From: Nitrosospira sp. NpAV
Lineage (GTDB): Bacteria > Pseudomonadota > Gammaproteobacteria > Burkholderiales > Nitrosomonadaceae
Assembly (NCBI RefSeq): GCF_000832065.1
Contig: NZ_JXQM01000003.1
Span: 62,001-126,000, forward strand
DNA length: 64,000 bases
Direction: 5' to 3'
The notes beneath the pieces are model-generated. The model saw only the letters and a list, made by a program, of their open reading frames with translations, was not told where the DNA came from and did not search any database. This document shows positions 1-64,000 of this stretch, piece by piece (position 1 is the first letter of the stretch; the number at the start of each line of letters is the position of its first letter). A program made the position numbers and the translations under genes.

Positions 1-459
1 AAAAGTGGTATCAGTGAAAGTATGCTTACCCGTCTTCAAAATCACTCTCCCCTCGGACAAATTTTTGCCGCGGGGTTGAGAAATGATAAGAGTACACGGG
101 AAGTCATGAAAGAATCCATCGAAGAAGCGGGGCGTTTGGTAGCTCATGACCTTGACCGTTATCTCACCACGCTGGGAACCATCGCTTCCCTTAGTCCGCT
201 GATGGGGCTGTTTGGAACCTTGGTTGGCATGATCGAAATTTTCGGCGCGAGTACGCTTTCCACCGATAGCGGCAATCCCGCACAACTCGCTCATGGTATT
301 TCCGTAGCGCTTTATAATGCGGCATTCGGCATCCTGGTGGCTATTCCCAGCATGATTTTTTATCGTCATTTCCGTGCGAAAGTGGACTCACTGGTCGTGG
401 AAATGGAATTGCAAGCGCTAAAACTGGTGGAAATCATTCACGGCGAGCGGCAGGATTGA
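1..459 (+). CDS. exbB: ExbB/TolQ-type proton channel subunit (5' partial)
   Basis: C-terminal part of a MotA/TolQ/ExbB family inner-membrane proton channel that energises TonB or Tol. The frame is open to the first base of the window, so the true start lies outside; the first internal ATG is at 22. Visible are the family's hydrophobic segment with SPLMGLFGTLVGMI (about residues 57-72 counted from that ATG) and a second membrane segment around ALYNAAFGILVAIPSMIFY. It is followed after 66 bases by exbD, the usual pairing. What it energises cannot be told from this window, although a TonB-dependent receptor is encoded at 54 kb. Confidence 0.92.
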   Translation, partial: KSGISESMLTRLQNHSPLGQIFAAGLRNDKSTREVMKESIEEAGRLVAHDLDRYLTTLGTIASLSPLMGLFGTLVGMIEIFGASTLSTDSGNPAQLAHGISVALYNAAFGILVAIPSMIFYRHFRAKVDSLVVEMELQALKLVEIIHGERQD

Positions 460-525
460 TTTTATGGCGCGAGCCCTTCATCGCTCACTGTTCATTTTTA
501 CCAAACGGTTAAACCCAGATTACCC

Positions 526-942
526 ATGAATTTTCAGCGTGGCAGACAAAAAGAAGAGCCGGAAATTAATCTGGTGCCAATGATCGATGTATTACTGGTA
601 ATTCTTATTTTCCTGATGATTACCACGACTTACTCGAAATTTTCAGAACTTGAGATCAGTTTGCCGCAGGCAGCGTCCGACAAAACCTCAGAACACCCTA
701 ATGTCATTGAGGTGTCGGTGAATGCCAGCGGGGGCTATATGGTAGGCCGGAAATCCATCGAGTACTCCGGTGCTGAAGGACTTAGTGCTGAGTTGCGCGC
801 CACCGCGGGCAGCCGGCCTGACCCTGTCATTGTCATCAATGCAGATGCAAATGCCACTCATCAGTCAGTAATAGCGATTATGGAGGCGGCACGCATGGCG
901 GGATACAATCGCATTACTTTCACGACTGAAAATCCCAGATAG
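526..942 (+). CDS. exbD: ExbD/TolR biopolymer transport protein
   Basis: Small inner-membrane partner of ExbB in the proton-driven TonB or Tol motor, 138 residues, normal for ExbD. It shows the short basic N-terminus, the invariant membrane aspartate in NLVPMIDVLLVILIFLM (about residues 15-31), and a periplasmic domain ending in a typical TolR-like beta segment with VIVINADANATHQSV. It directly follows exbB on the same strand, so an operon is likely. ExbD rather than TolR is preferred only because no tol genes are next to it. Confidence 0.93.
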   Translation: MNFQRGRQKEEPEINLVPMIDVLLVILIFLMITTTYSKFSELEISLPQAASDKTSEHPNVIEVSVNASGGYMVGRKSIEYSGAEGLSAELRATAGSRPDPVIVINADANATHQSVIAIMEAARMAGYNRITFTTENPR

Positions 943-1082
943 AACGCGCGTCCATGAGAATGGGCGTTAAAATACACGACTTTCATCGATAGGGAATTGA
1001 GGTTGGTAACGCCTGAATCCTGGCTGAATGAAGAATTGATACGGATTGGCTAAGGCAATCTTATAAAATTGGGATAACAATT

Positions 1083-1262
1083 ATGGACGCAAAATTGCTT
1101 GATATTCTGGTATGCCCTTTATGCAAGGGACCGCTGCTTTACCGGAAAGCTGAGAATGAACTGATTTGTAAGGCGGATCGGCTGGTTTTTTCCATTAAGG
1201 ATGGTATTCCGGTGATGTTGGAAGATGAGGCGCGAAAACTATCCCCCGAGGAAGAAGTTTAG
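1083..1262 (+). CDS. Trm112/YcaR-like small zinc-binding protein
   Basis: A 59-residue UPF0434/Trm112 family protein. It starts at ATG 1083 as [16 protein letters not shown] and carries one clear CPLC zinc pair with a further Cys near residue 29, then the family ending with DGIPVML. In many proteobacteria this gene lies between lpxK and kdsB and its exact role there is unclear; in other lineages Trm112 activates methyltransferases. Here neither lpxK nor kdsB flanks it: exbD is 140 bases upstream and an ADP-ribosylglycohydrolase gene follows. Confidence 0.85.
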
Positions 1263-1321
1263 AAGGTACCTGGATAATTAAAAGGAATCTGAACGATTCT
1301 TTCCGAGAAATTTGAGGGATT

Positions 1322-2284
1322 GTGAATGCGATGAAAAGTCCAAATAGCGCCGCTGTCCTCGGTGCTCTCGTGGCCGATTCCGCCACGCTCGGCCTGCACT
1401 GGCTTTACGATCCAGCGCGTATTGCGGAAATTGAAGCGGCCGGGGGATTGGTGTTCCTGCACCCCGACGCCGGCAATTATGCGGGGTCGAAAGGATACTT
1501 CGCCCATGGCGGCAAATCTCCCGGAGACTCGAGCAGCTACGGCGAGGCTTGCTTGTTAATGCTGAAACATCTGGCAAAGCATGGAGAATTCAATCGTCCC
1601 GAATATCAGGCCGAGTACCGCGCACACTTTGGGCCCGGCGGCGCATTCGTAGGCTATATTGACTCCCCCACCCGTCAGACGCTGCGCACATTGTTGTGGT
1701 TGGAACCTGCGGAATTTCCGGCGGCATCCGGTGCCGATGATGATCAACACCCCTCCCTCGCAGCGCTTCCGCCACTGGTTGCCACTCACACCGGGACGCT
1801 GGAGGAGTTGCTGGGGCGGATCGAGGAAGCCGTGCGGGTAACCAATAATAACGCGCTAGCGGTTGCTGCGGCGCACTGTTCAGCGGCGGCTTTGTTTGAA
1901 GTATTGCAGGGTACTCCGATTGATCAGGCATTGGCAAAAGCTCTACCTTTTGCGGGGAGTGCTCTCCGGCCCCTGCTTGAAGAGGCGCTCGCGTTGCCGA
2001 CGCTGGATTGCATCGCGGCGGCACAGCACTTTGGCATGTCCTGCCATGTCGCGGAAGGTCTGCCGATAGTTTTCCATATTGCGCAACACGCATCCGACTA
2101 TGGCCATGCAATCGAATCCAACATTCGTGCCGGCGGCGATAGTTGTGGACGCTCAATCGTGCTTGGCTCCCTGGTTGCGGCTCATTCAGCAATAAAAAAT
2201 GATTACGGATTCCCTATCCCGCTATCGTGGCTGGCGCGATATGGAAAGCTTACCGCGGCTGCCGACGCGCTGGCGGCACTCTGA
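1322..2284 (+). CDS. ADP-ribosylglycohydrolase family protein
   Basis: About 320 residues with the ADP-ribosylglycohydrolase (DraG/ARH) fold, predicted to remove ADP-ribose or a related group from proteins or small molecules in the cytoplasm. The N-terminal GALVADSATLGLHWLYD (residues 14-30) is the family's first metal/substrate segment, and a second acidic segment is seen in NIRAGGDSCGRSIVLGSLVAA near residue 265-285. Start is either GTG 1322 or ATG 1331; the GAGGG at 1314-1318 fits neither perfectly (3 or 12 bases). No dinitrogenase ADP-ribosyltransferase is nearby, so the substrate is unknown. tusA follows 67 bases later. Confidence 0.85.
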   Translation: MNAMKSPNSAAVLGALVADSATLGLHWLYDPARIAEIEAAGGLVFLHPDAGNYAGSKGYFAHGGKSPGDSSSYGEACLLMLKHLAKHGEFNRPEYQAEYRAHFGPGGAFVGYIDSPTRQTLRTLLWLEPAEFPAASGADDDQHPSLAALPPLVATHTGTLEELLGRIEEAVRVTNNNALAVAAAHCSAAALFEVLQGTPIDQALAKALPFAGSALRPLLEEALALPTLDCIAAAQHFGMSCHVAEGLPIVFHIAQHASDYGHAIESNIRAGGDSCGRSIVLGSLVAAHSAIKNDYGFPIPLSWLARYGKLTAAADALAAL

Positions 2285-2351
2285 AGCTCACGTATTTCCT
2301 TTTGAATCCACTTTGCCGCCAGCTGTTAACGAGTCATCAAAGAGGACACGC

Positions 2352-2579
2352 ATGAATTGCGACAATGAACTGGATGTGCGCGGCCTGAATTGCCCGCTGC
2401 CCATTCTGCGAACTAAAAAATCCCTGGCGGAAATGACGACGGGACAGGTGCTAAGAATTCTGGCAACCGATCCCGGCGCGGTGATTGATTTCCAGGTTTT
2501 CGCCGATCAGACAGGCAATGAGCTGCTGTCCTCTTCCGAAACAGCCGGAGAATTCATGTTTTACCTGAGAAAAAAATAA
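2352..2579 (+). CDS. tusA: TusA/SirA sulfur carrier protein
   Basis: 75-residue sulfurtransferase of the TusA family that carries persulfide sulfur in tRNA thiolation or general sulfur trafficking. The catalytic CPxP motif is present (LDVRGLNCPLPILRTKK, residues 8-24), followed by the usual two-layer fold ending FMFYLRKK. ATG 2352 is chosen because AGAGGA lies five bases before it; the frame is open further upstream but that extension overlaps the preceding gene and does not resemble the family. Sulfur trafficking is also the theme of the gene cluster near 56-58 kb, but there is no direct link. Confidence 0.92.
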   Translation: MNCDNELDVRGLNCPLPILRTKKSLAEMTTGQVLRILATDPGAVIDFQVFADQTGNELLSSSETAGEFMFYLRKK

Positions 2580-2590
2580 GCACATTCGCG

Positions 2591-2749
2591 ATGGATATAT
2601 TCGAGCGCTACCAACGTATTTTTAACCCGGATAATCCATTAGAACGCGAGATGACGGCGAAGAAGAAGCCCTTGGTTTATGGACCCGGGTACGGCGAAAG
2701 TGCGGCAAACCCACTGACCGCAATTGCGTCGCCTCGCAAAGCCGCCTGA
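2591..2749 (+). CDS. Small hypothetical protein (52 aa)
   Basis: A short reading frame from ATG 2591, 11 bases after tusA, encoding MDIFERYQRIFNPDNP and a basic middle (MTAKKKP). It has no membrane segment and no motif I recognise. It is kept because it has a protein-like start, fills the gap between tusA and argJ on the same strand and could be co-transcribed. There is no strong ribosome-binding site, so it may not be expressed. Confidence 0.4.
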   Translation: MDIFERYQRIFNPDNPLEREMTAKKKPLVYGPGYGESAANPLTAIASPRKAA

Positions 2750-2797
2750 TAAATTATCTGAGATCAATCTGTTCACTCCACTACCAGCCGCCTCATT

Positions 2798-4036
2798 ATG
2801 CCTGTTAACCTCATACCTTCGCTTCCCGAACAATTGCTTCCGATAAAGGGCGTTTCCCTCGGCATTGCGGAAGCTGCAATCAAAAAACCCGGCCGCAAGG
2901 ATTTACTCGTGATCACACTGGATAGCGGGGCAAATGTTGCCGGCGTATTTACGCAAAATGCTTTCTGCGCTGCGCCGGTAGCTGTCGCTAAAGAGCATCT
3001 TTCGAATGCGGATTCCAGATCTTCGATCCGTGCATTAGTCATCAATACCGGTAATGCCAATGCGGGAACAGGTAGGGAAGGCATTGCACATGCCCGCGCC
3101 ACTTGTGCCGAGCTTGCCCGATTGCTGGATTGTGGCAGCCATCAGGTATTGCCGTTTTCCACCGGAGTGATCATGGAACCCCTGCCGCTGGAGAAAATTG
3201 TCCTGGGTTTACCCGCAGCGGTAGCCGATCTCAAGCCGGACAACTGGTTCGCCGCCTCGCAGGCAATCATGACAACCGATTTGGTGCACAAGGCGGTGTC
3301 GAAACAGGTTTGCCTTGACGGCACAACCGTGACCGTTACCGGCATTGCAAAAGGCTCCGGGATGATCCATCCCAACATGGCGACGATGCTGGGCTACATA
3401 GCCACCGATGCCGCCGTGACTCAACCGCTGCTGGAGGAAATCGTGCGGCATGCCGCGGACAAGTCATTTAACCGCATCACCGTGGATGGCGATACTTCCA
3501 CTAATGACGCTCTCATTCTGGTTGGCACGGGTCATGCGGGCAATCCGGTAATCACGGATAAGGCAAGTACCGGATTCATCGCACTGCAAGATGCAGTCAC
3601 AGAAGTTGCGGTACAGCTTGCGCAGGCGATCGTGCGCGATGGGGAGGGCGCCACCAAGTTTATCACCGTGCGGATTGAAGGCGGCAAGACGTTGGACGAA
3701 TGCAATAAAGCCGCATACGCCATTGCCCGCTCACCGCTGGTTAAAACTGCTTTCTTCGCATCTGATCCCAATCTGGGCCGAATACTGGCAGCCATTGGCT
3801 ATGCGGGCATAGATGGGCTTGACGTGAACAGGTTGCAACTCTATCTGGATGACGTACTGGTTGCGGAGAATGGCGGCAGAGCATCCGGCTATCGGGAGCA
3901 GGATGGGCAGCGGGTGATGAAACAATCTGAGATCACCATACGAGTCGTGCTTGACAGGGGGCCGGCGTCCACCACGGTATGGACCTGCGATCTATCCTAC
4001 GAGTATGTAAAAATCAACGCGGATTATCGAAGTTAG
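2798..4036 (+). CDS. argJ: ArgJ, glutamate N-acetyltransferase / N-acetylglutamate synthase
   Basis: 412 residues, the standard length for ArgJ, which recycles the acetyl group between N-acetylornithine and glutamate in cyclic arginine synthesis. The precursor self-cleaves before the conserved threonine of the ATM motif, here [15 protein letters not shown] with Thr at residue 196, to give alpha and beta chains. Other family signatures are [12 protein letters not shown] near residue 81 and [14 protein letters not shown] after the cleavage site. Start at ATG 2798 matches the family's N-terminus. No other arg genes are in the window. Confidence 0.97.
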
Positions 4037-4121
4037 CAATCCCACACTATACTAAGCAACAATCGGGGAGGTATTGGTGAATCAATTCCCGCCGACCCTG
4101 CACCCCTACGTGTAAAAGACT

Positions 4122-4151
4122 ACCGTTGCGCGCCACAAAACGCGCAACGGT
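4122..4151 (-). terminator. Hairpin terminator candidate between argJ and the EF-hand gene
   Basis: A perfect 11-base inverted repeat, ACCGTTGCGCG (4122-4132) and CGCGCAACGGT (4141-4151), with an eight-base loop. Read leftward, it is followed by a short T-rich run (AGTCTTTTAC), so it best fits termination of the leftward EF-hand gene that ends at 4229. It could also stop argJ transcription, though that side has few T residues. Confidence 0.55.
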
Positions 4152-4228
4152 CTTGCCTTTCAACGTGTACCCGGGCTCTCGGGTGTTCGCTCATGCCGGC
4201 GGATAAAGCAACCGACAATGGATTTTTC

Positions 4229-4723
4229 CTAATCGCCCATGGTTTTCATATGTTGCAGGTTTTTGCCACCCCAGCCTGCTTCATATTCACCGGCCATGGG
4301 AGCTTGGCCGGGAGATCCGTATCCCTGGCTGGATCCCTGACCGGATCCTTGCGAGTGATGGCCGCGCCTATGTTTCATTCTCATTTTATCCGCTTCTTCC
4401 TTGTCAATATACCCATCCCCATTGGCATCCATTCTTTCGAACATTATCTGACTGTGGCGAGCGTGCTCTTCCTTGCTGACTCGGCCATCTTTATCCGTAT
4501 CCGCCATGGACATTCCACATCGGCCTTCACCGGGCTTCTTGTCACCATATGCATCCTTTTTTGCACCCTCATGATACTCGGCCACCATATAGCCTTTACC
4601 TAGGGATTGCACAACGAAAGGATTCTCGGCCGCCGAGGCAATAGGCGCAGCGCCAAGCGTGGCGACAATGGCGGATCCCACGGCGAGAGAAATGATTGAT
4701 TTTTTACTGGGCATATTATTCAT
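4229..4723 (-). CDS. Exported EF-hand protein with bufferin-like GEGRCG motif
   Basis: 164 residues. A Sec signal peptide ends near ASAAENPF (about residues 1-32). Two canonical EF-hand loops follow, DTDKDGRVSKEE and DANGDGYIDKEE, so calcium binding in the periplasm is expected. Between signal and EF-hands lies NPFVVQSLGKGYMVAEY and GEGRCG, which recalls the Cys-containing repeats of small periplasmic copper-buffering proteins (bufferin/HvfA type), but only one Cys is present. The tail is low-complexity, rich in Ser, Gln, Gly and His (HRRGHHSQGSGQGSSQGYG). AGGAG lies eight bases before the ATG. Function unknown; metal binding is inferred. Confidence 0.8.
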   Translation of the reverse strand: MNNMPSKKSIISLAVGSAIVATLGAAPIASAAENPFVVQSLGKGYMVAEYHEGAKKDAYGDKKPGEGRCGMSMADTDKDGRVSKEEHARHSQIMFERMDANGDGYIDKEEADKMRMKHRRGHHSQGSGQGSSQGYGSPGQAPMAGEYEAGWGGKNLQHMKTMGD

Positions 4724-5101
4724 GATATTTTCTCCTGGATGTTTACTGGGTGTTTGATAATAAGCTTGCGAAAAAACACGCTCTTGCCGACGCGCTTGCT
4801 ATGGCAGCTCATAAAAGATCTATTTGCAAAGATCCGCGCATGAGCAATCTGTTACGTTTCAGAAAAACCGGTACCATTGCGGATATTGACGTAACGCTTT
4901 AAATTGTCGCGTTTCCCGCGGAACCGTTCCGTACGATAGCGCACATAACGTAGATGCTCAAGCCCGATCTCAAGATCATGTCCCGGTGCTGTTATCAGGT
5001 AATCAAGCATCAAGAATACCGTTGTGCCGGGTGATTTTAGAAAATCGGTAATAGATTATTATCTTCAGCTAGTTATATAAAAATATCCGCTATTGGTAAT
5101 C
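4724..5101. other. Intergenic stretch upstream of the EF-hand and DUF815 genes
   Basis: 378 bases between divergently read genes. It should hold the promoters for the EF-hand gene (leftward) and the ATPase gene (rightward). Apart from the doubtful leftward reading frame listed separately, no repeat or RNA was recognised. Confidence 0.5.
4852..5010 (-). CDS. Possible 52-aa reading frame or gene remnant
   Basis: Leftward frame, from ATG at 5010 to TAA at 4852, encoding a charged peptide (MLDYLITAPGHDLEIG, then HLRYVRYRTERFRGKRD and YVNIRNGTGF). The open frame extends about 15 codons further upstream without an ATG, and the composition looks more like a real protein than chance. I do not recognise it. 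It may be the 3' end of a decayed larger gene, as there is no ribosome-binding site. Confidence 0.3.
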   Translation of the reverse strand: MLDYLITAPGHDLEIGLEHLRYVRYRTERFRGKRDNLKRYVNIRNGTGFSET

Positions 5102-5983
5102 ATGGATAATTGGAACACGCTATACAATCGTGCCGGAACGTTGCTCTCCCGCCTGGAACGGCTATTGTCCGCTGAACAGCCTGACCCAGACTGGGATACT
5201 GCGGCTATTGCATTCCGCTGGCGGAAACGTGGCGGAAACGGATTCATACTACAGCCTGTTCTCCACCCCCATCGCGTTACCTGCGATTCATTACGGGGCG
5301 TCGAACGGCAGAAAGAACTCCTGGACCAAAACACTTATCAGTTCGTGCGGGGATATCCCGCCAATAACGTGCTGCTTACAGGCGCACGCGGTACAGGCAA
5401 ATCATCGCTGGTAAAAGCAATGCTTAACAAGTATGCCGCCGCGGGATTACGTTTAATTGAAGTGGAAAAGCATGACCTCACCGGCTTGCACGATATCGTC
5501 GAAAAAATATACCAGCGACCGGAGCGCTTCATCCTGTATTGCGATGATCTTTCATTCGAGTCCGATGAGCCCGGCTATAAGGCGTTGAAGGTGATACTGG
5601 ACGGCTCCATCGCAACCGCTTCAGAAAATGTCCTGGTCTATGCCACTTCCAATCGCCGCCATCTGATGCCGGAATCCATGCGGGACAATCTGGACACCCG
5701 GCATATTGGAGGGGAGATTCACCCGAGTGAGTCGGTCGAGGAAAAAATTTCGCTGTCGGAACGCTTTGGTCTATGGTTGTCATTCTATCCTTTTGATCAG
5801 GATCAATACCTGGATATTGCCGGCCGGTGGCTTGGTTATTTCGGTATTAACGAAATGACTCCCCCTGTCCGCGAAGCGGCGCTGCAATGGGCATTGGGAC
5901 GCGGCTCCCGGAGCGGCCGCGTCGCCTGGCAGTTTGCGCGTGACTGGGCAGGGAAACAGAAAACAGAATTCGAGAAGCGGTAA
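5102..5983 (+). CDS. DUF815 family AAA+ ATPase
   Basis: About 293 residues. The DUF815 P-loop ATPase fold is clear: Walker A LLTGARGTGKSSL (near residue 97), Walker B FILYCDDLSFE (near residue 145) and a sensor-like segment VLVYATSNRRHLMPE. The function of the family is unknown; no membrane segment or signal is present, so it acts in the cytoplasm. ATG 5102 is preferred to the TTG nine bases before it. It ends 16 bases before the Nudix-ThiE gene, so the two are probably co-transcribed, an arrangement I recall as common in betaproteobacteria. Confidence 0.88.
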   Translation: MDNWNTLYNRAGTLLSRLERLLSAEQPDPDWDTAAIAFRWRKRGGNGFILQPVLHPHRVTCDSLRGVERQKELLDQNTYQFVRGYPANNVLLTGARGTGKSSLVKAMLNKYAAAGLRLIEVEKHDLTGLHDIVEKIYQRPERFILYCDDLSFESDEPGYKALKVILDGSIATASENVLVYATSNRRHLMPESMRDNLDTRHIGGEIHPSESVEEKISLSERFGLWLSFYPFDQDQYLDIAGRWLGYFGINEMTPPVREAALQWALGRGSRSGRVAWQFARDWAGKQKTEFEKR

Positions 5984-5999
5984 GGAAATTTCTTGCGAC

Positions 6000-6941
6000 A
6001 TGCTTCAGCCCCCTGATATCGTCGAAGTCGCGGCTGCGGTCATCACCCGGCCCGATGGCAGCTTTCTCCTTGCCCGCAGGCCCCAAGGCAAGCCCTATGC
6101 GGGATACTGGGAATTTCCGGGTGGCAAGGTGAAGCCTGATGAATCGTTGCTGCATGCCCTCAGGCGCGAACTGCTGGAAGAATTGGGCATACAACTCCAA
6201 TATGCCTATCCGTGGATCACTCGCACATTTACCTATCCTCACGCGACTGTGCGCTTGTACTTTTATCGCGTAATGGAATGGCACGGCGAGCCCCACCCCC
6301 GCGAAGAGCAGGAGTTATCGTGGCAATTCGCAAACGAGGTCGCAGTTGAACCCATGCTCCCGGCCAATGCGCCAATATTGCGAGCACTCGATCTGCCGCC
6401 GGTTTATGCGATCACCAACGCGATGGAACTGGGAACTAAACATTCATTAACGCGGATAAAACATGTGTTGCAAGAGGGCTTGCGACTGGTGCAAGTACGT
6501 GAGAAGGCAATGACGAAAGAAGCTTTGCATGTTTTTGCCTGTGAGGTGGTTACACTGGCTCATCGTTACGGCGCCAAGGTATTAATAAACGGTGATGTTC
6601 ACTTGTGCCGCGAAGCCGGCGCGGATGGAATCCACTTCCCGTCCGCACAGTTGATGAATCTTACGGCGCTTCCCGACATCGGCCTGTGTGGGGCGTCCTG
6701 TCACAACGCGGAGGAGCTTTTCCAAGCCGAGCAGCTCGGTGTGGATTTTGCGGTGCTTGCACCAGTGCTGCCGACGTTAAGCCATCCAGAGTCGCAAACC
6801 TTGGGATGGCGGAAATTTGCGGCACTTGTCCGGGGATGTTCGCTTCCGGTATACGCGTTGGGCGGCTTGCGCCAAGAGGATTTAACCACCGCCTGGGAAC
6901 ATGGCGCCCATGGCATCGCCATGATGCGGGGTACTACCTGA
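6000..6941 (+). CDS. Nudix hydrolase fused to ThiE-like domain (MutT-type)
   Basis: 313 residues in two domains. Residues 1-130 are a MutT-type Nudix hydrolase with a perfect Nudix box (GKVKPDES near residue 42, then RRELLEELGI), expected to clean oxidised nucleotides such as 8-oxo-dGTP. Residues 134-313 resemble thiamine-phosphate synthase (VYAITN, LVQVREK, GADGIHF, LAPVLPT, ALGG) but act in an unproven way in this fusion. ATG 6000 is chosen because the earlier start would overlap the upstream gene and add unrelated residues. No other thiamine genes are nearby, so sanitation rather than thiamine synthesis is the likelier role. Confidence 0.9.
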   Translation: MLQPPDIVEVAAAVITRPDGSFLLARRPQGKPYAGYWEFPGGKVKPDESLLHALRRELLEELGIQLQYAYPWITRTFTYPHATVRLYFYRVMEWHGEPHPREEQELSWQFANEVAVEPMLPANAPILRALDLPPVYAITNAMELGTKHSLTRIKHVLQEGLRLVQVREKAMTKEALHVFACEVVTLAHRYGAKVLINGDVHLCREAGADGIHFPSAQLMNLTALPDIGLCGASCHNAEELFQAEQLGVDFAVLAPVLPTLSHPESQTLGWRKFAALVRGCSLPVYALGGLRQEDLTTAWEHGAHGIAMMRGTT

Positions 6942-6966
6942 TACGTATTGCCGATTTCTGACCGCT

Positions 6967-7161
6967 CTATTTCTCATCCTTTTCATCCTTTAATTCTTCA
7001 TCTTGTTCGCTATCCTTTTCCGGAATGCGATAGGATTCTGCAGCCCACTGTCCCAGGTCGATCATCTTGCATCGCTCGGAGCAAAACGGACGGTAACGAT
7101 GAGTGCTATTCCAGATCACGGTCTTGCCGCACTGGGGACAATTGACGACGGGTTGCTTCAT
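6967..7161 (-). CDS. yacG: YacG, DNA gyrase inhibitor / zinc protein
   Basis: 64-residue YacG, a small zinc protein that binds GyrB and blocks gyrase. The four zinc cysteines are seen in NCPQCGKTV (near residues 8-16) and [14 protein letters not shown] (near residues 27-40), with the usual acidic tail ([16 protein letters not shown]). It converges with the Nudix-ThiE gene, leaving only 25 bases between the stops. In many proteobacteria yacG sits beside coaE, which is not seen here. Confidence 0.93.
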
Positions 7162-7468
7162 TCAAGAATAAGAAATACGCCAGAGAAACGCCCGGGAAAC
7201 TATTCCGGGCAAATAAAACCAAGCACCGCCACCCGGTGTTGCGGGCTCATCAAACGATCTAATTATAATAACCACCCACGCATAAGTGTATTTTGCCGGA
7301 ACAAGGAAATGCGCATTGTGCCGAAGCGCCGGATTCTCATGATTTCCGCCATGCAATCAATATGTTTTCTTATCATTATTTATTTTCCAATACATACTAT
7401 GCTAAAATGGTTAAGTTTTTTATAGGTTTTTTTTAAGGCTTACGAACCGGAAAACGGGACTGCAAAAT
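7162..7468. other. Intergenic region upstream of the pet operon
   Basis: 307 AT-rich bases between yacG and petA. Besides the candidate pet promoter near 7400, no gene, repeat or RNA is recognised. Confidence 0.5.
7378..7408 (+). promoter_or_regulatory. Candidate pet operon promoter
   Basis: TGCTAAAAT at 7400-7408 looks like an extended -10 element (TGnTATAAT type) about 60 bases before petA. The -35 region is weak (T-rich around 7380). This is pattern reading only. Confidence 0.35.
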
Positions 7469-8074
7469 ATGGCAGATATTGAAAAAAAACAGGAAATGAG
7501 TAGCCGGCGGCGTTTCCTCATCGCCGTAACCTCGGTGGGGGGAGCGATCGCAACCGCCGCCGTCGCAACACCCTTCGTGATGGCCATGATGCCCAGTGAA
7601 CGCGCCAAGGCGGCCGGGGCGCCGGTTGAGGTTGATCTCAGCAAACTTGAGCCGGGCATGCTATTGATGGTGGAATGGCGCGGCAAGGTTGTGTGGGTAT
7701 TGGACCGCACCCCCGAGATGCTGGCCACCCTGAAGACGCTTGACGGTCAGGTCGCCGACCCCAAATCGGAAAAACCCCAGCAGCCTGCTTACGCACAGAA
7801 CGAAACGCGCTCCATCAAGCCGGCAATTCTGGTTGTGGAAGGTGTCTGTACCCACCTGGGATGTTCCCCCGTTTTTCGCAAGGACATTGCTCCCGCAGAT
7901 CTTGGAGCCGACTGGCTGGGTGGTTTCTTCTGCCCCTGCCATGGTTCCAAATTCGATCTGGCGGGCCGAGTTTACAAAAGTGTTCCCGCGCCGACCAATC
8001 TGGTTGTTCCTCCCCATACGTATTTGAGCGACAACCTCTTATTGATCGGGTCTGATCGTAAGGAGTCCGCATAA
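7469..8074 (+). CDS. petA: Rieske iron-sulfur protein of cytochrome bc1
   Basis: 201-residue ubiquinol-cytochrome c reductase iron-sulfur subunit. It has a twin-arginine N-terminus (SSRRRFLIAV, residues 11-20) with a single membrane anchor, and the two Rieske cluster boxes CTHLGC (residues 127-132) and CPCHGS (155-160) that ligate the 2Fe-2S centre. It accepts an electron from ubiquinol and passes it to cytochrome c1. It is the first gene of petABC; petB starts one base after its stop. Confidence 0.98.
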   Translation: MADIEKKQEMSSRRRFLIAVTSVGGAIATAAVATPFVMAMMPSERAKAAGAPVEVDLSKLEPGMLLMVEWRGKVVWVLDRTPEMLATLKTLDGQVADPKSEKPQQPAYAQNETRSIKPAILVVEGVCTHLGCSPVFRKDIAPADLGADWLGGFFCPCHGSKFDLAGRVYKSVPAPTNLVVPPHTYLSDNLLLIGSDRKESA

Positions 8075-8075
8075 A

Positions 8076-9323
8076 ATGAACAAGCGACTGGATTCAATGA
8101 GGGAATGGCTGGATGCACGTTTTCCTTTGACTGAGACCTGGAAATACCATCTCGCCGAATATTACGCACCAAAGAACTTCAATTTCTGGTACTACTTCGG
8201 CTCGCTTGCCTTCCTCGTGCTGGTGAATCAGCTCCTTACCGGCATTTTTCTCACCATGAATTATAAGCCTGACGCCAGCATGGCATTTGCCTCGGTCGAA
8301 TATATCATGCGGGACGTGGACTTTGGCTGGCTGATCCGCTATATGCACTCCACCGGCGCATCCATGTTCTTCGTGGTGGTCTACCTGCACATGTTCCGCG
8401 GAATGATGTATGGCTCCTACCGCAAGCCGCGCGAGCTTCTCTGGCTGATCGGCATGGGCATCTTCTTTATCCTGATGATGCTGGCGTTTACGGGATACAT
8501 TTTACCCTGGGGGCAGATGTCCTACTGGGGTGCCCAGGTGATCATAAGCATGATTGGCGCAATCCCGGTCGTCGGGCAAACCCTCTCCAACTGGATCCTG
8601 GGCGATTTCATGCTATCGGACGCCGCGCTCAACCGTTTCTTCGCCTATCATGTGGTGACCCTGCCAGTCGTGCTCGTGACACTGGTATTCGTCCACATCG
8701 TCGCCTTGCATGAAGTCGGGTCGAATAATCCCGACGGTATTGAAATCAAGGCAAACAAGGATCCGGTAACCCACATTCCGGTGGATGGCATCCCCTTCCA
8801 TCCGTATTACACGGTGAAGGACATTTTCGGGGTGGTTGGATTCTTAATCGTATTCTGCGGCATTATATTTTTCATGCCTGAAATGGGCGGCTATTTCCTT
8901 GAGTACAATAATTTCGTGCCCGCCAATACGCTGCAAACCCCCGATCATATCGCGCCGGTATGGTATTTCACCCCGTACTACTCCATGCTGCGGGCGGTTA
9001 CCGTCAACTTTCTCTGGATAGACGCAAAACTCTGGGGTATCGTGCTGATGGGTGCGTCGGTCGCAATTTTTGCCCTGTTGCCCTGGCTGGACCGCAGTCC
9101 CGTAAAATCGATCCGTTACAAGGGACCTTATTTCAAGATCGCCCTCACGCTTTTCGTCATTAGCGTTTTTGTGCTCGGCTGGCTCGGCACGAAATCACCC
9201 ACTCCGCTCTATACGCTGCTGGCACAAATATTCACGGTTATCTACTTCGCCTTCTTCATTCTTATGCCGTGGTACAGCAAGATAGACAAAACCAAGCCTG
9301 AGCCGACAAGAGTGACAGAATGA
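8076..9323 (+). CDS. petB: Cytochrome b of the bc1 complex
   Basis: 415 residues, polytopic membrane protein binding two b haems in complex III. It carries the long N-terminal cytochrome b part (YMHSTGASMFFVVVYLHMFRG; GYILPWGQMSYWGAQVI) with the four haem histidines in the second and fourth helices, and the C-terminal quinol-site PVW-type motif (here IAPVWYFTPYYSMLRA, in the position of PEWY). The stop overlaps the petC start in ATGA, indicating translational coupling. Confidence 0.98.
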   Translation: MNKRLDSMREWLDARFPLTETWKYHLAEYYAPKNFNFWYYFGSLAFLVLVNQLLTGIFLTMNYKPDASMAFASVEYIMRDVDFGWLIRYMHSTGASMFFVVVYLHMFRGMMYGSYRKPRELLWLIGMGIFFILMMLAFTGYILPWGQMSYWGAQVIISMIGAIPVVGQTLSNWILGDFMLSDAALNRFFAYHVVTLPVVLVTLVFVHIVALHEVGSNNPDGIEIKANKDPVTHIPVDGIPFHPYYTVKDIFGVVGFLIVFCGIIFFMPEMGGYFLEYNNFVPANTLQTPDHIAPVWYFTPYYSMLRAVTVNFLWIDAKLWGIVLMGASVAIFALLPWLDRSPVKSIRYKGPYFKIALTLFVISVFVLGWLGTKSPTPLYTLLAQIFTVIYFAFFILMPWYSKIDKTKPEPTRVTE

Positions 9324-10057
9324 AAAAAATAACACATCTTTTATTTATTTTTTGCCTGGCTCCCCTTGTCGCCTTTGCCAGCGGCGCCGAAGTGAAACTC
9401 GACAAGGCGCCCATTCATCCCACTGATAAGCTTTCCCTGCAACGCGGCGCGCAGGCTTTTGCCAATTACTGCCTGGCTTGCCACAGTACCGAATACATGC
9501 GCTACAACCGGCTAAGAGACCTCGATCTGAGCGAAAATCAGATCAGCGACAATCTCATATTTACCGGGCAGAAAGTGGGTGAACTCATGACGGTGGCCAT
9601 GAGGAAAAAGGAAGCCAAACAGTGGTTCGGCGTAGCTCCACCCGATCTGTCGGTAATTGCCCGCTCTCGTGGCGCAGACTGGCTCTATACGTATCTTCGC
9701 AAATTCTACCGCGATGAATCTACGGCCACTGGCTGGAATAACCTGATATTCGATAAGGTTGCCATGCCCCATGCACTTTACCAATTGCAGGGAATACAAT
9801 CGGTTGCGGTCAAAACCGTTGATGACGGCCACGGTGGAAAACATGAGGTCAAGGAATTGAAACAGGTTACGCCTGGTACGCTTTCAAAAACCGAATATGA
9901 TATGTATATCGCTGATCTGGTGAATTATTTGGTTTACGTAGGGGAACCTGCGGCCACAAAACGGGTACAATTGGGGGTTATTGTGATGCTTTTCCTGTTC
10001 GCCATGCTGGGGTTGACCTATGCCCTGAAACTGGAATACTGGAAGGATGTCCACTAA
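9320..10057 (+). CDS. petC: Cytochrome c1 of the bc1 complex
   Basis: 245 residues. Signal peptide over residues 1-21 (ends VAFASGAE), then one haem-c site CLACH at residues 51-55, and a C-terminal membrane anchor (VIVMLFLFAMLGLTYALKLEYWKDVH). It hands electrons from the Rieske protein to soluble cytochromes, and in ammonia oxidisers the bc1 complex links the quinone pool to the terminal oxidase. Last gene of petABC; sspA follows after 55 bases. Confidence 0.98.
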   Translation: MKKITHLLFIFCLAPLVAFASGAEVKLDKAPIHPTDKLSLQRGAQAFANYCLACHSTEYMRYNRLRDLDLSENQISDNLIFTGQKVGELMTVAMRKKEAKQWFGVAPPDLSVIARSRGADWLYTYLRKFYRDESTATGWNNLIFDKVAMPHALYQLQGIQSVAVKTVDDGHGGKHEVKELKQVTPGTLSKTEYDMYIADLVNYLVYVGEPAATKRVQLGVIVMLFLFAMLGLTYALKLEYWKDVH

Positions 10058-10112
10058 TTATCTCACCTCCGTCAAAGGTGCTTAGTTCAATTATGCTGGG
10101 AAGTAACTATTT

Positions 10113-10712
10113 ATGATGACGCTGTACTCAGCCACCACCTGCCCATTCAGCCATCGCTGTCGTATCGTGCTGTATGAAAAGGGCATGGATTTTCAGATTA
10201 TCGATGTCGATCTTCACAACAAGCCGGAAGATCTGGCGGTAATGACCCCCTATAGCCGGGTGCCGGTGTTGGTGGAGCGCGATCTCATTTTGTATGAATC
10301 CAATATCATCAACGAATATATCGATGACCGCTTCCCACACCCGCAGCTCATGCCTGCGGATCCGGTAATGCGTGCCCGCGCACGATTGTTTCTGCACCGC
10401 TTTGAACAGGAGCTCTTTTGCCATATCGACTCCGTCGAGAGCAGCAATCAGAAAACGTCGGATAAGGCGCGCACCACAATCCGCGACAATCTGACGGTGA
10501 TTGCACCGGTATTTGTCAAACAGAAATACATGCTGGGGGATGAATTTTCCATGCTCGATGTAGCGATTGCGCCCCTTCTTTGGCGGCTCGATCACTATGG
10601 CATTCAGCTGCCCAAGCAGGCTGCGCCGCTGCTGAAATTTGCCGAACGCTTGTTCAGCCGACCGGCATTCATCGATGCGCTTACCGCTTCCGAAAAGGCA
10701 ATGCGCAAATGA
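10113..10712 (+). CDS. sspA: Stringent starvation protein A
   Basis: 199-residue GST-fold protein that binds RNA polymerase and promotes stress and stationary-phase transcription. The thioredoxin-like N-terminal half has TTCPFSHRCRIVLYEKGM where a glutathione site would be, and the C-terminal half is the all-helical GST domain. The petABC-sspA-sspB order is typical of betaproteobacteria. Its stop overlaps the sspB start as ATGA. Confidence 0.93.
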   Translation: MMTLYSATTCPFSHRCRIVLYEKGMDFQIIDVDLHNKPEDLAVMTPYSRVPVLVERDLILYESNIINEYIDDRFPHPQLMPADPVMRARARLFLHRFEQELFCHIDSVESSNQKTSDKARTTIRDNLTVIAPVFVKQKYMLGDEFSMLDVAIAPLLWRLDHYGIQLPKQAAPLLKFAERLFSRPAFIDALTASEKAMRK

Positions 10713-11137
10713 AAGAACTTTCCACCCGGCCCTATCTGATTCGCGCTATTTACGAATGGTGTTCCGATAGCGGCTATACTCCCTATCTATCGGTGAAGGT
10801 GGATACTCAGACTCGTGTACCGGAGGAATTTGTAAGGGATGGTGAGATCATACTCAACATCAGTTTTGATGCAGCCCATCATCTTACGCTAGGCAACGAT
10901 GTCATCCAGTTTTCCGCTCGCTTTAACGGCTTATCGCGCGAGATCTCCGTACCGGTGAATGCGGTTCAGGGAATATTTGCCAAGGAAACCTCGCAAGGCA
11001 TCCTTTTTCCGCCGGAGGGTGAAGCAGATACGGCGCAACCTGACGTCGGCATTGAAAATCCACACAAGCCACAGTCATCGGCACAAACCCCGCCCGCCCT
11101 TACGAGTAAAAAGCGCCGCTTTCAGGTCATCAAATAA
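10709..11137 (+). CDS. sspB: SspB, ClpXP specificity-enhancing factor
   Basis: 142 residues. The folded N-terminal part (STRPYLIRAIYEWCSDSGYTPYLSVKV; later EISVPVNAVQGIFAKE) binds SsrA-tagged proteins, and the basic C-terminal tail ending RRFQVIK is the ClpX-docking peptide. It delivers trans-translation products to ClpXP. ATG 10709 overlaps the sspA stop; a longer frame upstream lies inside sspA and is not used. Confidence 0.93.
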   Translation: MKELSTRPYLIRAIYEWCSDSGYTPYLSVKVDTQTRVPEEFVRDGEIILNISFDAAHHLTLGNDVIQFSARFNGLSREISVPVNAVQGIFAKETSQGILFPPEGEADTAQPDVGIENPHKPQSSAQTPPALTSKKRRFQVIK

Positions 11138-11211
11138 ATCCCCCATTGTTTTGCAGCACCCCCCTTCACAGGTTTGCTCCTCCGCTTCCCAGTCTCTATA
11201 ATTACACCCGC

Positions 11212-11287
11212 GCCGGCATAGCTCAGTTGGTAGAGCAGCTGATTTGTAATCAGAAGGTCCCGAGTTCGACTCTTGGTGTCGGCACCA
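11212..11287 (+). tRNA. tRNA-Thr (anticodon TGT), CCA encoded
   Basis: 76-base cloverleaf. Acceptor stem GCCGGCA pairs with TGTCGGC, the D-arm is GCTC...GAGC, the anticodon loop is TTTGTAA giving anticodon TGT (reads ACA), and the T-arm contains GAGTTCGACTC. The 3' ACCA is encoded. It stands alone between sspB and an HNH endonuclease gene, so it is a possible integration point for the accessory DNA downstream, but I saw no copy of its 3' end further along. Confidence 0.97.
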
Positions 11288-11297
11288 TTATAAACAA

Positions 11298-11335
11298 TGG
11301 CTTACGGATAATTATCTGTAAGCCACTTTCTTTAT
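11298..11335 (+). terminator. Rho-independent terminator of tRNA-Thr
   Basis: Near-perfect palindrome from 11298 (TGGCTTAC) to 11325 (GTAAGCCA), with a stem of about 12-13 pairs and a very short loop, followed by CTTTCTTTAT. It lies 10 bases after the tRNA. Confidence 0.75.
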
Positions 11336-11507
11336 GTAGACGCCGGAGCGATATCAATGTGAACTCTTAATCCACAGGTCTCACGTTCGCGCCCTGGTTG
11401 GGAAGCCAAAAAATGAGTAGGCCCTATAGTAGATTATTCGGTAAGACTACAGCAAAGGAGGCAATTTAACGCCATACAGAGCCTCTGGGGGATAACGTGA
11501 ATAGTCC

Positions 11508-12455
11508 TCATTTCTTAACTATATATTTCGCACGAAAGTCTTCAACCCGATTCACAAATTCAGATTTATGTACCATTCGATGGCAATTCGCGCATAAAAC
11601 TGCAAAGTCTTTTTTGGGATCAAGCATTACCTTCCGCCCTTTTAAGATATGTAGCGGTGTTAAATGATGCGCTTCAATGAATTCACGACCTATTTCCCCA
11701 TATTTCTCTTCGAAATCAAAGCTACAAGTCTGGCAAATATAGCCGTGAACTTTTTTAGCCTTTTCAGCCAATTTGCGATTTCTTTCTATACGCTTATGTT
11801 CACGTAGCTTGGTAAGGTCTTCTGTGTTGAGTCCAGCCTCATCATCTTCCTCTGAACTAACCGAAGCAGGTACTAGGTCTTTTGTCGCTAGAAGTAGATA
11901 CAACTTAAGCAGCTCTTTTAAGTCTTTGCCCAAGAGCTCATCGTTTGGTATTTCCCCATGTTTGTAATATTTTGCGCAGATAGATCCTTGCTCGTAAAAG
12001 GCGCCAAGGTTCGATCCGCTTGTAACCTTTAAATTGATCGGACCGACGATTAGCGACTTATTAATCGGTCCGAGACGGGCTAAATAATCACACGCGCGTG
12101 CAGCCAAAGCATCTTTTGCATCGGAACCATATACACGACGGATAGTTGTTACGCCTTGATTCAAAGAGAGATAAATACCAGAGAAGTCTTCCTTAACTAA
12201 GTAAACTACATAAAAACCATCTTGCGCCGTTTCAGTAATGAATATGTCGTAAATGGCAACCCAAGGTACGCGCGCCCAGTTGCCTTGCCCGGGACTCCCA
12301 CGAACTTTATATCTGTCGTTCTCACCAATGGCCCGCTCGATAGCTATAGGAATCTCTCGCCGTACGAGCGCGGCAACTGTGTTTCCAGAAAGCGGCTGAC
12401 TTGCTGCGGCTGGATATTCATCAAGAAAGAGGTTCAGTGATGTATTAAGGTTCAT
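11508..12455 (-). CDS. MrcB-N/DUF3578-like protein with C-terminal HNH endonuclease
   Basis: 315 residues. The N-terminal ~190 residues resemble the McrB N-terminal (DUF3578) modified-base reading domain (GNWARVPWVAIYDIFITETAQ; YVVYLVKEDFSGIYLSLNQG). The C-terminal ~75 residues are an HNH nuclease with zinc Cys pairs CQTC and CANC and the catalytic EAHHLTPL...CANCHRMVH. This fits a stand-alone modification-dependent (type IV-like) restriction enzyme defending against phage with modified DNA. It is AT-richer than its neighbours and sits next to a tRNA, suggesting horizontal arrival. No partner methylase or GTPase is beside it. Confidence 0.85.
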   Translation of the reverse strand: MNLNTSLNLFLDEYPAAASQPLSGNTVAALVRREIPIAIERAIGENDRYKVRGSPGQGNWARVPWVAIYDIFITETAQDGFYVVYLVKEDFSGIYLSLNQGVTTIRRVYGSDAKDALAARACDYLARLGPINKSLIVGPINLKVTSGSNLGAFYEQGSICAKYYKHGEIPNDELLGKDLKELLKLYLLLATKDLVPASVSSEEDDEAGLNTEDLTKLREHKRIERNRKLAEKAKKVHGYICQTCSFDFEEKYGEIGREFIEAHHLTPLHILKGRKVMLDPKKDFAVLCANCHRMVHKSEFVNRVEDFRAKYIVKK

Positions 12456-12882
12456 GATTGCTCGTTATATGGAAACGGTTTGAATAAACACATACATAGG
12501 GTCAGGTCTTGTTATTTGCCGGAAGCTATAGCCTTTTAGCATGCCAAGGCCTTGCGAATCGAGTTTGCCAGTGACGTTGCATCACGTGACCTCGCCTTAT
12601 GCCATGCCAGAAGCACATTCCATACCGTATGCCCCACCCTTTTCTGTATGGCACCGAACGGAAGACCGGTACAATGAGGCTGATAATTACTATATTATTC
12701 CCATTGCAGCTGCAAGCCAGGCATCGTCAGAACCCGGCTTGAGTGGAACAATTTGCATCTCTTGAACCCTATTGCCCGATGGAGGGAAGAACACAAAGAT
12801 CCCCCATGAACTTTCTTTCGGGAATATGACTGGATAGTTTCATGCGTTCCGGCTAACAACAACTTTATGACGGGAGAGAAAT
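12456..12882. other. Non-coding stretch holding a transposase remnant
   Basis: 427 bases between the HNH gene and the DUF1269 gene. It contains the decayed REP-associated transposase start listed separately; the rest shows no gene, and a GGGAGAG ribosome-binding site precedes 12883. Confidence 0.5.
12497..12640 (+). pseudogene. Decayed N-terminus of a REP-associated (Y1/RAYT-type) transposase
   Basis: From ATG 12541 the peptide reads MPRPC, and with single-base frame changes continues as RIEFAS and then LHHVTS, which is the standard start of REP-associated tyrosine transposases (MxRPLRIEF...ALYHVTSRG). The catalytic domain is missing and the frame is broken within 40 bases, so it is a relic. 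The preceding GGGTCAGGTCTTG (from about 12499) is, from memory, the sequence often found just before these transposase genes. Confidence 0.6.
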
Positions 12883-13422
12883 ATGTCTGAATTGATTGCA
12901 GTGGGTTTTAAAGATGCCGAAGAAGCCGATCGTGTTTTGCTCAAGCTTGCCAAATTAAAAAAGGAACACCTGATAGATCTTGAGGACGCCGTTGTCGTCA
13001 TCCGCGACGAAGCCGGCAAGGTCCACCTTAAGCAGAACATTAATCTTATCACTACCGAATCGACGATCGGTTCCAGTTTCACTTTTATTTCCGGCAGCTT
13101 ATGGGGAGCCCTGGTCGGACTGCTGTTCCTGCATCCGTTTGCCGGCTTTGTATTGGGCGGGGCAATCGGCGTCGGGGCAGGCTCGCTGTCCGGTTCGCTC
13201 TCCGACTACGGCATCGACGATGATTTCATCAAGTCGTTGGGCGAAACCATTCCCATCAACTCGTCGGCACTTTTCATTCTCGTACGCAAGGCGCAGCCGG
13301 AAAGGGTTCTGGCGGAATTCTCCGGCACTAGAGGCGAGGTCATGCGAACGTCGCTGTCTCCCGAGCAGGAGAAAAAGCTTCGGGAAGCCTTGGCAGATTC
13401 AACACCTTCCATCACGGCATAG
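12883..13422 (+). CDS. DUF1269 membrane protein
   Basis: 179 residues of the DUF1269 family. It starts MSELIAVGFKDAEEADRVL, has a Gly-rich double membrane hairpin in the middle (about residues 63-110, LWGALVGLLFLHPFAGFVLGGAIGVGAG) and a C-terminal regulatory-like domain with NSSALFILVRKAQPERVLAEF. These proteins are common in stress and accessory regions and have no proven function. A good Shine-Dalgarno (GGGAGAG) precedes ATG 12883. Confidence 0.88.
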   Translation: MSELIAVGFKDAEEADRVLLKLAKLKKEHLIDLEDAVVVIRDEAGKVHLKQNINLITTESTIGSSFTFISGSLWGALVGLLFLHPFAGFVLGGAIGVGAGSLSGSLSDYGIDDDFIKSLGETIPINSSALFILVRKAQPERVLAEFSGTRGEVMRTSLSPEQEKKLREALADSTPSITA

Positions 13423-13627
13423 CTGAGATGTAGGGCGCAATCAGATTTTTCTGGGTTCTGATGAATTTGTGGCCTGCAGCACACTCTCACTGCGGATGAT
13501 CCCATCGTTGGAGAGGTGGATGTTCACCATTTGGAGGCTCTGGTATACAGCCTTAATTCTGGCAAAATTCCACGGTGCCCCTTTGAATGCCTTGAGAGGG
13601 TAATATGTATGCAGGTGGCTAGATATT

Positions 13628-14983
13628 TCAGGATGGACTACGGTTTTTTGCGTCAATGTTCTTTTTCTCGAGATACATGGCCTTGTCAGCATGTCTGAGA
13701 AGTTGATGCGCCTCGTCGCCATGATCAGGGTAGAGTGCAATTCCAATGCTCGGCAGTATGCATAGGCTGCAACTCTCTATTTTTATAGGCTGGCTGATGG
13801 CACTACGGATTTTTCTGGCTACATTCGAGGCGTGCTCAGGCCACTGGATGTTTTCGAGCAGCACTACAAACTCATCCCCTCCCATGCGCGCAACCGTATC
13901 CAAATCGCGTACGCACTGCTTCAGGCGATTGGCAACCTCCTGTAGCAGCTCATCTCCCGCAGCATGACCCAAAGAGTCATTAACTTGTTTGAAATTGTTC
14001 AAATCCAGGTAGAGCAGAGACATTTGCCTTTGTTCCCTTCGTGTTCTCGCGAGCGCCATTTTTAGGCGATCATATAAAAGTCCTCGGTTGGGGAGTCCGG
14101 TCAATCCATCGTATTGCGCCATGTGCGTCAGTCGGGCTTGCAACTGTTTTCGCTCGATAGCGGTGGCAACTTGAGTGGAGACAAACTGCAGCAATTCCTT
14201 GTCCTTTTTGGTGTAGGGTGCACTGTCCGAATTACCCTTCAATATCAGGACGCCGATAATACCCTTATGGGAGTTGAGCGGCACGGCGAGCCAGCAAAGC
14301 ACACTGCTATTGCTGACAGCTTGTAACTCCTCGGGAAGGGCGGGCAGAGACTCAGGTCCCAGCAACAGGGGCCGGCCGGTACTAATTACTTTCGCGCAGA
14401 GAGTACCTACAGCCGTTTGCTGAAGGTCGGACGCCTTGCCGAAGTCTCCGGCGCAATAGGGAAAGCTCAGTTGGTTATTGCTCTCATCGTATATTGCCAC
14501 GGAAAAATTAGTCGCTGACAACAGCCCACCGATTATTTGATGAATTAGTTGAAATAAAGAGGTTAGATCCGCTGCAGTATGCGCGGCTTCGGAAATGGCG
14601 TAGAGCGCTGCTTGCATTGATTCGGCCCGCTTGCGCTCGGTGATGTCTCGTGCAACAGCAATTCTCAATTGATCGACTTCAGACCACCGGGCTGACCACA
14701 TAATATGCGCCACTTGTCCATCCTTGCGTATATAGCGGTTCTCAAAATCAAGCTTGGGATGCCCGGATGTTATTTCATCGGCCGCCTGGATAGTTCTCGC
14801 TCGATCCTCGGGTACCACCATTTCTATCATGGCCCTACCGATCATTTCCTTCGGCGTGTAGCCAAAAATACGCTCGCATGCGGCACTGACAAAGACAAAA
14901 TGCCCCTCTCCATCAACAACGCAAATAGCATCGAGCAGGTAATCCATCATTTTAGCCAAAGGGGCGTAAGTTTTTTTGTCCAT
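13628..14983 (-). CDS. PAS-GAF-GGDEF diguanylate cyclase
   Basis: 451 residues from ATG 14983. Domains in order: PAS with its C-terminal PAC part (about 8-118), GAF (about 130-285) and GGDEF (about 290-450). The active site is intact, MGGDEF at residues 367-372, with the allosteric inhibition site RDLD five residues earlier (359-362), so it should make cyclic-di-GMP with product feedback. No EAL domain. No membrane segment, so a cytoplasmic sensor. A TTG 90 bases further upstream could extend it but would add a non-conserved leader. Confidence 0.9.
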   Translation of the reverse strand: MDKKTYAPLAKMMDYLLDAICVVDGEGHFVFVSAACERIFGYTPKEMIGRAMIEMVVPEDRARTIQAADEITSGHPKLDFENRYIRKDGQVAHIMWSARWSEVDQLRIAVARDITERKRAESMQAALYAISEAAHTAADLTSLFQLIHQIIGGLLSATNFSVAIYDESNNQLSFPYCAGDFGKASDLQQTAVGTLCAKVISTGRPLLLGPESLPALPEELQAVSNSSVLCWLAVPLNSHKGIIGVLILKGNSDSAPYTKKDKELLQFVSTQVATAIERKQLQARLTHMAQYDGLTGLPNRGLLYDRLKMALARTRREQRQMSLLYLDLNNFKQVNDSLGHAAGDELLQEVANRLKQCVRDLDTVARMGGDEFVVLLENIQWPEHASNVARKIRSAISQPIKIESCSLCILPSIGIALYPDHGDEAHQLLRHADKAMYLEKKNIDAKNRSPS

Positions 14984-15182
14984 ATATGAAGGATGCTGTC
15001 CAGGATTGACCCTGCCGGTATCAAGGAAAGGATTATAACGATTACTCTTAAGTCTTTGGTGGCAGGCCGCCAATATATTGGCCTCCCGATTACTGGAACG
15101 TTAACTTGTCTTAAATTTAATCTCCAAAACCCATAACACCTATTCTGAATAGAAACCTCGCGGCGCTATCCAAGTTCTGAAT

Positions 15183-15362
15183 TTAATACCGTTTGGCTAA
15201 TAGCTGCTTAACTTGTTCCAGGTCCTGCTGGATCTGCTCCACCGATGCGGCCAGATAGATCAGTCCAAGATAAAGGTTATATTTTTCCGGTTGATTTTGT
15301 TCATTCCCAAATGAATTGAGATTTTCAACGAACATTCTCTTTGCATCCGAAGCTGCTGACAT
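15183..15362 (-). CDS. Small unknown protein (59 aa), likely helical
   Basis: Leftward frame from ATG 15362 to TAA 15183. An excellent AAAGGAG lies six bases before the ATG, which is the main support for a real gene. The product starts MSAASDAKRMFVENLNSFG and ends with an amphipathic helix (SVEQIQQDLEQVKQLLAK) that could form a coiled coil. No signal or membrane segment. It lies upstream of the diguanylate cyclase on the same strand, about 200 bases away. I do not recognise the family. Confidence 0.6.
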   Translation of the reverse strand: MSAASDAKRMFVENLNSFGNEQNQPEKYNLYLGLIYLAASVEQIQQDLEQVKQLLAKRY

Positions 15363-15734
15363 ATTGAACTCCTTTGTAATAAATCCGGATTCTCCGTTAG
15401 CTGACTCCCCGAACCTGCCCGGGTTGGGTGTGATCGACAGATCTCCCTATTAGCCAAGGATCGCATGGATAAGGGCATGTCACAACTCTGGGCAATAAAA
15501 CTCCGCGCAGTGACTCAACCCTACCCGCCGATCAGTTTCTGTAATCTACAGTATCCATCCACCAGGGATTTTGTTATTTTAGAGAGGAATGCTAAGATTA
15601 AAGCTGGCATGTTTTCAAGGCTTCCTTAATACTAGGTATATGGACGGGCGTACCGAACCCCTAAAGGCATGGGCGATCCGGCCAAAAGTTCAGCTTGAAT
15701 TAAAACTCGATTGATCGATCACAGGACTATAAAA
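15363..15734. other. Intergenic stretch, nothing recognised
   Basis: 372 bases between divergently read small genes. I see no conserved frame, repeat or RNA; promoters for both sides are expected here. Confidence 0.4.
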
Positions 15735-15935
15735 ATGGATGACTCATCGCTACCGCCCAATGTTATTCCCCTATTCCGTTCTTTCCCTTCTAGAGACTTG
15801 AATTCAAAGCGGGAATATAAACGAAGGGGACCGGAAAGGCGGCAATACTGTAGAAGACAGTCCGATCCAAATAACCAGCAAGGCTCTGGTGAAAGAGAGC
15901 TACCCGACCGGCGCCACCATGGCCGACGTCATTGA
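15735..15935 (+). CDS. Small basic protein with RRxxxRR/DRR tail
   Basis: 66 residues from ATG 15735 (MDDSSLPPNVIPLFRSF). The second half is strongly basic: GPERRQYCRRQ and a C-terminal PDRRHHGRRH. No membrane segment or known domain. The neighbouring gene at 16003 ends in a similar GERRQRDRRQK tail, so the two may be related or act together. An upstream TTG at 15711 is possible but less likely. Function unknown; nucleic acid binding by the basic tail is only a guess. Confidence 0.5.
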   Translation: MDDSSLPPNVIPLFRSFPSRDLNSKREYKRRGPERRQYCRRQSDPNNQQGSGERELPDRRHHGRRH

Positions 15936-16002
15936 ACAGATCAATTCCTTCCCAGGCTTTGGAATGGCATCATGCTCGAAGCCTCTTTAGGAGATATTGA
16001 CC

Positions 16003-16332
16003 ATGAAACACGCGAAGGCTGGATCAAGTAAGGAAGTTATTGAACTAAACCAACGGGTCTCGAACCCCTCGCTTGAAGAACTTCAACGGTCTCATTACAT
16101 CGTTGAGGCGCTTATGGCAACCCTGCCTCCTCACACAAAAAAAGAGCTTATTGATCTGCTGCAAACCCTTGCCGAGGGGGATGAATCTCAAATAACCATT
16201 GATTCCGCTCATCAAAGGGCTCTGCAAATCGTATCCGCTATTTGCAAGCCCAATTCCTCTCATAAAGTTGAGAGTGAAACATACGAGCGAGGGATGGGTG
16301 AACGACGCCAGCGTGACAGGCGGCAGAAATAA
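16003..16332 (+). CDS. Small protein with basic ERRxRDRR C-terminus
   Basis: 109 residues, ATG 16003 preceded by AGGAG (15989-15993, nine bases away). It has a helical, acidic middle (HTKKELIDLLQTLAEGDESQI) and ends GMGERRQRDRRQK. No signal or membrane segment. It follows another small protein with a matching basic tail, 67 bases downstream of its stop. Unknown function. Confidence 0.6.
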   Translation: MKHAKAGSSKEVIELNQRVSNPSLEELQRSHYIVEALMATLPPHTKKELIDLLQTLAEGDESQITIDSAHQRALQIVSAICKPNSSHKVESETYERGMGERRQRDRRQK

Positions 16333-16669
16333 GATGCTGCATACATGAGCGGCAAGAAATTCAATCGATATGTGCGGCCTTGGAGCTACCGATCAATTAC
16401 TCCAATTTGCTTCCTCCCCCCTAAGCGATTCTCAATATCGTAATCTGTTCCTCGCCTACTAGGCGTACTTCAGTCCAATAGCAAAACCTGGTAATGCAGT
16501 TAACATACGAGGGAATGATTCTCCCGCTGATTGGCTATTTTCCGCCTCCCTGAACATAAGTAAAGCGACGAATTTGCTTTCATTTATGCTTCGCTGATGC
16601 AGGATAAGTGGGGGAGTTATAGGTGTATACCCCAATTAAGGTCTGATAACTTCAAAACAGGCAAATATT
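16333..16669. other. Intergenic stretch, nothing recognised
   Basis: 337 bases with stops in all frames and no evident repeat or RNA; the promoter of the gene at 16670 may lie in its right end. Confidence 0.4.
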
Positions 16670-16948
16670 ATGGCGGAAATGTCAACGTTCGACCAGACAT
16701 ATGAACTGGCGGATATACTGATGGAAAAGGCGACAAAAGAACAACTTGCCGAATGTGCGCGGTTACTCGCCTTGAATCTTGCGCACCACCAGATAAAGCA
16801 TGGGGAAGTGCCGGTAGGTCAAACGCTCATGTTATTGCGAACGTTCGAACCCAACGAAGAGCATTTGAATTTACTCATTGATGGGATGGTAAACCTGATA
16901 GGCGTACTACTGAACGTTTGCGACGGTTCGGGAGAGACAAGGCATTAA
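16670..16948 (+). CDS. Small hypothetical helical protein (92 aa)
   Basis: 92 residues, MAEMSTFDQTYELADILMEKA. Strongly helical and soluble, with His/Asn-rich middle (LALNLAHHQIKHGEVPVGQ). The ribosome-binding site is poor. It does not match a family I can name. It sits in a gene-poor accessory stretch between small unknown proteins. Confidence 0.55.
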   Translation: MAEMSTFDQTYELADILMEKATKEQLAECARLLALNLAHHQIKHGEVPVGQTLMLLRTFEPNEEHLNLLIDGMVNLIGVLLNVCDGSGETRH

Positions 16949-17270
16949 GTTGGATTTCCGGAATGAGGAAGTCCGAAGTAAAGCAACTGATTGAATCAGC
17001 CACCACCCGCGGACGGCATCATCTCCCGCCGCGATGAGACTGCCAGGAGCCGGCTTTATCGTGTGGGGTCTTAGCAATTACTACGGGATGAAATAGCGAT
17101 CCGGGGTATCCCCAAAAAGGGGACATAAACACCTGGACCGATCTTGTCTTTCAGCGCGCCGATTCATGGCAGCAGCCCATCAACGATCCGTATCTGGATT
17201 TTTTATTTCTTTGGACCGGCAAACAGGATAAAACCCAGGACAATATCAACAGTAACCGGTCCCGGTGTCA
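16949..17270. other. Gene-poor stretch with possible coding debris
   Basis: 322 bases. An open + frame from 17092 (after a TGA) reads protein-like text such as GDINTWTDLVFQRADSW and DPYLDFLFLWTGKQD but has no start and runs into the antisense of the next gene. It may be the tail of a decayed gene; I cannot name it. Confidence 0.3.
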
Positions 17271-17672
17271 TTACATCACTATTACAAAACCAATAATGAG
17301 ACCAAAAATGACCCTCGCCAGCATATTATCTTTTAACCAGTTGTCGACGTTCTTCATGAAAACAGAACGATTCTTCTCCATGATTGCCGGGTTGAAGACT
17401 TTATCCGGCCACCCACTTTCAGGCTGTGGGTTTTCATCGGGTTTTCCGAACTTCCTCATCAGAAAACGGGATAACCGCTCGGCAACCCAACCAGATCCAT
17501 ATAACGACGCTGCAATAATAAGACAGTAAGGCAAGGCAACAAAGAATTTTATGGACTTATCGTGATATTTCTCCATTAAAGGAAAACCATATTCATTTAA
17601 TGAAATACCGATCACCCATAGGATGGGGAGAAAAAGGCAAACCATCGAAACATGAAAAAGCAATTGCTTCAT
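17271..17672 (-). CDS. Hypothetical membrane protein (133 aa)
   Basis: 133 residues with three hydrophobic segments: about 5-24 (HVSMVCLFLPILWVIGISL), 43-60 (FVALPYCLIIAASLYGSG) and the extreme C-terminus (ARVIFGLIIGFVIVM). The middle is polar (FGKPDENPQPESGWPDK). AGGAGAG lies just before the ATG at 17672, supporting expression. No family recognised. Confidence 0.65.
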   Translation of the reverse strand: MKQLLFHVSMVCLFLPILWVIGISLNEYGFPLMEKYHDKSIKFFVALPYCLIIAASLYGSGWVAERLSRFLMRKFGKPDENPQPESGWPDKVFNPAIMEKNRSVFMKNVDNWLKDNMLARVIFGLIIGFVIVM

Positions 17673-18313
17673 AGTATCTCTCCTTTAAACCAACATGAGA
17701 TAAGCACCTGGTAGTTGCCTAAAGAACAGCCTAGTAGGGCAGCCAAACTCGTACATCTCTTTCCCCTATTTATGAAATGCATAGAACCCCTTCTGCTATG
17801 CACTCATGGTGAACAGACTGCCACACCGGATGTTAAGAAGATGTCACATAGATGTGATTAATTTGTGAAAATTTTGAATTTAGCGCGGCAGGATATGCCG
17901 GCAAAAAATGCAGTCGTCAAGCAGCGGACTTGTAGCGGCAAAGAATGCGCGAATTGATTCCACGGCATATGTTCGATATCGCCATACAAGCCGCCATCGG
18001 CGCACCCCATCATTGTTCGTTGAATCGCCGCGGCAATAAAAGCCGGGAATGGAAAGGTACCGTGACCGGATCTGCATAGTATGATCCGGCGCTCGCGCTG
18101 GAACGCGAATTGTCTGATTAGTGGACCAAGGAAATGAGCACTCTACTCACTGACCCGTGAACAACAATAGAAGAGTCATACCGGCACAGGCCGATATCCA
18201 GTGATGTTAGAAGCAAGCCATTGTTGATTCGGGCTGGATTCCGGGTCAAACCCTCATCTGTCTTGCCGCATCAACAATACAGTAGCGCAGGCTTCATTCG
18301 GAAATCAGCCAAA
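17673..18313. other. 641-base region without intact genes
   Basis: No intact gene. The only recognisable content is a decayed lepA-like fragment near 17.93-18.05 kb, listed separately. Frames further right (e.g. the DPALALERELSD read near 18.1 kb) also look like broken coding text. Confidence 0.5.
17927..18050 (+). pseudogene. Decayed lepA (EF-4) C-terminal fragment
   Basis: From 17945 the + frame reads RELIPRHMFDIAIQAAIG, matching the conserved EF-4/LepA segment (xELIPRQxFDxAIQAAIGxxIIAR). Immediately after, the expected IIAR is found one frame over (ATC ATT GTT CGT) followed by a stop, and upstream the LVxxKM part is also one base out of frame. So this is a frameshifted remnant of a short piece of lepA. 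The working copy must be elsewhere. Confidence 0.65.
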
Positions 18314-18928
18314 TCAGCCGCCAAATGTCCGATCCTGCCTCTTGAACCAGGATAGCGCATGTTCGAAATGCTGGGGATCAAAATCCGGCCAATATTCATC
18401 TCTGACATAAAAATCCGCATAAACCGACTGCACCGGAAGAAAACCGCTCAAGCGGCGCCCTCCTCCCCATCTCACAATGAGATCCAGCCGTGAAACGTCG
18501 TTTGAATGTAGGTTGCCATTTTTAAGCCCCCCCAGGTCCCATTCCCAGCCATAGTTAATGAGCAGATTCACCTTCATGCCCGTCCCCTGGCGCTGCCTAA
18601 ATACTTCCAACGCCTTGGGAAATTGCGCCGAGGTCTCATCGCCAACAACCAGCAGTGCCGCTCCCCGGCGCGCGATTTCAAAAGCAAATGCCACGGATGC
18701 GTCAGTAAATGCAAGCTTCTGAGCATTGGGCCGTTTGGTGTTATCCTGAGTAAAACAATAAATGGAGGCCTCGATGACCCCACGCTCTTTACATATTTCA
18801 TACAACGACAATCCTGGATCAATGCCATAAGCATACCCGCGCTCCTTGGGCAAGCCTTGATCCTGAGCCCAGCGTCGATTTCCGTCCGGAATAAAACCAA
18901 TATGACGCGGAAAGCTATTTCTTGCCAT
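18314..18928 (-). CDS. Divergent cis-prenyltransferase (UppS family)
   Basis: 204 residues, shorter than standard undecaprenyl diphosphate synthase (about 250). The catalytic segment [14 protein letters not shown] is intact with Asp at residue 15, as is the closing [13 protein letters not shown]. However the family's GHxxG is GYAYG, and the IPP-binding RTGGExRLSNF is here [11 protein letters not shown], lacking the Glu. It may make a shorter or unusual prenyl chain. It overlaps the end of ppsA by 14 bases on the same strand, so the two are translated from one message. The true uppS is presumably elsewhere. Confidence 0.82.
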
Positions 18929-21368
18929 GGTGACCCTTGATAGACGTAATCTGGAGTGACATGGCTTCGCTCTGACGCGACGCCAGATTCTTTGCTTCTT
19001 CAGCCAAATACAACCAGGTTTCCACTACGGTATCGGGATTGAGCGACAGGCTCTCGATACCTTCTTTCATAAGCCATTGCGCCAGGTCAGGATGATCAGA
19101 GGGGCCCTGGCCACAAATCCCGACGTATTTGCCCGCTTTAAGACATGCCTGAATCGCAAGACGCAGCAAGGTTTTCACCGCGGGGTCGCGTTCATCGAAG
19201 GATTCGGCAATCAGACTGGAATCGCGATCCAGCCCAAGAGTGAGTTGGGTAAGGTCGTTGGACCCAATGGAAAAACCATCGAAATACTCCAGGAATTGAT
19301 TTGCCAGCAGCGCATTGGACGGGATTTCACACATCATGATCAACCGCAATCCGTTCTCGCCCCGTTTCAGGCCATTCGCCGCCAGCGACTCTACCACGCG
19401 CCTGGCTTCGGTCACCGTTCGCACAAAGGGGATCATGATTTCCACATTGGTGAGCCCCATTTTGTCGCGCACTTCTTTCAATGCCCGGCATTCCAGCTCG
19501 AAACAATCACGGAAATTTTCCGCGATGTAGCGCGAAGCACCCCGAAAGCCCAGCATCGGGTTCTCTTCCTTGGGCTCATATCGCTGTCCGCCAATGAGGC
19601 TGGAGTATTCGTTGGACTTGAAATCCGACATGCGCACAATCACCGGCTTAGGGAAAAATGCGGCACCCAGCGTCGCAATACCTTCGGTTAACTTCTCTAC
19701 ATAGAAGCTGACCGGATCACGATAACCCACGCATTGGTTTTCCACTTCCTTTTTCAAGTCCGGCGGGATATCAGGGTAATCCAGAACCGCCTTGGGATGT
19801 ACCCCAATCATGCGGGCAATGATGAATTCCAGCCGCGCCAGTCCCACGCCATGGTTGGGTATACGCTGGAAATCGAACGCCAGCTCCGGATTACCAACAT
19901 TCATGGTGATCTTGACCGGTGGCGTTGGCATCTGATCCAGCGCAAGATCAATCACTTCGGTTTCCAGAATGCCACGGTATATATTACCGGTATCGCCTTC
20001 CGTGCAGGATACCGTGACCATTTGATTTTCAGATAAGGCACTGGTGGCATCACCACAGCCCACCACCGCCGGAATACCCAGTTCACGCGCAACGATGGCG
20101 GCATGACAGGTACGGCCACCGCGATTGGTGACGATGGCGGCAGCGCGTTTCATTACCGGCTCCCAATCGGGATCGGTCATGTCGGTCACCAATACGTCAC
20201 CGGCCCGCACCCGTGACATTTCTGCGGCATTCAAAATCAGGCGCACAGGTCCGCTGCCTATTTTCTGACCGATGGCGCGCCCCGATATCAACACCTCCGA
20301 TTTGGCTTTCAAACGATAGCGCCGCAACATCTCCCCGCCGGCTCGGGCTTGCACCGTCTCGGGGCGTGCCTGCAGGATATAGAGCTTACCGTCTATGCCG
20401 TCCTTGCCCCATTCGATATCCATCGGCCTTCGATAATGCCGCTCAATGACAAGTGCATGACGGGCCAATTCCTCCACATCTGTATCGGTAATGGAAAACC
20501 GCCTGCGCTCGGCTTCGTCCACATCCAGCGTTTCCACCGGGCTGCCGGCCTCGCGACTGGCGGAAAATTGCATCTTGATAAGCTTGGAACCGAGATTTCG
20601 CCGGAGGATCGCGGGTTTTCCCTGCTCCAGTGCAGGCTTGTAAACATAGAATTCGTCGGGATTAACCGCACCCTGCACGATGGTTTCTCCCAGACCATAG
20701 GACGCTGTGATGAGGACCACCTGGTCAAATCCCGATTCGGTATCCAATGTAAATATTACGCCGGAAGTGCCGATGTCGCTACGTACCATGCGTTGCACTC
20801 CCGCGGATAGCGCTACTTCGGAATGAGTGAAACCCTTGTGGACACGATAGGAAATGGCACGATCATTGTAGAGCGAAGCAAATACATTCTTGATCGCTAT
20901 CAGTAATTTATCCAACCCTTGAATATTAAGAAAAGTCTCCTGCTGCCCCGCGAAGGAAGCGTCAGGCAAATCTTCGGCGGTTGCGGAAGAACGCACCGCC
21001 ACGGAGACATCGCGGGTCCCTGTGTCCTGCAACATTTTCTCATAAGCGATGGATATCTCCTTCTCCAGCCGTGCCGGCAATGGCGTTTCCACTATCCAGG
21101 CACGAATTTGCGCACCGGTTGCTGCTAGCGCCCCCACATCTCCGGCGTCCAAAGTTGCAAGGGCATTCTCGATACGCTGTGCGAGACCCCCATGGGCAAG
21201 AAAATCGCGATAAGCATGAGCGGTCGTTGCAAAACCCGCGGGAACCCGCACACCCGCGCGAGACAATTGGTTGATCATTTCTCCCAGCGAGGCATTCTTG
21301 CCGCCCACGCTACTGACATCGACCATGCGCAGCTCGTCGAACCAGGCTACGTATCGTGAATCGTTCAT
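18915..21368 (-). CDS. ppsA: Phosphoenolpyruvate synthase
   Basis: 817 residues from ATG 21368, close to the usual ~800. It converts pyruvate, ATP and water to PEP, AMP and phosphate for gluconeogenesis. Seen in order: N-terminal ATP-grasp ([38 protein letters not shown]), the swivelling phosphohistidine domain [17 protein letters not shown], and the C-terminal PEP-binding barrel with [18 protein letters not shown] lies five bases before ATG 21368, better than the GTG at 21374. The gene for its regulator ppsR is divergent, 108 bases away. Confidence 0.97.
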
Positions 21369-21476
21369 TTTCACTCCCGTTGACGCATGCTGCAGGATCG
21401 TATCTAAGCTGGATTGTGTTACAGGCTAAAACGCGATATTTTGATCGCAGTCAACATTATTGGCGCATTACTACAA

Positions 21477-22316
21477 ATGTCAACCACAGCGGGGGCACCC
21501 CGGCGCAGCGCGTTCTTCCTTTCCGACCGGACGGGTATTACTATCGAAATGCTGGGGCATAGCCTGTTAAGGCAATTTGAAAACCTGTCTTTTGCCGAAG
21601 TCACCCTGCCGTATCTCGATACCGCCGAGAAAGCCACAGCCGCCGTGATAAAGATCAACGACTGTGCCATCGTGGACGGGGTGCGTCCCTTGATATTCAG
21701 CACGTTTGTGAATCCCGAGATTCGGTCTATCCTAGATTCTGCCAATGCCTTCCATCTGGATTGCTTTAATATTTTCATTAGTTCGCTGGAAGCCGAGCTG
21801 GGCACACATTCATCGCGTACCGTGGGGCGCTCCCATCGAGTGGACACCGGGACGGATTACGGCCAACGTATCGAGGCGGTCAGATATACCCTGGAGCACG
21901 ACGACGGCATCTCCCATCGAAATTGGCAACAAGCCGGCATCATTCTGATAGGTGTCTCCCGCAGCGGCAAGACGCCTACCTGCCTGTATCTCGCGCTGCA
22001 ATACGGTATCCGTGCCGCCAATTACCCTCTTACACCCGATGATTTTCGCTACCGGCGGCTACCAGCGGAGCTCGATAACCTACGCGACAAGCTGTTTGGC
22101 TTTACCACCGATCCGGTACGGTTGCACCAGATACGTAACGAACGCAAACCGGGCAGCGGCTATGCGTCTCTCAAGAATTGCGAATATGAAGTGCGGGAGG
22201 CTGAAGCGTTGATGCGCCAGGAGGGAATCCCTTACCTCGATGCCACCAACAAATCCATTGAGGAGCTGGCAACGGCTGTCCTGCATCAGGCAAAACTGGG
22301 GCGCAGAATTTACTAA
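21477..22316 (+). CDS. ppsR: PEP synthase regulatory protein (kinase/pyrophosphorylase)
   Basis: 279 residues from ATG 21477, the same length as E. coli PpsR (277). It reversibly phosphorylates and inactivates PEP synthase using ADP. The start [21 protein letters not shown] and the P-loop-like [19 protein letters not shown] (near residue 160) are both diagnostic of the DUF299 family. Divergent from ppsA, so a shared regulatory region lies between 21369 and 21476. Confidence 0.95.
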
Positions 22317-22489
22317 TGCGATATTTCGATGGTACGGGGGCGGGTTGTAACGGGAAAGAGGGACGAAAAGTCTTTGTCAATCAGCCTAAATCAGAGGGTG
22401 GGACGGGGTGGCACGTGCGGTTTTTGAGAGGCGGGAAATTAGGACCACGGGCTTTACTGAAAATGAGCGATCTAACTGCCCACCCCGGG

Positions 22490-23104
22490 CTAGAGCCAAC
22501 TCGCTCCATTATCGTAGCGATGTTTTGCCAGCAGCAATTTCACATCAGCATCTTCCAAAACCTGATTTGAGGAATCCTTCGAAGGTTTATCATCGGGATA
22601 CAAATCAGAAAATGCGATGATCGACATCGCCGCCAGCTCCCATTCTCGCCTCGCAAATTCACACTCGGTATCCTCCCTGAGTTCCTGATTGGCATATACC
22701 GATCTGGGTCTGTCCACTCTCAGGCTCATGTGATAAAGAGCATACCCGGCTGTAAACATCACCGTACCGGCCACAAATAATTCCTCGAAGAAATAGACCG
22801 TTCCCAGGAAAAACGATGTCAGATACAGAATTACGCTGTTGCGCTGTTTTTTCCAGGAAGTGACTGGATAGGCGAAGGCCATCCAGTATTTAATAATATA
22901 GCTGGCCAGATCTTCCGCATTATTCCATTTTCCATCCAGCGTTCTTCTTATTGCGGTTCGGGGAATATCCGGCCTCCCGATCAATGCATGCGGTGCGACT
23001 ACAATTGCATATAGTATTGGCAGGACAGCACCCCAATAAATCGCGTTCATATGGTTCAGTGAAAACGAAGCAAAAATTGCAACAATATTGATGATGAAGA
23101 TCAT
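22490..23104 (-). CDS. Hypothetical membrane protein (204 aa)
   Basis: 204 residues. Hydrophobic segments at about 3-17, 22-40, and 90-125 (NSVILYLTSFFLGTVYFFEELFVAGTVMFTAGYALYHM as a pair) suggest four membrane helices, with a long acidic cytoplasmic tail (DLYPDDKPSKDSSNQ). The bundle lies between ppsR and the universal stress protein. No family recognised. Confidence 0.6.
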   Translation of the reverse strand: MIFIINIVAIFASFSLNHMNAIYWGAVLPILYAIVVAPHALIGRPDIPRTAIRRTLDGKWNNAEDLASYIIKYWMAFAYPVTSWKKQRNSVILYLTSFFLGTVYFFEELFVAGTVMFTAGYALYHMSLRVDRPRSVYANQELREDTECEFARREWELAAMSIIAFSDLYPDDKPSKDSSNQVLEDADVKLLLAKHRYDNGASWL

Positions 23105-23300
23105 GATTTATGGGCGCTATTTAAACCATGGTAACAATACAAGGTACGCCAATCCATTCGCAAATCCCCCTCACCTTCGTTTCCCGATCCGGTCAAATAT
23201 CTGGATCAGAATACTCTGAGAGGATCCTGCAACAGGTTGCCGGCAAATCCGAAGACCTATCCAGAAGTTCCATACGAAATGGCCATTTATTTACGGGCAT

Positions 23301-24197
23301 TTACGGGTTGACTATCAAGACGTCGCAGGGTGTCTCGTAGAGAACATGCTTGGTGACAGACCCGAACAGCGCTTCGTCCAGTTCCGTTTCTCCACGCTTA
23401 CCGATGACAATCAGATCGGCATCGAGAGATCGCGCTTTGTCCCGAATCATGTCAGGCGGGAAACCATGCTCGACAACGGAAATCACGCGGGTATCACCCG
23501 GGGCGCAATAGGCGATAATATTCTCCATGTTGTGATGGACACGGCTAAGCGCCCTGGAGCGGTAGAGTTCAATTGCTTCCTTGTTTTCGTCACCGTGCAG
23601 CATCTCACCAAATGGCTCAACGGCATGCAGCACGTGAATGGAAGCCTCTATCGGCGCTATTCCGGCGGGGATGACTTTCAACGCCATCTGTAGCGCGAAT
23701 CGTGAAGGGGGTGAGAAATCCACCGGCACTAATATGCGACGATATCGGTCCGTGGCTTCCTGTTTTACGATCAGCAATGGATGATGACCTTTTCTGAGGG
23801 TTTTTGATGCAGTAGTACCCAAAAAGAATTCCTGAAGAAAGCTTTCGCCCTGATCGCCTATCACGATCAGATCGGCATGATGGGATTCAGCATAGTGATT
23901 GATCTCAATATGGGCCCTCCCGATTGCAACGTGATGCCTGACGTCCAGCCCCTCACCGGCCAGCGTTTCAGCCCTCTTTTGCAGTATCGCCTTGGCTTGA
24001 TTGTAGAGCCTCTGTTCCATTTCCAGCGGAGTATCCGTCATCAAACGCTTGAAGGCTTCAATTGGAAACGACGGAAGAACATGCAATAAATACAATATCG
24101 CCTCGTGTCCGGCTGCCAGCTTCGCCGCACGCTGCACCGCCTGATCGGCCCGGGGAGAAAAATCCGTGGCGACGAGAATGCGTTGAATTTTTTCCAC
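23301..24197 (-). CDS. Double-domain universal stress protein
   Basis: 298 residues from GTG 24197 (VEKIQRILVATDFSP), with GAGGAA eight bases before; a GTG 33 bases upstream is also possible. Two UspA domains in tandem (about 1-150 and 155-298), each starting RILVxxDFSP and each ending with the ATP-binding GxxGx9G(S/T) signature: GDQGESFLQEFFLGT and GKRGETELDEALFGS. Likely a nucleotide-binding stress protein. It is 61 bases downstream of the GGDEF gene on the same strand and may share its transcript. Confidence 0.93.
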   Translation of the reverse strand: MEKIQRILVATDFSPRADQAVQRAAKLAAGHEAILYLLHVLPSFPIEAFKRLMTDTPLEMEQRLYNQAKAILQKRAETLAGEGLDVRHHVAIGRAHIEINHYAESHHADLIVIGDQGESFLQEFFLGTTASKTLRKGHHPLLIVKQEATDRYRRILVPVDFSPPSRFALQMALKVIPAGIAPIEASIHVLHAVEPFGEMLHGDENKEAIELYRSRALSRVHHNMENIIAYCAPGDTRVISVVEHGFPPDMIRDKARSLDADLIVIGKRGETELDEALFGSVTKHVLYETPCDVLIVNP

Positions 24198-24257
24198 TAT
24201 ATAGGTTCCTCGCAATAGGGCCTGGCGCACTCTTGTGGCGCCAGCAGCCAGCCGGAC

Positions 24258-25160
24258 TTAGAGAATCGGGGTGAAAAAGATACAACCGGCTTTTTTGCCT
24301 TTCGCCCGATACATGGCGGCATCAGCATTCGCCACCAGTTCCTGGGCGGTACTTCCATCATCAGGGTACACCGCAATACCAATACTGGGCTCAATGATCA
24401 GTCTCAAATCATCGATAAGCAAAACTTGCGAAATTCGATCGAACACGTTACGCGCGATTCGTTGAATATTCCCGGTGCTCTGGGGGTTTACCAATAAATA
24501 AAGAAATTCGTCCCCGCCATAACGACAGACGGTGTCCTCACCGCGAACCCGTTCGTACAATCGCTGCGCCACAACCTGTAAGACTCTGTCACCTATGGCA
24601 TGGCCATGCGTATCGTTAATTTTCTTAAAACCATCCAGATCAATGAACATCACCGCCAATATCCAGTTGCACCGCTTGGCAAGGGCAATCGCCTGGTCGA
24701 GGCGATCGTCGAATAGCTCACGATTGGGAATTCCTGTGACAAAATCGCGCAATGTACGTTGTTTTGCCTCCCCCACCACCTCCTGCGCAATCGCCAGCAC
24801 ATCTTGCGGATCGGATAAAACATTTTGGGCAGTGGACAGCTCTTGCAGCGTTTCGATCAACTCCCGATTGAGCTTATTGCGGTCATCGATTTCCTGCGCC
24901 AGAACATCATTGACTTCATTAAGCTCGCCAGCGCACTCGTGCACTTTATCTTCCACACTTTCGCTTTGTGCAAGCGCTTTCTCCGCCTGACACAATGTAA
25001 TACCGGCCGCCATCTCCTTCTTTATGGTTTCGTTAACGGTAGATAGCTCATCGGCACACTTCTCCACCTTATCCTTCACCTCCTGGCTTTTTTCAAGTGC
25101 CTTTTCCAGCAACGGAGGATTATTAATCAATGTTGGCGATGGGTCATGATCTGAGGTCAT
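24258..25160 (-). CDS. Diguanylate cyclase with duplicated coiled-coil N-terminus
   Basis: 300 residues. The GGDEF domain (about 135-298) has an intact YGGDEF (residues 214-219) and an I-site RGED (206-209), so it should make cyclic-di-GMP and be product-inhibited. The N-terminal 110 residues are coiled coil made of two diverged copies of one unit (LEKALEKSQEVKDKVEKCADEL and EKALAQSESVEDKVHECAGEL are given in part: VKDKVEKCADEL, VEDKVHECAGEL), each with one conserved Cys. No membrane or classical sensor domain. The Cys pair could sense redox or drive dimerisation, which is a guess. Confidence 0.9.
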   Translation of the reverse strand: MTSDHDPSPTLINNPPLLEKALEKSQEVKDKVEKCADELSTVNETIKKEMAAGITLCQAEKALAQSESVEDKVHECAGELNEVNDVLAQEIDDRNKLNRELIETLQELSTAQNVLSDPQDVLAIAQEVVGEAKQRTLRDFVTGIPNRELFDDRLDQAIALAKRCNWILAVMFIDLDGFKKINDTHGHAIGDRVLQVVAQRLYERVRGEDTVCRYGGDEFLYLLVNPQSTGNIQRIARNVFDRISQVLLIDDLRLIIEPSIGIAVYPDDGSTAQELVANADAAMYRAKGKKAGCIFFTPIL

Positions 25161-25210
25161 TTATTGAATTACCAATAGAAGTATGATCTGTGCGTAACGC
25201 GTCAAAGGCG

Positions 25211-26224
25211 CTAGCGACTCGCCGGACTTAAAGTAGTCCCTTCCAGAAAGGGCTCGCCTGTTTCCAGCGTCAAAAGATTGCTTGTTGTCACATGAGCGAT
25301 CTCGGTAAGCGCCTCATGTGTCAGGAATCCTTGATGCGAAGTAACAAGTACCTTGGGGGAAGTCAGCAAGCGCGAGAGCTCATCATCGTGCAATATCCCG
25401 CCGGAAAGGTTTTCAAAGAAAATACCGGCCTCTTTCTCGTAAACATCCAGCGCAACGCCGCCGAGATGGTCATTCTTGAGTGCCGCGAGGAGAGCGCTGG
25501 TATCGATGAGTTTGCCGCGGCTGGTGTTAATAAGGTACGAACCGGCCTTCATCCGTGAAAGCGTCTGTTCGTTAAGCATGTATAACGTATCCGGTGTAAG
25601 CGGCACATGTAGCGTGAGAATATCGCTTGTGGTGAGCACGGTATCGAAATCGGCATAAGTCACGCCATGTTCTTTCGCCCAGTCAACCGATGGAAGCAAA
25701 TCACAGGCTATCACCCTGGCTTCAAAGCCCCGGAAAATCTGCGCCACGATCCGTCCGATCCTGCCAGCACCAATAATGCCTACCGTTTTTCCGCAAATAT
25801 CAAAACCGACGAAACCATTGAGCGAGAAATTATGCTCGCGGGTGCGATTGTAAGCATGGTGTATTTTACGATTGAGCGTCAACAGCAATCCGATGGTATG
25901 CTCAGCAATGGCATGAGGCGAGTAGGCGGGAACATAAGTCACAACAAGACCGAGTTTCCTGGCCACATCGATATCCACGTTATCAAAACCTGCGCATCGC
26001 AAGGCAATGAGCCGCACTCCCGCGCGGTGCAAGACTTCAAGACAAGGACGGGTCAAACGGTCATTAACGAAAATACAGACCGCTTGCGCGCCCGCCGCCG
26101 TGTCTGCCGTTTCCTCGACCAAACGAAATTCATGAAATCGAGGACGCAGCCGTCCAGCCCCCGGTGCCCGCTCGAAATATTGACGGTCATAAGGCTTGGC
26201 ATCGTAAAAAGCAACGGTAGTCAT
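25211..26224 (-). CDS. ldhA: D-lactate dehydrogenase (D-2-hydroxyacid dehydrogenase)
   Basis: 337 residues, NAD-dependent D-isomer-specific 2-hydroxyacid dehydrogenase, expected to reduce pyruvate to D-lactate. Visible: substrate-binding LRCAGFDNVD with Arg, nucleotide-binding GIIGAGRIGRIVAQ, NTSRGKLIDT with the second Arg, and the catalytic His in SHQGFLTHEA. The pattern is the LdhA group rather than phosphoglycerate dehydrogenase. It points to some fermentative or redox-balancing ability. Start ATG 26224. Confidence 0.93.
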   Translation of the reverse strand: MTTVAFYDAKPYDRQYFERAPGAGRLRPRFHEFRLVEETADTAAGAQAVCIFVNDRLTRPCLEVLHRAGVRLIALRCAGFDNVDIDVARKLGLVVTYVPAYSPHAIAEHTIGLLLTLNRKIHHAYNRTREHNFSLNGFVGFDICGKTVGIIGAGRIGRIVAQIFRGFEARVIACDLLPSVDWAKEHGVTYADFDTVLTTSDILTLHVPLTPDTLYMLNEQTLSRMKAGSYLINTSRGKLIDTSALLAALKNDHLGGVALDVYEKEAGIFFENLSGGILHDDELSRLLTSPKVLVTSHQGFLTHEALTEIAHVTTSNLLTLETGEPFLEGTTLSPASR

Positions 26225-26555
26225 AGCATGACTTCAAATAAAAACATCCAAATTTGACTGGAGGCTCGGGGGAAGTCTTTGGATATATCAAGGCTGATTA
26301 TGCAATATATACGAAAGCAAGGAAACTCTTCAAATTGCTTGCGCCGGCGGCGATTGATGAATATCTCTTTTGAACAATAAGTCTGACCGGCGAATAAGAC
26401 GCTACCATTTCCATTAGCTTGATACATCGGGCAGGGGTAGGCATGCTACAAATTCCTCGCGCGCCAAATATCGATTATTTTCATAATACAGTCTCCCATT
26501 CGAATGAATCGATAGTGCTATACTCTCCGCTTCAGCCCTATTTCAGGAGACCTTC
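26225..26555. other. Intergenic region with a candidate promoter
   Basis: 331 bases between ldhA and the Tim44-like gene. A candidate extended -10 (TGCTATACT, 26516-26524) sits 30 bases before the Tim44-like gene. No gene is seen. Confidence 0.45.
26516..26524 (+). promoter_or_regulatory. Extended -10 element upstream of the Tim44-like gene
   Basis: TGCTATACT fits TGnTATAAT with one mismatch. The -35 part is weak. It would drive the Tim44-ubiJ transcript. Confidence 0.4.
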
Positions 26556-27416
26556 ATGAAGAAAATATTGACTCTGCTCACTTTGGCCATTCTTAGCTTC
26601 GGATTGGCCGCCTTTGATGCTGAGGCAAAACGCTTTGGCGGGGGTAAAAGTATTGGCAAGCAACGTGAAGCGGTGAGTCCGCAAGCTGCGCCCAAACCGG
26701 GGCAGGCTCCGTCCGCTGCGCCTGCAGCCGCGGGAGGCAATAAATGGATGGGCCCGCTAGCGGGTTTAGCCGCAGGCGGATTGCTGGCGGCGCTTTTCAT
26801 GGGCGGCGCATTCGAAGGTATCAACATGATGGATGTACTGATGCTGGCTGCGCTGATGGCTGCGGTGTTCTTTGTCGTACGGATGTTGCGCAGGCCGCGG
26901 CAGGAACAGTCTACGCGCCCGATGCAGTTTTCGGGGATGGGAGGGAACACCGGCAATACCAGCGTTCCCCCGGCTAGCCCAGCACCAGCGGCAACCACAG
27001 CAAGTTCAGCCGCACCTGTCCAAACCGGCACCCCCAATATTCCCGCTGATTTTGAGGTGGCGCCGTTTCTACGCAATGCCAAAACCTCATTCATTCGCCT
27101 GCAAGCGGCCAATGATGCGCGTGACGTAAGTGATATCCGGGAATATACCACTCCCGAAATGTTCGCCGAAATAAGCATGCAGATCAACGAGCGCGGCAAT
27201 GAGCCTCAAAGAACCGAGGTGATGGCCATTAACGCGGAATTACTCGAGGTCGTTACCGAGAAAGACCTGGCTATCGCCAGTGTCCGCTTCAATGGGCAGC
27301 TTCGTGAAGCCCCCGGCGGATCACCGGAAGCGTTTGATGAAATATGGCACGTACAGAAAAATCTTAAGGACCCTGAATCCGTCTGGCTGTTGGCGGGAAT
27401 TCAACAGGTTTCCTAG
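26556..27416 (+). CDS. Tim44-like domain membrane protein
   Basis: 286 residues. Signal/anchor at 1-22 (ILTLLTLAILSFGLAAFDAEAK), a Gly/Ala/Pro-rich stretch, two membrane segments near residues 65-110 (WMGPLAGLAAGGLLAALFMGG; VLMLAALMAAVFFVVRML), and a C-terminal Tim44-like domain from about 165 to the end (FEVAPFLRNAKTSFIRLQAA; EIWHVQKNLKDPESVWLLAGIQQ). Function of the bacterial family is not established. Upstream neighbour of ubiJ and ubiB, as in many betaproteobacteria. Confidence 0.88.
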   Translation: MKKILTLLTLAILSFGLAAFDAEAKRFGGGKSIGKQREAVSPQAAPKPGQAPSAAPAAAGGNKWMGPLAGLAAGGLLAALFMGGAFEGINMMDVLMLAALMAAVFFVVRMLRRPRQEQSTRPMQFSGMGGNTGNTSVPPASPAPAATTASSAAPVQTGTPNIPADFEVAPFLRNAKTSFIRLQAANDARDVSDIREYTTPEMFAEISMQINERGNEPQRTEVMAINAELLEVVTEKDLAIASVRFNGQLREAPGGSPEAFDEIWHVQKNLKDPESVWLLAGIQQVS

Positions 27417-27428
27417 ATTTTAGTGCTT

Positions 27429-28031
27429 ATGTTGGCATCGGCCGCGATAGCCCCGCTCAACCACCTGCTGCGGGGGGAAAGCTGGGCGCGCAAACGGTTG
27501 CAACCCTGTGCCGGCAAGACTGCGCGTTTTCGTCTTCCGCCTTTTTTTAACCTCGCCCTGACCGTGCAGGCCAGCGGCGAGGTATCCACCGCATCAAGCG
27601 GCGCCCTGGACGACGCTGTCTTCACCCTTGCTCCCCGATTGTTGCCGCGCCTGCTTGCACACGAGGAGGATGCTTATCGTGAAATCAGGATTTCCGGCGA
27701 CAGCGCGTTCGCCGAAGAGATTCTCCATATCGGAAAGAATCTGCATTGGGACGTGGAACAGGATTTAAGCGGGGTAGTGGGCGATATCGTGGCACATCGC
27801 GTGGTACAGGCCGGCGACCGTCTGATGCATTGGCACACCGAAACCATTCGTAACCTGTCTCAGACGCTCGTGGAATACCTGACGGAAGAGCAGCCACTAT
27901 TGGCCAAGCCCATTGATATGCATGAATTTATTCGGGAAATAAATGCATTGCAGGACGAGGCGGCACAATTGGAAGAACGGGTAAAAGCATTGACGGCCGA
28001 CAGGCCTCTAGGTAACAGAACACCTCTATAA
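27429..28031 (+). CDS. ubiJ: UbiJ-like ubiquinone biosynthesis accessory protein (SCP2 domain)
   Basis: 200 residues from ATG 27429; GTG 27423 is an alternative. An SCP2-like lipid-binding domain (about residues 15-110, with FFNLALTVQASGEV, REIRISGDSAFAEEILHI) is followed by a helical C-terminus with a coiled coil (IREINALQDEAAQLEERVKAL). In E. coli UbiJ organises the soluble Ubi complex for ubiquinone hydroxylations. The position right before ubiB supports the name. Confidence 0.85.
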   Translation: MLASAAIAPLNHLLRGESWARKRLQPCAGKTARFRLPPFFNLALTVQASGEVSTASSGALDDAVFTLAPRLLPRLLAHEEDAYREIRISGDSAFAEEILHIGKNLHWDVEQDLSGVVGDIVAHRVVQAGDRLMHWHTETIRNLSQTLVEYLTEEQPLLAKPIDMHEFIREINALQDEAAQLEERVKALTADRPLGNRTPL

Positions 28032-28128
28032 ACTGAGAAGATTATTAAGGAACCACTTCGTGAAGCGCATTGCTGGAAACCCAGGTCGCTTGCTCAGAGG
28101 TTCTAACTACGGATGAACTGGCGTTTAA

Positions 28129-29643
28129 ATGCGTTTCTTTCGTCTTCTCAAAATACTCGCGGTAGCATTTCGTTTCGGCCTTGATGAATTTTTTCTCGGC
28201 CATGCACGGCTGCGTTTCCTGCGACCTGTTGTCAAGGTAACCACATTCTGGCGACGGCTGGATAAGGCTCGTGGCGAACGCCTTCGCCTAGCGCTGGAAG
28301 CGCTGGGACCCATTTTTGTCAAGTTCGGCCAAATGCTCTCCACCCGCCGCGACCTTCTGCCGCAGGATATTGCCGATGAACTGGCCAAGCTGCAAGATCA
28401 GGTTCCACCGTTTTCTTCCAGTCTCGCCCTTACAACACTGGGACAGATCTATGGGAAGCCTGTCAATGAAGTCTTCCTGCTATTCGATGCCGAGCCGGTA
28501 GCCAGCGCATCGATCGCCCAAGTCCATCTGGCGGTGCTGCAAGACGGCACAGAAGTCGCGGTGAAGGTGCTGCGCCCCGGCATCGCCCCCATAATCGCCC
28601 ATGATGTGGCATTAATGGAAACCGGCGCCTGGCTGGTTGAAGCGCTATGGCCAGACGGCAAGCGATTGAAACCACGCGAAGTGGTAAGCGAATTTTCCCG
28701 GCATCTGGAAGATGAGCTTGATCTCATGCGCGAAGCCTCCAACTGTAGTCAGTTGCGGCGCAATTTCCTTGATTCCCCCCTGCTTTTGGTCCCGGAAGTC
28801 TATTGGGACTACTGCTATTCCGGCGTCATGGTGATGCAGCGCGTAAAAGGCACGCCCATCAGCCATGTAACGACGCTGCGCGAGCAGGGGGTGGATATCC
28901 CGAGGCTCGCCCGGGTGGGCGTGGAGATTTTTTTTACTCAGGTATTCCGTGACGGTTATTTCCATGCCGATATGCATCCCGGCAATATTTTCGTTGGCAG
29001 CGACGGCCGTTACATCGCGGTGGATTTCGGCATCATGGGTACACTCACCGACGAGGACAAGAATTATCTGGCGCAAAATTTCCTGGCATTCTTTCGCCGT
29101 GACTATAAGCGCGTGGCGGAAGCGCATGTTGAGGCAGGGTGGGCGCCGAAAGATACGCGGGTTGATGATTTCGAAACCGCGATCCGTGCCGTGTGCGAGC
29201 CGATTTTTGATAAGCCGCTGAAGGAAATTTCCTTTAGCCGCGTGCTTCTGCGACTGTTTCAGACTTCGCGCCAATTCAATGTTGAAATCCAGCCGCAACT
29301 GGTAATGCTACAAAAAACCTTGTTGAATATTGAAGGACTGGGGCGCGACCTGGACCCCGATCTTGATCTATGGACAACTGCGAAGCCGTACTTGGAAAAC
29401 TGGATGGCCGAGCAACTCGGGTGGCGTGGATTCACCCGCCGTTTGGGCAAAGAGGCATCAAGCTGGGCAGTCATGCTGCCGCAGTTCCCTCGTTTGCTTC
29501 ATCATGCCTTGAGCGAAATCCGCACAAAGGAGCTGGAACAGAAAATGAGCGAATTTGTGGTGGAAAAAAAACGCCAGAATCGCCTGCTTTCCATTATTGT
29601 GATATTGCTGGCGGTGGCAATACTGTGGCAGATGTGGCAATAA
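28129..29643 (+). CDS. ubiB: UbiB, ubiquinone biosynthesis kinase-like protein
   Basis: 504 residues, normal for UbiB. The ABC1/ADCK kinase-like fold is clear: the KxGQ-like signature [16 protein letters not shown] (residues 63-78), the Ala-rich loop [16 protein letters not shown], the catalytic [12 protein letters not shown] and metal-binding VDFGIMG, and two C-terminal membrane helices ([18 protein letters not shown]). It supports ubiquinone synthesis at the inner membrane, feeding the bc1 complex encoded at 7.5 kb. Confidence 0.96.
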
Positions 29644-29838
29644 GATTGTAACTTTCCGACCACCGGTTCTCCCCCTCTCGGAAGAGACGGAAGCATTGTC
29701 CCGCCGCAGCGCAGTTCCACTTCCCATTTAAGTTCCACAGGGGCACACTCTTATCAGTGCCGCGCAAGTGCGGCGGCTCCCAAACGCAGTAATTTGAAAG
29801 AATTTTGGTAAAATCCCCGATTTTTCATTGGCACGACC

Positions 29839-30924
29839 ATGTCGCTCCTGGAAATCCGTAACGTAACCCGGCGCTTCGGTGACTATACCGCAGTCGATAA
29901 CGTCAGCATTAGCGTTGAAACAGGCGAATTCTTCACGCTGTTGGGACCATCGGGCTGCGGCAAAACCACGCTCTTGCGGATGATCGCCGGATTCGATCTT
30001 CCCGATTCCGGTCAAATTCTTCTGGACGGGAAGGATATGGTTGGCACACCGCCGGAAAAACGCCCTGTCCATACCGTGTTCCAAACCTATGCGTTGTTTC
30101 CGCATATGACGGTAGCCGACAATATCGCGTTTCCGCTCAAGATGGCGGGAAAAACCCCGCAAGACATAAAAAACAGAGTTGGAGAGGCCCTGGATAGCGT
30201 GCGTTTACCGGAATTCGGTAACCGTTTTCCGCATGAATTATCGGGTGGGCAGAAACAACGCGTGGCATTCGCCAGGGGGCTGGTCAATCGTCCTCGCCTG
30301 CTCTTGCTGGATGAACCGTTGGGGGCGCTGGATGCGAAGCTGCGCGAGGAAATGCAGATCGAACTCATCAACCTTCAGAAAGAAGTGGGAGTAACCTTCG
30401 TTTTCGTTACCCACGCCCAGAATGAGGCCTTGGCGCTATCACATCGCATCGCGGTGATGAATCATGGCAATGTTGAACAAATTGACGAACCCTCCAAAAT
30501 CTACGGTTTTCCAAGAAACCGTTTCGTCGCGGATTTCATCGGCAAGATCAGCATGATGAATGCACAGGTTGTGGAAGCCACGCCGTCGCACCTGAAACTT
30601 AATGTGGGAGAATTGGGCGAAGTGATCACTGCTGGCAGGGAAGGGATAAAGGCGGGCGATGATGGCATGATGGCAATTCGTCCCGAACAGGTTCGAATTT
30701 CCCATCCTTCGGAAGAGCCCCGGTTGAAAAACCACTTCGTCGGCAAAGTACATGATTTTCTGTATATCGGAGATGTCACGACCTATATCGTGGAACTCTC
30801 CAATGGCGCATACATAGAGGCTTTGCTGCCCAACTCCTCGCCAGGACGCGCCACATTTTTCGAAGTTGGGGATGAAGTCGGCGTCTCATGGCGCCACGAT
30901 GCGGGTATTTTCCTGAATGATTAA
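29839..30924 (+). CDS. potA: Polyamine ABC transporter ATPase
   Basis: 361 residues. ABC ATPase with Walker A GPSGCGKTT (residues 35-43), signature LSGGQKQRVAFARGL, Walker B LLLLDEPLGALD, and a C-terminal TOBE regulatory domain (ALRPEQVRIS-like text is MAIRPEQVRIS). It powers spermidine/putrescine import by PotBC. First gene of potABCD; its stop overlaps the potB start. Confidence 0.95.
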   Translation: MSLLEIRNVTRRFGDYTAVDNVSISVETGEFFTLLGPSGCGKTTLLRMIAGFDLPDSGQILLDGKDMVGTPPEKRPVHTVFQTYALFPHMTVADNIAFPLKMAGKTPQDIKNRVGEALDSVRLPEFGNRFPHELSGGQKQRVAFARGLVNRPRLLLLDEPLGALDAKLREEMQIELINLQKEVGVTFVFVTHAQNEALALSHRIAVMNHGNVEQIDEPSKIYGFPRNRFVADFIGKISMMNAQVVEATPSHLKLNVGELGEVITAGREGIKAGDDGMMAIRPEQVRISHPSEEPRLKNHFVGKVHDFLYIGDVTTYIVELSNGAYIEALLPNSSPGRATFFEVGDEVGVSWRHDAGIFLND

Positions 30925-31828
30925 AGAAGCCCCAAGAGAGAACCGCGCCGCCAGATATCTGGTGAGCGGCCCGCCACTGTTGTTCCTGGTGGTTTTTTTT
31001 GTCGCGCCGACCCTGATCATGATTCTCACTTCATTCCGCTTTCCGGGCGAGTTTGGAGGTTTGGCGCCCATTGCCGCACCCGCGGAGAAAATTTCGGGTG
31101 AATATGGTTTCACGCCCGAGGCCTATCAATTCTTTTTCAGCGACGTCCTATATGCCAAGATTTTCCTCAAATCCTTCGGCGTCGCACTAGCCACTACGTT
31201 GATTTGTCTCATCATGGCCTATCCGTTGGCATTGCTGATCGCACGCAGCGAGAAACGGTTCCGCAATCTGATGGTTCTGCTGGTGGTACTACCGTTCGCC
31301 AGCAATTTCCTCATCCGCATTTATGCCTGGATGATCATTCTTGGACCGGAGTCCGCGTTCAGCCATTTCGTCAACGCTATCCTTGGCGCATTCGGCCTCG
31401 CGCCGGTGACGCTGTTATTCTCGCCGTTCGCGGTATTGGTGGGAATGGTTTATGTACATCTGCCGTTCATGATACTGCCTCTTTATACCAATCTGGAGAA
31501 GCACGATGCCTCCCTTTTGGATGCGGCTCAGGATCTGGGCGCAACGGCCTGGCAACGCTTCTGGCGTGTCACCTGGCCGCTATCGCTGCCGGGTGTATTT
31601 TCAGGTTCCGCGCTGGTATTCATTCCAGTGCTGGGCATGTTTGCGGTGCCCGATATACTTGGTGGCACAGGCGATATTCTCATCGGCAATCTGATCAAGG
31701 ACCAGTTCCTCGGCACCCGTGATTGGCCTTTTGGCTCAGCGCTTTCAATCATGCTAACGCTGGCGGTGCTATCCGTCGCCGGGCTGGCGACATGGTTCGC
31801 GCGTTCCGCCACCGGACAACGAGCCTAG
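30917..31828 (+). CDS. potB: Polyamine ABC transporter permease PotB
   Basis: 303 residues, six predicted membrane helices. The permease coupling loop that contacts the ATPase is seen as DAAQDLGATAWQRFWRVTWPLSLPGV. The start overlaps potA by eight bases and potC starts one base after the stop, so it is translated in series. Confidence 0.95.
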   Translation: MIKEAPRENRAARYLVSGPPLLFLVVFFVAPTLIMILTSFRFPGEFGGLAPIAAPAEKISGEYGFTPEAYQFFFSDVLYAKIFLKSFGVALATTLICLIMAYPLALLIARSEKRFRNLMVLLVVLPFASNFLIRIYAWMIILGPESAFSHFVNAILGAFGLAPVTLLFSPFAVLVGMVYVHLPFMILPLYTNLEKHDASLLDAAQDLGATAWQRFWRVTWPLSLPGVFSGSALVFIPVLGMFAVPDILGGTGDILIGNLIKDQFLGTRDWPFGSALSIMLTLAVLSVAGLATWFARSATGQRA

Positions 31829-31829
31829 C

Positions 31830-32636
31830 ATGCGCCGCGGCAATATCTGGCTATGGTCCATGGCGGTGCTGATCTACGCCTTTCTGTATATTCCGCTCGC
31901 GATCGTGGTGCTCTATTCGTTCAACGATTCCAGGCTGAATGCCGAGTGGGTAGGCTTCACATTGTCCTGGTATCAGGCGCTGTTCAACAACACGGAAATG
32001 CTCACTGCCGCGCGCAATTCGCTCATCATCGCGTTTAGCGCGAGTCTCGGCGCCACCGTGCTTGGCACCATGGCAGGGCTGGCGATACACCGATATAAGC
32101 TCAAGGTTCTGCCAATACTGGTTTTCACGCCGGTGGCAATGCCCGAAATCCTCCTGGGCGTGTCGCTGTTGCTATTCTTCCTGCAAGTCCTGAATCTAAC
32201 GCTGGGCATGGTTTCCATCATCATCGCGCACACCACGTTCTGTATCGGCTTCGTTGCCATTATCGTACGGGCACGGCTTCAGGGCATGGATGAAAGCCTC
32301 TTTGAGGCGGCACGCGATCTCGGCGCATCGCGGTGGCAAACTTTCCGGCTTGTTACTCTGCCGCTTATCATGCCAGCGGTGGTGGCCGGCGCCTTGATGT
32401 CTTTTACCCTCTCCATTGATGACTTCGTCATCACCTTCTTTACCAAAGGCGTCGGCGAACCGATACTTCCCATCCAGATCTACACCATGATAAAGGTAGC
32501 GGTGACACCGGAAGTGAATGCCATCTCCACATTGTTGATGCTGCTTACGCTGGTCATGATCATCATTGCGGCCAGACTGGAATCGCGCGCCTCGTCGGGA
32601 AGAGTCAAAATGCCGCGAGAAATAGTAAAACAATGA
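31830..32636 (+). CDS. potC: Polyamine ABC transporter permease PotC
   Basis: 268 residues, six membrane helices, with the coupling loop EAARDLGASRWQTFRLVTLPLIMPAV. Partner of PotB in the same import channel. It overlaps potD as ATGA. Confidence 0.95.
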   Translation: MRRGNIWLWSMAVLIYAFLYIPLAIVVLYSFNDSRLNAEWVGFTLSWYQALFNNTEMLTAARNSLIIAFSASLGATVLGTMAGLAIHRYKLKVLPILVFTPVAMPEILLGVSLLLFFLQVLNLTLGMVSIIIAHTTFCIGFVAIIVRARLQGMDESLFEAARDLGASRWQTFRLVTLPLIMPAVVAGALMSFTLSIDDFVITFFTKGVGEPILPIQIYTMIKVAVTPEVNAISTLLMLLTLVMIIIAARLESRASSGRVKMPREIVKQ

Positions 32637-33751
32637 ATCCACGGCGTTTGCTCGCGTTACCGCTGGTATCGCTTTTGTTGATCGCATTGCTGATTCCATT
32701 CGTTACGGGCTGCGCAAGACAGGATCAAGATGGCGCCAGGGTGGCCGGAAACACGCTTCACCTATTCAATTGGAATAATTATATTGCACCGCAAACAATT
32801 GTGCGATTCGAGGAACTCTGCAATTGCAAGCTAGCGCAGGACTATTATTCCGACAACGAGGAAATGCTGGCGAAACTGGCTGCCGGCGCGACTGGACATG
32901 ATCTCATTGTTCCCACCGGCAATGCGATGGACACTCTTATTCGGCAGGGGGCGCTCAAGCCGCTGGATAAATCGTTACTGCCCAATCTCAAGAATATCAA
33001 CCCCGCATATCTTGATACCGAATTCGATAGGGGTAATAAATATTCCGTTCCGTATGCCTATACGCTTACCCTGCTTGGCTTCAATGCGGAAAGAATAAAG
33101 GAACTCGGCCTTCCCACCGACACCTGGGCAATTATTTTTGAACCGGAATACCTTGAAAAGATCAAGGGGCGCGTAACCGTACTTGATAGCCAGCGCGAAT
33201 TGATGGCTGCGGCACTAAAGTATCTGGGCTATTCGGCTAACGATACTGACGAAGGGCACTGGAAGCAGGCTTCGGATTTGATCATACGCGCAAAGCCCTA
33301 CTGGGCAGCTTTCAGCAACACCAGCTATATCAAAGAGTTGGCCATAGGCAACCTGTGGGTGGCGCATGGATATTCCAATGATATGTTTCAGGCGGCGCTC
33401 GATGCAACAAAAACCGGACGCCGATTCACGATCGGCTACTCGACCCCCAAGGAAGGAGCGGTTCTGGCACTCGACAGTTTGGTACTCCATCGAAGCGGGC
33501 ATCGTCCCGACCTCGCTCATCAATTCATTAATTTCATGCTGGACGGAAAAAACTCCGCCGAGCTCACCAATCTCATAGGATCGGGCAATCCCAACACGGG
33601 CGCGATGCAATATATCCGGCCCGAAATTGCGAACAATAAGGCGATATTTCCAGACGCTGAATTGCACAACCGGTTGGAGATGCTGCACGACCTCGACCGC
33701 AAGAAACGCCGCCTGCTAAGCCGGTTATGGACCGAAATTAAGCTGCGATAG
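32633..33751 (+). CDS. potD: Polyamine-binding lipoprotein PotD
   Basis: 372 residues, the extracytoplasmic substrate-binding protein of the Pot importer. The N-terminus ends in a lipobox-like FVTGC (Cys at residue 27), so it is probably a lipoprotein, unlike the free periplasmic PotD of E. coli. The mature part starts NTLHLFNWNNYIAPQTI, and the polyamine-site residues of the family (DNEEMLAKL; YSVPYAYTL; DSQRELMAAAL) are visible. Start ATG 32633 overlaps the potC stop. Substrate (putrescine versus spermidine) cannot be told. Confidence 0.94.
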   Translation: MNPRRLLALPLVSLLLIALLIPFVTGCARQDQDGARVAGNTLHLFNWNNYIAPQTIVRFEELCNCKLAQDYYSDNEEMLAKLAAGATGHDLIVPTGNAMDTLIRQGALKPLDKSLLPNLKNINPAYLDTEFDRGNKYSVPYAYTLTLLGFNAERIKELGLPTDTWAIIFEPEYLEKIKGRVTVLDSQRELMAAALKYLGYSANDTDEGHWKQASDLIIRAKPYWAAFSNTSYIKELAIGNLWVAHGYSNDMFQAALDATKTGRRFTIGYSTPKEGAVLALDSLVLHRSGHRPDLAHQFINFMLDGKNSAELTNLIGSGNPNTGAMQYIRPEIANNKAIFPDAELHNRLEMLHDLDRKKRRLLSRLWTEIKLR

Positions 33752-33754
33752 CCC

Positions 33755-33772
33755 GCCGCTGCCGGCAGCGGC
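33755..33772. terminator. GC-rich hairpin after potD
   Basis: An 18-base perfect palindrome, GCCGCTGCC followed by GGCAGCGGC, right after the potD stop. No T-run follows, so it may be a weak terminator or an mRNA-stabilising structure. Confidence 0.4.
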
Positions 33773-33800
33773 ACTCTCTGGAAATACTCATCCGTTCCGG

Positions 33801-33806
33801 TATAAT
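33801..33806 (+). promoter_or_regulatory. -10 element for the ferredoxin gene
   Basis: A consensus TATAAT 30 bases before the ferredoxin ATG; the -35 region (around 33778-33783) is poor. Confidence 0.45.
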
Positions 33807-33835
33807 TCTTATTCACCCATTCTAAAACTTTCTTT

Positions 33836-34147
33836 ATGAGTTACTACCAGCGGCATGTATTTTTCTGCGTCAATCAGCGTGAAGGAGGGGCAGCCTGCTG
33901 TAACAATCACGGTGCCCAGGCAATGCGCGATTACGCCAAGGAGCGTGTCAAGATGCTTAGACTCGACAGCAAGAGCAAAAGAGTGCGGGTCAACAACGCG
34001 GGATGTCTTGACCGTTGCAATGAAGGGCCGGTTATTGTGGTCTATCCGGAAGATGTCTGGTATACGTATGTGGATAAAGAAGACATCGACGAAATCATTG
34101 AAGAACATCTGAGAAATGGCCGCGTAGTCGAACGGCTGAGAATCTGA
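33836..34147 (+). CDS. Thioredoxin-like [2Fe-2S] ferredoxin
   Basis: 103 residues. Cysteines in FFCVNQREGGAACCNN and NNAGCLDRCNEGP match the C-x(n)-C...CxxxC ligand pattern of thioredoxin-like 2Fe-2S ferredoxins (NuoE/HoxE-related, shethna-type). C-terminal VIVVYPEDVWYTYVDKEDIDEIIEEHL is typical. Probably a small soluble electron carrier. It stands in front of an alpha/beta hydrolase gene on the same strand. Confidence 0.9.
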   Translation: MSYYQRHVFFCVNQREGGAACCNNHGAQAMRDYAKERVKMLRLDSKSKRVRVNNAGCLDRCNEGPVIVVYPEDVWYTYVDKEDIDEIIEEHLRNGRVVERLRI

Positions 34148-34242
34148 AGGCGGGAAAATGGCCAGATTCGGTTCATCTGTTGAATCTGAGACTCGCAGTC
34201 GACCGCTTATTTATCAGTTTAAGATTATGATTCGTAAAGAAC

Positions 34243-34971
34243 TTGCCATTTGATTCTCACCTTTTGGCTAAGTCCGCTACGGCTACCGGATTTAGATTGA
34301 ATTCACGCACTCCAAAAAAAATCTTTGTCGATGGTCCCGCGGGAAGATTGGAAACAGTTCTGGCGGAACCGGATTCCGACCATCCGCGCGGGATTGCCAT
34401 CATTACGCACCCTCATCCGCTGTACGGCGGAACAATGAACAATAAAGTGGTCCATACCCTCTTCAAGGCACTGCTCGAACTGGGATTCATCGCGGTCAAA
34501 TTCAATTTCCGTGGCGTGGAACAAAGCCAGGGTGATCGTTACTCAGGGAACGACCATGGGGCTGGCGAGATCGAGGACGTGCTCGCAGTGATTGAAACAA
34601 CCAGGAATCAATTCGCTTCCTCTTTCAATGAGTCTCCACCACTGATACTGGCTGGATTCTCCTTCGGTGGAGCAATCCAGGCGTATGTCGCTCACAGGCT
34701 CACGCCTCAAAAACTGATCATGGTGGCCCCATCGGTGGAACGATTGAATGCCCCTTCCCTCGCTCACCCCGGCGCTAAACAGGACAGCGAATCGATCCCG
34801 GATATACTCATTATTCACGGCGATCAGGACGACATCGTTCCGCTCAATACCGTTCTGAACTGGGCTGCCCCCCAGGAATTGCCGGTCGTTGTCATTCCCG
34901 GCGCCGAACATTTTTTTCATGGCCGGCTGCACATACTTAAACGCGTTGTTCAAGATTCATGCCGGCCCTGA
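34243..34971 (+). CDS. Alpha/beta hydrolase (dienelactone-hydrolase-like)
   Basis: About 242 residues from TTG 34243, or about 224 from TTG 34297; no ATG is available, so the start is uncertain. Alpha/beta hydrolase features: oxyanion-like HPHPLYGGTMNNKVVHTL, GxSxG nucleophile LAGFSFGGAIQAYVA (Ser), acid in LIIHGDQDDIVPL, and His in PGAEHFFHGRLH. The 'HPHPLYGGTM' start is characteristic of a bacterial subfamily whose substrate is unknown. Cytoplasmic. Confidence 0.82.
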   Translation: MPFDSHLLAKSATATGFRLNSRTPKKIFVDGPAGRLETVLAEPDSDHPRGIAIITHPHPLYGGTMNNKVVHTLFKALLELGFIAVKFNFRGVEQSQGDRYSGNDHGAGEIEDVLAVIETTRNQFASSFNESPPLILAGFSFGGAIQAYVAHRLTPQKLIMVAPSVERLNAPSLAHPGAKQDSESIPDILIIHGDQDDIVPLNTVLNWAAPQELPVVVIPGAEHFFHGRLHILKRVVQDSCRP

Positions 34972-35135
34972 GTGTGATCAACCGGGAAGCTTGCAGAGGA
35001 TAACGGGGTTATGCATCACCCGAAAGAGCAAATTGATCTTTTCCGAAAAAACCGTTTACACTAAGCCGCAGATCCCCCCTGGAATCTCACCCACACTCAT
35101 GCGGGTACGGGCGCGAGTATCTCAAAGAAATCGTT

Positions 35136-35336
35136 ATGCAACGTCTACTCATCATACTCGGGATACTGCTGGTATTGATGGGCATTGCATGGCCGTGGCT
35201 GTCGAAACTACCTCTCGGACGGCTGCCGGGAGATATCGTCATCGAGCGGGAGAATTTCCGGCTTTACTTTCCCCTGACTACGGGGCTGGTAGTGTCCCTT
35301 TTCCTGTCACTGCTATGGTGGTGGTTCCGAAAATAA
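35136..35336 (+). CDS. DUF2905 small membrane protein
   Basis: 66 residues, two membrane helices (RLLIILGILLVLMGIAWPWL and PLTTGLVVSLFLSLLWWWF) joined by the family's LGRLPGDIVIERENFRLYFP loop. Function unknown. Confidence 0.88.
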   Translation: MQRLLIILGILLVLMGIAWPWLSKLPLGRLPGDIVIERENFRLYFPLTTGLVVSLFLSLLWWWFRK

Positions 35337-35362
35337 CCACTGCTTTTGAAGAGGATAAATAA

Positions 35363-35482
35363 TTGGATCTTTATGAATCCATGCTGTTCTGGTTCGTCAA
35401 GGAATTTCTGAAGGCCGTTTTAGGCCTTGGGTTTATTCTAGGATTAATCGTCTTCCTACGATGGATCAGCAGTGATGACTGA
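35363..35482 (+). CDS. Tiny membrane protein (39 aa)
   Basis: From TTG 35363, seven bases after AGAGGA, it encodes LDLYESMLFWFVKEFLKAV then one hydrophobic helix (LGLGFILGLIVFL) and a RWISSDD tail. It follows the DUF2905 gene by 26 bases on the same strand. No family recognised; ATG 35381 is an alternative start. Confidence 0.4.
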   Translation: MDLYESMLFWFVKEFLKAVLGLGFILGLIVFLRWISSDD

Positions 35483-35500
35483 GCCCTATTCTGGAGATCC

Positions 35501-38500
35501 TCAACTCGAGTTTCCATGCTTTCTTTTTGCTTTAGGCAAAGCTTCTTTGACTACCTTTTTCTGCGAAGCTCGTTTGGCCTGTTCGGCTTGCTCGGGCAGC
35601 GGCTGGGCCTTGTCCGTGAGAGGCTTCAGGATGGGCAGGAGATGCTTCACGACTTGTGTGGAGAGCGCCGAGGTGAATTTATAATTCGCAGCATCCGCAC
35701 CCGGCACAAACGCTGTCATCGTTCCGAAAAAACGATCGCCGATGAAGAACACAAAAGTCGCTGAACGATTCACAGCACGGGATTCTTTGACGACGCCAGG
35801 CGAGGAAAACGTAATGTAACGGTGATCTCCTGTCCCCGTCTTTCCTCCAATCAGGATTTCATTACTGTCCTCTTCCACGTTACCATCCTCTTCCACCATG
35901 GCGCGCTCTTCCACCATGGCGCGGGCGAGCCGCGACGCTGTTCCCGTCGCCACCACATCGGTTAATACGCCACGCACTGCCGCCGCCAGTTCGGGGGAAA
36001 ATATCCTCTCGCCCTGGACGGGTGGCCGTTCGACGATGGCTTCAAAAGGCGTGCCAGCCGCAAAGTGCAGATGTTCGATCAGCACCGCTGGAACCCGCAC
36101 TCCATCATTGAGAATGATACCCATCAGTCCGGCAAGCGCAGCGGGGTGGTCCGCTGAACTCCCGATGGCGGTGGCAAGCGACGGCACCAGTGAATCGAAA
36201 GGATAGCCAAGCCGTTTCCAGCTGCGATGAATTTCAAGAAATGCTTCGATCTCCAGGAGTCCGCGAATTCGGCTATCCTGCGAGTTCTTGTATTTAGTCT
36301 TAAACAGCCAGTGGTAGACAGCCACCCTCTCATCAGTGCTGGCTTGAATTACATCCGCATATTGCGCGCCCGGATGAGTGATCAAATAGCGTACCAGCCA
36401 TAACTCCAAGGGATGAACGGTGACTATATAGCCCTGGTCGGCCAGCGAGTATTTACCGGGTCCGTAACTTTCATACAGATCCTGAAGAAAATCCGGGGTC
36501 AGACGTTTAAAAACGGACCGATACGGCCGCATGAATTTCTCGAATTCCCCGAACGTCGATTCAGGGTAAATATAACGGTATGCGGCGGCGAGACGGCGCG
36601 GCGTGTGCCGGAAGCTGGAAAAAAATACTTTACCAATCATATCCGGCGTCGCTGTTTTCCCCTTGTATTTAAGATAGAACCGGTTAATAAACTGCTTGCC
36701 TTCCTTGTCCGCAAATCGTCTGAGATACCCTTCCCGGTCAGGGTCTCCAGCATCTTTCAGTATCCTGGCGGACGAACCCGCGATGTGGAACATATAGTGG
36801 CGCACGATATCTCGCATCAAACGGATGTATACGAGATTGACCGACTTCAGCGTTGCCTCGCGCACACTCAGAAACTTGCGGTCGTCTTCGCGCTTGAAAT
36901 TGTGAAAAACATGCGCACCGCCACCCGTAAAAAAACGTTCATCAGGATTGGCCGAATAATTACGCTCCAGAGCGGCATCCAGCATGGTTGCCAGGCTTTT
37001 GTCCGTACTTTGCGATAGATACCCGATCGCCCAGCGGCTCAGCATATCGCTTGGATCCACCTCTTGTTTAAGCAGGGATTTCTTGTCCAATGCTGCATAT
37101 TTCCCATGCAGCGCTTCGACAATTTCAAGGTAGGTCACCAATGTTCTTAATTTCGCGGTGGAACCCAAATCAAGCTTGGTCCCCTTATTGATATCCAGGG
37201 GCTGGTCGAAGTTATCAGCCTGGATCCGGAACTTGGCTCCTTCCGGGGTCAACTCCGAGAGCATGAAGCTGTAGACGATCTTGCTCGGATCCTCCGTATC
37301 CAGCATGCGAGGCCCATACAATCCCGCCGCGTTCGCATGTTCCGGATTCTTGAGCTGGCGCAGCACATCCGTGGTTTTCTGTTGGAGGTCTGCATCGAGA
37401 GTGCTCTGCACAGACAAATCCAGCCTGTCCAGATCATACATGCGCTTTAATCCGAGCAGGGATGCAAGTTGCATGCGCACCGCATTAACGGCTTTCTTGG
37501 CGGAGAAGTTCCTGGGTTCTTCGGGTGGCGCGGTGTCGCGGAAACGTAACGGAATTTCCAGTGCGGCATCCCTGAGGCTGTCAGGGATCACGCCAGCCTG
37601 GGCAAGCACGCGTAAATGGCTGTCAGTAAGCTCCTCGAGCGCTTTGCGTCCGGCAAGCAGATAATAGGAGGGCCTGCGCTGGGCAATGATCAGACTCAGC
37701 ACGTGCTTGTAGAGACGGGCCCCCTCGATCAGCCCATCACCGTCGACGAATCGCGAGCTGAGGATGCGATTGGTTTCATCAAAATCCAGACCGTACCATA
37801 CCCATAGACCATCCCCCAACCCGTTCGCTTCGCCGAAACCCGCGGCCCCGGCCAACGGGACGGTATTAAGATAATCCACGACAATACGCTTGCGGGCGGG
37901 CATCGTTTCCTTCCCATCCAGGTAAGCGCGCACGGAGGCGGAAGCAACCTGCTGAAGCTTGTCTTCGGGCGTAATCGTCAGGCCATTGGGGGAATGGCGG
38001 TATTTCTCGATCTGGGTTGCCAGCGTGCTGCCCCCTACCACACCGTGCTCGGGACGAAAGACCTGGATTATCTTGTCCAGTATTGCCCTGCCCAACCGAT
38101 CCCATTCGATTGCGGGATTCTTTTTTGAGTGGATTGGATCAAGCAACTCTCGATTTTCGATGAACAACAGGCTGTCCGCCACCAGCGAGGGAACCGCTTC
38201 GAAGTTTTTGTAAACCCGGCCCGGGAAGATGGCCCGATACAATGGCCGCCCTCCGCTAGCGGCAATTTCCAGCCCGGCCTGGGTTTTCTCATGATAGGGG
38301 ACGAACAAACCGTGGGCGACAAGTTCCTTCATGCGTGCGGAAGCCCGTGCCTGCGCCTGCACCTGAAAACCATGTATGACCAGATTATGCAGCATCTCCG
38401 GCAGCCGGCTATAGCCCAAACGCACGTCATAAGGTCCCGATTGCGGAAAATGCGGATCGTCACTGGGTCCACTTTTTACTTCCCAGTTCAGCTCGCCGGC

Positions 38501-38632
38501 CAGCCTGGCGAGACGGTGTGCCTGATATGTAGAAGTTTCCGCTTCCCAGTAGATAAGGAAAGCAGCAATAATCAGCGCGACGAAAAGCAGGATCAGGACA
38601 ACAAGGGCAAGAAATTTGAGCGCACGCCTCAC
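35501..38632 (-). CDS. Large class A penicillin-binding protein (transglycosylase-transpeptidase)
   Basis: 1043 residues, longer than PBP1a/1b. N-terminal anchor (residues 6-28), then a GT51 transglycosylase (about 130-310, with FIENRELLDPIHSKKNPA and GGSTLATQIEKYRHSP), then a transpeptidase with all three active-site motifs: STAK at 491-494, SVN at 597-599, and GKTGTG near residue 950. So it should both polymerise and cross-link peptidoglycan. Extra sequence lies between the two catalytic parts and around 600-850. C-terminus is basic (PKAKRKHGNSS). Stand-alone; no cell-division genes near it. Confidence 0.92.
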   Translation of the reverse strand: MRRALKFLALVVLILLFVALIIAAFLIYWEAETSTYQAHRLARLAGELNWEVKSGPSDDPHFPQSGPYDVRLGYSRLPEMLHNLVIHGFQVQAQARASARMKELVAHGLFVPYHEKTQAGLEIAASGGRPLYRAIFPGRVYKNFEAVPSLVADSLLFIENRELLDPIHSKKNPAIEWDRLGRAILDKIIQVFRPEHGVVGGSTLATQIEKYRHSPNGLTITPEDKLQQVASASVRAYLDGKETMPARKRIVVDYLNTVPLAGAAGFGEANGLGDGLWVWYGLDFDETNRILSSRFVDGDGLIEGARLYKHVLSLIIAQRRPSYYLLAGRKALEELTDSHLRVLAQAGVIPDSLRDAALEIPLRFRDTAPPEEPRNFSAKKAVNAVRMQLASLLGLKRMYDLDRLDLSVQSTLDADLQQKTTDVLRQLKNPEHANAAGLYGPRMLDTEDPSKIVYSFMLSELTPEGAKFRIQADNFDQPLDINKGTKLDLGSTAKLRTLVTYLEIVEALHGKYAALDKKSLLKQEVDPSDMLSRWAIGYLSQSTDKSLATMLDAALERNYSANPDERFFTGGGAHVFHNFKREDDRKFLSVREATLKSVNLVYIRLMRDIVRHYMFHIAGSSARILKDAGDPDREGYLRRFADKEGKQFINRFYLKYKGKTATPDMIGKVFFSSFRHTPRRLAAAYRYIYPESTFGEFEKFMRPYRSVFKRLTPDFLQDLYESYGPGKYSLADQGYIVTVHPLELWLVRYLITHPGAQYADVIQASTDERVAVYHWLFKTKYKNSQDSRIRGLLEIEAFLEIHRSWKRLGYPFDSLVPSLATAIGSSADHPAALAGLMGIILNDGVRVPAVLIEHLHFAAGTPFEAIVERPPVQGERIFSPELAAAVRGVLTDVVATGTASRLARAMVEERAMVEEDGNVEEDSNEILIGGKTGTGDHRYITFSSPGVVKESRAVNRSATFVFFIGDRFFGTMTAFVPGADAANYKFTSALSTQVVKHLLPILKPLTDKAQPLPEQAEQAKRASQKKVVKEALPKAKRKHGNSS

Positions 38633-38927
38633 GATGGAGTTATCAAAATGGGATTTTGATCTCTATAAGTTATTGAAGATCCACGATATGGATTCAGTTT
38701 CACGCTATATTGCATGATTGATGGGATAAAGCGGGATATATTGGCAAATTCATTGATATCGTTGATTTTATCCGCATTCCATAGCACAAATGCCTGATAA
38801 TCTCACGCTTGCCGCAGTGTTGCGTTGCAGCAAAGGAATTTTGAACTGCATAATAAACAACATGGATGGGGGCCTGCAACGGTATCTCGGAATTGTGAAC
38901 CTGCCTTACTGAACCAATGGAATCCCG
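38633..38927. other. Intergenic stretch, nothing recognised
   Basis: 295 bases between divergent genes; no conserved frame or RNA seen. Confidence 0.4.
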
Positions 38928-39740
38928 ATGGAATTTTTTAGCCTCCTCCTTAAGACAATTGCCCTCCGCCCTTACGTATTTATATTCCTCACCGTTTTTC
39001 TATTCTCCGCGGCCCGCCTGATCGGCTGGCGAAGAACATGGTACTTCATGGGAATCACATGGCTCGTGGCACTTTTGTGCGAATTTTCTTCCACTCGTAC
39101 CGGTATTCCATTCGGCTGGTATCACTATACCGGCTCGACCGTCGGGCAGGAATTGTATATCGCGGATATTCCGTTTATGGATTCCCTCTCGCTTCCCTTC
39201 CTTCTTTATGCGAGTTACTGCATGGCCTTGGCTTTTCTTTTACCTGCCACCCGTCCACAGGGCCTTGGGCTCTCTATCGGTATGGTCCGGATGCGATTTC
39301 CTCTCGCTACAAGAACGGATTGGCCTGTCATGCTGCTGACAATTCTTTTTTTCAGTTTCATCGACATAATCATTGATCCAGTCGCACTTCGCGGGGAGCG
39401 CTGGTTTCTCGGTCAGATTTATTACTATCCCGATCCCGGCACCCATTTTGGCGTACCTGTGGCGAATTATATCGGCTGGGCGGTTGTCGGCTTCCTTTCG
39501 CTCCGTGCTTATTTTCCATTGGATCGAAAACTTCTCCAGACCGGTCTCTCGCCTGATCGGGCGGTCACCGGATACATACTCCTGGGTTGCGGCCTCTATT
39601 ATGGCGTATTGATCTTCAACCTCACTGTCACTTTCTGGATCGGCGAATCACTTCTAGGCATGACGGGTCTGCTCATCTATATCCCGCTCACCGTATTACT
39701 CGCCCTTCGGCTTCTGGGTCACTTGGGAGCTTCTGAATAA
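38928..39740 (+). CDS. Carotenoid biosynthesis-type membrane protein (CruF/DUF422-like)
   Basis: 270 residues, about seven membrane helices. The family residues are seen in FSSTRTGIPFGWYHYTGSTVG, DPVALRGERWFLGQIYYYP and GVPVANYIGWAVVG, matching DUF422/CruF carotenoid hydratase-like proteins. Whether it acts on carotenoids here is unproven; a squalene/phytoene synthase gene lies at 46.6 kb but no desaturase is in the window. Confidence 0.85.
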   Translation: MEFFSLLLKTIALRPYVFIFLTVFLFSAARLIGWRRTWYFMGITWLVALLCEFSSTRTGIPFGWYHYTGSTVGQELYIADIPFMDSLSLPFLLYASYCMALAFLLPATRPQGLGLSIGMVRMRFPLATRTDWPVMLLTILFFSFIDIIIDPVALRGERWFLGQIYYYPDPGTHFGVPVANYIGWAVVGFLSLRAYFPLDRKLLQTGLSPDRAVTGYILLGCGLYYGVLIFNLTVTFWIGESLLGMTGLLIYIPLTVLLALRLLGHLGASE

Positions 39741-40092
39741 GCCCCCGCCGTGGGTATTCTGCTTCCACAACGGCGGCAGACATATTCCCAGGGCCACTCT
39801 TCAGCCCAGTCGAGCAATACAATATCTTAACCCTCAGACAGACAAGATATAATCCCGGATCATCCCTTAGGACTCGAGATGATGGCAAGGTAGGTTGCGA
39901 GGCAGTTTTACCGGATGAGGGAAGTCCATAGCTGGGTCCGTGGACGCCGGACAAGCGGCGAAAATGGCCGCAGTCTGGCCGCCAGCGCTCGCCTAAGCTT
40001 GGAGAGCCGGCTAATGGATTATCTGGGATAATGCCATCCATGAAATTCAATCCTGAATTCCTACCATCAGAAAATAAACTGGAGAATAGAAA
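39741..40092. other. Intergenic region with strong secondary structure
   Basis: 352 bases between the carotenoid-type gene and the cytochrome c gene. It contains the candidate structured RNA listed separately. No protein frame here is convincing. Confidence 0.5.
39860..40055 (+). ncRNA. Candidate structured RNA of unknown class
   Basis: A consensus TATAAT (39848-39853) is followed by about 190 bases with several strong hairpins: ATCATC paired with GATGAT (39869 region and 39891 region), GTCCA paired with TGGAC around 39926-39948, and GCGGC-GAAAAT-GGCCGC around 39956-39975. It ends before the cytochrome c gene at 40093. It matches no RNA I can name. Confidence 0.35.
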
Positions 40093-40401
40093 ATGAAAAA
40101 AATGACCTTATTGTTGGCAATCTCCGCGTTCGTAAGTTTGGTTGGTTGTTCGAAGACCGATCCTTACACGCCGCCCGAAAGTGCAAGCGGAGAAGATATA
40201 TTTTATGCAAACTGTACCAAATGCCACAAGCCGGAAGCGGCCGGCAACGTGATGACGCTGAGTTCCGCCGTGGCGAATAAGGATGCCATTATCCAGAAAA
40301 TACATAAAGGAAGCATGTCCATGCCTGCATTCCCCAATATTAAAGGTGAACCGGCGCAACGTTTGGCGGAATTTGTACTCTCAAACAGCAAAACCAAGTA
40401 A
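40093..40401 (+). CDS. Small lipoprotein cytochrome c
   Basis: 102 residues. Lipobox LVGCS with the lipid Cys at residue 19, then a single haem site CTKCH (near residue 42) and a distal methionine ligand in MSMPAFPNI. Predicted to be anchored by lipid to a membrane facing the periplasm and to pass single electrons. GGAG lies eight bases before the ATG. Confidence 0.93.
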   Translation: MKKMTLLLAISAFVSLVGCSKTDPYTPPESASGEDIFYANCTKCHKPEAAGNVMTLSSAVANKDAIIQKIHKGSMSMPAFPNIKGEPAQRLAEFVLSNSKTK

Positions 40402-40486
40402 TCCGCCGATCGTCCTTGCACGACCCCATGAACAACAGGTCAACGCGTAATGCGGGCGGTCAGTTTACGGCAGGATCTCGATATTA

Positions 40487-40975
40487 ATGGTGATTATTAA
40501 GTGGTTGCTTATTGTTGTCGCTCTCGTGGTTATCACGGGGGTGATCGCTGGCCAGCTTGGGCTCCTGAAAGGCACGCCGCCCACTGATCTAGGCGTGCGT
40601 GAAGGTAAACTCAAGCCACCTTCAAAAACACCCAATAGTGTCTCCAGTCAAGCATCACTCTATCCCGATCACCCGCAGCGTGCTTATGCCAGCATCGCAC
40701 CCTTATCGATGAAGGGAGATGGTGCCGCCACGCTGTCCCAAATTGCCAGCATCATCAAGACAATGGATGGTGCGCAAATAGTTAAAATGGAACCTGGTTA
40801 CCTTTACGTACAATTCACTACCCGGATCATGAAGTATGTGGATGATGCCGAATTCTATTTTGACCCGGCTGCGGGAGTAATTCAAGTACGGTCATCCTCG
40901 CGCCTGGGAAGCAGCGATTTAGGCGTAAACCGCGAACGTATCGAGTTCATCCGGCAAAAACTGGAATCTTCCTGA
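40487..40975 (+). CDS. DUF1499 membrane-anchored protein
   Basis: 162 residues. N-terminal membrane anchor (KWLLIVVALVVITGVIAG), then the DUF1499 domain with the characteristic GVREGKLKPPSKTPNSVSSQA, YLYVQFTTRIMKYVDDAEFYFD and IQVRSSSRLGSSDLGVNRERIEFIR. Function unknown, proposed to be extracytoplasmic. Confidence 0.9.
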   Translation: MVIIKWLLIVVALVVITGVIAGQLGLLKGTPPTDLGVREGKLKPPSKTPNSVSSQASLYPDHPQRAYASIAPLSMKGDGAATLSQIASIIKTMDGAQIVKMEPGYLYVQFTTRIMKYVDDAEFYFDPAAGVIQVRSSSRLGSSDLGVNRERIEFIRQKLESS

Positions 40976-41087
40976 ACCTGCTTATCGGTATGAATGCTTG
41001 GCTGGTCGCGAGCATGGCGCCCGGAAACCGGATGTACTAAGCTAAACCGGCGCCGGCACAACCGTTTTCAACTTCTACGCTTCCTCT

Positions 41088-43493
41088 ATGACCGCCGCGC
41101 TACGCCCGATCTACCGGCTCCTGTCTGGATTGCTTATACTGGCGTTGCTGTTGATGGCTGCTGCCTGGCTGGCCCTACGGAGCAGCCTGCCTCAATACGA
41201 GGGAACCGTGAACATGGCGGGACTGGCCGCACCCGTGACGGTCGAGCGGGATGCGCTTGGCAGCGTGACCTTGCGCGCACAAGATCGTCATGATCTGGTT
41301 CGGATACTCGGTTTCATCCATGCGCAGGAACGTTTTTTCGAGATGGATCTGATGCGGCGCAAGGCAGCCGGGGAACTGGCGGAATTATTCGGTCCCGCCG
41401 CCTTGCCAACCGACCTCAAAGTACGGATGCATCGCATGCGTGCCCGCGCATCGGCGATACTGGAAGAGCTGCCAGCCACACAGCGCGAGTTGCTCGATGC
41501 GTATCGCGATGGGGTGAATGAGGGTCTGGACGCTCTTACGGTGCGGCCATTTCCATATCTGCTGACGCGTACGCGCCCGCTCCCATGGCGCAGCGAGGAT
41601 AGTATATTGGTCGTCAAGGCAATGTATTTCATGCTGAATGATGGCGGCAATCGCCGCGAGCTTGCCTTCTCCACCATGCGCGCGGCTCTCCCTGAAGCCG
41701 CCTATCGATTTCTCACCGCCGGGGGCGGTGCTTGGGACGCGCCACTCATTGGCACGGCACTTGATTGGCCACGGCTTCCCTCCGCTGAAGAGCTGGATCT
41801 GCATAAGCTCGATCCCGGCCTGATGCGCAGCACCGATGAGCACAGCGACAACCTGCCTGGCAGTAACAGCTTCGCCGTTGCTGGTTCGCTGGCTGCTGGC
41901 GCCGCACTGATCGCCAATGACATGCACCTGGATCTTCGTGTACCGAGTATCTGGTTCCGCGCGCGCCTGATCTATCCGAACTCGCGCCGCACTGGACTCA
42001 TGAACGACATCAGCGGTGCCAGTCTGCCCGGTACACCGGCCATTGCCGTCGGCTCAAATCGTAAGATTGCCTGGAGCTTTACCAACAGTTATGGTGATCT
42101 CGCGGATTGGGTTCGTGTTATCCATCATCCGGCGGATGCCTCGCGTTATCTCAGCTCGACTGGATGGCGACCCGTCACTATTCACCGCGAAATCCTGCAT
42201 GTGCGCGGTGCGCCTGATGAAACGCAGGAGGTGCATGAGACGGAGTGGGGTCCTATCCTGGCTGCCGACCATGATGGCACGCCGCTGGCACTGGCCTGGG
42301 CCGCACACCGGTCTGGCGCGGTAAATATGGAACTCACCTTGCTGGATCAGGCTGAATCCGTTGATGAAGCCATCGCAATTGCGCAAAATGCGGGCATTCC
42401 GGCTCAAAACTTTGTCGTCGGCGACCGGCAAGGTAAAATTGGCTGGACCATCGCAGGCCGCATCCCCGCACGTACGAATGGTTATGACCCGACGCTTCCA
42501 GCCGACTGGAGCAAGCCGGACATGGGGTGGAACGGCTGGCTTATGCCCGCGCAGTATCCACTGATTGTCGATCCACCGGAGCAGCGCCTGTGGACCGCCA
42601 ATGCACGTACCGTCGATGGCCCGTTGCTTGATAGACTCGGCGACGGCGGCTACGACCTTGGCGCGCGTGCAAAGCAAATCCGCGACAGCATGCGCGAACA
42701 GGAGCGTTTCTCGCCTGCCGGCATGCTGGCGATCCAGCTCGACGATCGCGCGCTATTCCTCGTACGCTGGAAAAAGCTTCTTGAACTCACCCTGAATCCA
42801 TTGGAAGCCGCACCCTGGCACACCGAAATGCAGCAGGCACTCCTTGATTGGAATGGACATGCTTCGACGGCATCGGTGGCTTACCGGGCGGTGCGGGCAT
42901 TCCGCCAGGAAGTCACCCATAGTGTCCTCAGCGGCTTTGCTGCCGCCATCCGGCGCGATCACCCAGACTTTGTGCTGCCAAAGCTGAATCAGGCCGAATA
43001 CGCGGTGTGGACCTTGATCGCGCACCGCCCGCAACACCTGTTGCCGCCGGCTTATGCCAGCTGGGATGATTTGCTCGTCAGCTGTGCCAAACGCGTAGCC
43101 GAGCGCATGCAAAATCAGCCGGGGGGTATCGCCGAACGCAGCTGGGGGGAGCGCAACACCGCGCGTATCCGGCATCCGCTTAGCCGTATCCTGCCGGAAT
43201 TTGTCGCATACTGGCTGGACATGAGAAAAGACGCGCTACCTGGTGACGTCAATATGCCGCGCGTACAAGCGCCGGATTTTGGCGCTTCGCAGCGTTTCGC
43301 GGTTGCACCCGGCGATGAAGAGCATGGTTATTTCGAAATGGCCGGTGGACAAAGCGGGCACCCGCTGTCGCCCTACTATGGAAGCGGTCATGCGGACTGG
43401 GTGGCCGGCAAACCAACGCCATTCCTCCCGGGTCCGCCCAGGCAGACGCTGCATCTGCAGCCTGCCGCACATCCTGTTGGGAGAATGCCATAA
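41088..43493 (+). CDS. Penicillin acylase / N-acyl-homoserine lactone acylase family
   Basis: 801 residues, Ntn-hydrolase. N-terminal membrane anchor/signal (residues 11-31), then the alpha-chain region and the self-cleavage site with the catalytic Ser in PGSNSFAVAG (Ser259), followed by the beta chain (AWSFTNSYGDLADWVRV, WGPILAADHDG). These enzymes hydrolyse amides; possible substrates include beta-lactams or quorum-sensing acyl-homoserine lactones, and nothing here picks between them. Start ATG 41088. Confidence 0.93.
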   Translation: MTAALRPIYRLLSGLLILALLLMAAAWLALRSSLPQYEGTVNMAGLAAPVTVERDALGSVTLRAQDRHDLVRILGFIHAQERFFEMDLMRRKAAGELAELFGPAALPTDLKVRMHRMRARASAILEELPATQRELLDAYRDGVNEGLDALTVRPFPYLLTRTRPLPWRSEDSILVVKAMYFMLNDGGNRRELAFSTMRAALPEAAYRFLTAGGGAWDAPLIGTALDWPRLPSAEELDLHKLDPGLMRSTDEHSDNLPGSNSFAVAGSLAAGAALIANDMHLDLRVPSIWFRARLIYPNSRRTGLMNDISGASLPGTPAIAVGSNRKIAWSFTNSYGDLADWVRVIHHPADASRYLSSTGWRPVTIHREILHVRGAPDETQEVHETEWGPILAADHDGTPLALAWAAHRSGAVNMELTLLDQAESVDEAIAIAQNAGIPAQNFVVGDRQGKIGWTIAGRIPARTNGYDPTLPADWSKPDMGWNGWLMPAQYPLIVDPPEQRLWTANARTVDGPLLDRLGDGGYDLGARAKQIRDSMREQERFSPAGMLAIQLDDRALFLVRWKKLLELTLNPLEAAPWHTEMQQALLDWNGHASTASVAYRAVRAFRQEVTHSVLSGFAAAIRRDHPDFVLPKLNQAEYAVWTLIAHRPQHLLPPAYASWDDLLVSCAKRVAERMQNQPGGIAERSWGERNTARIRHPLSRILPEFVAYWLDMRKDALPGDVNMPRVQAPDFGASQRFAVAPGDEEHGYFEMAGGQSGHPLSPYYGSGHADWVAGKPTPFLPGPPRQTLHLQPAAHPVGRMP

Positions 43494-43567
43494 TCCGATA
43501 ATGATCAGCGTGGCAAGAGGCGGGATATATCGAGCAAGAAACGAATATCAGCGATATGAGAACGCTA

Positions 43568-44059
43568 TCACTGCCTGGGTTCGACGGCCTGGATTCCCTT
43601 CTCGTAATGGGTATAGATGTAAATAGGCAATCCTAACTCTCCAAGATGATGCGTGACCAGCGGCCGTACCGCATCCCAATCCAGACCGCCTGCTCCGGTT
43701 GCGAGGCGCGGCAACGCCAGGCTGGCGAATCTGTCATATTCCAGCAAATAACGCAGTTCGCGTAATGCATGATCGACATATTCGGTTCTGGCACGCCCCG
43801 GTCCACTACCTTGGCTATGCAGCGCTTCGTGAGTGAGCAGATTGATAATGCGCTTGCTCATTGCGCCAGACCACACCCACGCATCACCGGATTTTGGCTG
43901 CGCTGCGTGGCAAAAGTGCCGAAAATCTTTGACCATGGCCGGCCATTGCTCACCCAGGCTCAGGGCCAATCCTTGATTGAAATAATCATCGGGGGCCACC
44001 CCGTGGGCAATAACCTGGGCATGACTCAACAGAATATCGCCCCTTACCTCATAAATCAC
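43568..44059 (-). CDS. Macrodomain (ADP-ribose-binding) protein
   Basis: 163 residues, single macrodomain. Starts MIYEVRGDILLSHAQVIAHGVA and carries the ADP-ribose phosphate-binding loop LPRLATGAGGLDW near residue 125. Closest in appearance to ALC1/TARG-type macrodomains that remove or bind ADP-ribose. With the ADP-ribosylglycohydrolase at 1.3 kb it points to ADP-ribose turnover in this organism, though the genes are 40 kb apart. Confidence 0.88.
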   Translation of the reverse strand: MIYEVRGDILLSHAQVIAHGVAPDDYFNQGLALSLGEQWPAMVKDFRHFCHAAQPKSGDAWVWSGAMSKRIINLLTHEALHSQGSGPGRARTEYVDHALRELRYLLEYDRFASLALPRLATGAGGLDWDAVRPLVTHHLGELGLPIYIYTHYEKGIQAVEPRQ

Positions 44060-44268
44060 GTAGCCTCCAGTAATAGGGACTATTAAAAATCCAGTATAGC
44101 AATTTATTTCTTATTTGCTGGCGTACCTCCTTTATCAAGCGCAATGGGAAGATCGTCCTATATACAGGAAACAACGTACAGGATTTAATGTTATTCATAG
44201 AAATGCGGCTAAGCATTAATCTAGAAAATGGGTACCCGTCCATAAAATTTGGTCTTAAGGAAACAATA

Positions 44269-45525
44269 ATGATCAAATCATTTTTCACGCTATTAGCTGC
44301 AACAATTTCCACTACCGCCTGGGCGGCGCCCATTCCCCCGCTACAGACCCGGCTTGTCGCGACCGGCTTTGATCAACCATTATTCGCCACCGCACCCAAT
44401 AGAGACTCGCGTCTGTTCGTTGTCGAGAAGGGCGGGTTAATCAAGATTATTCAGAACGGTACGGTGCTGCCAACTCCGTTCCTCGATTTATCCGGCTCGG
44501 TCGATACCTCGGGTGAGCGTGGCCTGCTTGGCATGACATTCGATCCGAACTTCGTGGACAATCGGCGCTTCTATGTCAACTATATAAACAAGACCACCCT
44601 CGATACGGTGGTTGCCACCTACCAAGCCAGTGCGGCCCAGCCTAATGTCGCGGATGCCGCCAGCGCACAGACCGTGATCACCATCGCTCAACCCGAGTTC
44701 AGCAACCACAAAGCGGGCTGGATCGGTTTTCGCCCCGGTGAGGCAAACAATCTATACATTGGGACCGGAGACGGCGGATTTCGTGACGATCCGCAGAATC
44801 GCGCACAAAATCTCACCGAGAACCTCGGTAAAATGCTGCGTGTCGACGTATCGGCCGACCGTTTCCCCGGCGACACCACACGATATGGCTATGCGATTCC
44901 CGCAGGCAATCTGGCAAATGGCAACCCCGGAATCAACGCCGAAATCTATGCTTACGGATTGCGTAACCCATACCGCGACAGTTTCGACCGGGAAACCGGT
45001 ACTCTCTATATTGCCGATGTCGGGCAGAACAACCGGGAAGAAATCAACATCGGCAGCGCTGGCGCCAACTACGGCTGGCGCGTATTCGAAGGAACCCGTT
45101 TGAATTTTCCGGACGATGCGCAACCTCCGAATCACACGCCGCCGATCTTCGAATATGATCATAACGGATTAGGTGCTTCAATCACCGGCGGCTATGTATA
45201 CCGTGGGTTGGAGATTGATGGACTGCAAGGAACTTACTTTTTTGCCGACTTCGTTACCGATCAGGTCATGTCTTTCCGTTTCACCGGCACCGGCATTACG
45301 GAACTCACCGACCGAACCGCCGAACTGCTGTCTCCCACCGGCATTTCCGGACAAATTTCTTCATTCGGCGAAGATGGCTTTGGTAATCTGTATCTGGTGA
45401 GCATCAACGGCCGGATTGGAATGATAACCGCCGTACCGGAACCGGAAGGCTACGCGATGATGCTGGCGGGAATGGTTCTGATAGCGCTATGGGTCAGACG
45501 TAGAGAGAGAATGTGCCAAGATTAA
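44269..45525 (+). CDS. Sorbosone/glucose dehydrogenase-like beta-propeller with PEP-CTERM
   Basis: 418 residues from ATG 44269, which AAGGA precedes by about seven bases; an upstream ATG at 44188 would add a leader before the signal peptide. Signal peptide ends near TTAWAAPIPP. The propeller repeats of PQQ-type soluble sugar dehydrogenases are seen (LLGMTFDPNFVDNRRFYVNY; AYGLRNPYRDSFDRETG; IADVGQNNREEINI). The C-terminus VPEPEGYAMMLAG plus hydrophobic helix plus RRR is a PEP-CTERM exosortase-sorting tag, so it is probably exported and anchored or released. Cofactor and substrate unknown. Confidence 0.93.
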   Translation: MIKSFFTLLAATISTTAWAAPIPPLQTRLVATGFDQPLFATAPNRDSRLFVVEKGGLIKIIQNGTVLPTPFLDLSGSVDTSGERGLLGMTFDPNFVDNRRFYVNYINKTTLDTVVATYQASAAQPNVADAASAQTVITIAQPEFSNHKAGWIGFRPGEANNLYIGTGDGGFRDDPQNRAQNLTENLGKMLRVDVSADRFPGDTTRYGYAIPAGNLANGNPGINAEIYAYGLRNPYRDSFDRETGTLYIADVGQNNREEINIGSAGANYGWRVFEGTRLNFPDDAQPPNHTPPIFEYDHNGLGASITGGYVYRGLEIDGLQGTYFFADFVTDQVMSFRFTGTGITELTDRTAELLSPTGISGQISSFGEDGFGNLYLVSINGRIGMITAVPEPEGYAMMLAGMVLIALWVRRRERMCQD

Positions 45526-45608
45526 TGCTGTCTCGATATGCTTTCATCGGCCGGGCGCTACCTGATCGTTTTCACACGGTCCCCGGAAGTTTTGCAACAA
45601 TCTTCGGC

Positions 45609-46145
45609 TCACTCGAAACGGTCAAAGCGATAGTGAAGACGTACGCATCCTCTATCCATCGGTTGCGCACTAATCAGCTTTGGACTATCGCGATGGCCTG
45701 TAGCGGGAAACAGTGGGCGGCCACCGCCCAATAACTCGGGAATGAGGTAGATTTCGATCTCATCCAGGGCGCCTTTTTCCAAGAATGTCATTTGCAATTG
45801 CCCGCCTCCGAGCATCCATACGTCGCCATCTTCCAGTACTCGCAACTCGGCGATGAGAGCGTCGACGTCGCTGCGCACCTCAAGATCCCCTTTAGGGCGA
45901 TCGATGGGGCTTGAAGTAACAACCAAAACCCTTTGGTCTCCATAACTCCATGGAGCCGGATCGTTGGCGATAAAATCGTAGGTGCCGCGCCCCATAACAA
46001 CCGTACGGATACGCTTGATAAACAACTCGTAGTCATGCTCTCCCAAATCCATATCGTTGTATCGGAAGAGCCAATCCAGGTTATGGTCGTCGGTCGCAAT
46101 GAAGCCGTCAAGGCTTGACGCAATATAGCCGAGAATCCTCGCCAT
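45609..46145 (-). CDS. Dihydrofolate-reductase-like (RibD C-terminal family) protein
   Basis: 178 residues. MARILGYIASSLDGFIATDD, VMGRGTYDFI and the late WMLGGGQLQMTFLEKG match the RibD_C/DfrA-like reductase family. These proteins use NADPH but their substrates are mostly unknown; the main folate enzyme is presumably elsewhere. Confidence 0.9.
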   Translation of the reverse strand: MARILGYIASSLDGFIATDDHNLDWLFRYNDMDLGEHDYELFIKRIRTVVMGRGTYDFIANDPAPWSYGDQRVLVVTSSPIDRPKGDLEVRSDVDALIAELRVLEDGDVWMLGGGQLQMTFLEKGALDEIEIYLIPELLGGGRPLFPATGHRDSPKLISAQPMDRGCVRLHYRFDRFE

Positions 46146-46565
46146 TCGTTTTCAATCTCCTATTGATTTATAGATGAATATCCGTTTACAAATTATCCAT
46201 GGCGAGATCCAAAAGCATATCTGGCGAAGCTCTCTCCTTGACGCCGTGCTGGATCAAATGTTGTCCATCAGCCCATCCAATCTGAGCTCCGCCTAGGCGG
46301 GCTCAAACCATTTTGCGCAGGATCTTTCGACAGGCTATGCTACGCCCCATCCATCCTAAGCACGCAGCATAAACGATGAATCTGCCCTGATTTTACTTGG
46401 GCTCCAAATTATCGTTTTTATTGTGGCTTCGTTAATGCCATCCGTCCGGAATGAGAAGCTTCTCTCCCCGAATATCCGCTTGAAGAACGCAATATCTTGA
46501 CGTTCATGTTCGGCACCATGTAATGTTCGGCCCTGATTGATCGAGCATTTCTGGAATTCCTATCC
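46146..46565. other. Intergenic region, nothing recognised
   Basis: 420 bases. A partial inverted repeat (GAGCTCCGCCT with AGGCGGGCTC) lies near 46286-46306 but no gene or RNA was recognised. Confidence 0.4.
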
Positions 46566-47606
46566 TTGAGCACCGAATCCGCCACACACGAGCTTCTGCA
46601 TGATATTCTCAAGCAGGTCTCCCGGTCATTTTATCTCACGCTTAATGTGCTGCCGGCAGGGGTGCGCGATCAGATGGGACTGTCGTATCTGTTTGCGCGC
46701 GCCGCCGATACCATTGCCGATACGGATCTTATCGACCGTACGCAACGTCTGAAATACCTCAATCAGTTTCGCGCGCAATTTGGAGTTATTGAAATTGATT
46801 GGCGGGCCATTCGGGAGATTCAGACCGCACTGGTTCCCCACCAGAAAGACTCTGCGGAAAGCATTCTTCTCCAGCGGCTGGAGGATTGTTTGAAATTGTA
46901 TGAAACATACTCCGCCGGGGATCGGGCGCGCATCCAATGGCTGATGGAGGTGCTGCCCAACGGGATGGAAATGGATCTGACCCGGTTTCCCGGTGAGTCG
47001 GCCGGGCAACTTACTGCATTATCCACGCTGGACGAGCTGGATCAGTACACTTACTATGTCGCGGGTTGTGTCGGGGAATTCTGGACCAGAATGGTCTGTG
47101 CGCATAGCTCGGTGATGGCGCGATGGGATGTCACGAAGATGTCCGCCATGGGTGTGAGATTCGGAAAAGGATTGCAACTTACCAATATTGTGAAGGACAT
47201 CGCCCGCGACCTGCATAATGGCCGCTGCTATGTGCCAGTGCCGCTCCTGCAGGAAGCTGGATTAAAGCCCGCTGATCTGCTGAATGAAGACAATCTGCCG
47301 AAATTCCGGCCCGCCTTGAATCGGCTCATCCGGCTTGCCCTGGAACATCTGGATGAGGGCTGGCGGTACACCCTGGCCATTCCCCGATCCGAGACACGCC
47401 AGCGATTGGCCTGTATGTGGCCGATTTTGTTGGCCGGAGAGACATTGAGACGCGTCGCGGTGGCTCCCGACTTACTCAACCCCGCCGTCAATGTGAAAGC
47501 GCCCCGCAGCACCGTGTATGGGGTAATGGCGATAACAACACTTACCTGCGCCAATGAATACGTGGCGACCGCCTACTGGAACCGTCTCAGGGAGTATATT
47601 GTCTGA
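46566..47606 (+). CDS. Squalene/phytoene synthase family protein
   Basis: 346 residues from TTG 46566; no ATG lies upstream before a stop. The two prenyl-diphosphate metal motifs are seen: ARAADTIADT (DTIAD, residue about 47) and NIVKDIARDLHNG (near residue 212). VSRSFYLTLNVLPAGVR and YYVAGCVGEFWTRM are squalene-synthase-like. It condenses two C15 diphosphates, probably to presqualene or squalene for hopanoids, but phytoene synthesis is not excluded. The next gene is a BT1-type transporter 150 bases on. Confidence 0.9.
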   Translation: MSTESATHELLHDILKQVSRSFYLTLNVLPAGVRDQMGLSYLFARAADTIADTDLIDRTQRLKYLNQFRAQFGVIEIDWRAIREIQTALVPHQKDSAESILLQRLEDCLKLYETYSAGDRARIQWLMEVLPNGMEMDLTRFPGESAGQLTALSTLDELDQYTYYVAGCVGEFWTRMVCAHSSVMARWDVTKMSAMGVRFGKGLQLTNIVKDIARDLHNGRCYVPVPLLQEAGLKPADLLNEDNLPKFRPALNRLIRLALEHLDEGWRYTLAIPRSETRQRLACMWPILLAGETLRRVAVAPDLLNPAVNVKAPRSTVYGVMAITTLTCANEYVATAYWNRLREYIV

Positions 47607-47752
47607 GTCGTAGACCCGCAGGCGAATCGGTGGGTCTTACCCGGCAAATTTTCCGGCGAATCCACTAAGATCAAAAGCAAAGCATGCAATGGCAAGGCCA
47701 TGCCCATAAATTAGCACGCCATATCCGGATAGCACTCAAAAAAAACCATTCT

Positions 47753-49405
47753 ATGACGACCGCACCCCCTTCCATCGGATTTGTTGCTGCCGTGGGCCGC
47801 TGGCTCGATGCCAATATTTTCGCATTGGGACGGGAAATGCGTTTGTCGTACCTGCCGCCGCTCATGGTCTATGCCGCCGCCGGTATTTCCGGCCTGACAG
47901 GAATCGTGGGTACATTTTATGTCAAGGAACGGCTGGGTCTTTCAGCCGAGTTTCTGGCGGCACTCGGGTTCTGGATGATGCTGCCGTGGGCGCTGAAAAT
48001 GCCGCTCGGCCATCTGGTGGATCTGGTATGGCGCTGGAAGGGGCTGCTCGTATATCTGGGGGCAAGTCTTATCACGCTGAGCCTGCTGATCATGATCGGG
48101 CTGCTTGGCCACACGGACGCAATGCGCGCCATCGCCACGGTGGAAGCCTGGTACGTCAGCGCGGCATTGCTCGCACCCGTGGGCTATGTGCTGCAGGACG
48201 TGGTTGCGGATGCCATGACGGTCGAAGCCGTGCCGCGCGTGGATGCATACGGACAGCCCTTGACACTGGATGATCGAAAGTCCATGCATGTCACTATGCA
48301 GACCCTGGGGCGTGTCGCCATTATCAGCGGCGGTGTCCTGGTTTCGTTGATGAATGTCTTCCTGCTGCACGGCGTAGGTGAACTGCCCGAGGCGGATAAG
48401 GCGGCCACTTATCTGTTCGTCTATCAGCTTGCCCTGATAATCCCGCTGGTTTCCGTTTTTGGGGTCTTGTTCGCTACCTGGCTGCGGCGGCGCGATATGG
48501 CGCGATTTGCGGCACAAGGGCACAGCCGTGAGGAATGCGAAGCGCTTCTTGGCACATATACCGAACCGCCTCCGGTCAACTGGTGGATCCTCGGCGGTGG
48601 ATTGGCCTTTACCGCGGTTTCCCTCAGCGTGGGTCTCAACCGCATCCCTGGCGGGGAAGAAATCGTCTTCTGCGTTTCCATGGCGATTGTGCTATTTCTG
48701 ATGTGGCGGCTAACTGGAGAACTCGAGCCCCAGGCGCGCAATGTACTGGTAGGCACCGCAGTCTTGATATTTGTATTCCGCGCCATGCCGGGACCGGGCG
48801 CGGGTTCGACATGGTGGATGATCGACGACTTGGGTTTCGATCAGCAGTTTCTTGCTGCATTGTCGCTCATCGGCGCAACGCTGACGCTCGCCGGAATGTT
48901 CATTTTCCGCCGTTTCATGGCTGAGCGCTCGATGGCCTATATCATAGGCGCCCTCACCATTGCCGGGACTTTCCTGTCATTACCGATAATCGGCATGTAT
49001 TTCGGCTTGCATGAATGGACTGCTTCCCTTACCGGCGGCGTCGTGGATGCCCGGTTTATCGCTGTTATCGATACCGCGCTGGAGTCGCCCCTCGGTCAGA
49101 TCGCCATGATCCCGATGCTGGCGTGGATCGCCAACTCGGCGCCTGAAAAGCTCAAGGCAACCTTCTTTGCGGTAATGGCCTCATTTACCAACCTTGCCCT
49201 ATCCGCTTCGCAGCTCGCAACCAAATACATCAATCAAATCTTTGTGGTCGCCCGCGAGGTAAAGGACCCCGCCACCGGTGAAATCACGGTACCTGCCGAT
49301 TACAGCGAACTGGGCTTACTCCTGATAACCGTGACCGCCATCGGTTTTGCGCTCCCACTCCTGGCCATTTTGTTCGTCAAACGAACGCGCTTTCGTAACG
49401 CCTGA
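47753..49405 (+). CDS. BT1/folate-biopterin-type membrane transporter (MFS-like)
   Basis: 550 residues from ATG 47753 (a 23-residue longer frame from 47684 exists). About 12 membrane helices. The family's GFWMMLPWALKMPLGHLVDLVW and the late IANSAPEKLKATFFAVMASFTNLALSASQLATKYINQIF are typical of BT1-like transporters. Substrate unknown; in related families folates or biopterins. Confidence 0.82.
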   Translation: MTTAPPSIGFVAAVGRWLDANIFALGREMRLSYLPPLMVYAAAGISGLTGIVGTFYVKERLGLSAEFLAALGFWMMLPWALKMPLGHLVDLVWRWKGLLVYLGASLITLSLLIMIGLLGHTDAMRAIATVEAWYVSAALLAPVGYVLQDVVADAMTVEAVPRVDAYGQPLTLDDRKSMHVTMQTLGRVAIISGGVLVSLMNVFLLHGVGELPEADKAATYLFVYQLALIIPLVSVFGVLFATWLRRRDMARFAAQGHSREECEALLGTYTEPPPVNWWILGGGLAFTAVSLSVGLNRIPGGEEIVFCVSMAIVLFLMWRLTGELEPQARNVLVGTAVLIFVFRAMPGPGAGSTWWMIDDLGFDQQFLAALSLIGATLTLAGMFIFRRFMAERSMAYIIGALTIAGTFLSLPIIGMYFGLHEWTASLTGGVVDARFIAVIDTALESPLGQIAMIPMLAWIANSAPEKLKATFFAVMASFTNLALSASQLATKYINQIFVVAREVKDPATGEITVPADYSELGLLLITVTAIGFALPLLAILFVKRTRFRNA

Positions 49406-49706
49406 ATTCTTTATGCCGACTATTACAAGGTCATTTTGGCATGTACGTCACGATCGATATGCGCTGAGCCGCAGAAAGCGCGTGTGAACTCATGCAAAAC
49501 GAAAGCTTGTCATGAAGGAGACCTGATTTCCGCTGCTCCCGTCACTTGACAACATTTCACCCGGAGTACATCATGCGACGGGGTGAGGAATTGGGCTCCT
49601 CAGAACGCTCCACCGGATTTCCCATCCGTTTGCCGCTTGGCTCGGGCAAGGCCGTTGAACCTTCCGTTATTCAAAATCAAGCCACCCCTCCCGGGAGCGG
49701 AAAGAA
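49406..49706. other. Intergenic stretch with no clear gene
   Basis: 301 bases before the small membrane protein. A TTGACA at about 49546 is visible but lacks a good -10. Confidence 0.35.
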
Positions 49707-50000
49707 ATGCAACCGATATTGCGACAAAAAGGCAGCATAACGCTGTTTACGCTACTTCTGATTATTTTTGCGGCATCAATGGCATACTGGCTGTGGCGGG
49801 CCCATGCCCAGGTATCCCTGGAGATCGAGGTGGCCTGCCGTCTGCCTGCCGCGGAAGCCTGCGCTTCAGCCAAGGCTCGCTACATGAACAATTTTTATGC
49901 CGCATGGCTTGCACAGATGTTTCCGTGGATACTTCCGTTCGTTCCTGCCTTTATTTATGTATTCTTTTTCCGCTGGTTGCGTAAAGACCGGCAACCTTGA
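49707..50000 (+). CDS. Small membrane protein (97 aa)
   Basis: 97 residues, ATG 49707 preceded by GGGAGCGGAAAG. Two membrane segments (ITLFTLLLIIFAASMAYWLW and FPWILPFVPAFIYVFFFRWL). No family recognised. The next gene, dinB, is on the opposite strand and ends 15 bases away. Confidence 0.6.
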   Translation: MQPILRQKGSITLFTLLLIIFAASMAYWLWRAHAQVSLEIEVACRLPAAEACASAKARYMNNFYAAWLAQMFPWILPFVPAFIYVFFFRWLRKDRQP

Positions 50001-50015
50001 GTGACCAGCCACGTT

Positions 50016-51185
50016 CTATTGCTCGATAGGTTGTTGCACAGTCAGCGGGAGTTCCCTTTGACGGGATATGCGGGCACTCTGCTGTGCAACCTTCGCGGAA
50101 GACAGCGCGCTGGCCCGCACACCCAGCAACCGCAGCTTCCGATTCAGCGGTACGCGCCGCAGACATTCTTCAGCTGCCCGGCGAATGGTAATGGGGTCGG
50201 CGGTAGGAAGGGATAGCGTGAGGTCGCGGGTTATGGTGCGAAAATCGGCATACCGCAATTTGATGCCGATGGTGCGTCCGAGGTAACCCTTGCGCTGGAG
50301 ATCGTCTGCCACATCGGTGCATAGCGCCGTGAAGATTTCCGAGAGTAGGGAGCGATCCCGGCGGGCATGGAGATCCCGTTCGAAAGTTGTCTCCCGGCTG
50401 ATCGACTTAGGTTCGGCATGCGTGATGACCGGGCGTTCGTCGATGCCGTGGGAAACCTCGTGCAGCCAGCGAGCATAGGCGTGGCTGAAGTGCATCTGCA
50501 GAAAGGAGGGCTCGGCACCCGCCAGTTCGGCGATGGTAGTGATGCCAAGCGCTGCGAGCTTGTCAGTCGCCTTGGGGCCGATGCCGTTAATTTTCTTGAC
50601 GGGTAGAGGCCAGATCCGGCTTGGAATATCCGCCAGGCCTAGTATGGTGAGCCCATCGGGTTTTTCGAGATCCGAACAGATTTTCGATAGCAGCTTGTTG
50701 GGTGTCACGCCGATGGAACAAGAGAGTCCTGTGGCTTCATATACCGCCTGTTTGATGCGTTGGGCGAGCGTCATGGTGTCGCCGGGCAGATCGCTCAAAT
50801 CGAGGTAGATCTCATCAATGCCATGATCTTCGATCCGGGGGGCGATAGTGGCCACGGCGGTTTTGAACAGCCGTGAATAATGGCGATAGGCATGGAAGTC
50901 CGCGGGCAGCAAGATCGCATCCGGTGCCAGCGGCGCGGCTTTCATCAGACCCATGCCGGAGAAGACACCGAAAACGCGGGCCTCATAAGTAGCCGTGGTC
51001 ACCACTCCTCGTCCCGCATAATCCCGCAGCCGTGCGAAATGCCGGCTGCCGTCCTTGAGAAGCGCCGGTTGCCGATCGCTCTGTCCGCCGATCACGACAG
51101 GGACCCCGCGCAATTCAGGGTAGCGCAACAACTCGACCGACGCGTAGAAGGCATCCATATCAAGATGTGCAATGCGCCGAACCAT
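50016..51185 (-). CDS. dinB: DNA polymerase IV
   Basis: 389 residues, Y-family translesion polymerase. The catalytic DMDAFYASVE (residues 9-18) and HGIDEIYLDLSD are intact, as are the palm SIGVTPNKLLSKICSDLEKPDG and the HhH region GIGPKATDKL. Compared with E. coli, an insert of roughly 20 residues lies around 35-60 (QSDRQPALLKDGSRHFARLR). C-terminal RQRELPLTV resembles a clamp-binding peptide. Downstream of a permease gene by 51 bases but unlikely to be functionally linked. Confidence 0.96.
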   Translation of the reverse strand: MVRRIAHLDMDAFYASVELLRYPELRGVPVVIGGQSDRQPALLKDGSRHFARLRDYAGRGVVTTATYEARVFGVFSGMGLMKAAPLAPDAILLPADFHAYRHYSRLFKTAVATIAPRIEDHGIDEIYLDLSDLPGDTMTLAQRIKQAVYEATGLSCSIGVTPNKLLSKICSDLEKPDGLTILGLADIPSRIWPLPVKKINGIGPKATDKLAALGITTIAELAGAEPSFLQMHFSHAYARWLHEVSHGIDERPVITHAEPKSISRETTFERDLHARRDRSLLSEIFTALCTDVADDLQRKGYLGRTIGIKLRYADFRTITRDLTLSLPTADPITIRRAAEECLRRVPLNRKLRLLGVRASALSSAKVAQQSARISRQRELPLTVQQPIEQ

Positions 51186-51236
51186 TCAGCAATCCACCCG
51201 ATCAAAATGCAGGCAGTAAATTCCTGCGATACTTCA

Positions 51237-53741
51237 TCAAATTCTCCGTAACGTCATGAGTGGTGGAGTTGAAAGCGCGGAGCGGGTCCCCATCAGCCCC
51301 GCCACGGTGACGCCTATCGTTCCCGAAAGCAAGCCGGTAAGCCATATCCACGGGTTGAAGGTGTAGGTCAGATTCAACGTATATTCACCGATGACATAGC
51401 CCAGCGCACTGGCTCCCGCCGCGGCGAAAAGACCGGCCAGTCCGCCGAGTAAGGCAAATTCCGCAGCCCAGGCGCGCGCCAATTGACCGCGCTTGGCCCC
51501 CAACGTGCGAAATATGGCAGCCTCGTGAATGCGTTCATCCTGGGTGGAAGCGATCGCGGCATACAGCACTGCCAATCCCGCCAACAGCGTGAACAGGAAA
51601 ACAAATTCGACCGCTTTGGTCACCTGTTCAATTACTTTGTGGACTTGGCTGATGATAGTCGCCACATCGATCACCAGCAGATTGGGAAAGGCTTTGATCA
51701 GTTTGTTGGTGACTTCCATACGCTCCAGCGGCAGGTGAAAACTGGTAATGTAGGTGGCCGGATATTTTTCCAGCACGCCCGGGGGTGTAACCACGAAGAA
51801 ATTAACGTGAAACGTATCCCAGTCCACCTTCCTCAGACTGGTGATCGTGGCGGAAAAGGTGCTCCCCGCAACGTCGTAAGTCAGCGTGTCACCAAGACCG
51901 ACACCTATCGTTTTTGCGATACTTTCCTCCAGGGACATCATCGCTTTTCCCTTATCCTCATTTTTCCACCAGCGGCCCTCGATAATCTGGTTATCGCTCT
52001 GCATTTCCTCCGCCCAGGAAAGATTGAACTCGCGCTCAACCAGCCGTCTTGCGCGGATGTCGGTATATTCTCCAGCGGTCACGGTCTTGCCGTTGACTGC
52101 TGTCAGGCGCCCGCGAACCATTGGAAAAACCGGTGGCCGCTTGAGGCCGTGCTGGTCAAAGAATGCCGCCAGCGGCTCCAGTTGATCGTCCTGAATATTC
52201 ACCAGAAAATGATCGGGTGCGTCCGGAGGCAAACTCGTGCGCCAGTTTTGCAGCAAATCATCCCGGATCAATGTCAGCGCCAGCAGCGCCATCAGGCCCA
52301 ATCCCAGCGCCACCGCCTGCACCACGCTAGCGGTGGCGCGCCGCCGGATACTCGCCAATCCATAGCGCAACGCACCCCCCGCCTGACCGCGCATATGTGC
52401 CAAGGCTTTAACCAGCAGAAATCCCAGCGAACCAAAAACCGCTATCGCCGCGGCAAATCCGCCCATGACAGAAGCACCCAGACGCACGTCACCCGCCTTC
52501 CACATAAATAATATCGCCAGCGCTATCAGTCCCAGAGCGTAGCCCGTCAGGCTGCCCGTATTCGGCATCCCGATATCCCGGCGCAATACGCGCAATGCGG
52601 GCACGCTACGCAAATTGAGCAAGGGCGGCAGCGCAAAGCCGAGCAATAACACCATGCCGGTCAGCAATCCATGCACGCCAGGCCACACGCTGGGATAAGG
52701 CAATTCCGCCTTCACCAGCCCGGAGAGCCAGAAAGCCAGCGCTTCTTGCGCGAAAAAACCGAGCAGGCAACCGGCCCCGCTGGCGATCAGGCCCAGTGCG
52801 GCGAAATGCCCCAGGTAAAGGCGTAGCATCGCTGCCTGGCTGGCGCCCAGACAACGCATCACGGCGCAACCGTCGAGATGGCGCTGCGTGAAACGGCGCA
52901 CCGCAAGCGCCGCTGCCGCCGCCGCCAGTACCACGCTTGCGAGAGCGGCCAGACTGAGAAATTTTTCTGCCCGCTCCAACGCCGATTTGATCTCAGGGCG
53001 AGCATCGCGGATGCCTTCAATTCTTTCTCCCAGCGTCAAATGCGATTGAGCCCATCTCCGGAAATTTTCCACCACACTGTCTTCCCCCGAAACCAGAAGA
53101 CGATAGCCAACCCGGCTCCCCTGCTGCACCAAGCCGGTCGCGGGCAGATCAACCTTGTTGATCAATACACGCGGCCGCAAATTTATGAAACCAATCGAGT
53201 AGTCCGGCTCCTGCGTTATCAGTGCGGTAACAGTAAAGTGCGCCGCGCCCAGCTCAATCGTATCGCCCCGATTGAGCCCAAGACGAATCATGAGTTTTTC
53301 ATCCACCCACGCCGATCCGGGTGCGGGAATTGCATTGGCGATATGCGTAGGCCGGGGGGATGATCCATCGCTAAAATCCTCGCTGATGCGCAGCTCGCCT
53401 CGCAGGGGATAACCAGCGGTAACCGCCTTGATCTCGGTCAACAGACTGGTCTCCCCCTTCGCGGCCATGCTGGGAAACTTAATCGCGGTGGAAACAGTCA
53501 GTCCGTGCCGGCTCGCTTCAGCCGCATAATGCGGCGACAGGGGATGGTCGGCAAAAATTATCAGATCCGCGCCAAGCAGCTGATTGCCCTGGCGGGAAAG
53601 CGCCAATTGCACCCGGTCGGCGAAAAACCCCACCGTGGTCATGCCGCCCACGGCGATTACCAGCGCAAAAGCCAGTACGCGCAATTCGCCCGCACGCCAA
53701 TCACGGCGAAGCATCCGAAAGGAAAGCTTAATGAGGTTCAT
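51237..53741 (-). CDS. FtsX/YbbP-type ABC transporter permease
   Basis: 834 residues with about ten membrane helices and two large extracytoplasmic domains; the FtsX signature (PVLSGT-type; here AYWASTQDERIHEAAIFRTLGAKRGQLA in the cytoplasmic coupling part) is seen near residue 725. Homologues such as YbbP pair with a YbbA ATPase, but no ABC ATPase gene is next to this one, so its partner must be elsewhere or it acts with a distant ATPase. Role unclear. Confidence 0.88.
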   Translation of the reverse strand: MNLIKLSFRMLRRDWRAGELRVLAFALVIAVGGMTTVGFFADRVQLALSRQGNQLLGADLIIFADHPLSPHYAAEASRHGLTVSTAIKFPSMAAKGETSLLTEIKAVTAGYPLRGELRISEDFSDGSSPRPTHIANAIPAPGSAWVDEKLMIRLGLNRGDTIELGAAHFTVTALITQEPDYSIGFINLRPRVLINKVDLPATGLVQQGSRVGYRLLVSGEDSVVENFRRWAQSHLTLGERIEGIRDARPEIKSALERAEKFLSLAALASVVLAAAAAALAVRRFTQRHLDGCAVMRCLGASQAAMLRLYLGHFAALGLIASGAGCLLGFFAQEALAFWLSGLVKAELPYPSVWPGVHGLLTGMVLLLGFALPPLLNLRSVPALRVLRRDIGMPNTGSLTGYALGLIALAILFMWKAGDVRLGASVMGGFAAAIAVFGSLGFLLVKALAHMRGQAGGALRYGLASIRRRATASVVQAVALGLGLMALLALTLIRDDLLQNWRTSLPPDAPDHFLVNIQDDQLEPLAAFFDQHGLKRPPVFPMVRGRLTAVNGKTVTAGEYTDIRARRLVEREFNLSWAEEMQSDNQIIEGRWWKNEDKGKAMMSLEESIAKTIGVGLGDTLTYDVAGSTFSATITSLRKVDWDTFHVNFFVVTPPGVLEKYPATYITSFHLPLERMEVTNKLIKAFPNLLVIDVATIISQVHKVIEQVTKAVEFVFLFTLLAGLAVLYAAIASTQDERIHEAAIFRTLGAKRGQLARAWAAEFALLGGLAGLFAAAGASALGYVIGEYTLNLTYTFNPWIWLTGLLSGTIGVTVAGLMGTRSALSTPPLMTLRRI

Positions 53742-54185
53742 AAGGACATTCTATAGATACAGATGCCGTTCTGATACGGGTTGCTCAAAAATTCCGCCAT
53801 TTATCCATTTATCATATATCGGTTTTACTATTTTTTTACCCTACCCCATTTAGCGAGCCCTTGAATTCGTTACCGGCTTTCCCGGCTCAGCTGTCAAACG
53901 CGCACTCCACGAAGGGCTTATCCAAGGACTTCCTAAGCTTCAATCCACATAGCTATTATTATTAAACAGGTGCGGCAATATGACACATGCGACAACTTGC
54001 CGCATGTGACAATATGCCACATTCCTAATTTCAACGATTTGGCTTATATTTTCCACCAGCAGGCATATGAGCGTTTGTAATAACATTCTGAGTACTTGTC
54101 ATAAGGCTTGCATAAAAATATATGACACTGGCACGCTCTGGTTTTGTCTTCGCCGGCACCGGCAATTCAAATGAGAATAAGAAAA
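53742..54185. other. Upstream region of the TonB receptor gene with palindrome
   Basis: 444 bases between divergent genes. It holds a palindrome and flanking imperfect repeats described separately; no gene is seen. Confidence 0.5.
53984..54008. promoter_or_regulatory. Candidate operator palindrome upstream of the TonB receptor gene
   Basis: Perfect inverted repeat CACATGCG (53984-53991) and CGCATGTG (54001-54008) with a 9-base spacer. Around it, GGCAATATGACACAT and GACAATATGCCACAT form a diverged direct repeat. It lies about 180 bases before the receptor ATG and could bind a metal- or siderophore-responsive regulator. Confidence 0.45.
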
Positions 54186-56129
54186 ATGAAAAGAAAAAGA
54201 ATCCTAGTAACCGCAACATCCACCGCCGTAACAATGATTTTTTCAGGGTTTTCAATGGCACAGAGTACAACTCCATCTCAGGGTACCAAGCTCTCTCCGG
54301 TTGTCGTGACGGCCAATCCGATTATTGATCAAGTTCGCGTCGACCCGTTTTCGAGCACATCCGCAGTGGTCACCGAAAGTCAATTGCGCGATCAGAACGC
54401 ATTCGATCTAGCCTCGGCGCTGCGCCGCACCCCCGGGGTGCAAATATCGCGCTACAACCCTGTTGGCGGCTTTGGTGGCGATCAGGGCGGCGCTGTCTAT
54501 ATTCGCGGAATGGGCGTAAGCCGTCCGGGCAGCGAAATCAAGACTTACATTGATGGCGTTCCATTTTACATGGGGGTGTGGAATCACCCATTGCTCGACT
54601 TGTTGCCAGTCAATGGCATGCAGTCCATCACTGTCTATAAAAGTCCGCAGCCGCAAATCAATGGCAACAACTTCGCCTCGATCAATCTGGAAACCAAGCG
54701 CGCAACCGAAGACGGTGTGCAAGCCAACGGAAGAATATCCGGGGGCTACTTTAGCACCTTTATCGAACAAGTGGACGTGGTCGGCCGCCGGGGTAACGTA
54801 GATTTCATGCTGGCACAAGGCCACGCCCAGTCGAATGGTCATCGGCCCAACGCAAGCGGCGAACTGAATAATGTAATGGGACGCATTGGCTTGCGGCTGA
54901 ATGCCAACTGGTCGATTGGCACAAGCTTTCTTTACGTCAACAACCTGGCGCGCGACCCTGGGGACAATCGTCTCCCGGCACCCGCTGTGGCGCCGCAATA
55001 TTATACCCAGGCGGGAATGGTCTCCGTTTTTGCATCGCATCATCACGGCAACTGGCGTGGCAGCCTTCGTGTTTACCACAACAGGGGGGAAGGCAACTGG
55101 CTGCACCAATCGGGATTGGAAGGGAATCAGTTCAATAATTTCCAGATGACCGGCGTTCGCTGGAAAGAAGAGTTTTCCCTGTGGAGAGGGGGTGCTATTG
55201 TTGCCGGACTGGACAGTGACTGGGTGTCGGGTGATTCGCGATTCAATCGCGTGGCGCCAGCGCCGCAGGGCAGCTTTAATTCGCCGACTTTTCGCGTTAC
55301 GTCACCCTACATTGCACTGAGCCAGACGATCGATCTAGGCCAAGGCTGGGCACTCGTGCCGGCAGCCGGTATGCGCGTATACGACCACAGCGAATTTCGA
55401 ACCAGAACCTCGCCACACGCCGGCCTGTCTCTGATATCCGAGAGAATTACGGTATTTGGCAATGTGTCGCGCGGCATCAACTATCCGGGGCTGGAAGCTC
55501 CGGTCCTCTCCTCCCTGATCCCTCCGTTGGGACAAAGCTGGAAGCAACTTTCCGCGGAAGAGCTCAATCACGCCGAGGTCGGAGTGAAGCTGACCCCCGT
55601 GGAATCAACGCAGATCGATATCAGTGTGTTTATCGATCAGGTAAAAAACCGCTACATCTTTGGTTTTCCGCCCAATGTTCCGCCCCCTCCCCAATTTGTG
55701 AACCTGGGTACCTATGTGATGCGGGGTGCCGAAATTGCGATCAGACAAAATATTACTCCTAATTGGACAGTATTTGGCGGCCTGACCTTGCTTGACCCCA
55801 GCATCGACAATTTACCCTATACACCGAAACGGGCTGTCACAGCGGGTATAAATGGGCAGATGGGACCCATCCGCCTGACAGTCGATACGCAGTATCAATC
55901 AAGTATTTTGGCGCTGAGCCGTCCACGCGCGGCGGGAGCCATCAATACCGAGGAAGTTGATTCATTTGTGATCATGAATGCACGTGTCTCTCACCGAGTA
56001 CCGATGCTGGGCAAACGAGGCGAAATTTTCGTGGCCATGGAAAATCTTTTGGATGCCAACTATGCCTATCGCCCAGGGTATCCCATGCCGGGACGCTGGG
56101 GTCAAATTGGCTTATCGGCAAGCTTCTGA
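54186..56129 (+). CDS. TonB-dependent outer-membrane receptor
   Basis: 647 residues from ATG 54186; ATG 54171 is possible. Signal peptide ends near FSMAQSTT, then a TonB-box-like SPVVVTANP, plug domain (FDLASALRRTPGVQISR; GGAVYIRGMGVSRPGSEIKTYIDGVPFY) and a C-terminal barrel ending in the aromatic IGLSASF. It would import a metal chelate or similar ligand using ExbBD/TonB. It is the first gene before the sulfur-transfer genes and, by position, the likely receptor for their product. Confidence 0.93.
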   Translation: MKRKRILVTATSTAVTMIFSGFSMAQSTTPSQGTKLSPVVVTANPIIDQVRVDPFSSTSAVVTESQLRDQNAFDLASALRRTPGVQISRYNPVGGFGGDQGGAVYIRGMGVSRPGSEIKTYIDGVPFYMGVWNHPLLDLLPVNGMQSITVYKSPQPQINGNNFASINLETKRATEDGVQANGRISGGYFSTFIEQVDVVGRRGNVDFMLAQGHAQSNGHRPNASGELNNVMGRIGLRLNANWSIGTSFLYVNNLARDPGDNRLPAPAVAPQYYTQAGMVSVFASHHHGNWRGSLRVYHNRGEGNWLHQSGLEGNQFNNFQMTGVRWKEEFSLWRGGAIVAGLDSDWVSGDSRFNRVAPAPQGSFNSPTFRVTSPYIALSQTIDLGQGWALVPAAGMRVYDHSEFRTRTSPHAGLSLISERITVFGNVSRGINYPGLEAPVLSSLIPPLGQSWKQLSAEELNHAEVGVKLTPVESTQIDISVFIDQVKNRYIFGFPPNVPPPPQFVNLGTYVMRGAEIAIRQNITPNWTVFGGLTLLDPSIDNLPYTPKRAVTAGINGQMGPIRLTVDTQYQSSILALSRPRAAGAINTEEVDSFVIMNARVSHRVPMLGKRGEIFVAMENLLDANYAYRPGYPMPGRWGQIGLSASF

Positions 56130-56225
56130 ATACGAGAGCATGGCAAAGCCAGATGCAAGTAACGGATCTCTGTTGAAGCCGATAAATATTGATGACGAAT
56201 TTTGTTTTAAACATGGAGGTTTTTG

Positions 56226-57398
56226 ATGCAGCTACCACCCCTAGTACACCCTTCTGAAGACCTGACTAACGATGAAATTTCGCGCTACAGCCGTCATCTG
56301 TTGATTCCCGACGTGGGCCTGGAAGGGCAACAGCGCCTCAAGAACAGTAGAGTCCTGGTGATAGGCGCCGGGGGTCTGGGATCCCCAGTGCTCTTGTATC
56401 TCGCGGCAGCCGGGGTGGGGACTTTGGGAATCATCGACTTCGATATTGTCGATGAATCCAATCTGCAAAGACAAATCATTCACGGACAATCGGATATTGG
56501 CAGATTCAAATCCAAGAGCGCGAAAGACTCTGTCAACGAGTTAAATCCCTATGTTCAGGTACAGCTTCATAATGAACGCCTTGAGGCAGCCAATGCCGTA
56601 GAAATAATCTCGGGTTATGACCTGATTGTGGATGGAACCGATAATTTCTCCACGCGTTATCTTGTCAACGATGCCTGTGTACTTGCCGGAAAGCCTTATG
56701 TCTGGGGATCCATCTTCCGTTTCGAAGGGCAGGCTTCCGTCTTTTGGGAAGATGCGCCGGGTGGAGGCGGTTTGAACTATCGTGATCTATACCCCGAACC
56801 GCCGCCATCCGAAATGGCACCCTCATGCGCGGAAGGCGGGGTATTAGGCATTCTCTGTGCTTCGATCGGCGCAATCATGGCAACGGAGGCTATTAAATTG
56901 ATCACCGGTCTAGGTGAAACCCTGCTTGGCCGGCTTGCTGTCTACGATGCGCTGGATATGACATATCGATTTATTCCGATACGGCGGTCACCCATGAGAA
57001 CGCCTGTAACCGGATTGATCGATTATCAGGAATTTTGCGGACAAAGGCCGGCGGCAATCGATCATAAAACGGATGCTCCGGTAATCAGCGCATTGGAGCT
57101 AAAAGAAATGCGGGAAAGCGGGACGAATTTGCGACTGATCGATGTGCGTGGAATCGAGGAATGGAACATTGTTCATATCGAAGGCGCCAACCATATCCCC
57201 AAAAATAAAATAATGTCCGAGGACATCTTATCCCAATTCAATAAAGAGGATTTCATCGTGCTTCATTGCAAAATGGGTGCCCGCTCCAAAGATGTTCTCT
57301 TTGAGATGCGAAAGCAAGGATTTACGAACGTTAAAAGTCTGGATGGCGGAATTTTGGCGTGGATTAGAGACGTTGATCGCTCTTTACCGCGTTATTAG
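56226..57398 (+). CDS. MoeB/ThiF-type adenylyltransferase fused to rhodanese
   Basis: 390 residues from ATG 56226, six bases after GGAGG. An E1-like adenylating domain (nucleotide loop GAGGLG at 47-52, catalytic Cys201 in APSCAEGG) is followed by a rhodanese domain with its loop LHCKMGARS (Cys348). It lacks the CxxC zinc cysteines of E. coli MoeB, like the MoeZ/QbsC type. It should adenylate the C-terminal Gly of the small carrier at 58113 and load it with sulfur. 97 bases after the receptor gene. Confidence 0.93.
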   Translation: MQLPPLVHPSEDLTNDEISRYSRHLLIPDVGLEGQQRLKNSRVLVIGAGGLGSPVLLYLAAAGVGTLGIIDFDIVDESNLQRQIIHGQSDIGRFKSKSAKDSVNELNPYVQVQLHNERLEAANAVEIISGYDLIVDGTDNFSTRYLVNDACVLAGKPYVWGSIFRFEGQASVFWEDAPGGGGLNYRDLYPEPPPSEMAPSCAEGGVLGILCASIGAIMATEAIKLITGLGETLLGRLAVYDALDMTYRFIPIRRSPMRTPVTGLIDYQEFCGQRPAAIDHKTDAPVISALELKEMRESGTNLRLIDVRGIEEWNIVHIEGANHIPKNKIMSEDILSQFNKEDFIVLHCKMGARSKDVLFEMRKQGFTNVKSLDGGILAWIRDVDRSLPRY

Positions 57399-57588
57399 TC
57401 GAAATGCGAAAGCAATATTACCGTTTCCATTTTTTCATCGTAGACGTCTACTTTTCCACCGCGGTCTTGCTTTACACGGCACATTCCCCGGCTACCCTAC
57501 ATTCACCGGATTTTTAACAATGCTTTTTTTGGCAGGGCAGAGAATTCTTTTCATCTTTATCAACATATCGTCAGGAGTCGAAAAAATT

Positions 57589-58032
57589 ATGCTGACCATA
57601 CACGCTAAGCTTGTTGAGGCAATGGTTGCTCAAGCACGCAAAGATCATCCCATCGAAACCTGTGGTGTCATCGCCGGCCCCGAAGGATCCAATCTTCCGT
57701 TACGTCTGATCCCAATGCGGAATGTAGCCTGCTCAGAGACATTTTTTGAGTTCGACCCGCAACAGCAGTTGCAGGTCTGGAGAACGATGGAGGCGCGAGG
57801 TGAAGAGCCGGTCGTCATCTACCACTCGCACACCGGTACGCAAGCCTATCCGAGCCGTACCGACGTCAAGTACGCGACCGAGCCCCGCTCTCATTACGTC
57901 ATTATTCCCACGGATGCCAGACATGGAGAAGAGATTCGCAGTTTCCGCATCGCGGACGGGATGGTAACCGAAGAACGGGTAAGAATGCTGGAATCATATA
58001 AAACAGAGTGGGAGTTGGCAATGGTGGCTTAA
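57589..58032 (+). CDS. JAMM/Mov34-type metallopeptidase
   Basis: 147 residues from ATG 57589, with AGGAG 11 bases before. Complete JAMM zinc site: Glu23 and HSHTGTQAYPSRTD (His79, His81, Ser89, Asp92) matching HxHx7SxxD. In thioquinolobactin (QbsD) and PDTC clusters such an enzyme trims residues after the Gly-Gly of the sulfur carrier. Here the neighbouring carrier already ends in Gly-Gly, so its substrate may be a carrier conjugate rather than a precursor tail. Confidence 0.92.
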   Translation: MLTIHAKLVEAMVAQARKDHPIETCGVIAGPEGSNLPLRLIPMRNVACSETFFEFDPQQQLQVWRTMEARGEEPVVIYHSHTGTQAYPSRTDVKYATEPRSHYVIIPTDARHGEEIRSFRIADGMVTEERVRMLESYKTEWELAMVA

Positions 58033-58112
58033 GAAACCCAGATTCCATCGCGAGCTTTATCTTATCCACGACTTCTGGTTTCTCTTAAAAATAAATTTCC
58101 AAAGGAACAAAT

Positions 58113-58385
58113 ATGCCGATCACCGTAAATATCCCAACCATACTCCGGCCGCTCACCAACAATCATAAACGTATTGAAATTGCCGGATTCAATGTTCTTG
58201 AAGCCATTGAGCAGATGGAACGACAGTATCCCGGTGTCAAGGAAAAGCTGATCACCGACGGAAAAGCGCACCGTTTCATCAATATATACGTGAATGATGA
58301 TGACATCCGTTTCGTCAACGGTCTCTCAACAAGCCTGAGAGACGGCGACTCGTTAACCATTCTGCCTGCCGTTGCGGGAGGATAA
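58113..58385 (+). CDS. MoaD/ThiS-like sulfur carrier ending in Gly-Gly
   Basis: 90 residues, AAAGGA six bases before the ATG. Ubiquitin-like beta-grasp fold of the MoaD/ThiS class (MPITVNIPTILRPLTNN; RFINIYVNDDDIRF; GDSLTILPAVAGG). The last two residues are Gly-Gly, ready to be adenylated and thiocarboxylated by the MoeB-rhodanese protein encoded at 56226. It would hand sulfur to an activated carboxylate. Confidence 0.93.
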   Translation: MPITVNIPTILRPLTNNHKRIEIAGFNVLEAIEQMERQYPGVKEKLITDGKAHRFINIYVNDDDIRFVNGLSTSLRDGDSLTILPAVAGG

Positions 58386-58470
58386 GCGGATTTGACCTAA
58401 ATCCGATAATTAGAGTTACGAATGAGCGATCACTGGATTTAGGCTTGAATCATTTCCATACGTTAAAAAT

Positions 58471-60360
58471 ATGAGCATGAATCGTATATTAACCGGCTGT
58501 ATGATGACGGGGGCATTAAAAAACTCGCCGCCTGATTTTGCCGCCATTGCATCTTCGCTGATTTACCAGTCTACCGCATTGGGCATGAAAATCATGCCCA
58601 ATGCGAATTCGGCGGACAATGCCGCACTTTCGTTCGAATTCAAGACTCCTCATACCACCCCCATCATGTGCGGCGTGACGAGATGGGATGACACCTCCCG
58701 GCAGGCTTCTGTGACTGAAAATATCATGCAGGCGGCATGCGGACTCATGTCGGTGCATGGACGCGCCAGCGGCAGATCCCGCCCCCTGGGATTGAATTAC
58801 GTCTCAACCTTGACGGCCGCATTGGCGCTCCAAGGGGGAGCGGCTGCCTCGATCGGTCAACTACGGGGCCTTTCGGTATCCAACAGCAGTGTTTCGATGG
58901 CATCCGCAGCCCTGTTGAGTGTGGGACAGTATATAGCGGGAGCTACCGCCTCAGAGTCTCCCGAAACACTATTGCCAGACCGTATTTCGCGGCCGGCTTG
59001 TCTTCCCTTTGTTTCATCGGATGGCGTCATCTTTGAACTCGAAACACTTGATGCCGGACCGTGGCAAAGATTCTGGACCGAGATCGGCGTGAGTTCGACC
59101 GTAGCCGGCAGGGGATGGATGGCTTTTTTGCATCGATATGCCAAAGCTATATCCCCCCTGCCTGAGGAACTAGCTAGCGCAATATCGAAACTTTCTTACT
59201 CCCATATTTCACAAATATGCATTCGTGCCGGCATGGCTATTTGCCCGGTGCGCTCAATCGACGACCGGGCCAAAGACGACGACAGCAAACACGTATGGCT
59301 TCAGGGTCCATGGGAATTCGTTTTCGAGGCTAGCCCCAACGACAGGGCGTCAACTCATGTCACCAATGACCTGCCGCTAAGCGGACTTACCATCATCGAA
59401 TCCTGCCGGCGGATTCAAGGCCCTCTTGCGGGACACCTGCTCGCGCTTCTGGGAGCAACGGTTATCAGGATAGAACCTCCGGGTGGGGATCCGCTGCGGG
59501 GTATGCCACCGATGGCCGAGGGCTGCTCCGCACGATTCGATGCGCTCAACCGGCTTAAAACCGTCCGGGAAGTGGATATCAAATCTCCCGCCGGGCAAGC
59601 GGAAATCAAGGAATTGGCACGTCATGCCGACGTATTTCTGCATAACTGGGCACCCGGTAAAGCGGTGCTGTTAAATCTTGACCATGATGACTTGGCTACG
59701 ATCAACCCTTCCATGATTTATGCCTACGCCGCCGGTTGGGCCACTGACAGCGCCGCCCATTCCCCTTCAAGCCCGATGCCCGGCACGGATTTCATGACCC
59801 AAGCCTACTCCGGCGTCGCCAAAAGAATCGCCGAGGCTTCCGGCACGCTTGGCGGATCATTATTTACGGTACTTGATGTACTTGGGGGCGTCGTCGCGGC
59901 ACAGGGGATCACACTTGCACTGCTCAATCGATGCATGAATAGTGCGGGCGGGAAAGTCACCTCATCGCTGATGAGCGCGTCAACACTTTTGTGTGCGGAT
60001 GATTTTCAGAACTTATACAGTTTGCCGGGCCCCGGCGCCCTCCCTAAAAGCGTTATCGACAATGTCTATGACACCAAGCAGGGGAAAATTGCGATCGAGT
60101 GCTGTGACGTGGGGGCGCTGGTGCGATTGACCGAAGTGCTGGAAGTCGCCATCGATGTCCAAGATGATCTTGAGCAATGCCTGAGCGACATATTCCTGTC
60201 AAGAACGGCGTATGAGTGGGCCGATATCTTTGAACAGGCACGCATACCTTCAGCCGTTGTTATTGAAGACCTCGCTGACTTGCAGACCACAGCACATCTG
60301 CAACCTGGCCTGAGTCCCGGCCCTTATACAAGAGTTAATTCTCCCTGGAGTTTCAAATGA
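58471..60360 (+). CDS. Two-part type III (CaiB-like) CoA transferase
   Basis: 629 residues, twice as long as a simple CaiB half. The C-terminal half is a clear type III CoA transferase (LSGLTIIESCRRIQGPLAG at 304-322, ATVIRIEPPGGDPLRGMPP, and the catalytic-Asp segment PGTDFMTQAYSG, Asp440). The N-terminal ~300 residues look like a second, degraded CaiB part (ENIMQAACGLMSVHG; SRPLGLNYVSTLTAALALQG) without the usual active-site Asp. Its stop overlaps the next gene's ATG, so it is coupled to the AMP ligase. Role in the cluster: probably moving or removing CoA on the aromatic acid. Confidence 0.88.
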   Translation: MSMNRILTGCMMTGALKNSPPDFAAIASSLIYQSTALGMKIMPNANSADNAALSFEFKTPHTTPIMCGVTRWDDTSRQASVTENIMQAACGLMSVHGRASGRSRPLGLNYVSTLTAALALQGGAAASIGQLRGLSVSNSSVSMASAALLSVGQYIAGATASESPETLLPDRISRPACLPFVSSDGVIFELETLDAGPWQRFWTEIGVSSTVAGRGWMAFLHRYAKAISPLPEELASAISKLSYSHISQICIRAGMAICPVRSIDDRAKDDDSKHVWLQGPWEFVFEASPNDRASTHVTNDLPLSGLTIIESCRRIQGPLAGHLLALLGATVIRIEPPGGDPLRGMPPMAEGCSARFDALNRLKTVREVDIKSPAGQAEIKELARHADVFLHNWAPGKAVLLNLDHDDLATINPSMIYAYAAGWATDSAAHSPSSPMPGTDFMTQAYSGVAKRIAEASGTLGGSLFTVLDVLGGVVAAQGITLALLNRCMNSAGGKVTSSLMSASTLLCADDFQNLYSLPGPGALPKSVIDNVYDTKQGKIAIECCDVGALVRLTEVLEVAIDVQDDLEQCLSDIFLSRTAYEWADIFEQARIPSAVVIEDLADLQTTAHLQPGLSPGPYTRVNSPWSFK

Positions 60361-62021
60361 ATCATTCGGGCGTCATAGATAGGGTTCCCGCTGAAATTCG
60401 CCAACAGTGGGCCCAAAATGGAATTTACCCTGGTAAATCCGTATATGAATTATTTTGCGAGCATGTGCGGCGGCACCCCGACAGTCCGGCGGTTATATCC
60501 CTTGATCAAACCATCACTTACATAGAGCTGTTGGACAAGATCCATCGCCTGGCTGGCAGTCTCAAAGCGCTGGGAGTTGTTTCCGGAGACGTTGTCGCGT
60601 ACCAGCTCCCCAACAGCTGGCATAGCTGTGCAATCGATCTCGCGGCGGCCGCGCTGGGCGCAATCGTGGCGCCTTTTCCCCCAGGGCGCGGGCGCCTTGA
60701 TACCCAGTCTTTGCTGAGACGGTGTGATGCGCGTTTAATTGTTGTCGAGCAGGAATACGCCGGGGCCAATCTATGCGAAATGATTGAATCGATACGGCCG
60801 ACTTTGTTGTCACTCCGTATTCTCGTTGTTGATGGAATAAGCCGCAACGGCTGGCACACAATGGACGACCTGTTTCAAGCCGAGCCAATTGAATTGAGTC
60901 AATTACCGGAAGTTTCTCCCGAGTCCCCCGTTCGCCTCCTGATTTCATCCGGGACCGAATCCGAACCGAAATGGGTTGCCTATTCCCACAACGCGCTGGC
61001 TGGCGGACGGGGGCGTTTTCTGCAACGAATACATCCTGATGGAAGCACTTTCAGGGGGTTTTACTTAATGCCGCTTGGCACGGCATTTGGTTCAACCGCA
61101 ACATTCGGTATTTTATCCTGGCTCGGCGGATCGGTTATCGTTCTGCCGCAATTCGATGTCGCGGCTGCCATTCGAACTATCGCGGAGCTGAAGCCGGCCT
61201 ATATCTTTGGCGTCCCCACCATGTTTCAACGCATCGCCGCGGACCCGGAATTATCCAAGATCGATACCTCCAGTCTGATTGCCATTATCAGTGGCGGCGC
61301 GAAAATCGATGAGGCCTCAATCCGCCGATGTACCGACGCATTCGGATGTGGTTTTATCAGCTTATACGGATCCGCGGACGGTGTTAACTGCCACACCACC
61401 CTCGATGACGATCTGGAAACTATTTTTCGTAAAGCGGGCCGGCCTAATCCGGACGTCTGTTCCATCCGGATAGTCGATGATCAGAAACAGGAGGTGCCGC
61501 AAGGTTGCATTGGTGAAATTACCGCCAGAGGCCCGATAAGCCCTATGCAATATGTTAATGCACCAGAGCTGGATGCGCTATACCGGGACGAGGAAGGCTG
61601 GGTCTATACCGGAGACCTCGGCCTTATCGATAGTGATGGATATCTGGTGCTATCCGGCCGTAAAAAAGACATCATTATTCGTGGCGGGGTCAATATCAGT
61701 CCCGCCCAAATCGAGAATATCGCGGCCTCCCATCCAGCTGTTGTCAGCGCTGCCTGTGTACCCGTTGCCGATCCCGACCTGGGACATCGCGTTTGTCTCT
61801 GCCTGGTATTACGAGACGAAGTCGAGCGTCCATCGCTCTCCCAATTCACCCGCTACTTGCGTGAACAGGGCCTGGAAACAAATAAGCTTCCTGAATATTT
61901 ACGCTACTACCGGCAACTGCCACTCAGTCCGGCGGGAAAAATCGATAAGAAACAGTTGACCGCGGAAATCGAATTTGTCCAGCGCGCGACTGAACCCGAT
62001 CTTGCTCAATGGGCGCACTGA
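60357..62021 (+). CDS. Acyl-CoA ligase / AMP-forming activating enzyme
   Basis: 554 residues, ANL superfamily. P-loop LISSGTESEPKW (residues 195-206), adenylate-binding SLYGSADGVN-type segment (GFISLYGSADGVNC), YTGDLGLIDSDGYLVLSGRKKDIIIRGG and the C-terminal lysine loop SPAGKIDKKQL are all present. It activates a carboxylic acid as AMP or CoA ester, here most simply the metallophore precursor. Overlaps its upstream gene (ATGA) and abuts the next gene. Confidence 0.9.
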   Translation: MNHSGVIDRVPAEIRQQWAQNGIYPGKSVYELFCEHVRRHPDSPAVISLDQTITYIELLDKIHRLAGSLKALGVVSGDVVAYQLPNSWHSCAIDLAAAALGAIVAPFPPGRGRLDTQSLLRRCDARLIVVEQEYAGANLCEMIESIRPTLLSLRILVVDGISRNGWHTMDDLFQAEPIELSQLPEVSPESPVRLLISSGTESEPKWVAYSHNALAGGRGRFLQRIHPDGSTFRGFYLMPLGTAFGSTATFGILSWLGGSVIVLPQFDVAAAIRTIAELKPAYIFGVPTMFQRIAADPELSKIDTSSLIAIISGGAKIDEASIRRCTDAFGCGFISLYGSADGVNCHTTLDDDLETIFRKAGRPNPDVCSIRIVDDQKQEVPQGCIGEITARGPISPMQYVNAPELDALYRDEEGWVYTGDLGLIDSDGYLVLSGRKKDIIIRGGVNISPAQIENIAASHPAVVSAACVPVADPDLGHRVCLCLVLRDEVERPSLSQFTRYLREQGLETNKLPEYLRYYRQLPLSPAGKIDKKQLTAEIEFVQRATEPDLAQWAH

Positions 62022-63223
62022 TGCCAGAAATACGCGAGAAATCAGCGCACACGAAGCTGGCCAGAGCTCTTGCGAACGAAGTGAGAAAGTTTGTCGATGA
62101 AATCATCATTCCCCACGAATCGCAGCTGGCTCAAGATGGAAACTCATCATTCCACCTGCAATCGGAATTGGCCGAAAAAGCCCGGAGTACGGGACTATGG
62201 GGTTTATTTTATCCACCCTCCCACGGTGGAAAAATAGCTTCTCTGGAAGACTACCTGATCGTTGCTGAACAGGAGGGGCGCTCGGAATTTTCCCCCGCAA
62301 TCCTTGGCAGCCACTCCGCACTTGACGCGCATATGCTGCTGAGATTTGGCACCGATGAAATCCGCCGGGACTTCCTACAACCCATGGTGGTTGGAAAATC
62401 TGTTCCAAGCTACGGCATGACGGAGCCGGAACATGGTGGGTCATTTCCCGCCCTGATAACGACATCTGCATATCTGTCAAACGGCGGCTGGATTATCAAC
62501 GGCAGGAAATGGTTTGTCGGCAATACGGATCGGGCGACTTTTGTCACTGTCCTAGCGCGCACGGCCGAAGAAAACACAGCACCCGGCAAGGCCCTTTCCA
62601 TGATTATCGTCCCGACGGATGCACCTGGATTCAAGGTTGAACGTCAAATTACCGTGATGGGCCGCGCCCTGGGTCAGGGCGAGATATCTTTTAGCGAGGT
62701 ACGGGTCCCGGCGCATAATCTGTTGGGTGCCCGCGGCAGCGGTATGGATCTGATGGGCCGGCGACTGGGAATCGGCCGTCTGCTTCGCTCAATGAATTGG
62801 GTGGGATTGGCGCAGCGATGTTTCGATTTGATGGGCGCCCGAATTAATTCCGGCCGCGGAAGATCCGCCCGTCTGCCAGAGAAGCAGCTGGTACGCCAGC
62901 ATATTGCCAAGGCATATCAGGCTATTGCAAGCGCGCGCGCACTCATCCGCGCAGCCGCAAGGGGTGTCGATGCCCAGCGCCCAAGCGATATCGAGATCAA
63001 CGTCGCCAAAATGGCGGCATCCCAGGCTTTGTGCATCACCTCGGACTCCGCGGTACAACTGTATGGTGCCGAAGGCATCAGCGATCTTACCCCGCTTTCC
63101 GGTATCTACAGAATAGCGCGCACGTCACGCATCCTGGATGGTTCGGATGAGTCGCTTATCAGTTCGGTGGGCCGCCGGCTCATCGACTTCTATAAAGAAG
63201 AGGACGTCTATCACTTTGACTGA
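62021..63223 (+). CDS. Acyl-CoA dehydrogenase-like flavoenzyme
   Basis: 400 residues from ATG 62021 (ATG 62009 gives four more residues and a 13-base overlap). Acyl-CoA dehydrogenase fold: N-terminal helical domain, middle beta domain (SYGMTEPEHGGSFPALITTSAYLSNGGWIINGRKWFVGN), and C-terminal helices with ITSDSAVQLYGAEGISDLTPLSG. The usual catalytic Glu position cannot be confirmed by eye. It may oxidise a CoA-bound ring precursor, as expected for a dihydrodipicolinate-type intermediate, but this is inference. Confidence 0.88.
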   Translation: MPEIREKSAHTKLARALANEVRKFVDEIIIPHESQLAQDGNSSFHLQSELAEKARSTGLWGLFYPPSHGGKIASLEDYLIVAEQEGRSEFSPAILGSHSALDAHMLLRFGTDEIRRDFLQPMVVGKSVPSYGMTEPEHGGSFPALITTSAYLSNGGWIINGRKWFVGNTDRATFVTVLARTAEENTAPGKALSMIIVPTDAPGFKVERQITVMGRALGQGEISFSEVRVPAHNLLGARGSGMDLMGRRLGIGRLLRSMNWVGLAQRCFDLMGARINSGRGRSARLPEKQLVRQHIAKAYQAIASARALIRAAARGVDAQRPSDIEINVAKMAASQALCITSDSAVQLYGAEGISDLTPLSGIYRIARTSRILDGSDESLISSVGRRLIDFYKEEDVYHFD

Positions 63224-63352
63224 TTCAATTCTTGCGAACTTTTCAGATATTTACCGTAACTTGCCTGGGTGCAATGTATTGACGGCGTGCTTTTACTCGC
63301 CTGCATCATGGTACCGGCGTCAAAATCCGCTCATGGGCAGAGGGTACGGACA

Positions 63353-64000
63353 ATGCCGATAATGACCCCCGGCCCTCGGTCCACGACGGTTGTCGCCATC
63401 GGCTTCCGGGTTGTCCTGGTGTTTGCCATGGCCTTGCCCATGCTGATTTTATATGCCACCAGCACCCTTGGGCCGCTCCTTGGCCGCGACTTGCGCTTTG
63501 AGCCCGCATTACTGGGCTACCTGGTAATGAGTTCATTCGGCTTGGCAGCCATCTTGTCACTCTGGGCGGGCGCCATCGTGGATCGCATGGGTTCACGTTA
63601 TGCATTGATGGTGCTTTTCTCCGCCATCGCGCTGGCTTTCGCGCTGATGGCAACAGTCAAGAATTTTTATGGTTTGGTCGCAGCCACCGCTATTTGCGGT
63701 ATCGCCCAGGCACTTGCGAACCCTGTCACAAATTTGCTGATCGCGCAGCAGGTTCCGCCTGATAAGAAGGCCAAAGTCGTGGGGTTGAAGCAATCCGGCG
63801 TTCAGGTAGCGGCCCTCTTCGCCGGCCTGATACTCCCCGGTATCGCATTTCAGTATGGTTGGCGCGTCGCATTGGGCATGATTGTTCCGGTCGCCCTATT
63901 ATTCGCCATCTCGACGCCTTTGTTCACTCCCGGAAAACATGGCGGACCAGTCAAGGGTTTCATGTTTTCGCGCCCAAATTCGCTATTGCTGCGGCTGATG
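63353..64000 (+). CDS. Major facilitator superfamily transporter (3' partial)
   Basis: From ATG 63353 the frame is open to the end of the window (216 codons). About six membrane helices are seen, with an MFS loop VDRMGSRYALMVL and ANPVTNLLIAQQVPPDKKAKVVGLKQSG. It lies 129 bases after the dehydrogenase on the same strand and is likely the exporter of the cluster product, as in the PDTC and thioquinolobactin clusters. Confidence 0.85.
   Translation, partial: MPIMTPGPRSTTVVAIGFRVVLVFAMALPMLILYATSTLGPLLGRDLRFEPALLGYLVMSSFGLAAILSLWAGAIVDRMGSRYALMVLFSAIALAFALMATVKNFYGLVAATAICGIAQALANPVTNLLIAQQVPPDKKAKVVGLKQSGVQVAALFAGLILPGIAFQYGWRVALGMIVPVALLFAISTPLFTPGKHGGPVKGFMFSRPNSLLLRLM

What the first reader, a model, noticed from the sequence alone, without database searches (positions are those of the whole stretch)
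54186..64000. Thiocarboxylate metallophore-like gene cluster in a probable ammonia oxidiser
Seen directly: eight genes in one direction encoding a TonB receptor, MoeB-rhodanese, JAMM peptidase, GG-ended MoaD-like carrier, CaiB-type CoA transferase, AMP ligase, acyl-CoA dehydrogenase and MFS transporter, several overlapping. Known (from memory): PDTC (pdt) of Pseudomonas stutzeri/putida and thioquinolobactin (qbs) of P. fluorescens use a MoeB-rhodanese, JAMM and ThiS-like trio plus AMP ligase, receptor and exporter to make thiocarboxylate metal chelators. Inference: this is a related metallophore locus, possibly for copper or iron; the product is unknown and may be new.
Basis: partly seen in the sequence, partly recalled or inferred. 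Interest (0 to 1): 0.92.

Follow-up and report, generated by a model that had tools for sequence, protein, structure and literature searches.

The report
Thiocarboxylate metallophore cluster in ammonia oxidisers
An ammonia-oxidising bacterium carries a conserved set of genes that probably makes and takes up a small sulfur-bearing metal scavenger; its closest copies sit in other ammonia and methane oxidisers, and some relatives appear to keep only the uptake genes.

Summary
The eight genes are there as described, in a Nitrosospira-like ammonia oxidiser. Their core (MoeB-rhodanese, JAMM, carrier, CaiB, AMP ligase) was assigned to PDTC/quinolobactin-type siderophore clusters, naming Nitrosomonas europaea and Nitrosospira multiformis, in 2006 (PMC1779556), so the main reading is in print. 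New here: (1) past the window the cluster continues into a GH88-like enzyme without Pfam match, found in 60 of 79 relatives kept, and a secreted-looking amidohydrolase with a histidine-rich loop. (2) In four ammonia-oxidiser genomes without full-length CaiB, receptor and amidohydrolase sit side by side; in one, at the window's site with the biosynthetic block absent: an apparent uptake-only (pirate) state. (3) In a CaiB tree the window groups with ammonia oxidisers and methanotrophs, with lateral transfer into a Methylobacter. (4) Pseudomonas pdt-like clusters carry PigD/PigE-type genes that this version lacks. (5) 20 of 71 carriers have residues after GG, one being fused to CaiB, which gives JAMM a trimming role. 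Most likely a dipicolinate-derived thiocarboxylate metallophore system; product and metal are untested. The report that N. europaea shows no siderophore production weighs against a plain iron siderophore. Copper is possible but unproven.

The parts
54171..56129 (+). TonB-dependent receptor (ATG 54171 or 54186)
   Evidence: PF07715 plug; no close solved relative, best Fiu E 2.5e-05; found in 15 of 15 same-genus genomes that have full-length CaiB
56226..57398 (+). MoeB/ThiF adenylyltransferase fused to rhodanese (PdtF-like E1)
   Evidence: PF00899 + PF00581; MoeZ model 631 bits, cut-off 647; rhodanese HCKMGARS
57589..58032 (+). JAMM/JAB metallopeptidase (PdtG-like)
   Evidence: PF14464 (scanned from 57592, without the start codon); intact JAMM motif
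58113..58385 (+). ThiS/MoaD-like sulfur carrier ending in GG (PdtH-like)
   Evidence: PF02597; C-termini compared over 71 named carriers
58471..60360 (+). CaiB-type class III CoA-transferase, 629 aa; best match in the C-terminal half, whose Asp469 is invariant in 8 aligned sequences
   Evidence: PF02515, two stretches, best 303-609; alignment A1
60357..62021 (+). AMP-forming acyl ligase (PdtJ-like)
   Evidence: PF00501/PF13193; overlaps CaiB by 4 nt
62009..63223 (+). acyl-CoA dehydrogenase-type flavoenzyme (PdtO-like by gene order, inferred)
   Evidence: PF00441/02770/02771; best NCBIfam match acryloyl-CoA reductase 139 bits, RedW and PigA ring dehydrogenases about 100 bits, all far below cut-off
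63353..64000 (+). MFS transporter, first part; the gene ends at L002:10595 (window-equivalent 64594)
   Evidence: PF07690; start codon chosen by eye, the open frame starts at GTG 63269

Best explanation
A biosynthesis-plus-uptake locus for a small thiocarboxylate metallophore of the PDTC kind, in a version typical of ammonia and methane oxidisers. Shown by sequence: the gene set, its conservation, the E1 and carrier apart from a separate MoeB, and the receptor-amidohydrolase pair. Inferred chemistry: the rhodanese and E1 domains load sulfur on the carrier's C-terminal Gly as a thiocarboxylate; JAMM trims tails beyond GG where they exist; the ligase adenylates the acid, and sulfur from the carrier turns it into a thioacid. 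The CoA-transferase, the dehydrogenase and the GH88-like enzyme prepare the acid, most simply dipicolinate, by dehydrating the lysine-pathway intermediate hydroxy-tetrahydrodipicolinate (GH88-like acid/base chemistry) and oxidising the ring (dehydrogenase). MFS exports the product; the metal complex returns through the TonB receptor, and the amidohydrolase with its His-rich loop releases or takes over the metal in the periplasm.
For: Family assignments. Five core genes together in 19 of 19 relative loci. Named loci with the same block (79 loci) include Pseudomonas clusters whose order fits P-E-L-M-F-G-H-I-J-O of pdtCKPELMFGHIJON in strain F113, which makes PDTC derivatives (PMC7415375 passages; PMC7911646 passages). 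Separate MoeB. Receptor present in 15 of 15 same-genus genomes with CaiB. Receptor next to amidohydrolase, both with open frames, in 4 genomes without full-length CaiB, plus one truncated remnant. Capped carriers in 20 of 71; trimming of capped carriers by a protease such as QbsD is described in PMC6006322 (passages). GH88 fold: profile E 6e-29 and TM 0.80.
Against: No chemistry. N. europaea is reported with no evidence for siderophore production and CAS-negative (PMC3050691 passages), although a strain of it has the cluster (L064, ATCC 25978). In 4 of 5 second-genus genomes with CaiB this receptor was not found at E 1e-100, and only 11 of 28 copper-monooxygenase-host loci hold it within the fetched stretch. 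No Fur-box-like site beyond chance: 3 of 41 promoter regions reached 10 or fewer of 200 shuffles (a weak test). The GH88-like protein has Ser or Ala (47 of 49) in place of catalytic Asp88. The window's carrier already ends in GG, so JAMM trimming is not needed there. Relatives of the Pseudomonas genes taken as Pdt L, M, P and E are lacking (0 of 28 loci).
Confidence: 0.7

Rival explanations
1. The product is plain PDTC used for iron; the ammonia-oxidiser version differs only in accessory genes.
For: Same core as Pseudomonas pdt-like clusters; PDTC is tied to iron and zinc transport in Pseudomonas (PMC7374359 passages).
Against: N. europaea CAS-negative in iron-replete and iron-limited media (PMC3050691); no Fur-like site beyond chance (weak).
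Confidence: 0.35
2. A copper (or zinc) metallophore serving hosts of copper membrane monooxygenases, shared by ammonia oxidisers and methanotrophs.
For: 28-row branch (SH-aLRT 100) of ammonia oxidisers, gamma-methanotrophs and 3 MAGs nested with N. europaea and N. eutropha; amoA/pmoA-type genes in the Methylobacter, Methylosinus and L068 genomes; amidohydrolase in 21 of 28 such loci and 0 of 51 others; His-rich loop.
Against: Shared ancestry of ammonia oxidisers alone makes the label cluster; amoA/pmoA was not found in 2 of 4 methanotroph genomes (L062, L067) nor in L058's; His-rich loops also suit Zn, Ni and Co.
Confidence: 0.2
3. A secreted thioacid used as toxin or antibiotic, with the receptor for self-uptake of secondary importance.
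For: PDTC inhibits other bacteria (PMC7374359 passage); an RND/membrane-fusion pair lies downstream.
Against: Receptor and amidohydrolase occur together without full-length CaiB, which fits nutrient uptake better.
Confidence: 0.1
4. A ubiquitin-like protein-modification or cellular sulfur-transfer system rather than a secreted product.
For: JAMM weakly resembles desampylase and the carrier SAMP1 (both below cut-off); one carrier is in one frame with CaiB.
Against: Frequent company of AMP ligase (77 of 79 loci), dehydrogenase (67 of 79) and MFS (71 of 79).
Confidence: 0.06

Closest known systems
pdt cluster (PDTC) of Pseudomonas stutzeri, P. putida and F113
   Same: F-G-H-I-J core, dehydrogenase, MFS; the GH88-like gene in 38 of 51 non-copper-host loci
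   Different: Lacks the PigD/PigE-type genes (L/M by gene order, inferred), the methyltransferase and the second MFS; has its own alpha/beta hydrolase, porin and His-rich amidohydrolase. No pdt reference sequence was compared directly.
Siderophore-type E1/JAB/ThiS clusters, row 4a of Iyer et al. 2006 (PMC1779556)
   Same: N. europaea and N. multiformis are listed there with the same five gene families
   Different: The term acyl-CoA dehydrogenase does not occur in its main text; in what I read (passages, section 12) it names no GH88-like or amidohydrolase gene, receptor-only genome or methanotroph
qbs cluster (thioquinolobactin) of P. fluorescens
   Same: Sulfur-transfer trio and ligase; a protease (QbsD) trims a capped carrier (PMC6006322 passage)
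   Different: No kynurenine-pathway family among the 12 genes here; the window's carrier is uncapped
GH88 unsaturated glucuronyl hydrolases (1vd5, 2fv0)
   Same: Fold TM 0.80; Asp149 equivalent invariant in 49 of 49
   Different: Asp88 position is Ser (39), Ala (8), Cys (1) or Asn (1) of 49; no Pfam or NCBIfam match

Membership tests
pdt-type thiocarboxylate cluster (row 4a) | E1-rhodanese, JAB, ThiS-like carrier, CaiB and AMP ligase together | tested here: met
pdt-type thiocarboxylate cluster (row 4a) | Independent of molybdopterin/thiamine loci | tested here: met
   Separate MoeB-length gene in 6 of 6 genomes, including 2 without CaiB; no further Moco or thiamine family among the 12 genes
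pdt-type thiocarboxylate cluster (row 4a) | Full PDTC gene set incl. L, M, P, E | tested here: not met
   0 of 28 copper-host loci; letters assigned by gene order only
pdt-type thiocarboxylate cluster (row 4a) | Secreted thiocarboxylate product | not testable with these tools
   needs culture and mass spectrometry
thioquinolobactin (qbs) | Kynurenine/xanthurenate precursor genes | tested here: not met
   none among the 12 genes of the extended cluster
thioquinolobactin (qbs) | Capped carrier trimmed by JAMM | tested here: inconclusive
   window carrier uncapped; 20 of 71 named relatives capped
Fur-controlled iron siderophore | Fur box upstream | tested here: inconclusive
   41 promoter regions (21 receptor, 20 E1): 3 reached 10 or fewer of 200 base shuffles, about what chance gives; E. 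coli consensus only, which by eye fits the published N. europaea box poorly
GH88 hydrolase | GH88 fold and two catalytic Asp | tested here: not met
   fold met; Asp149 kept, Asp88 not
chalkophore | High-affinity copper binding and copper-dependent expression | not testable with these tools
   only host distribution and His-rich loop seen

The most novel reading that the evidence does not exclude
A thiocarboxylate chalkophore, traded between ammonia oxidisers and methanotrophs, which meets the copper need of their monooxygenases; imported complexes are opened in the periplasm by a dedicated His-rich amidohydrolase, and receptor-plus-amidohydrolase strains live as pirates on the producers.
Probability: 0.2. 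Interest if true: 0.88.

Novelty: new variant of a known kind. Interest (0 to 1): 0.62.

Why it matters
N. europaea, the model ammonia oxidiser, is described as showing no siderophore production (PMC3050691), although ammonia oxidation depends heavily on iron and copper. A conserved locus for a secreted metal scavenger, with apparent pirate genomes and exchange with methanotrophs, would make metal competition in nitrification testable with culturable Nitrosospira strains. The GH88-like enzyme and the His-rich amidohydrolase also give concrete proteins to assay for unsolved steps of thiocarboxylate biosynthesis and metal release.

Tried and rejected
Fur boxes: a 19-mer E. coli consensus scored against base shuffles found nothing beyond chance; the test is weak. 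Rfam: 0 families in window 50000-64000. The inverted repeat 53971-54021 in front of the receptor: its exact core was searched in 136 loci and found in one, L001, which is the window's own genome. Contamination as the cause of the Methylobacter locus L094 was rejected: AspS on the same contig is 89% and 79% identical to two methanotroph MAGs, 61-62% to four ammonia oxidisers and 45% to Methylosinus, and tetranucleotides of L094 lie nearest its own MAG's other contigs (for the 5.7 kb upstream flank alone two Nitrosomonas-group loci were slightly nearer). I first called the downstream gene a glycoside hydrolase by eye; Pfam and NCBIfam gave nothing, and profile and fold searches then supported GH88. 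Literature: besides PMC1779556, the listings showed me no paper tying these genes to ammonia oxidisers; the listings are short (6 of 675, 20 of 190, 20 of 41), and most subscription journals are not held.
Full report
What is there. The window is bases 62001-126000 of contig C202 of a 3.45 Mb genome. The eight genes of the finding are all present on the + strand with the expected families. Active-site motifs of the JAMM protease and the rhodanese are intact, and Asp469 of the CoA-transferase is invariant among eight relatives; I take this Asp for the catalytic one of class III CoA-transferases from memory. Past the window the MFS gene ends at L002:10595. Then follow a convergent alpha/beta hydrolase (L002:10545-11366, -), an alginate-export-type porin (11396-12964), a gene without Pfam match (frame 12870-14123), an amidohydrolase (14182-15462) and an RND/membrane-fusion pair on the other strand, named by eye. 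L002 position p equals window position 53999+p.

Host. AMO (PF02461) was not found in the window's own genome, but 6 of the 6 other genomes searched from the same genus and family each have three copies; collapse of multi-copy genes in assembly is my explanation. Named relatives are Nitrosospira, Nitrosovibrio and Nitrosomonas.

Already in print. Iyer et al. 2006 (PMC1779556; passages and section 12 read) put N. europaea and N. multiformis in their row 4a, siderophore biosynthesis, with PdtF, G, H, I and J. The finding's main inference is therefore not new. [quoted passage not shown] europaea and that the CAS assay, iron-replete or iron-limited, confirmed it; this speaks against a strong, readily expressed iron siderophore. 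The strain tested there is not the one behind L064.

Distribution. In 61 genomes of the family the full-length CaiB is in 15 of 23 of the window's genus (own included), 5 of 21 of a second genus and 0 of 17 of two others; two further weak, partial hits (G005, G025) were set aside. In even samples of the phylum it is in 2 of 398 genomes (own included), and of the class in 1 of 369 (own) (at most three candidates per genome were scored there). A scan of named genomes found 220 relatives, of which the best 80 (79 loci) were kept, so counts below describe those 79, not all.

Gene content of the 79 loci (score thresholds were set by me, and some loci are cut by contig ends). I labelled 28 as copper-monooxygenase hosts: 25 by title, plus three Proteobacteria MAGs that nest with N. 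europaea and N. eutropha. Of these 28, 26 have the E1, 26 JAMM and 26 the carrier, 22 the GH88-like gene, 22 the porin, 21 the amidohydrolase and 19 the alpha/beta hydrolase. Of the other 51, porin, amidohydrolase and alpha/beta hydrolase are in 0, and the GH88-like gene in 38. PigD-like and PigE-like genes are in 24 and 26 of the 51 and in 0 of the 28. The two proteins of L046 score 673 bits (cut-off 950) and 1431 bits (cut-off 850) against NCBIfam PigD and PigE. Since F113 has pdtCKPELMFGHIJON (PMC7415375) and gives both PDTC derivatives and acyl-dihydro-methyl-pyrrole compounds (PMC7911646), I infer that L and M make the pyrrolines and are not needed for the thioacid. That is inference from gene order; no pdt reference sequence was available to me.

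Tree. In a quick CaiB tree of 80 rows the window falls in a 28-row branch (SH-aLRT 100) of ammonia oxidisers, gamma-methanotrophs and the three MAGs. A wider, weaker branch (82) of 32 rows adds Methylosinus, Ralstonia, Rugamonas and Hahella. The tool warns of long branches elsewhere and of odd composition in some rows, and shared ancestry alone clusters the label. amoA/pmoA-type genes were found in 3 of 10 genomes checked: Methylobacter L094, Methylosinus L107 and MAG L068; not in L062, L067 or L058, nor in the four genomes not expected to have them. L094 sits beside Nitrosospira and N. communis in the tree (95), its E1 is 86% identical to the window's, while AspS on its contig is 61-62% identical to ammonia oxidisers and 89% to a methanotroph MAG: lateral transfer.

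Uptake module. The receptor is in 23 of 61 family genomes at E 1e-100: all 15 same-genus CaiB genomes, three more of that genus, one of the second genus and four of a third. Five of the seven genomes with receptor but without full-length CaiB were read: four have open receptor and amidohydrolase frames side by side (L126, L128, L129, L130) and one a truncated remnant (L127); G025 and G029 were not read. L129 has FtsX-receptor-amidohydrolase-RND-MFP, the order that flanks the window's cluster; the receptor stops at 6942 and the amidohydrolase frame starts at GTG 6968. That genome is rated 80% complete, so only the absence at this site is certain. Whether the block was lost there or gained in the window's lineage is open. 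Against a strict rule: in 4 of 5 second-genus CaiB genomes this receptor was not found.

Amidohydrolase. Metal-site candidates HxH, Lys, His, His are kept in 45 or 46 of 46 aligned proteins (some genomes occur twice, and paralogues are included). A His-rich loop follows the conserved Lys: 6 to 15 His in 40 residues in ammonia-oxidiser orthologues except truncated L127 (4), 7 and 5 in L094 and L107, and 3 to 4 in four paralogues. A signal peptide is judged by eye. In 398 genomes of the phylum only the own genome matches at E 1e-60 (up to four candidates per genome scored).

GH88-like enzyme. Alignment of 49, AlphaFold mean pLDDT 93, best solved relatives unsaturated glucuronyl hydrolases (E 6e-29; TM 0.80). 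Asp149 of the reference is kept in 49 of 49; the Asp88 position is Ser 39, Ala 8, Cys 1 and Asn 1 (the pairing is read from the alignment, and the two residues' catalytic role is recalled). Its role as a dehydratase that makes dihydrodipicolinate is my proposal.

Carrier and JAMM. Of 71 named loci with a carrier, 20 have residues after GG, 1 to 16 of them or, in one N. multiformis strain, the whole CaiB in one frame with no stop between; CaiB may still start at its own ATG there. In the window and the other 51 named loci the carrier ends in GG, where JAMM must do something else or is idle.

Verdict. A real, conserved thiocarboxylate cluster, predicted in 2006, here extended by an uptake module, a GH88-like enzyme and a copper-monooxygenase host pattern. 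The metal and the molecule remain to be measured.

Noticed in passing
L054 9671-11905 (Nitrosospira multiformis Nl18): Sulfur carrier and CaiB lie in one open frame without a stop between them, like a ubiquitin fusion beside its own JAMM protease.
   Followed up: partly
L126, L128, L129, L130; remnant in L127: Receptor directly followed by His-rich amidohydrolase in genomes without full-length CaiB; in L127 both are truncated.
   Followed up: yes
L046 2410-7505 and similar Pseudomonas loci: PigD-like and PigE-type genes inside pdt-like clusters; they may explain the dihydro-methyl-pyrroles reported with PDTC in strain F113.
   Followed up: partly
window 53971-54021: Imperfect 25-nt inverted repeat (76% complementary) upstream of the receptor; its exact core was found in no fetched locus but the window genome's own.
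   Followed up: partly
window 41088-43493: Penicillin-amidase family protein (PF01804), a family that includes the siderophore-maturing PvdQ (recalled), 10.7 kb upstream of the cluster.
   Followed up: no
L114, L117, L122 (actinomycetes): CaiB, ligase, dehydrogenase, GH88-like gene and MFS without E1, JAMM or carrier in the fetched stretch; PDTC has been isolated from a Streptomyces (PMC7374359 passage).
   Followed up: no
G000 whole genome: No AMO hit in a genome rated 99.86% complete, though six relatives have three copies each.
   Followed up: partly
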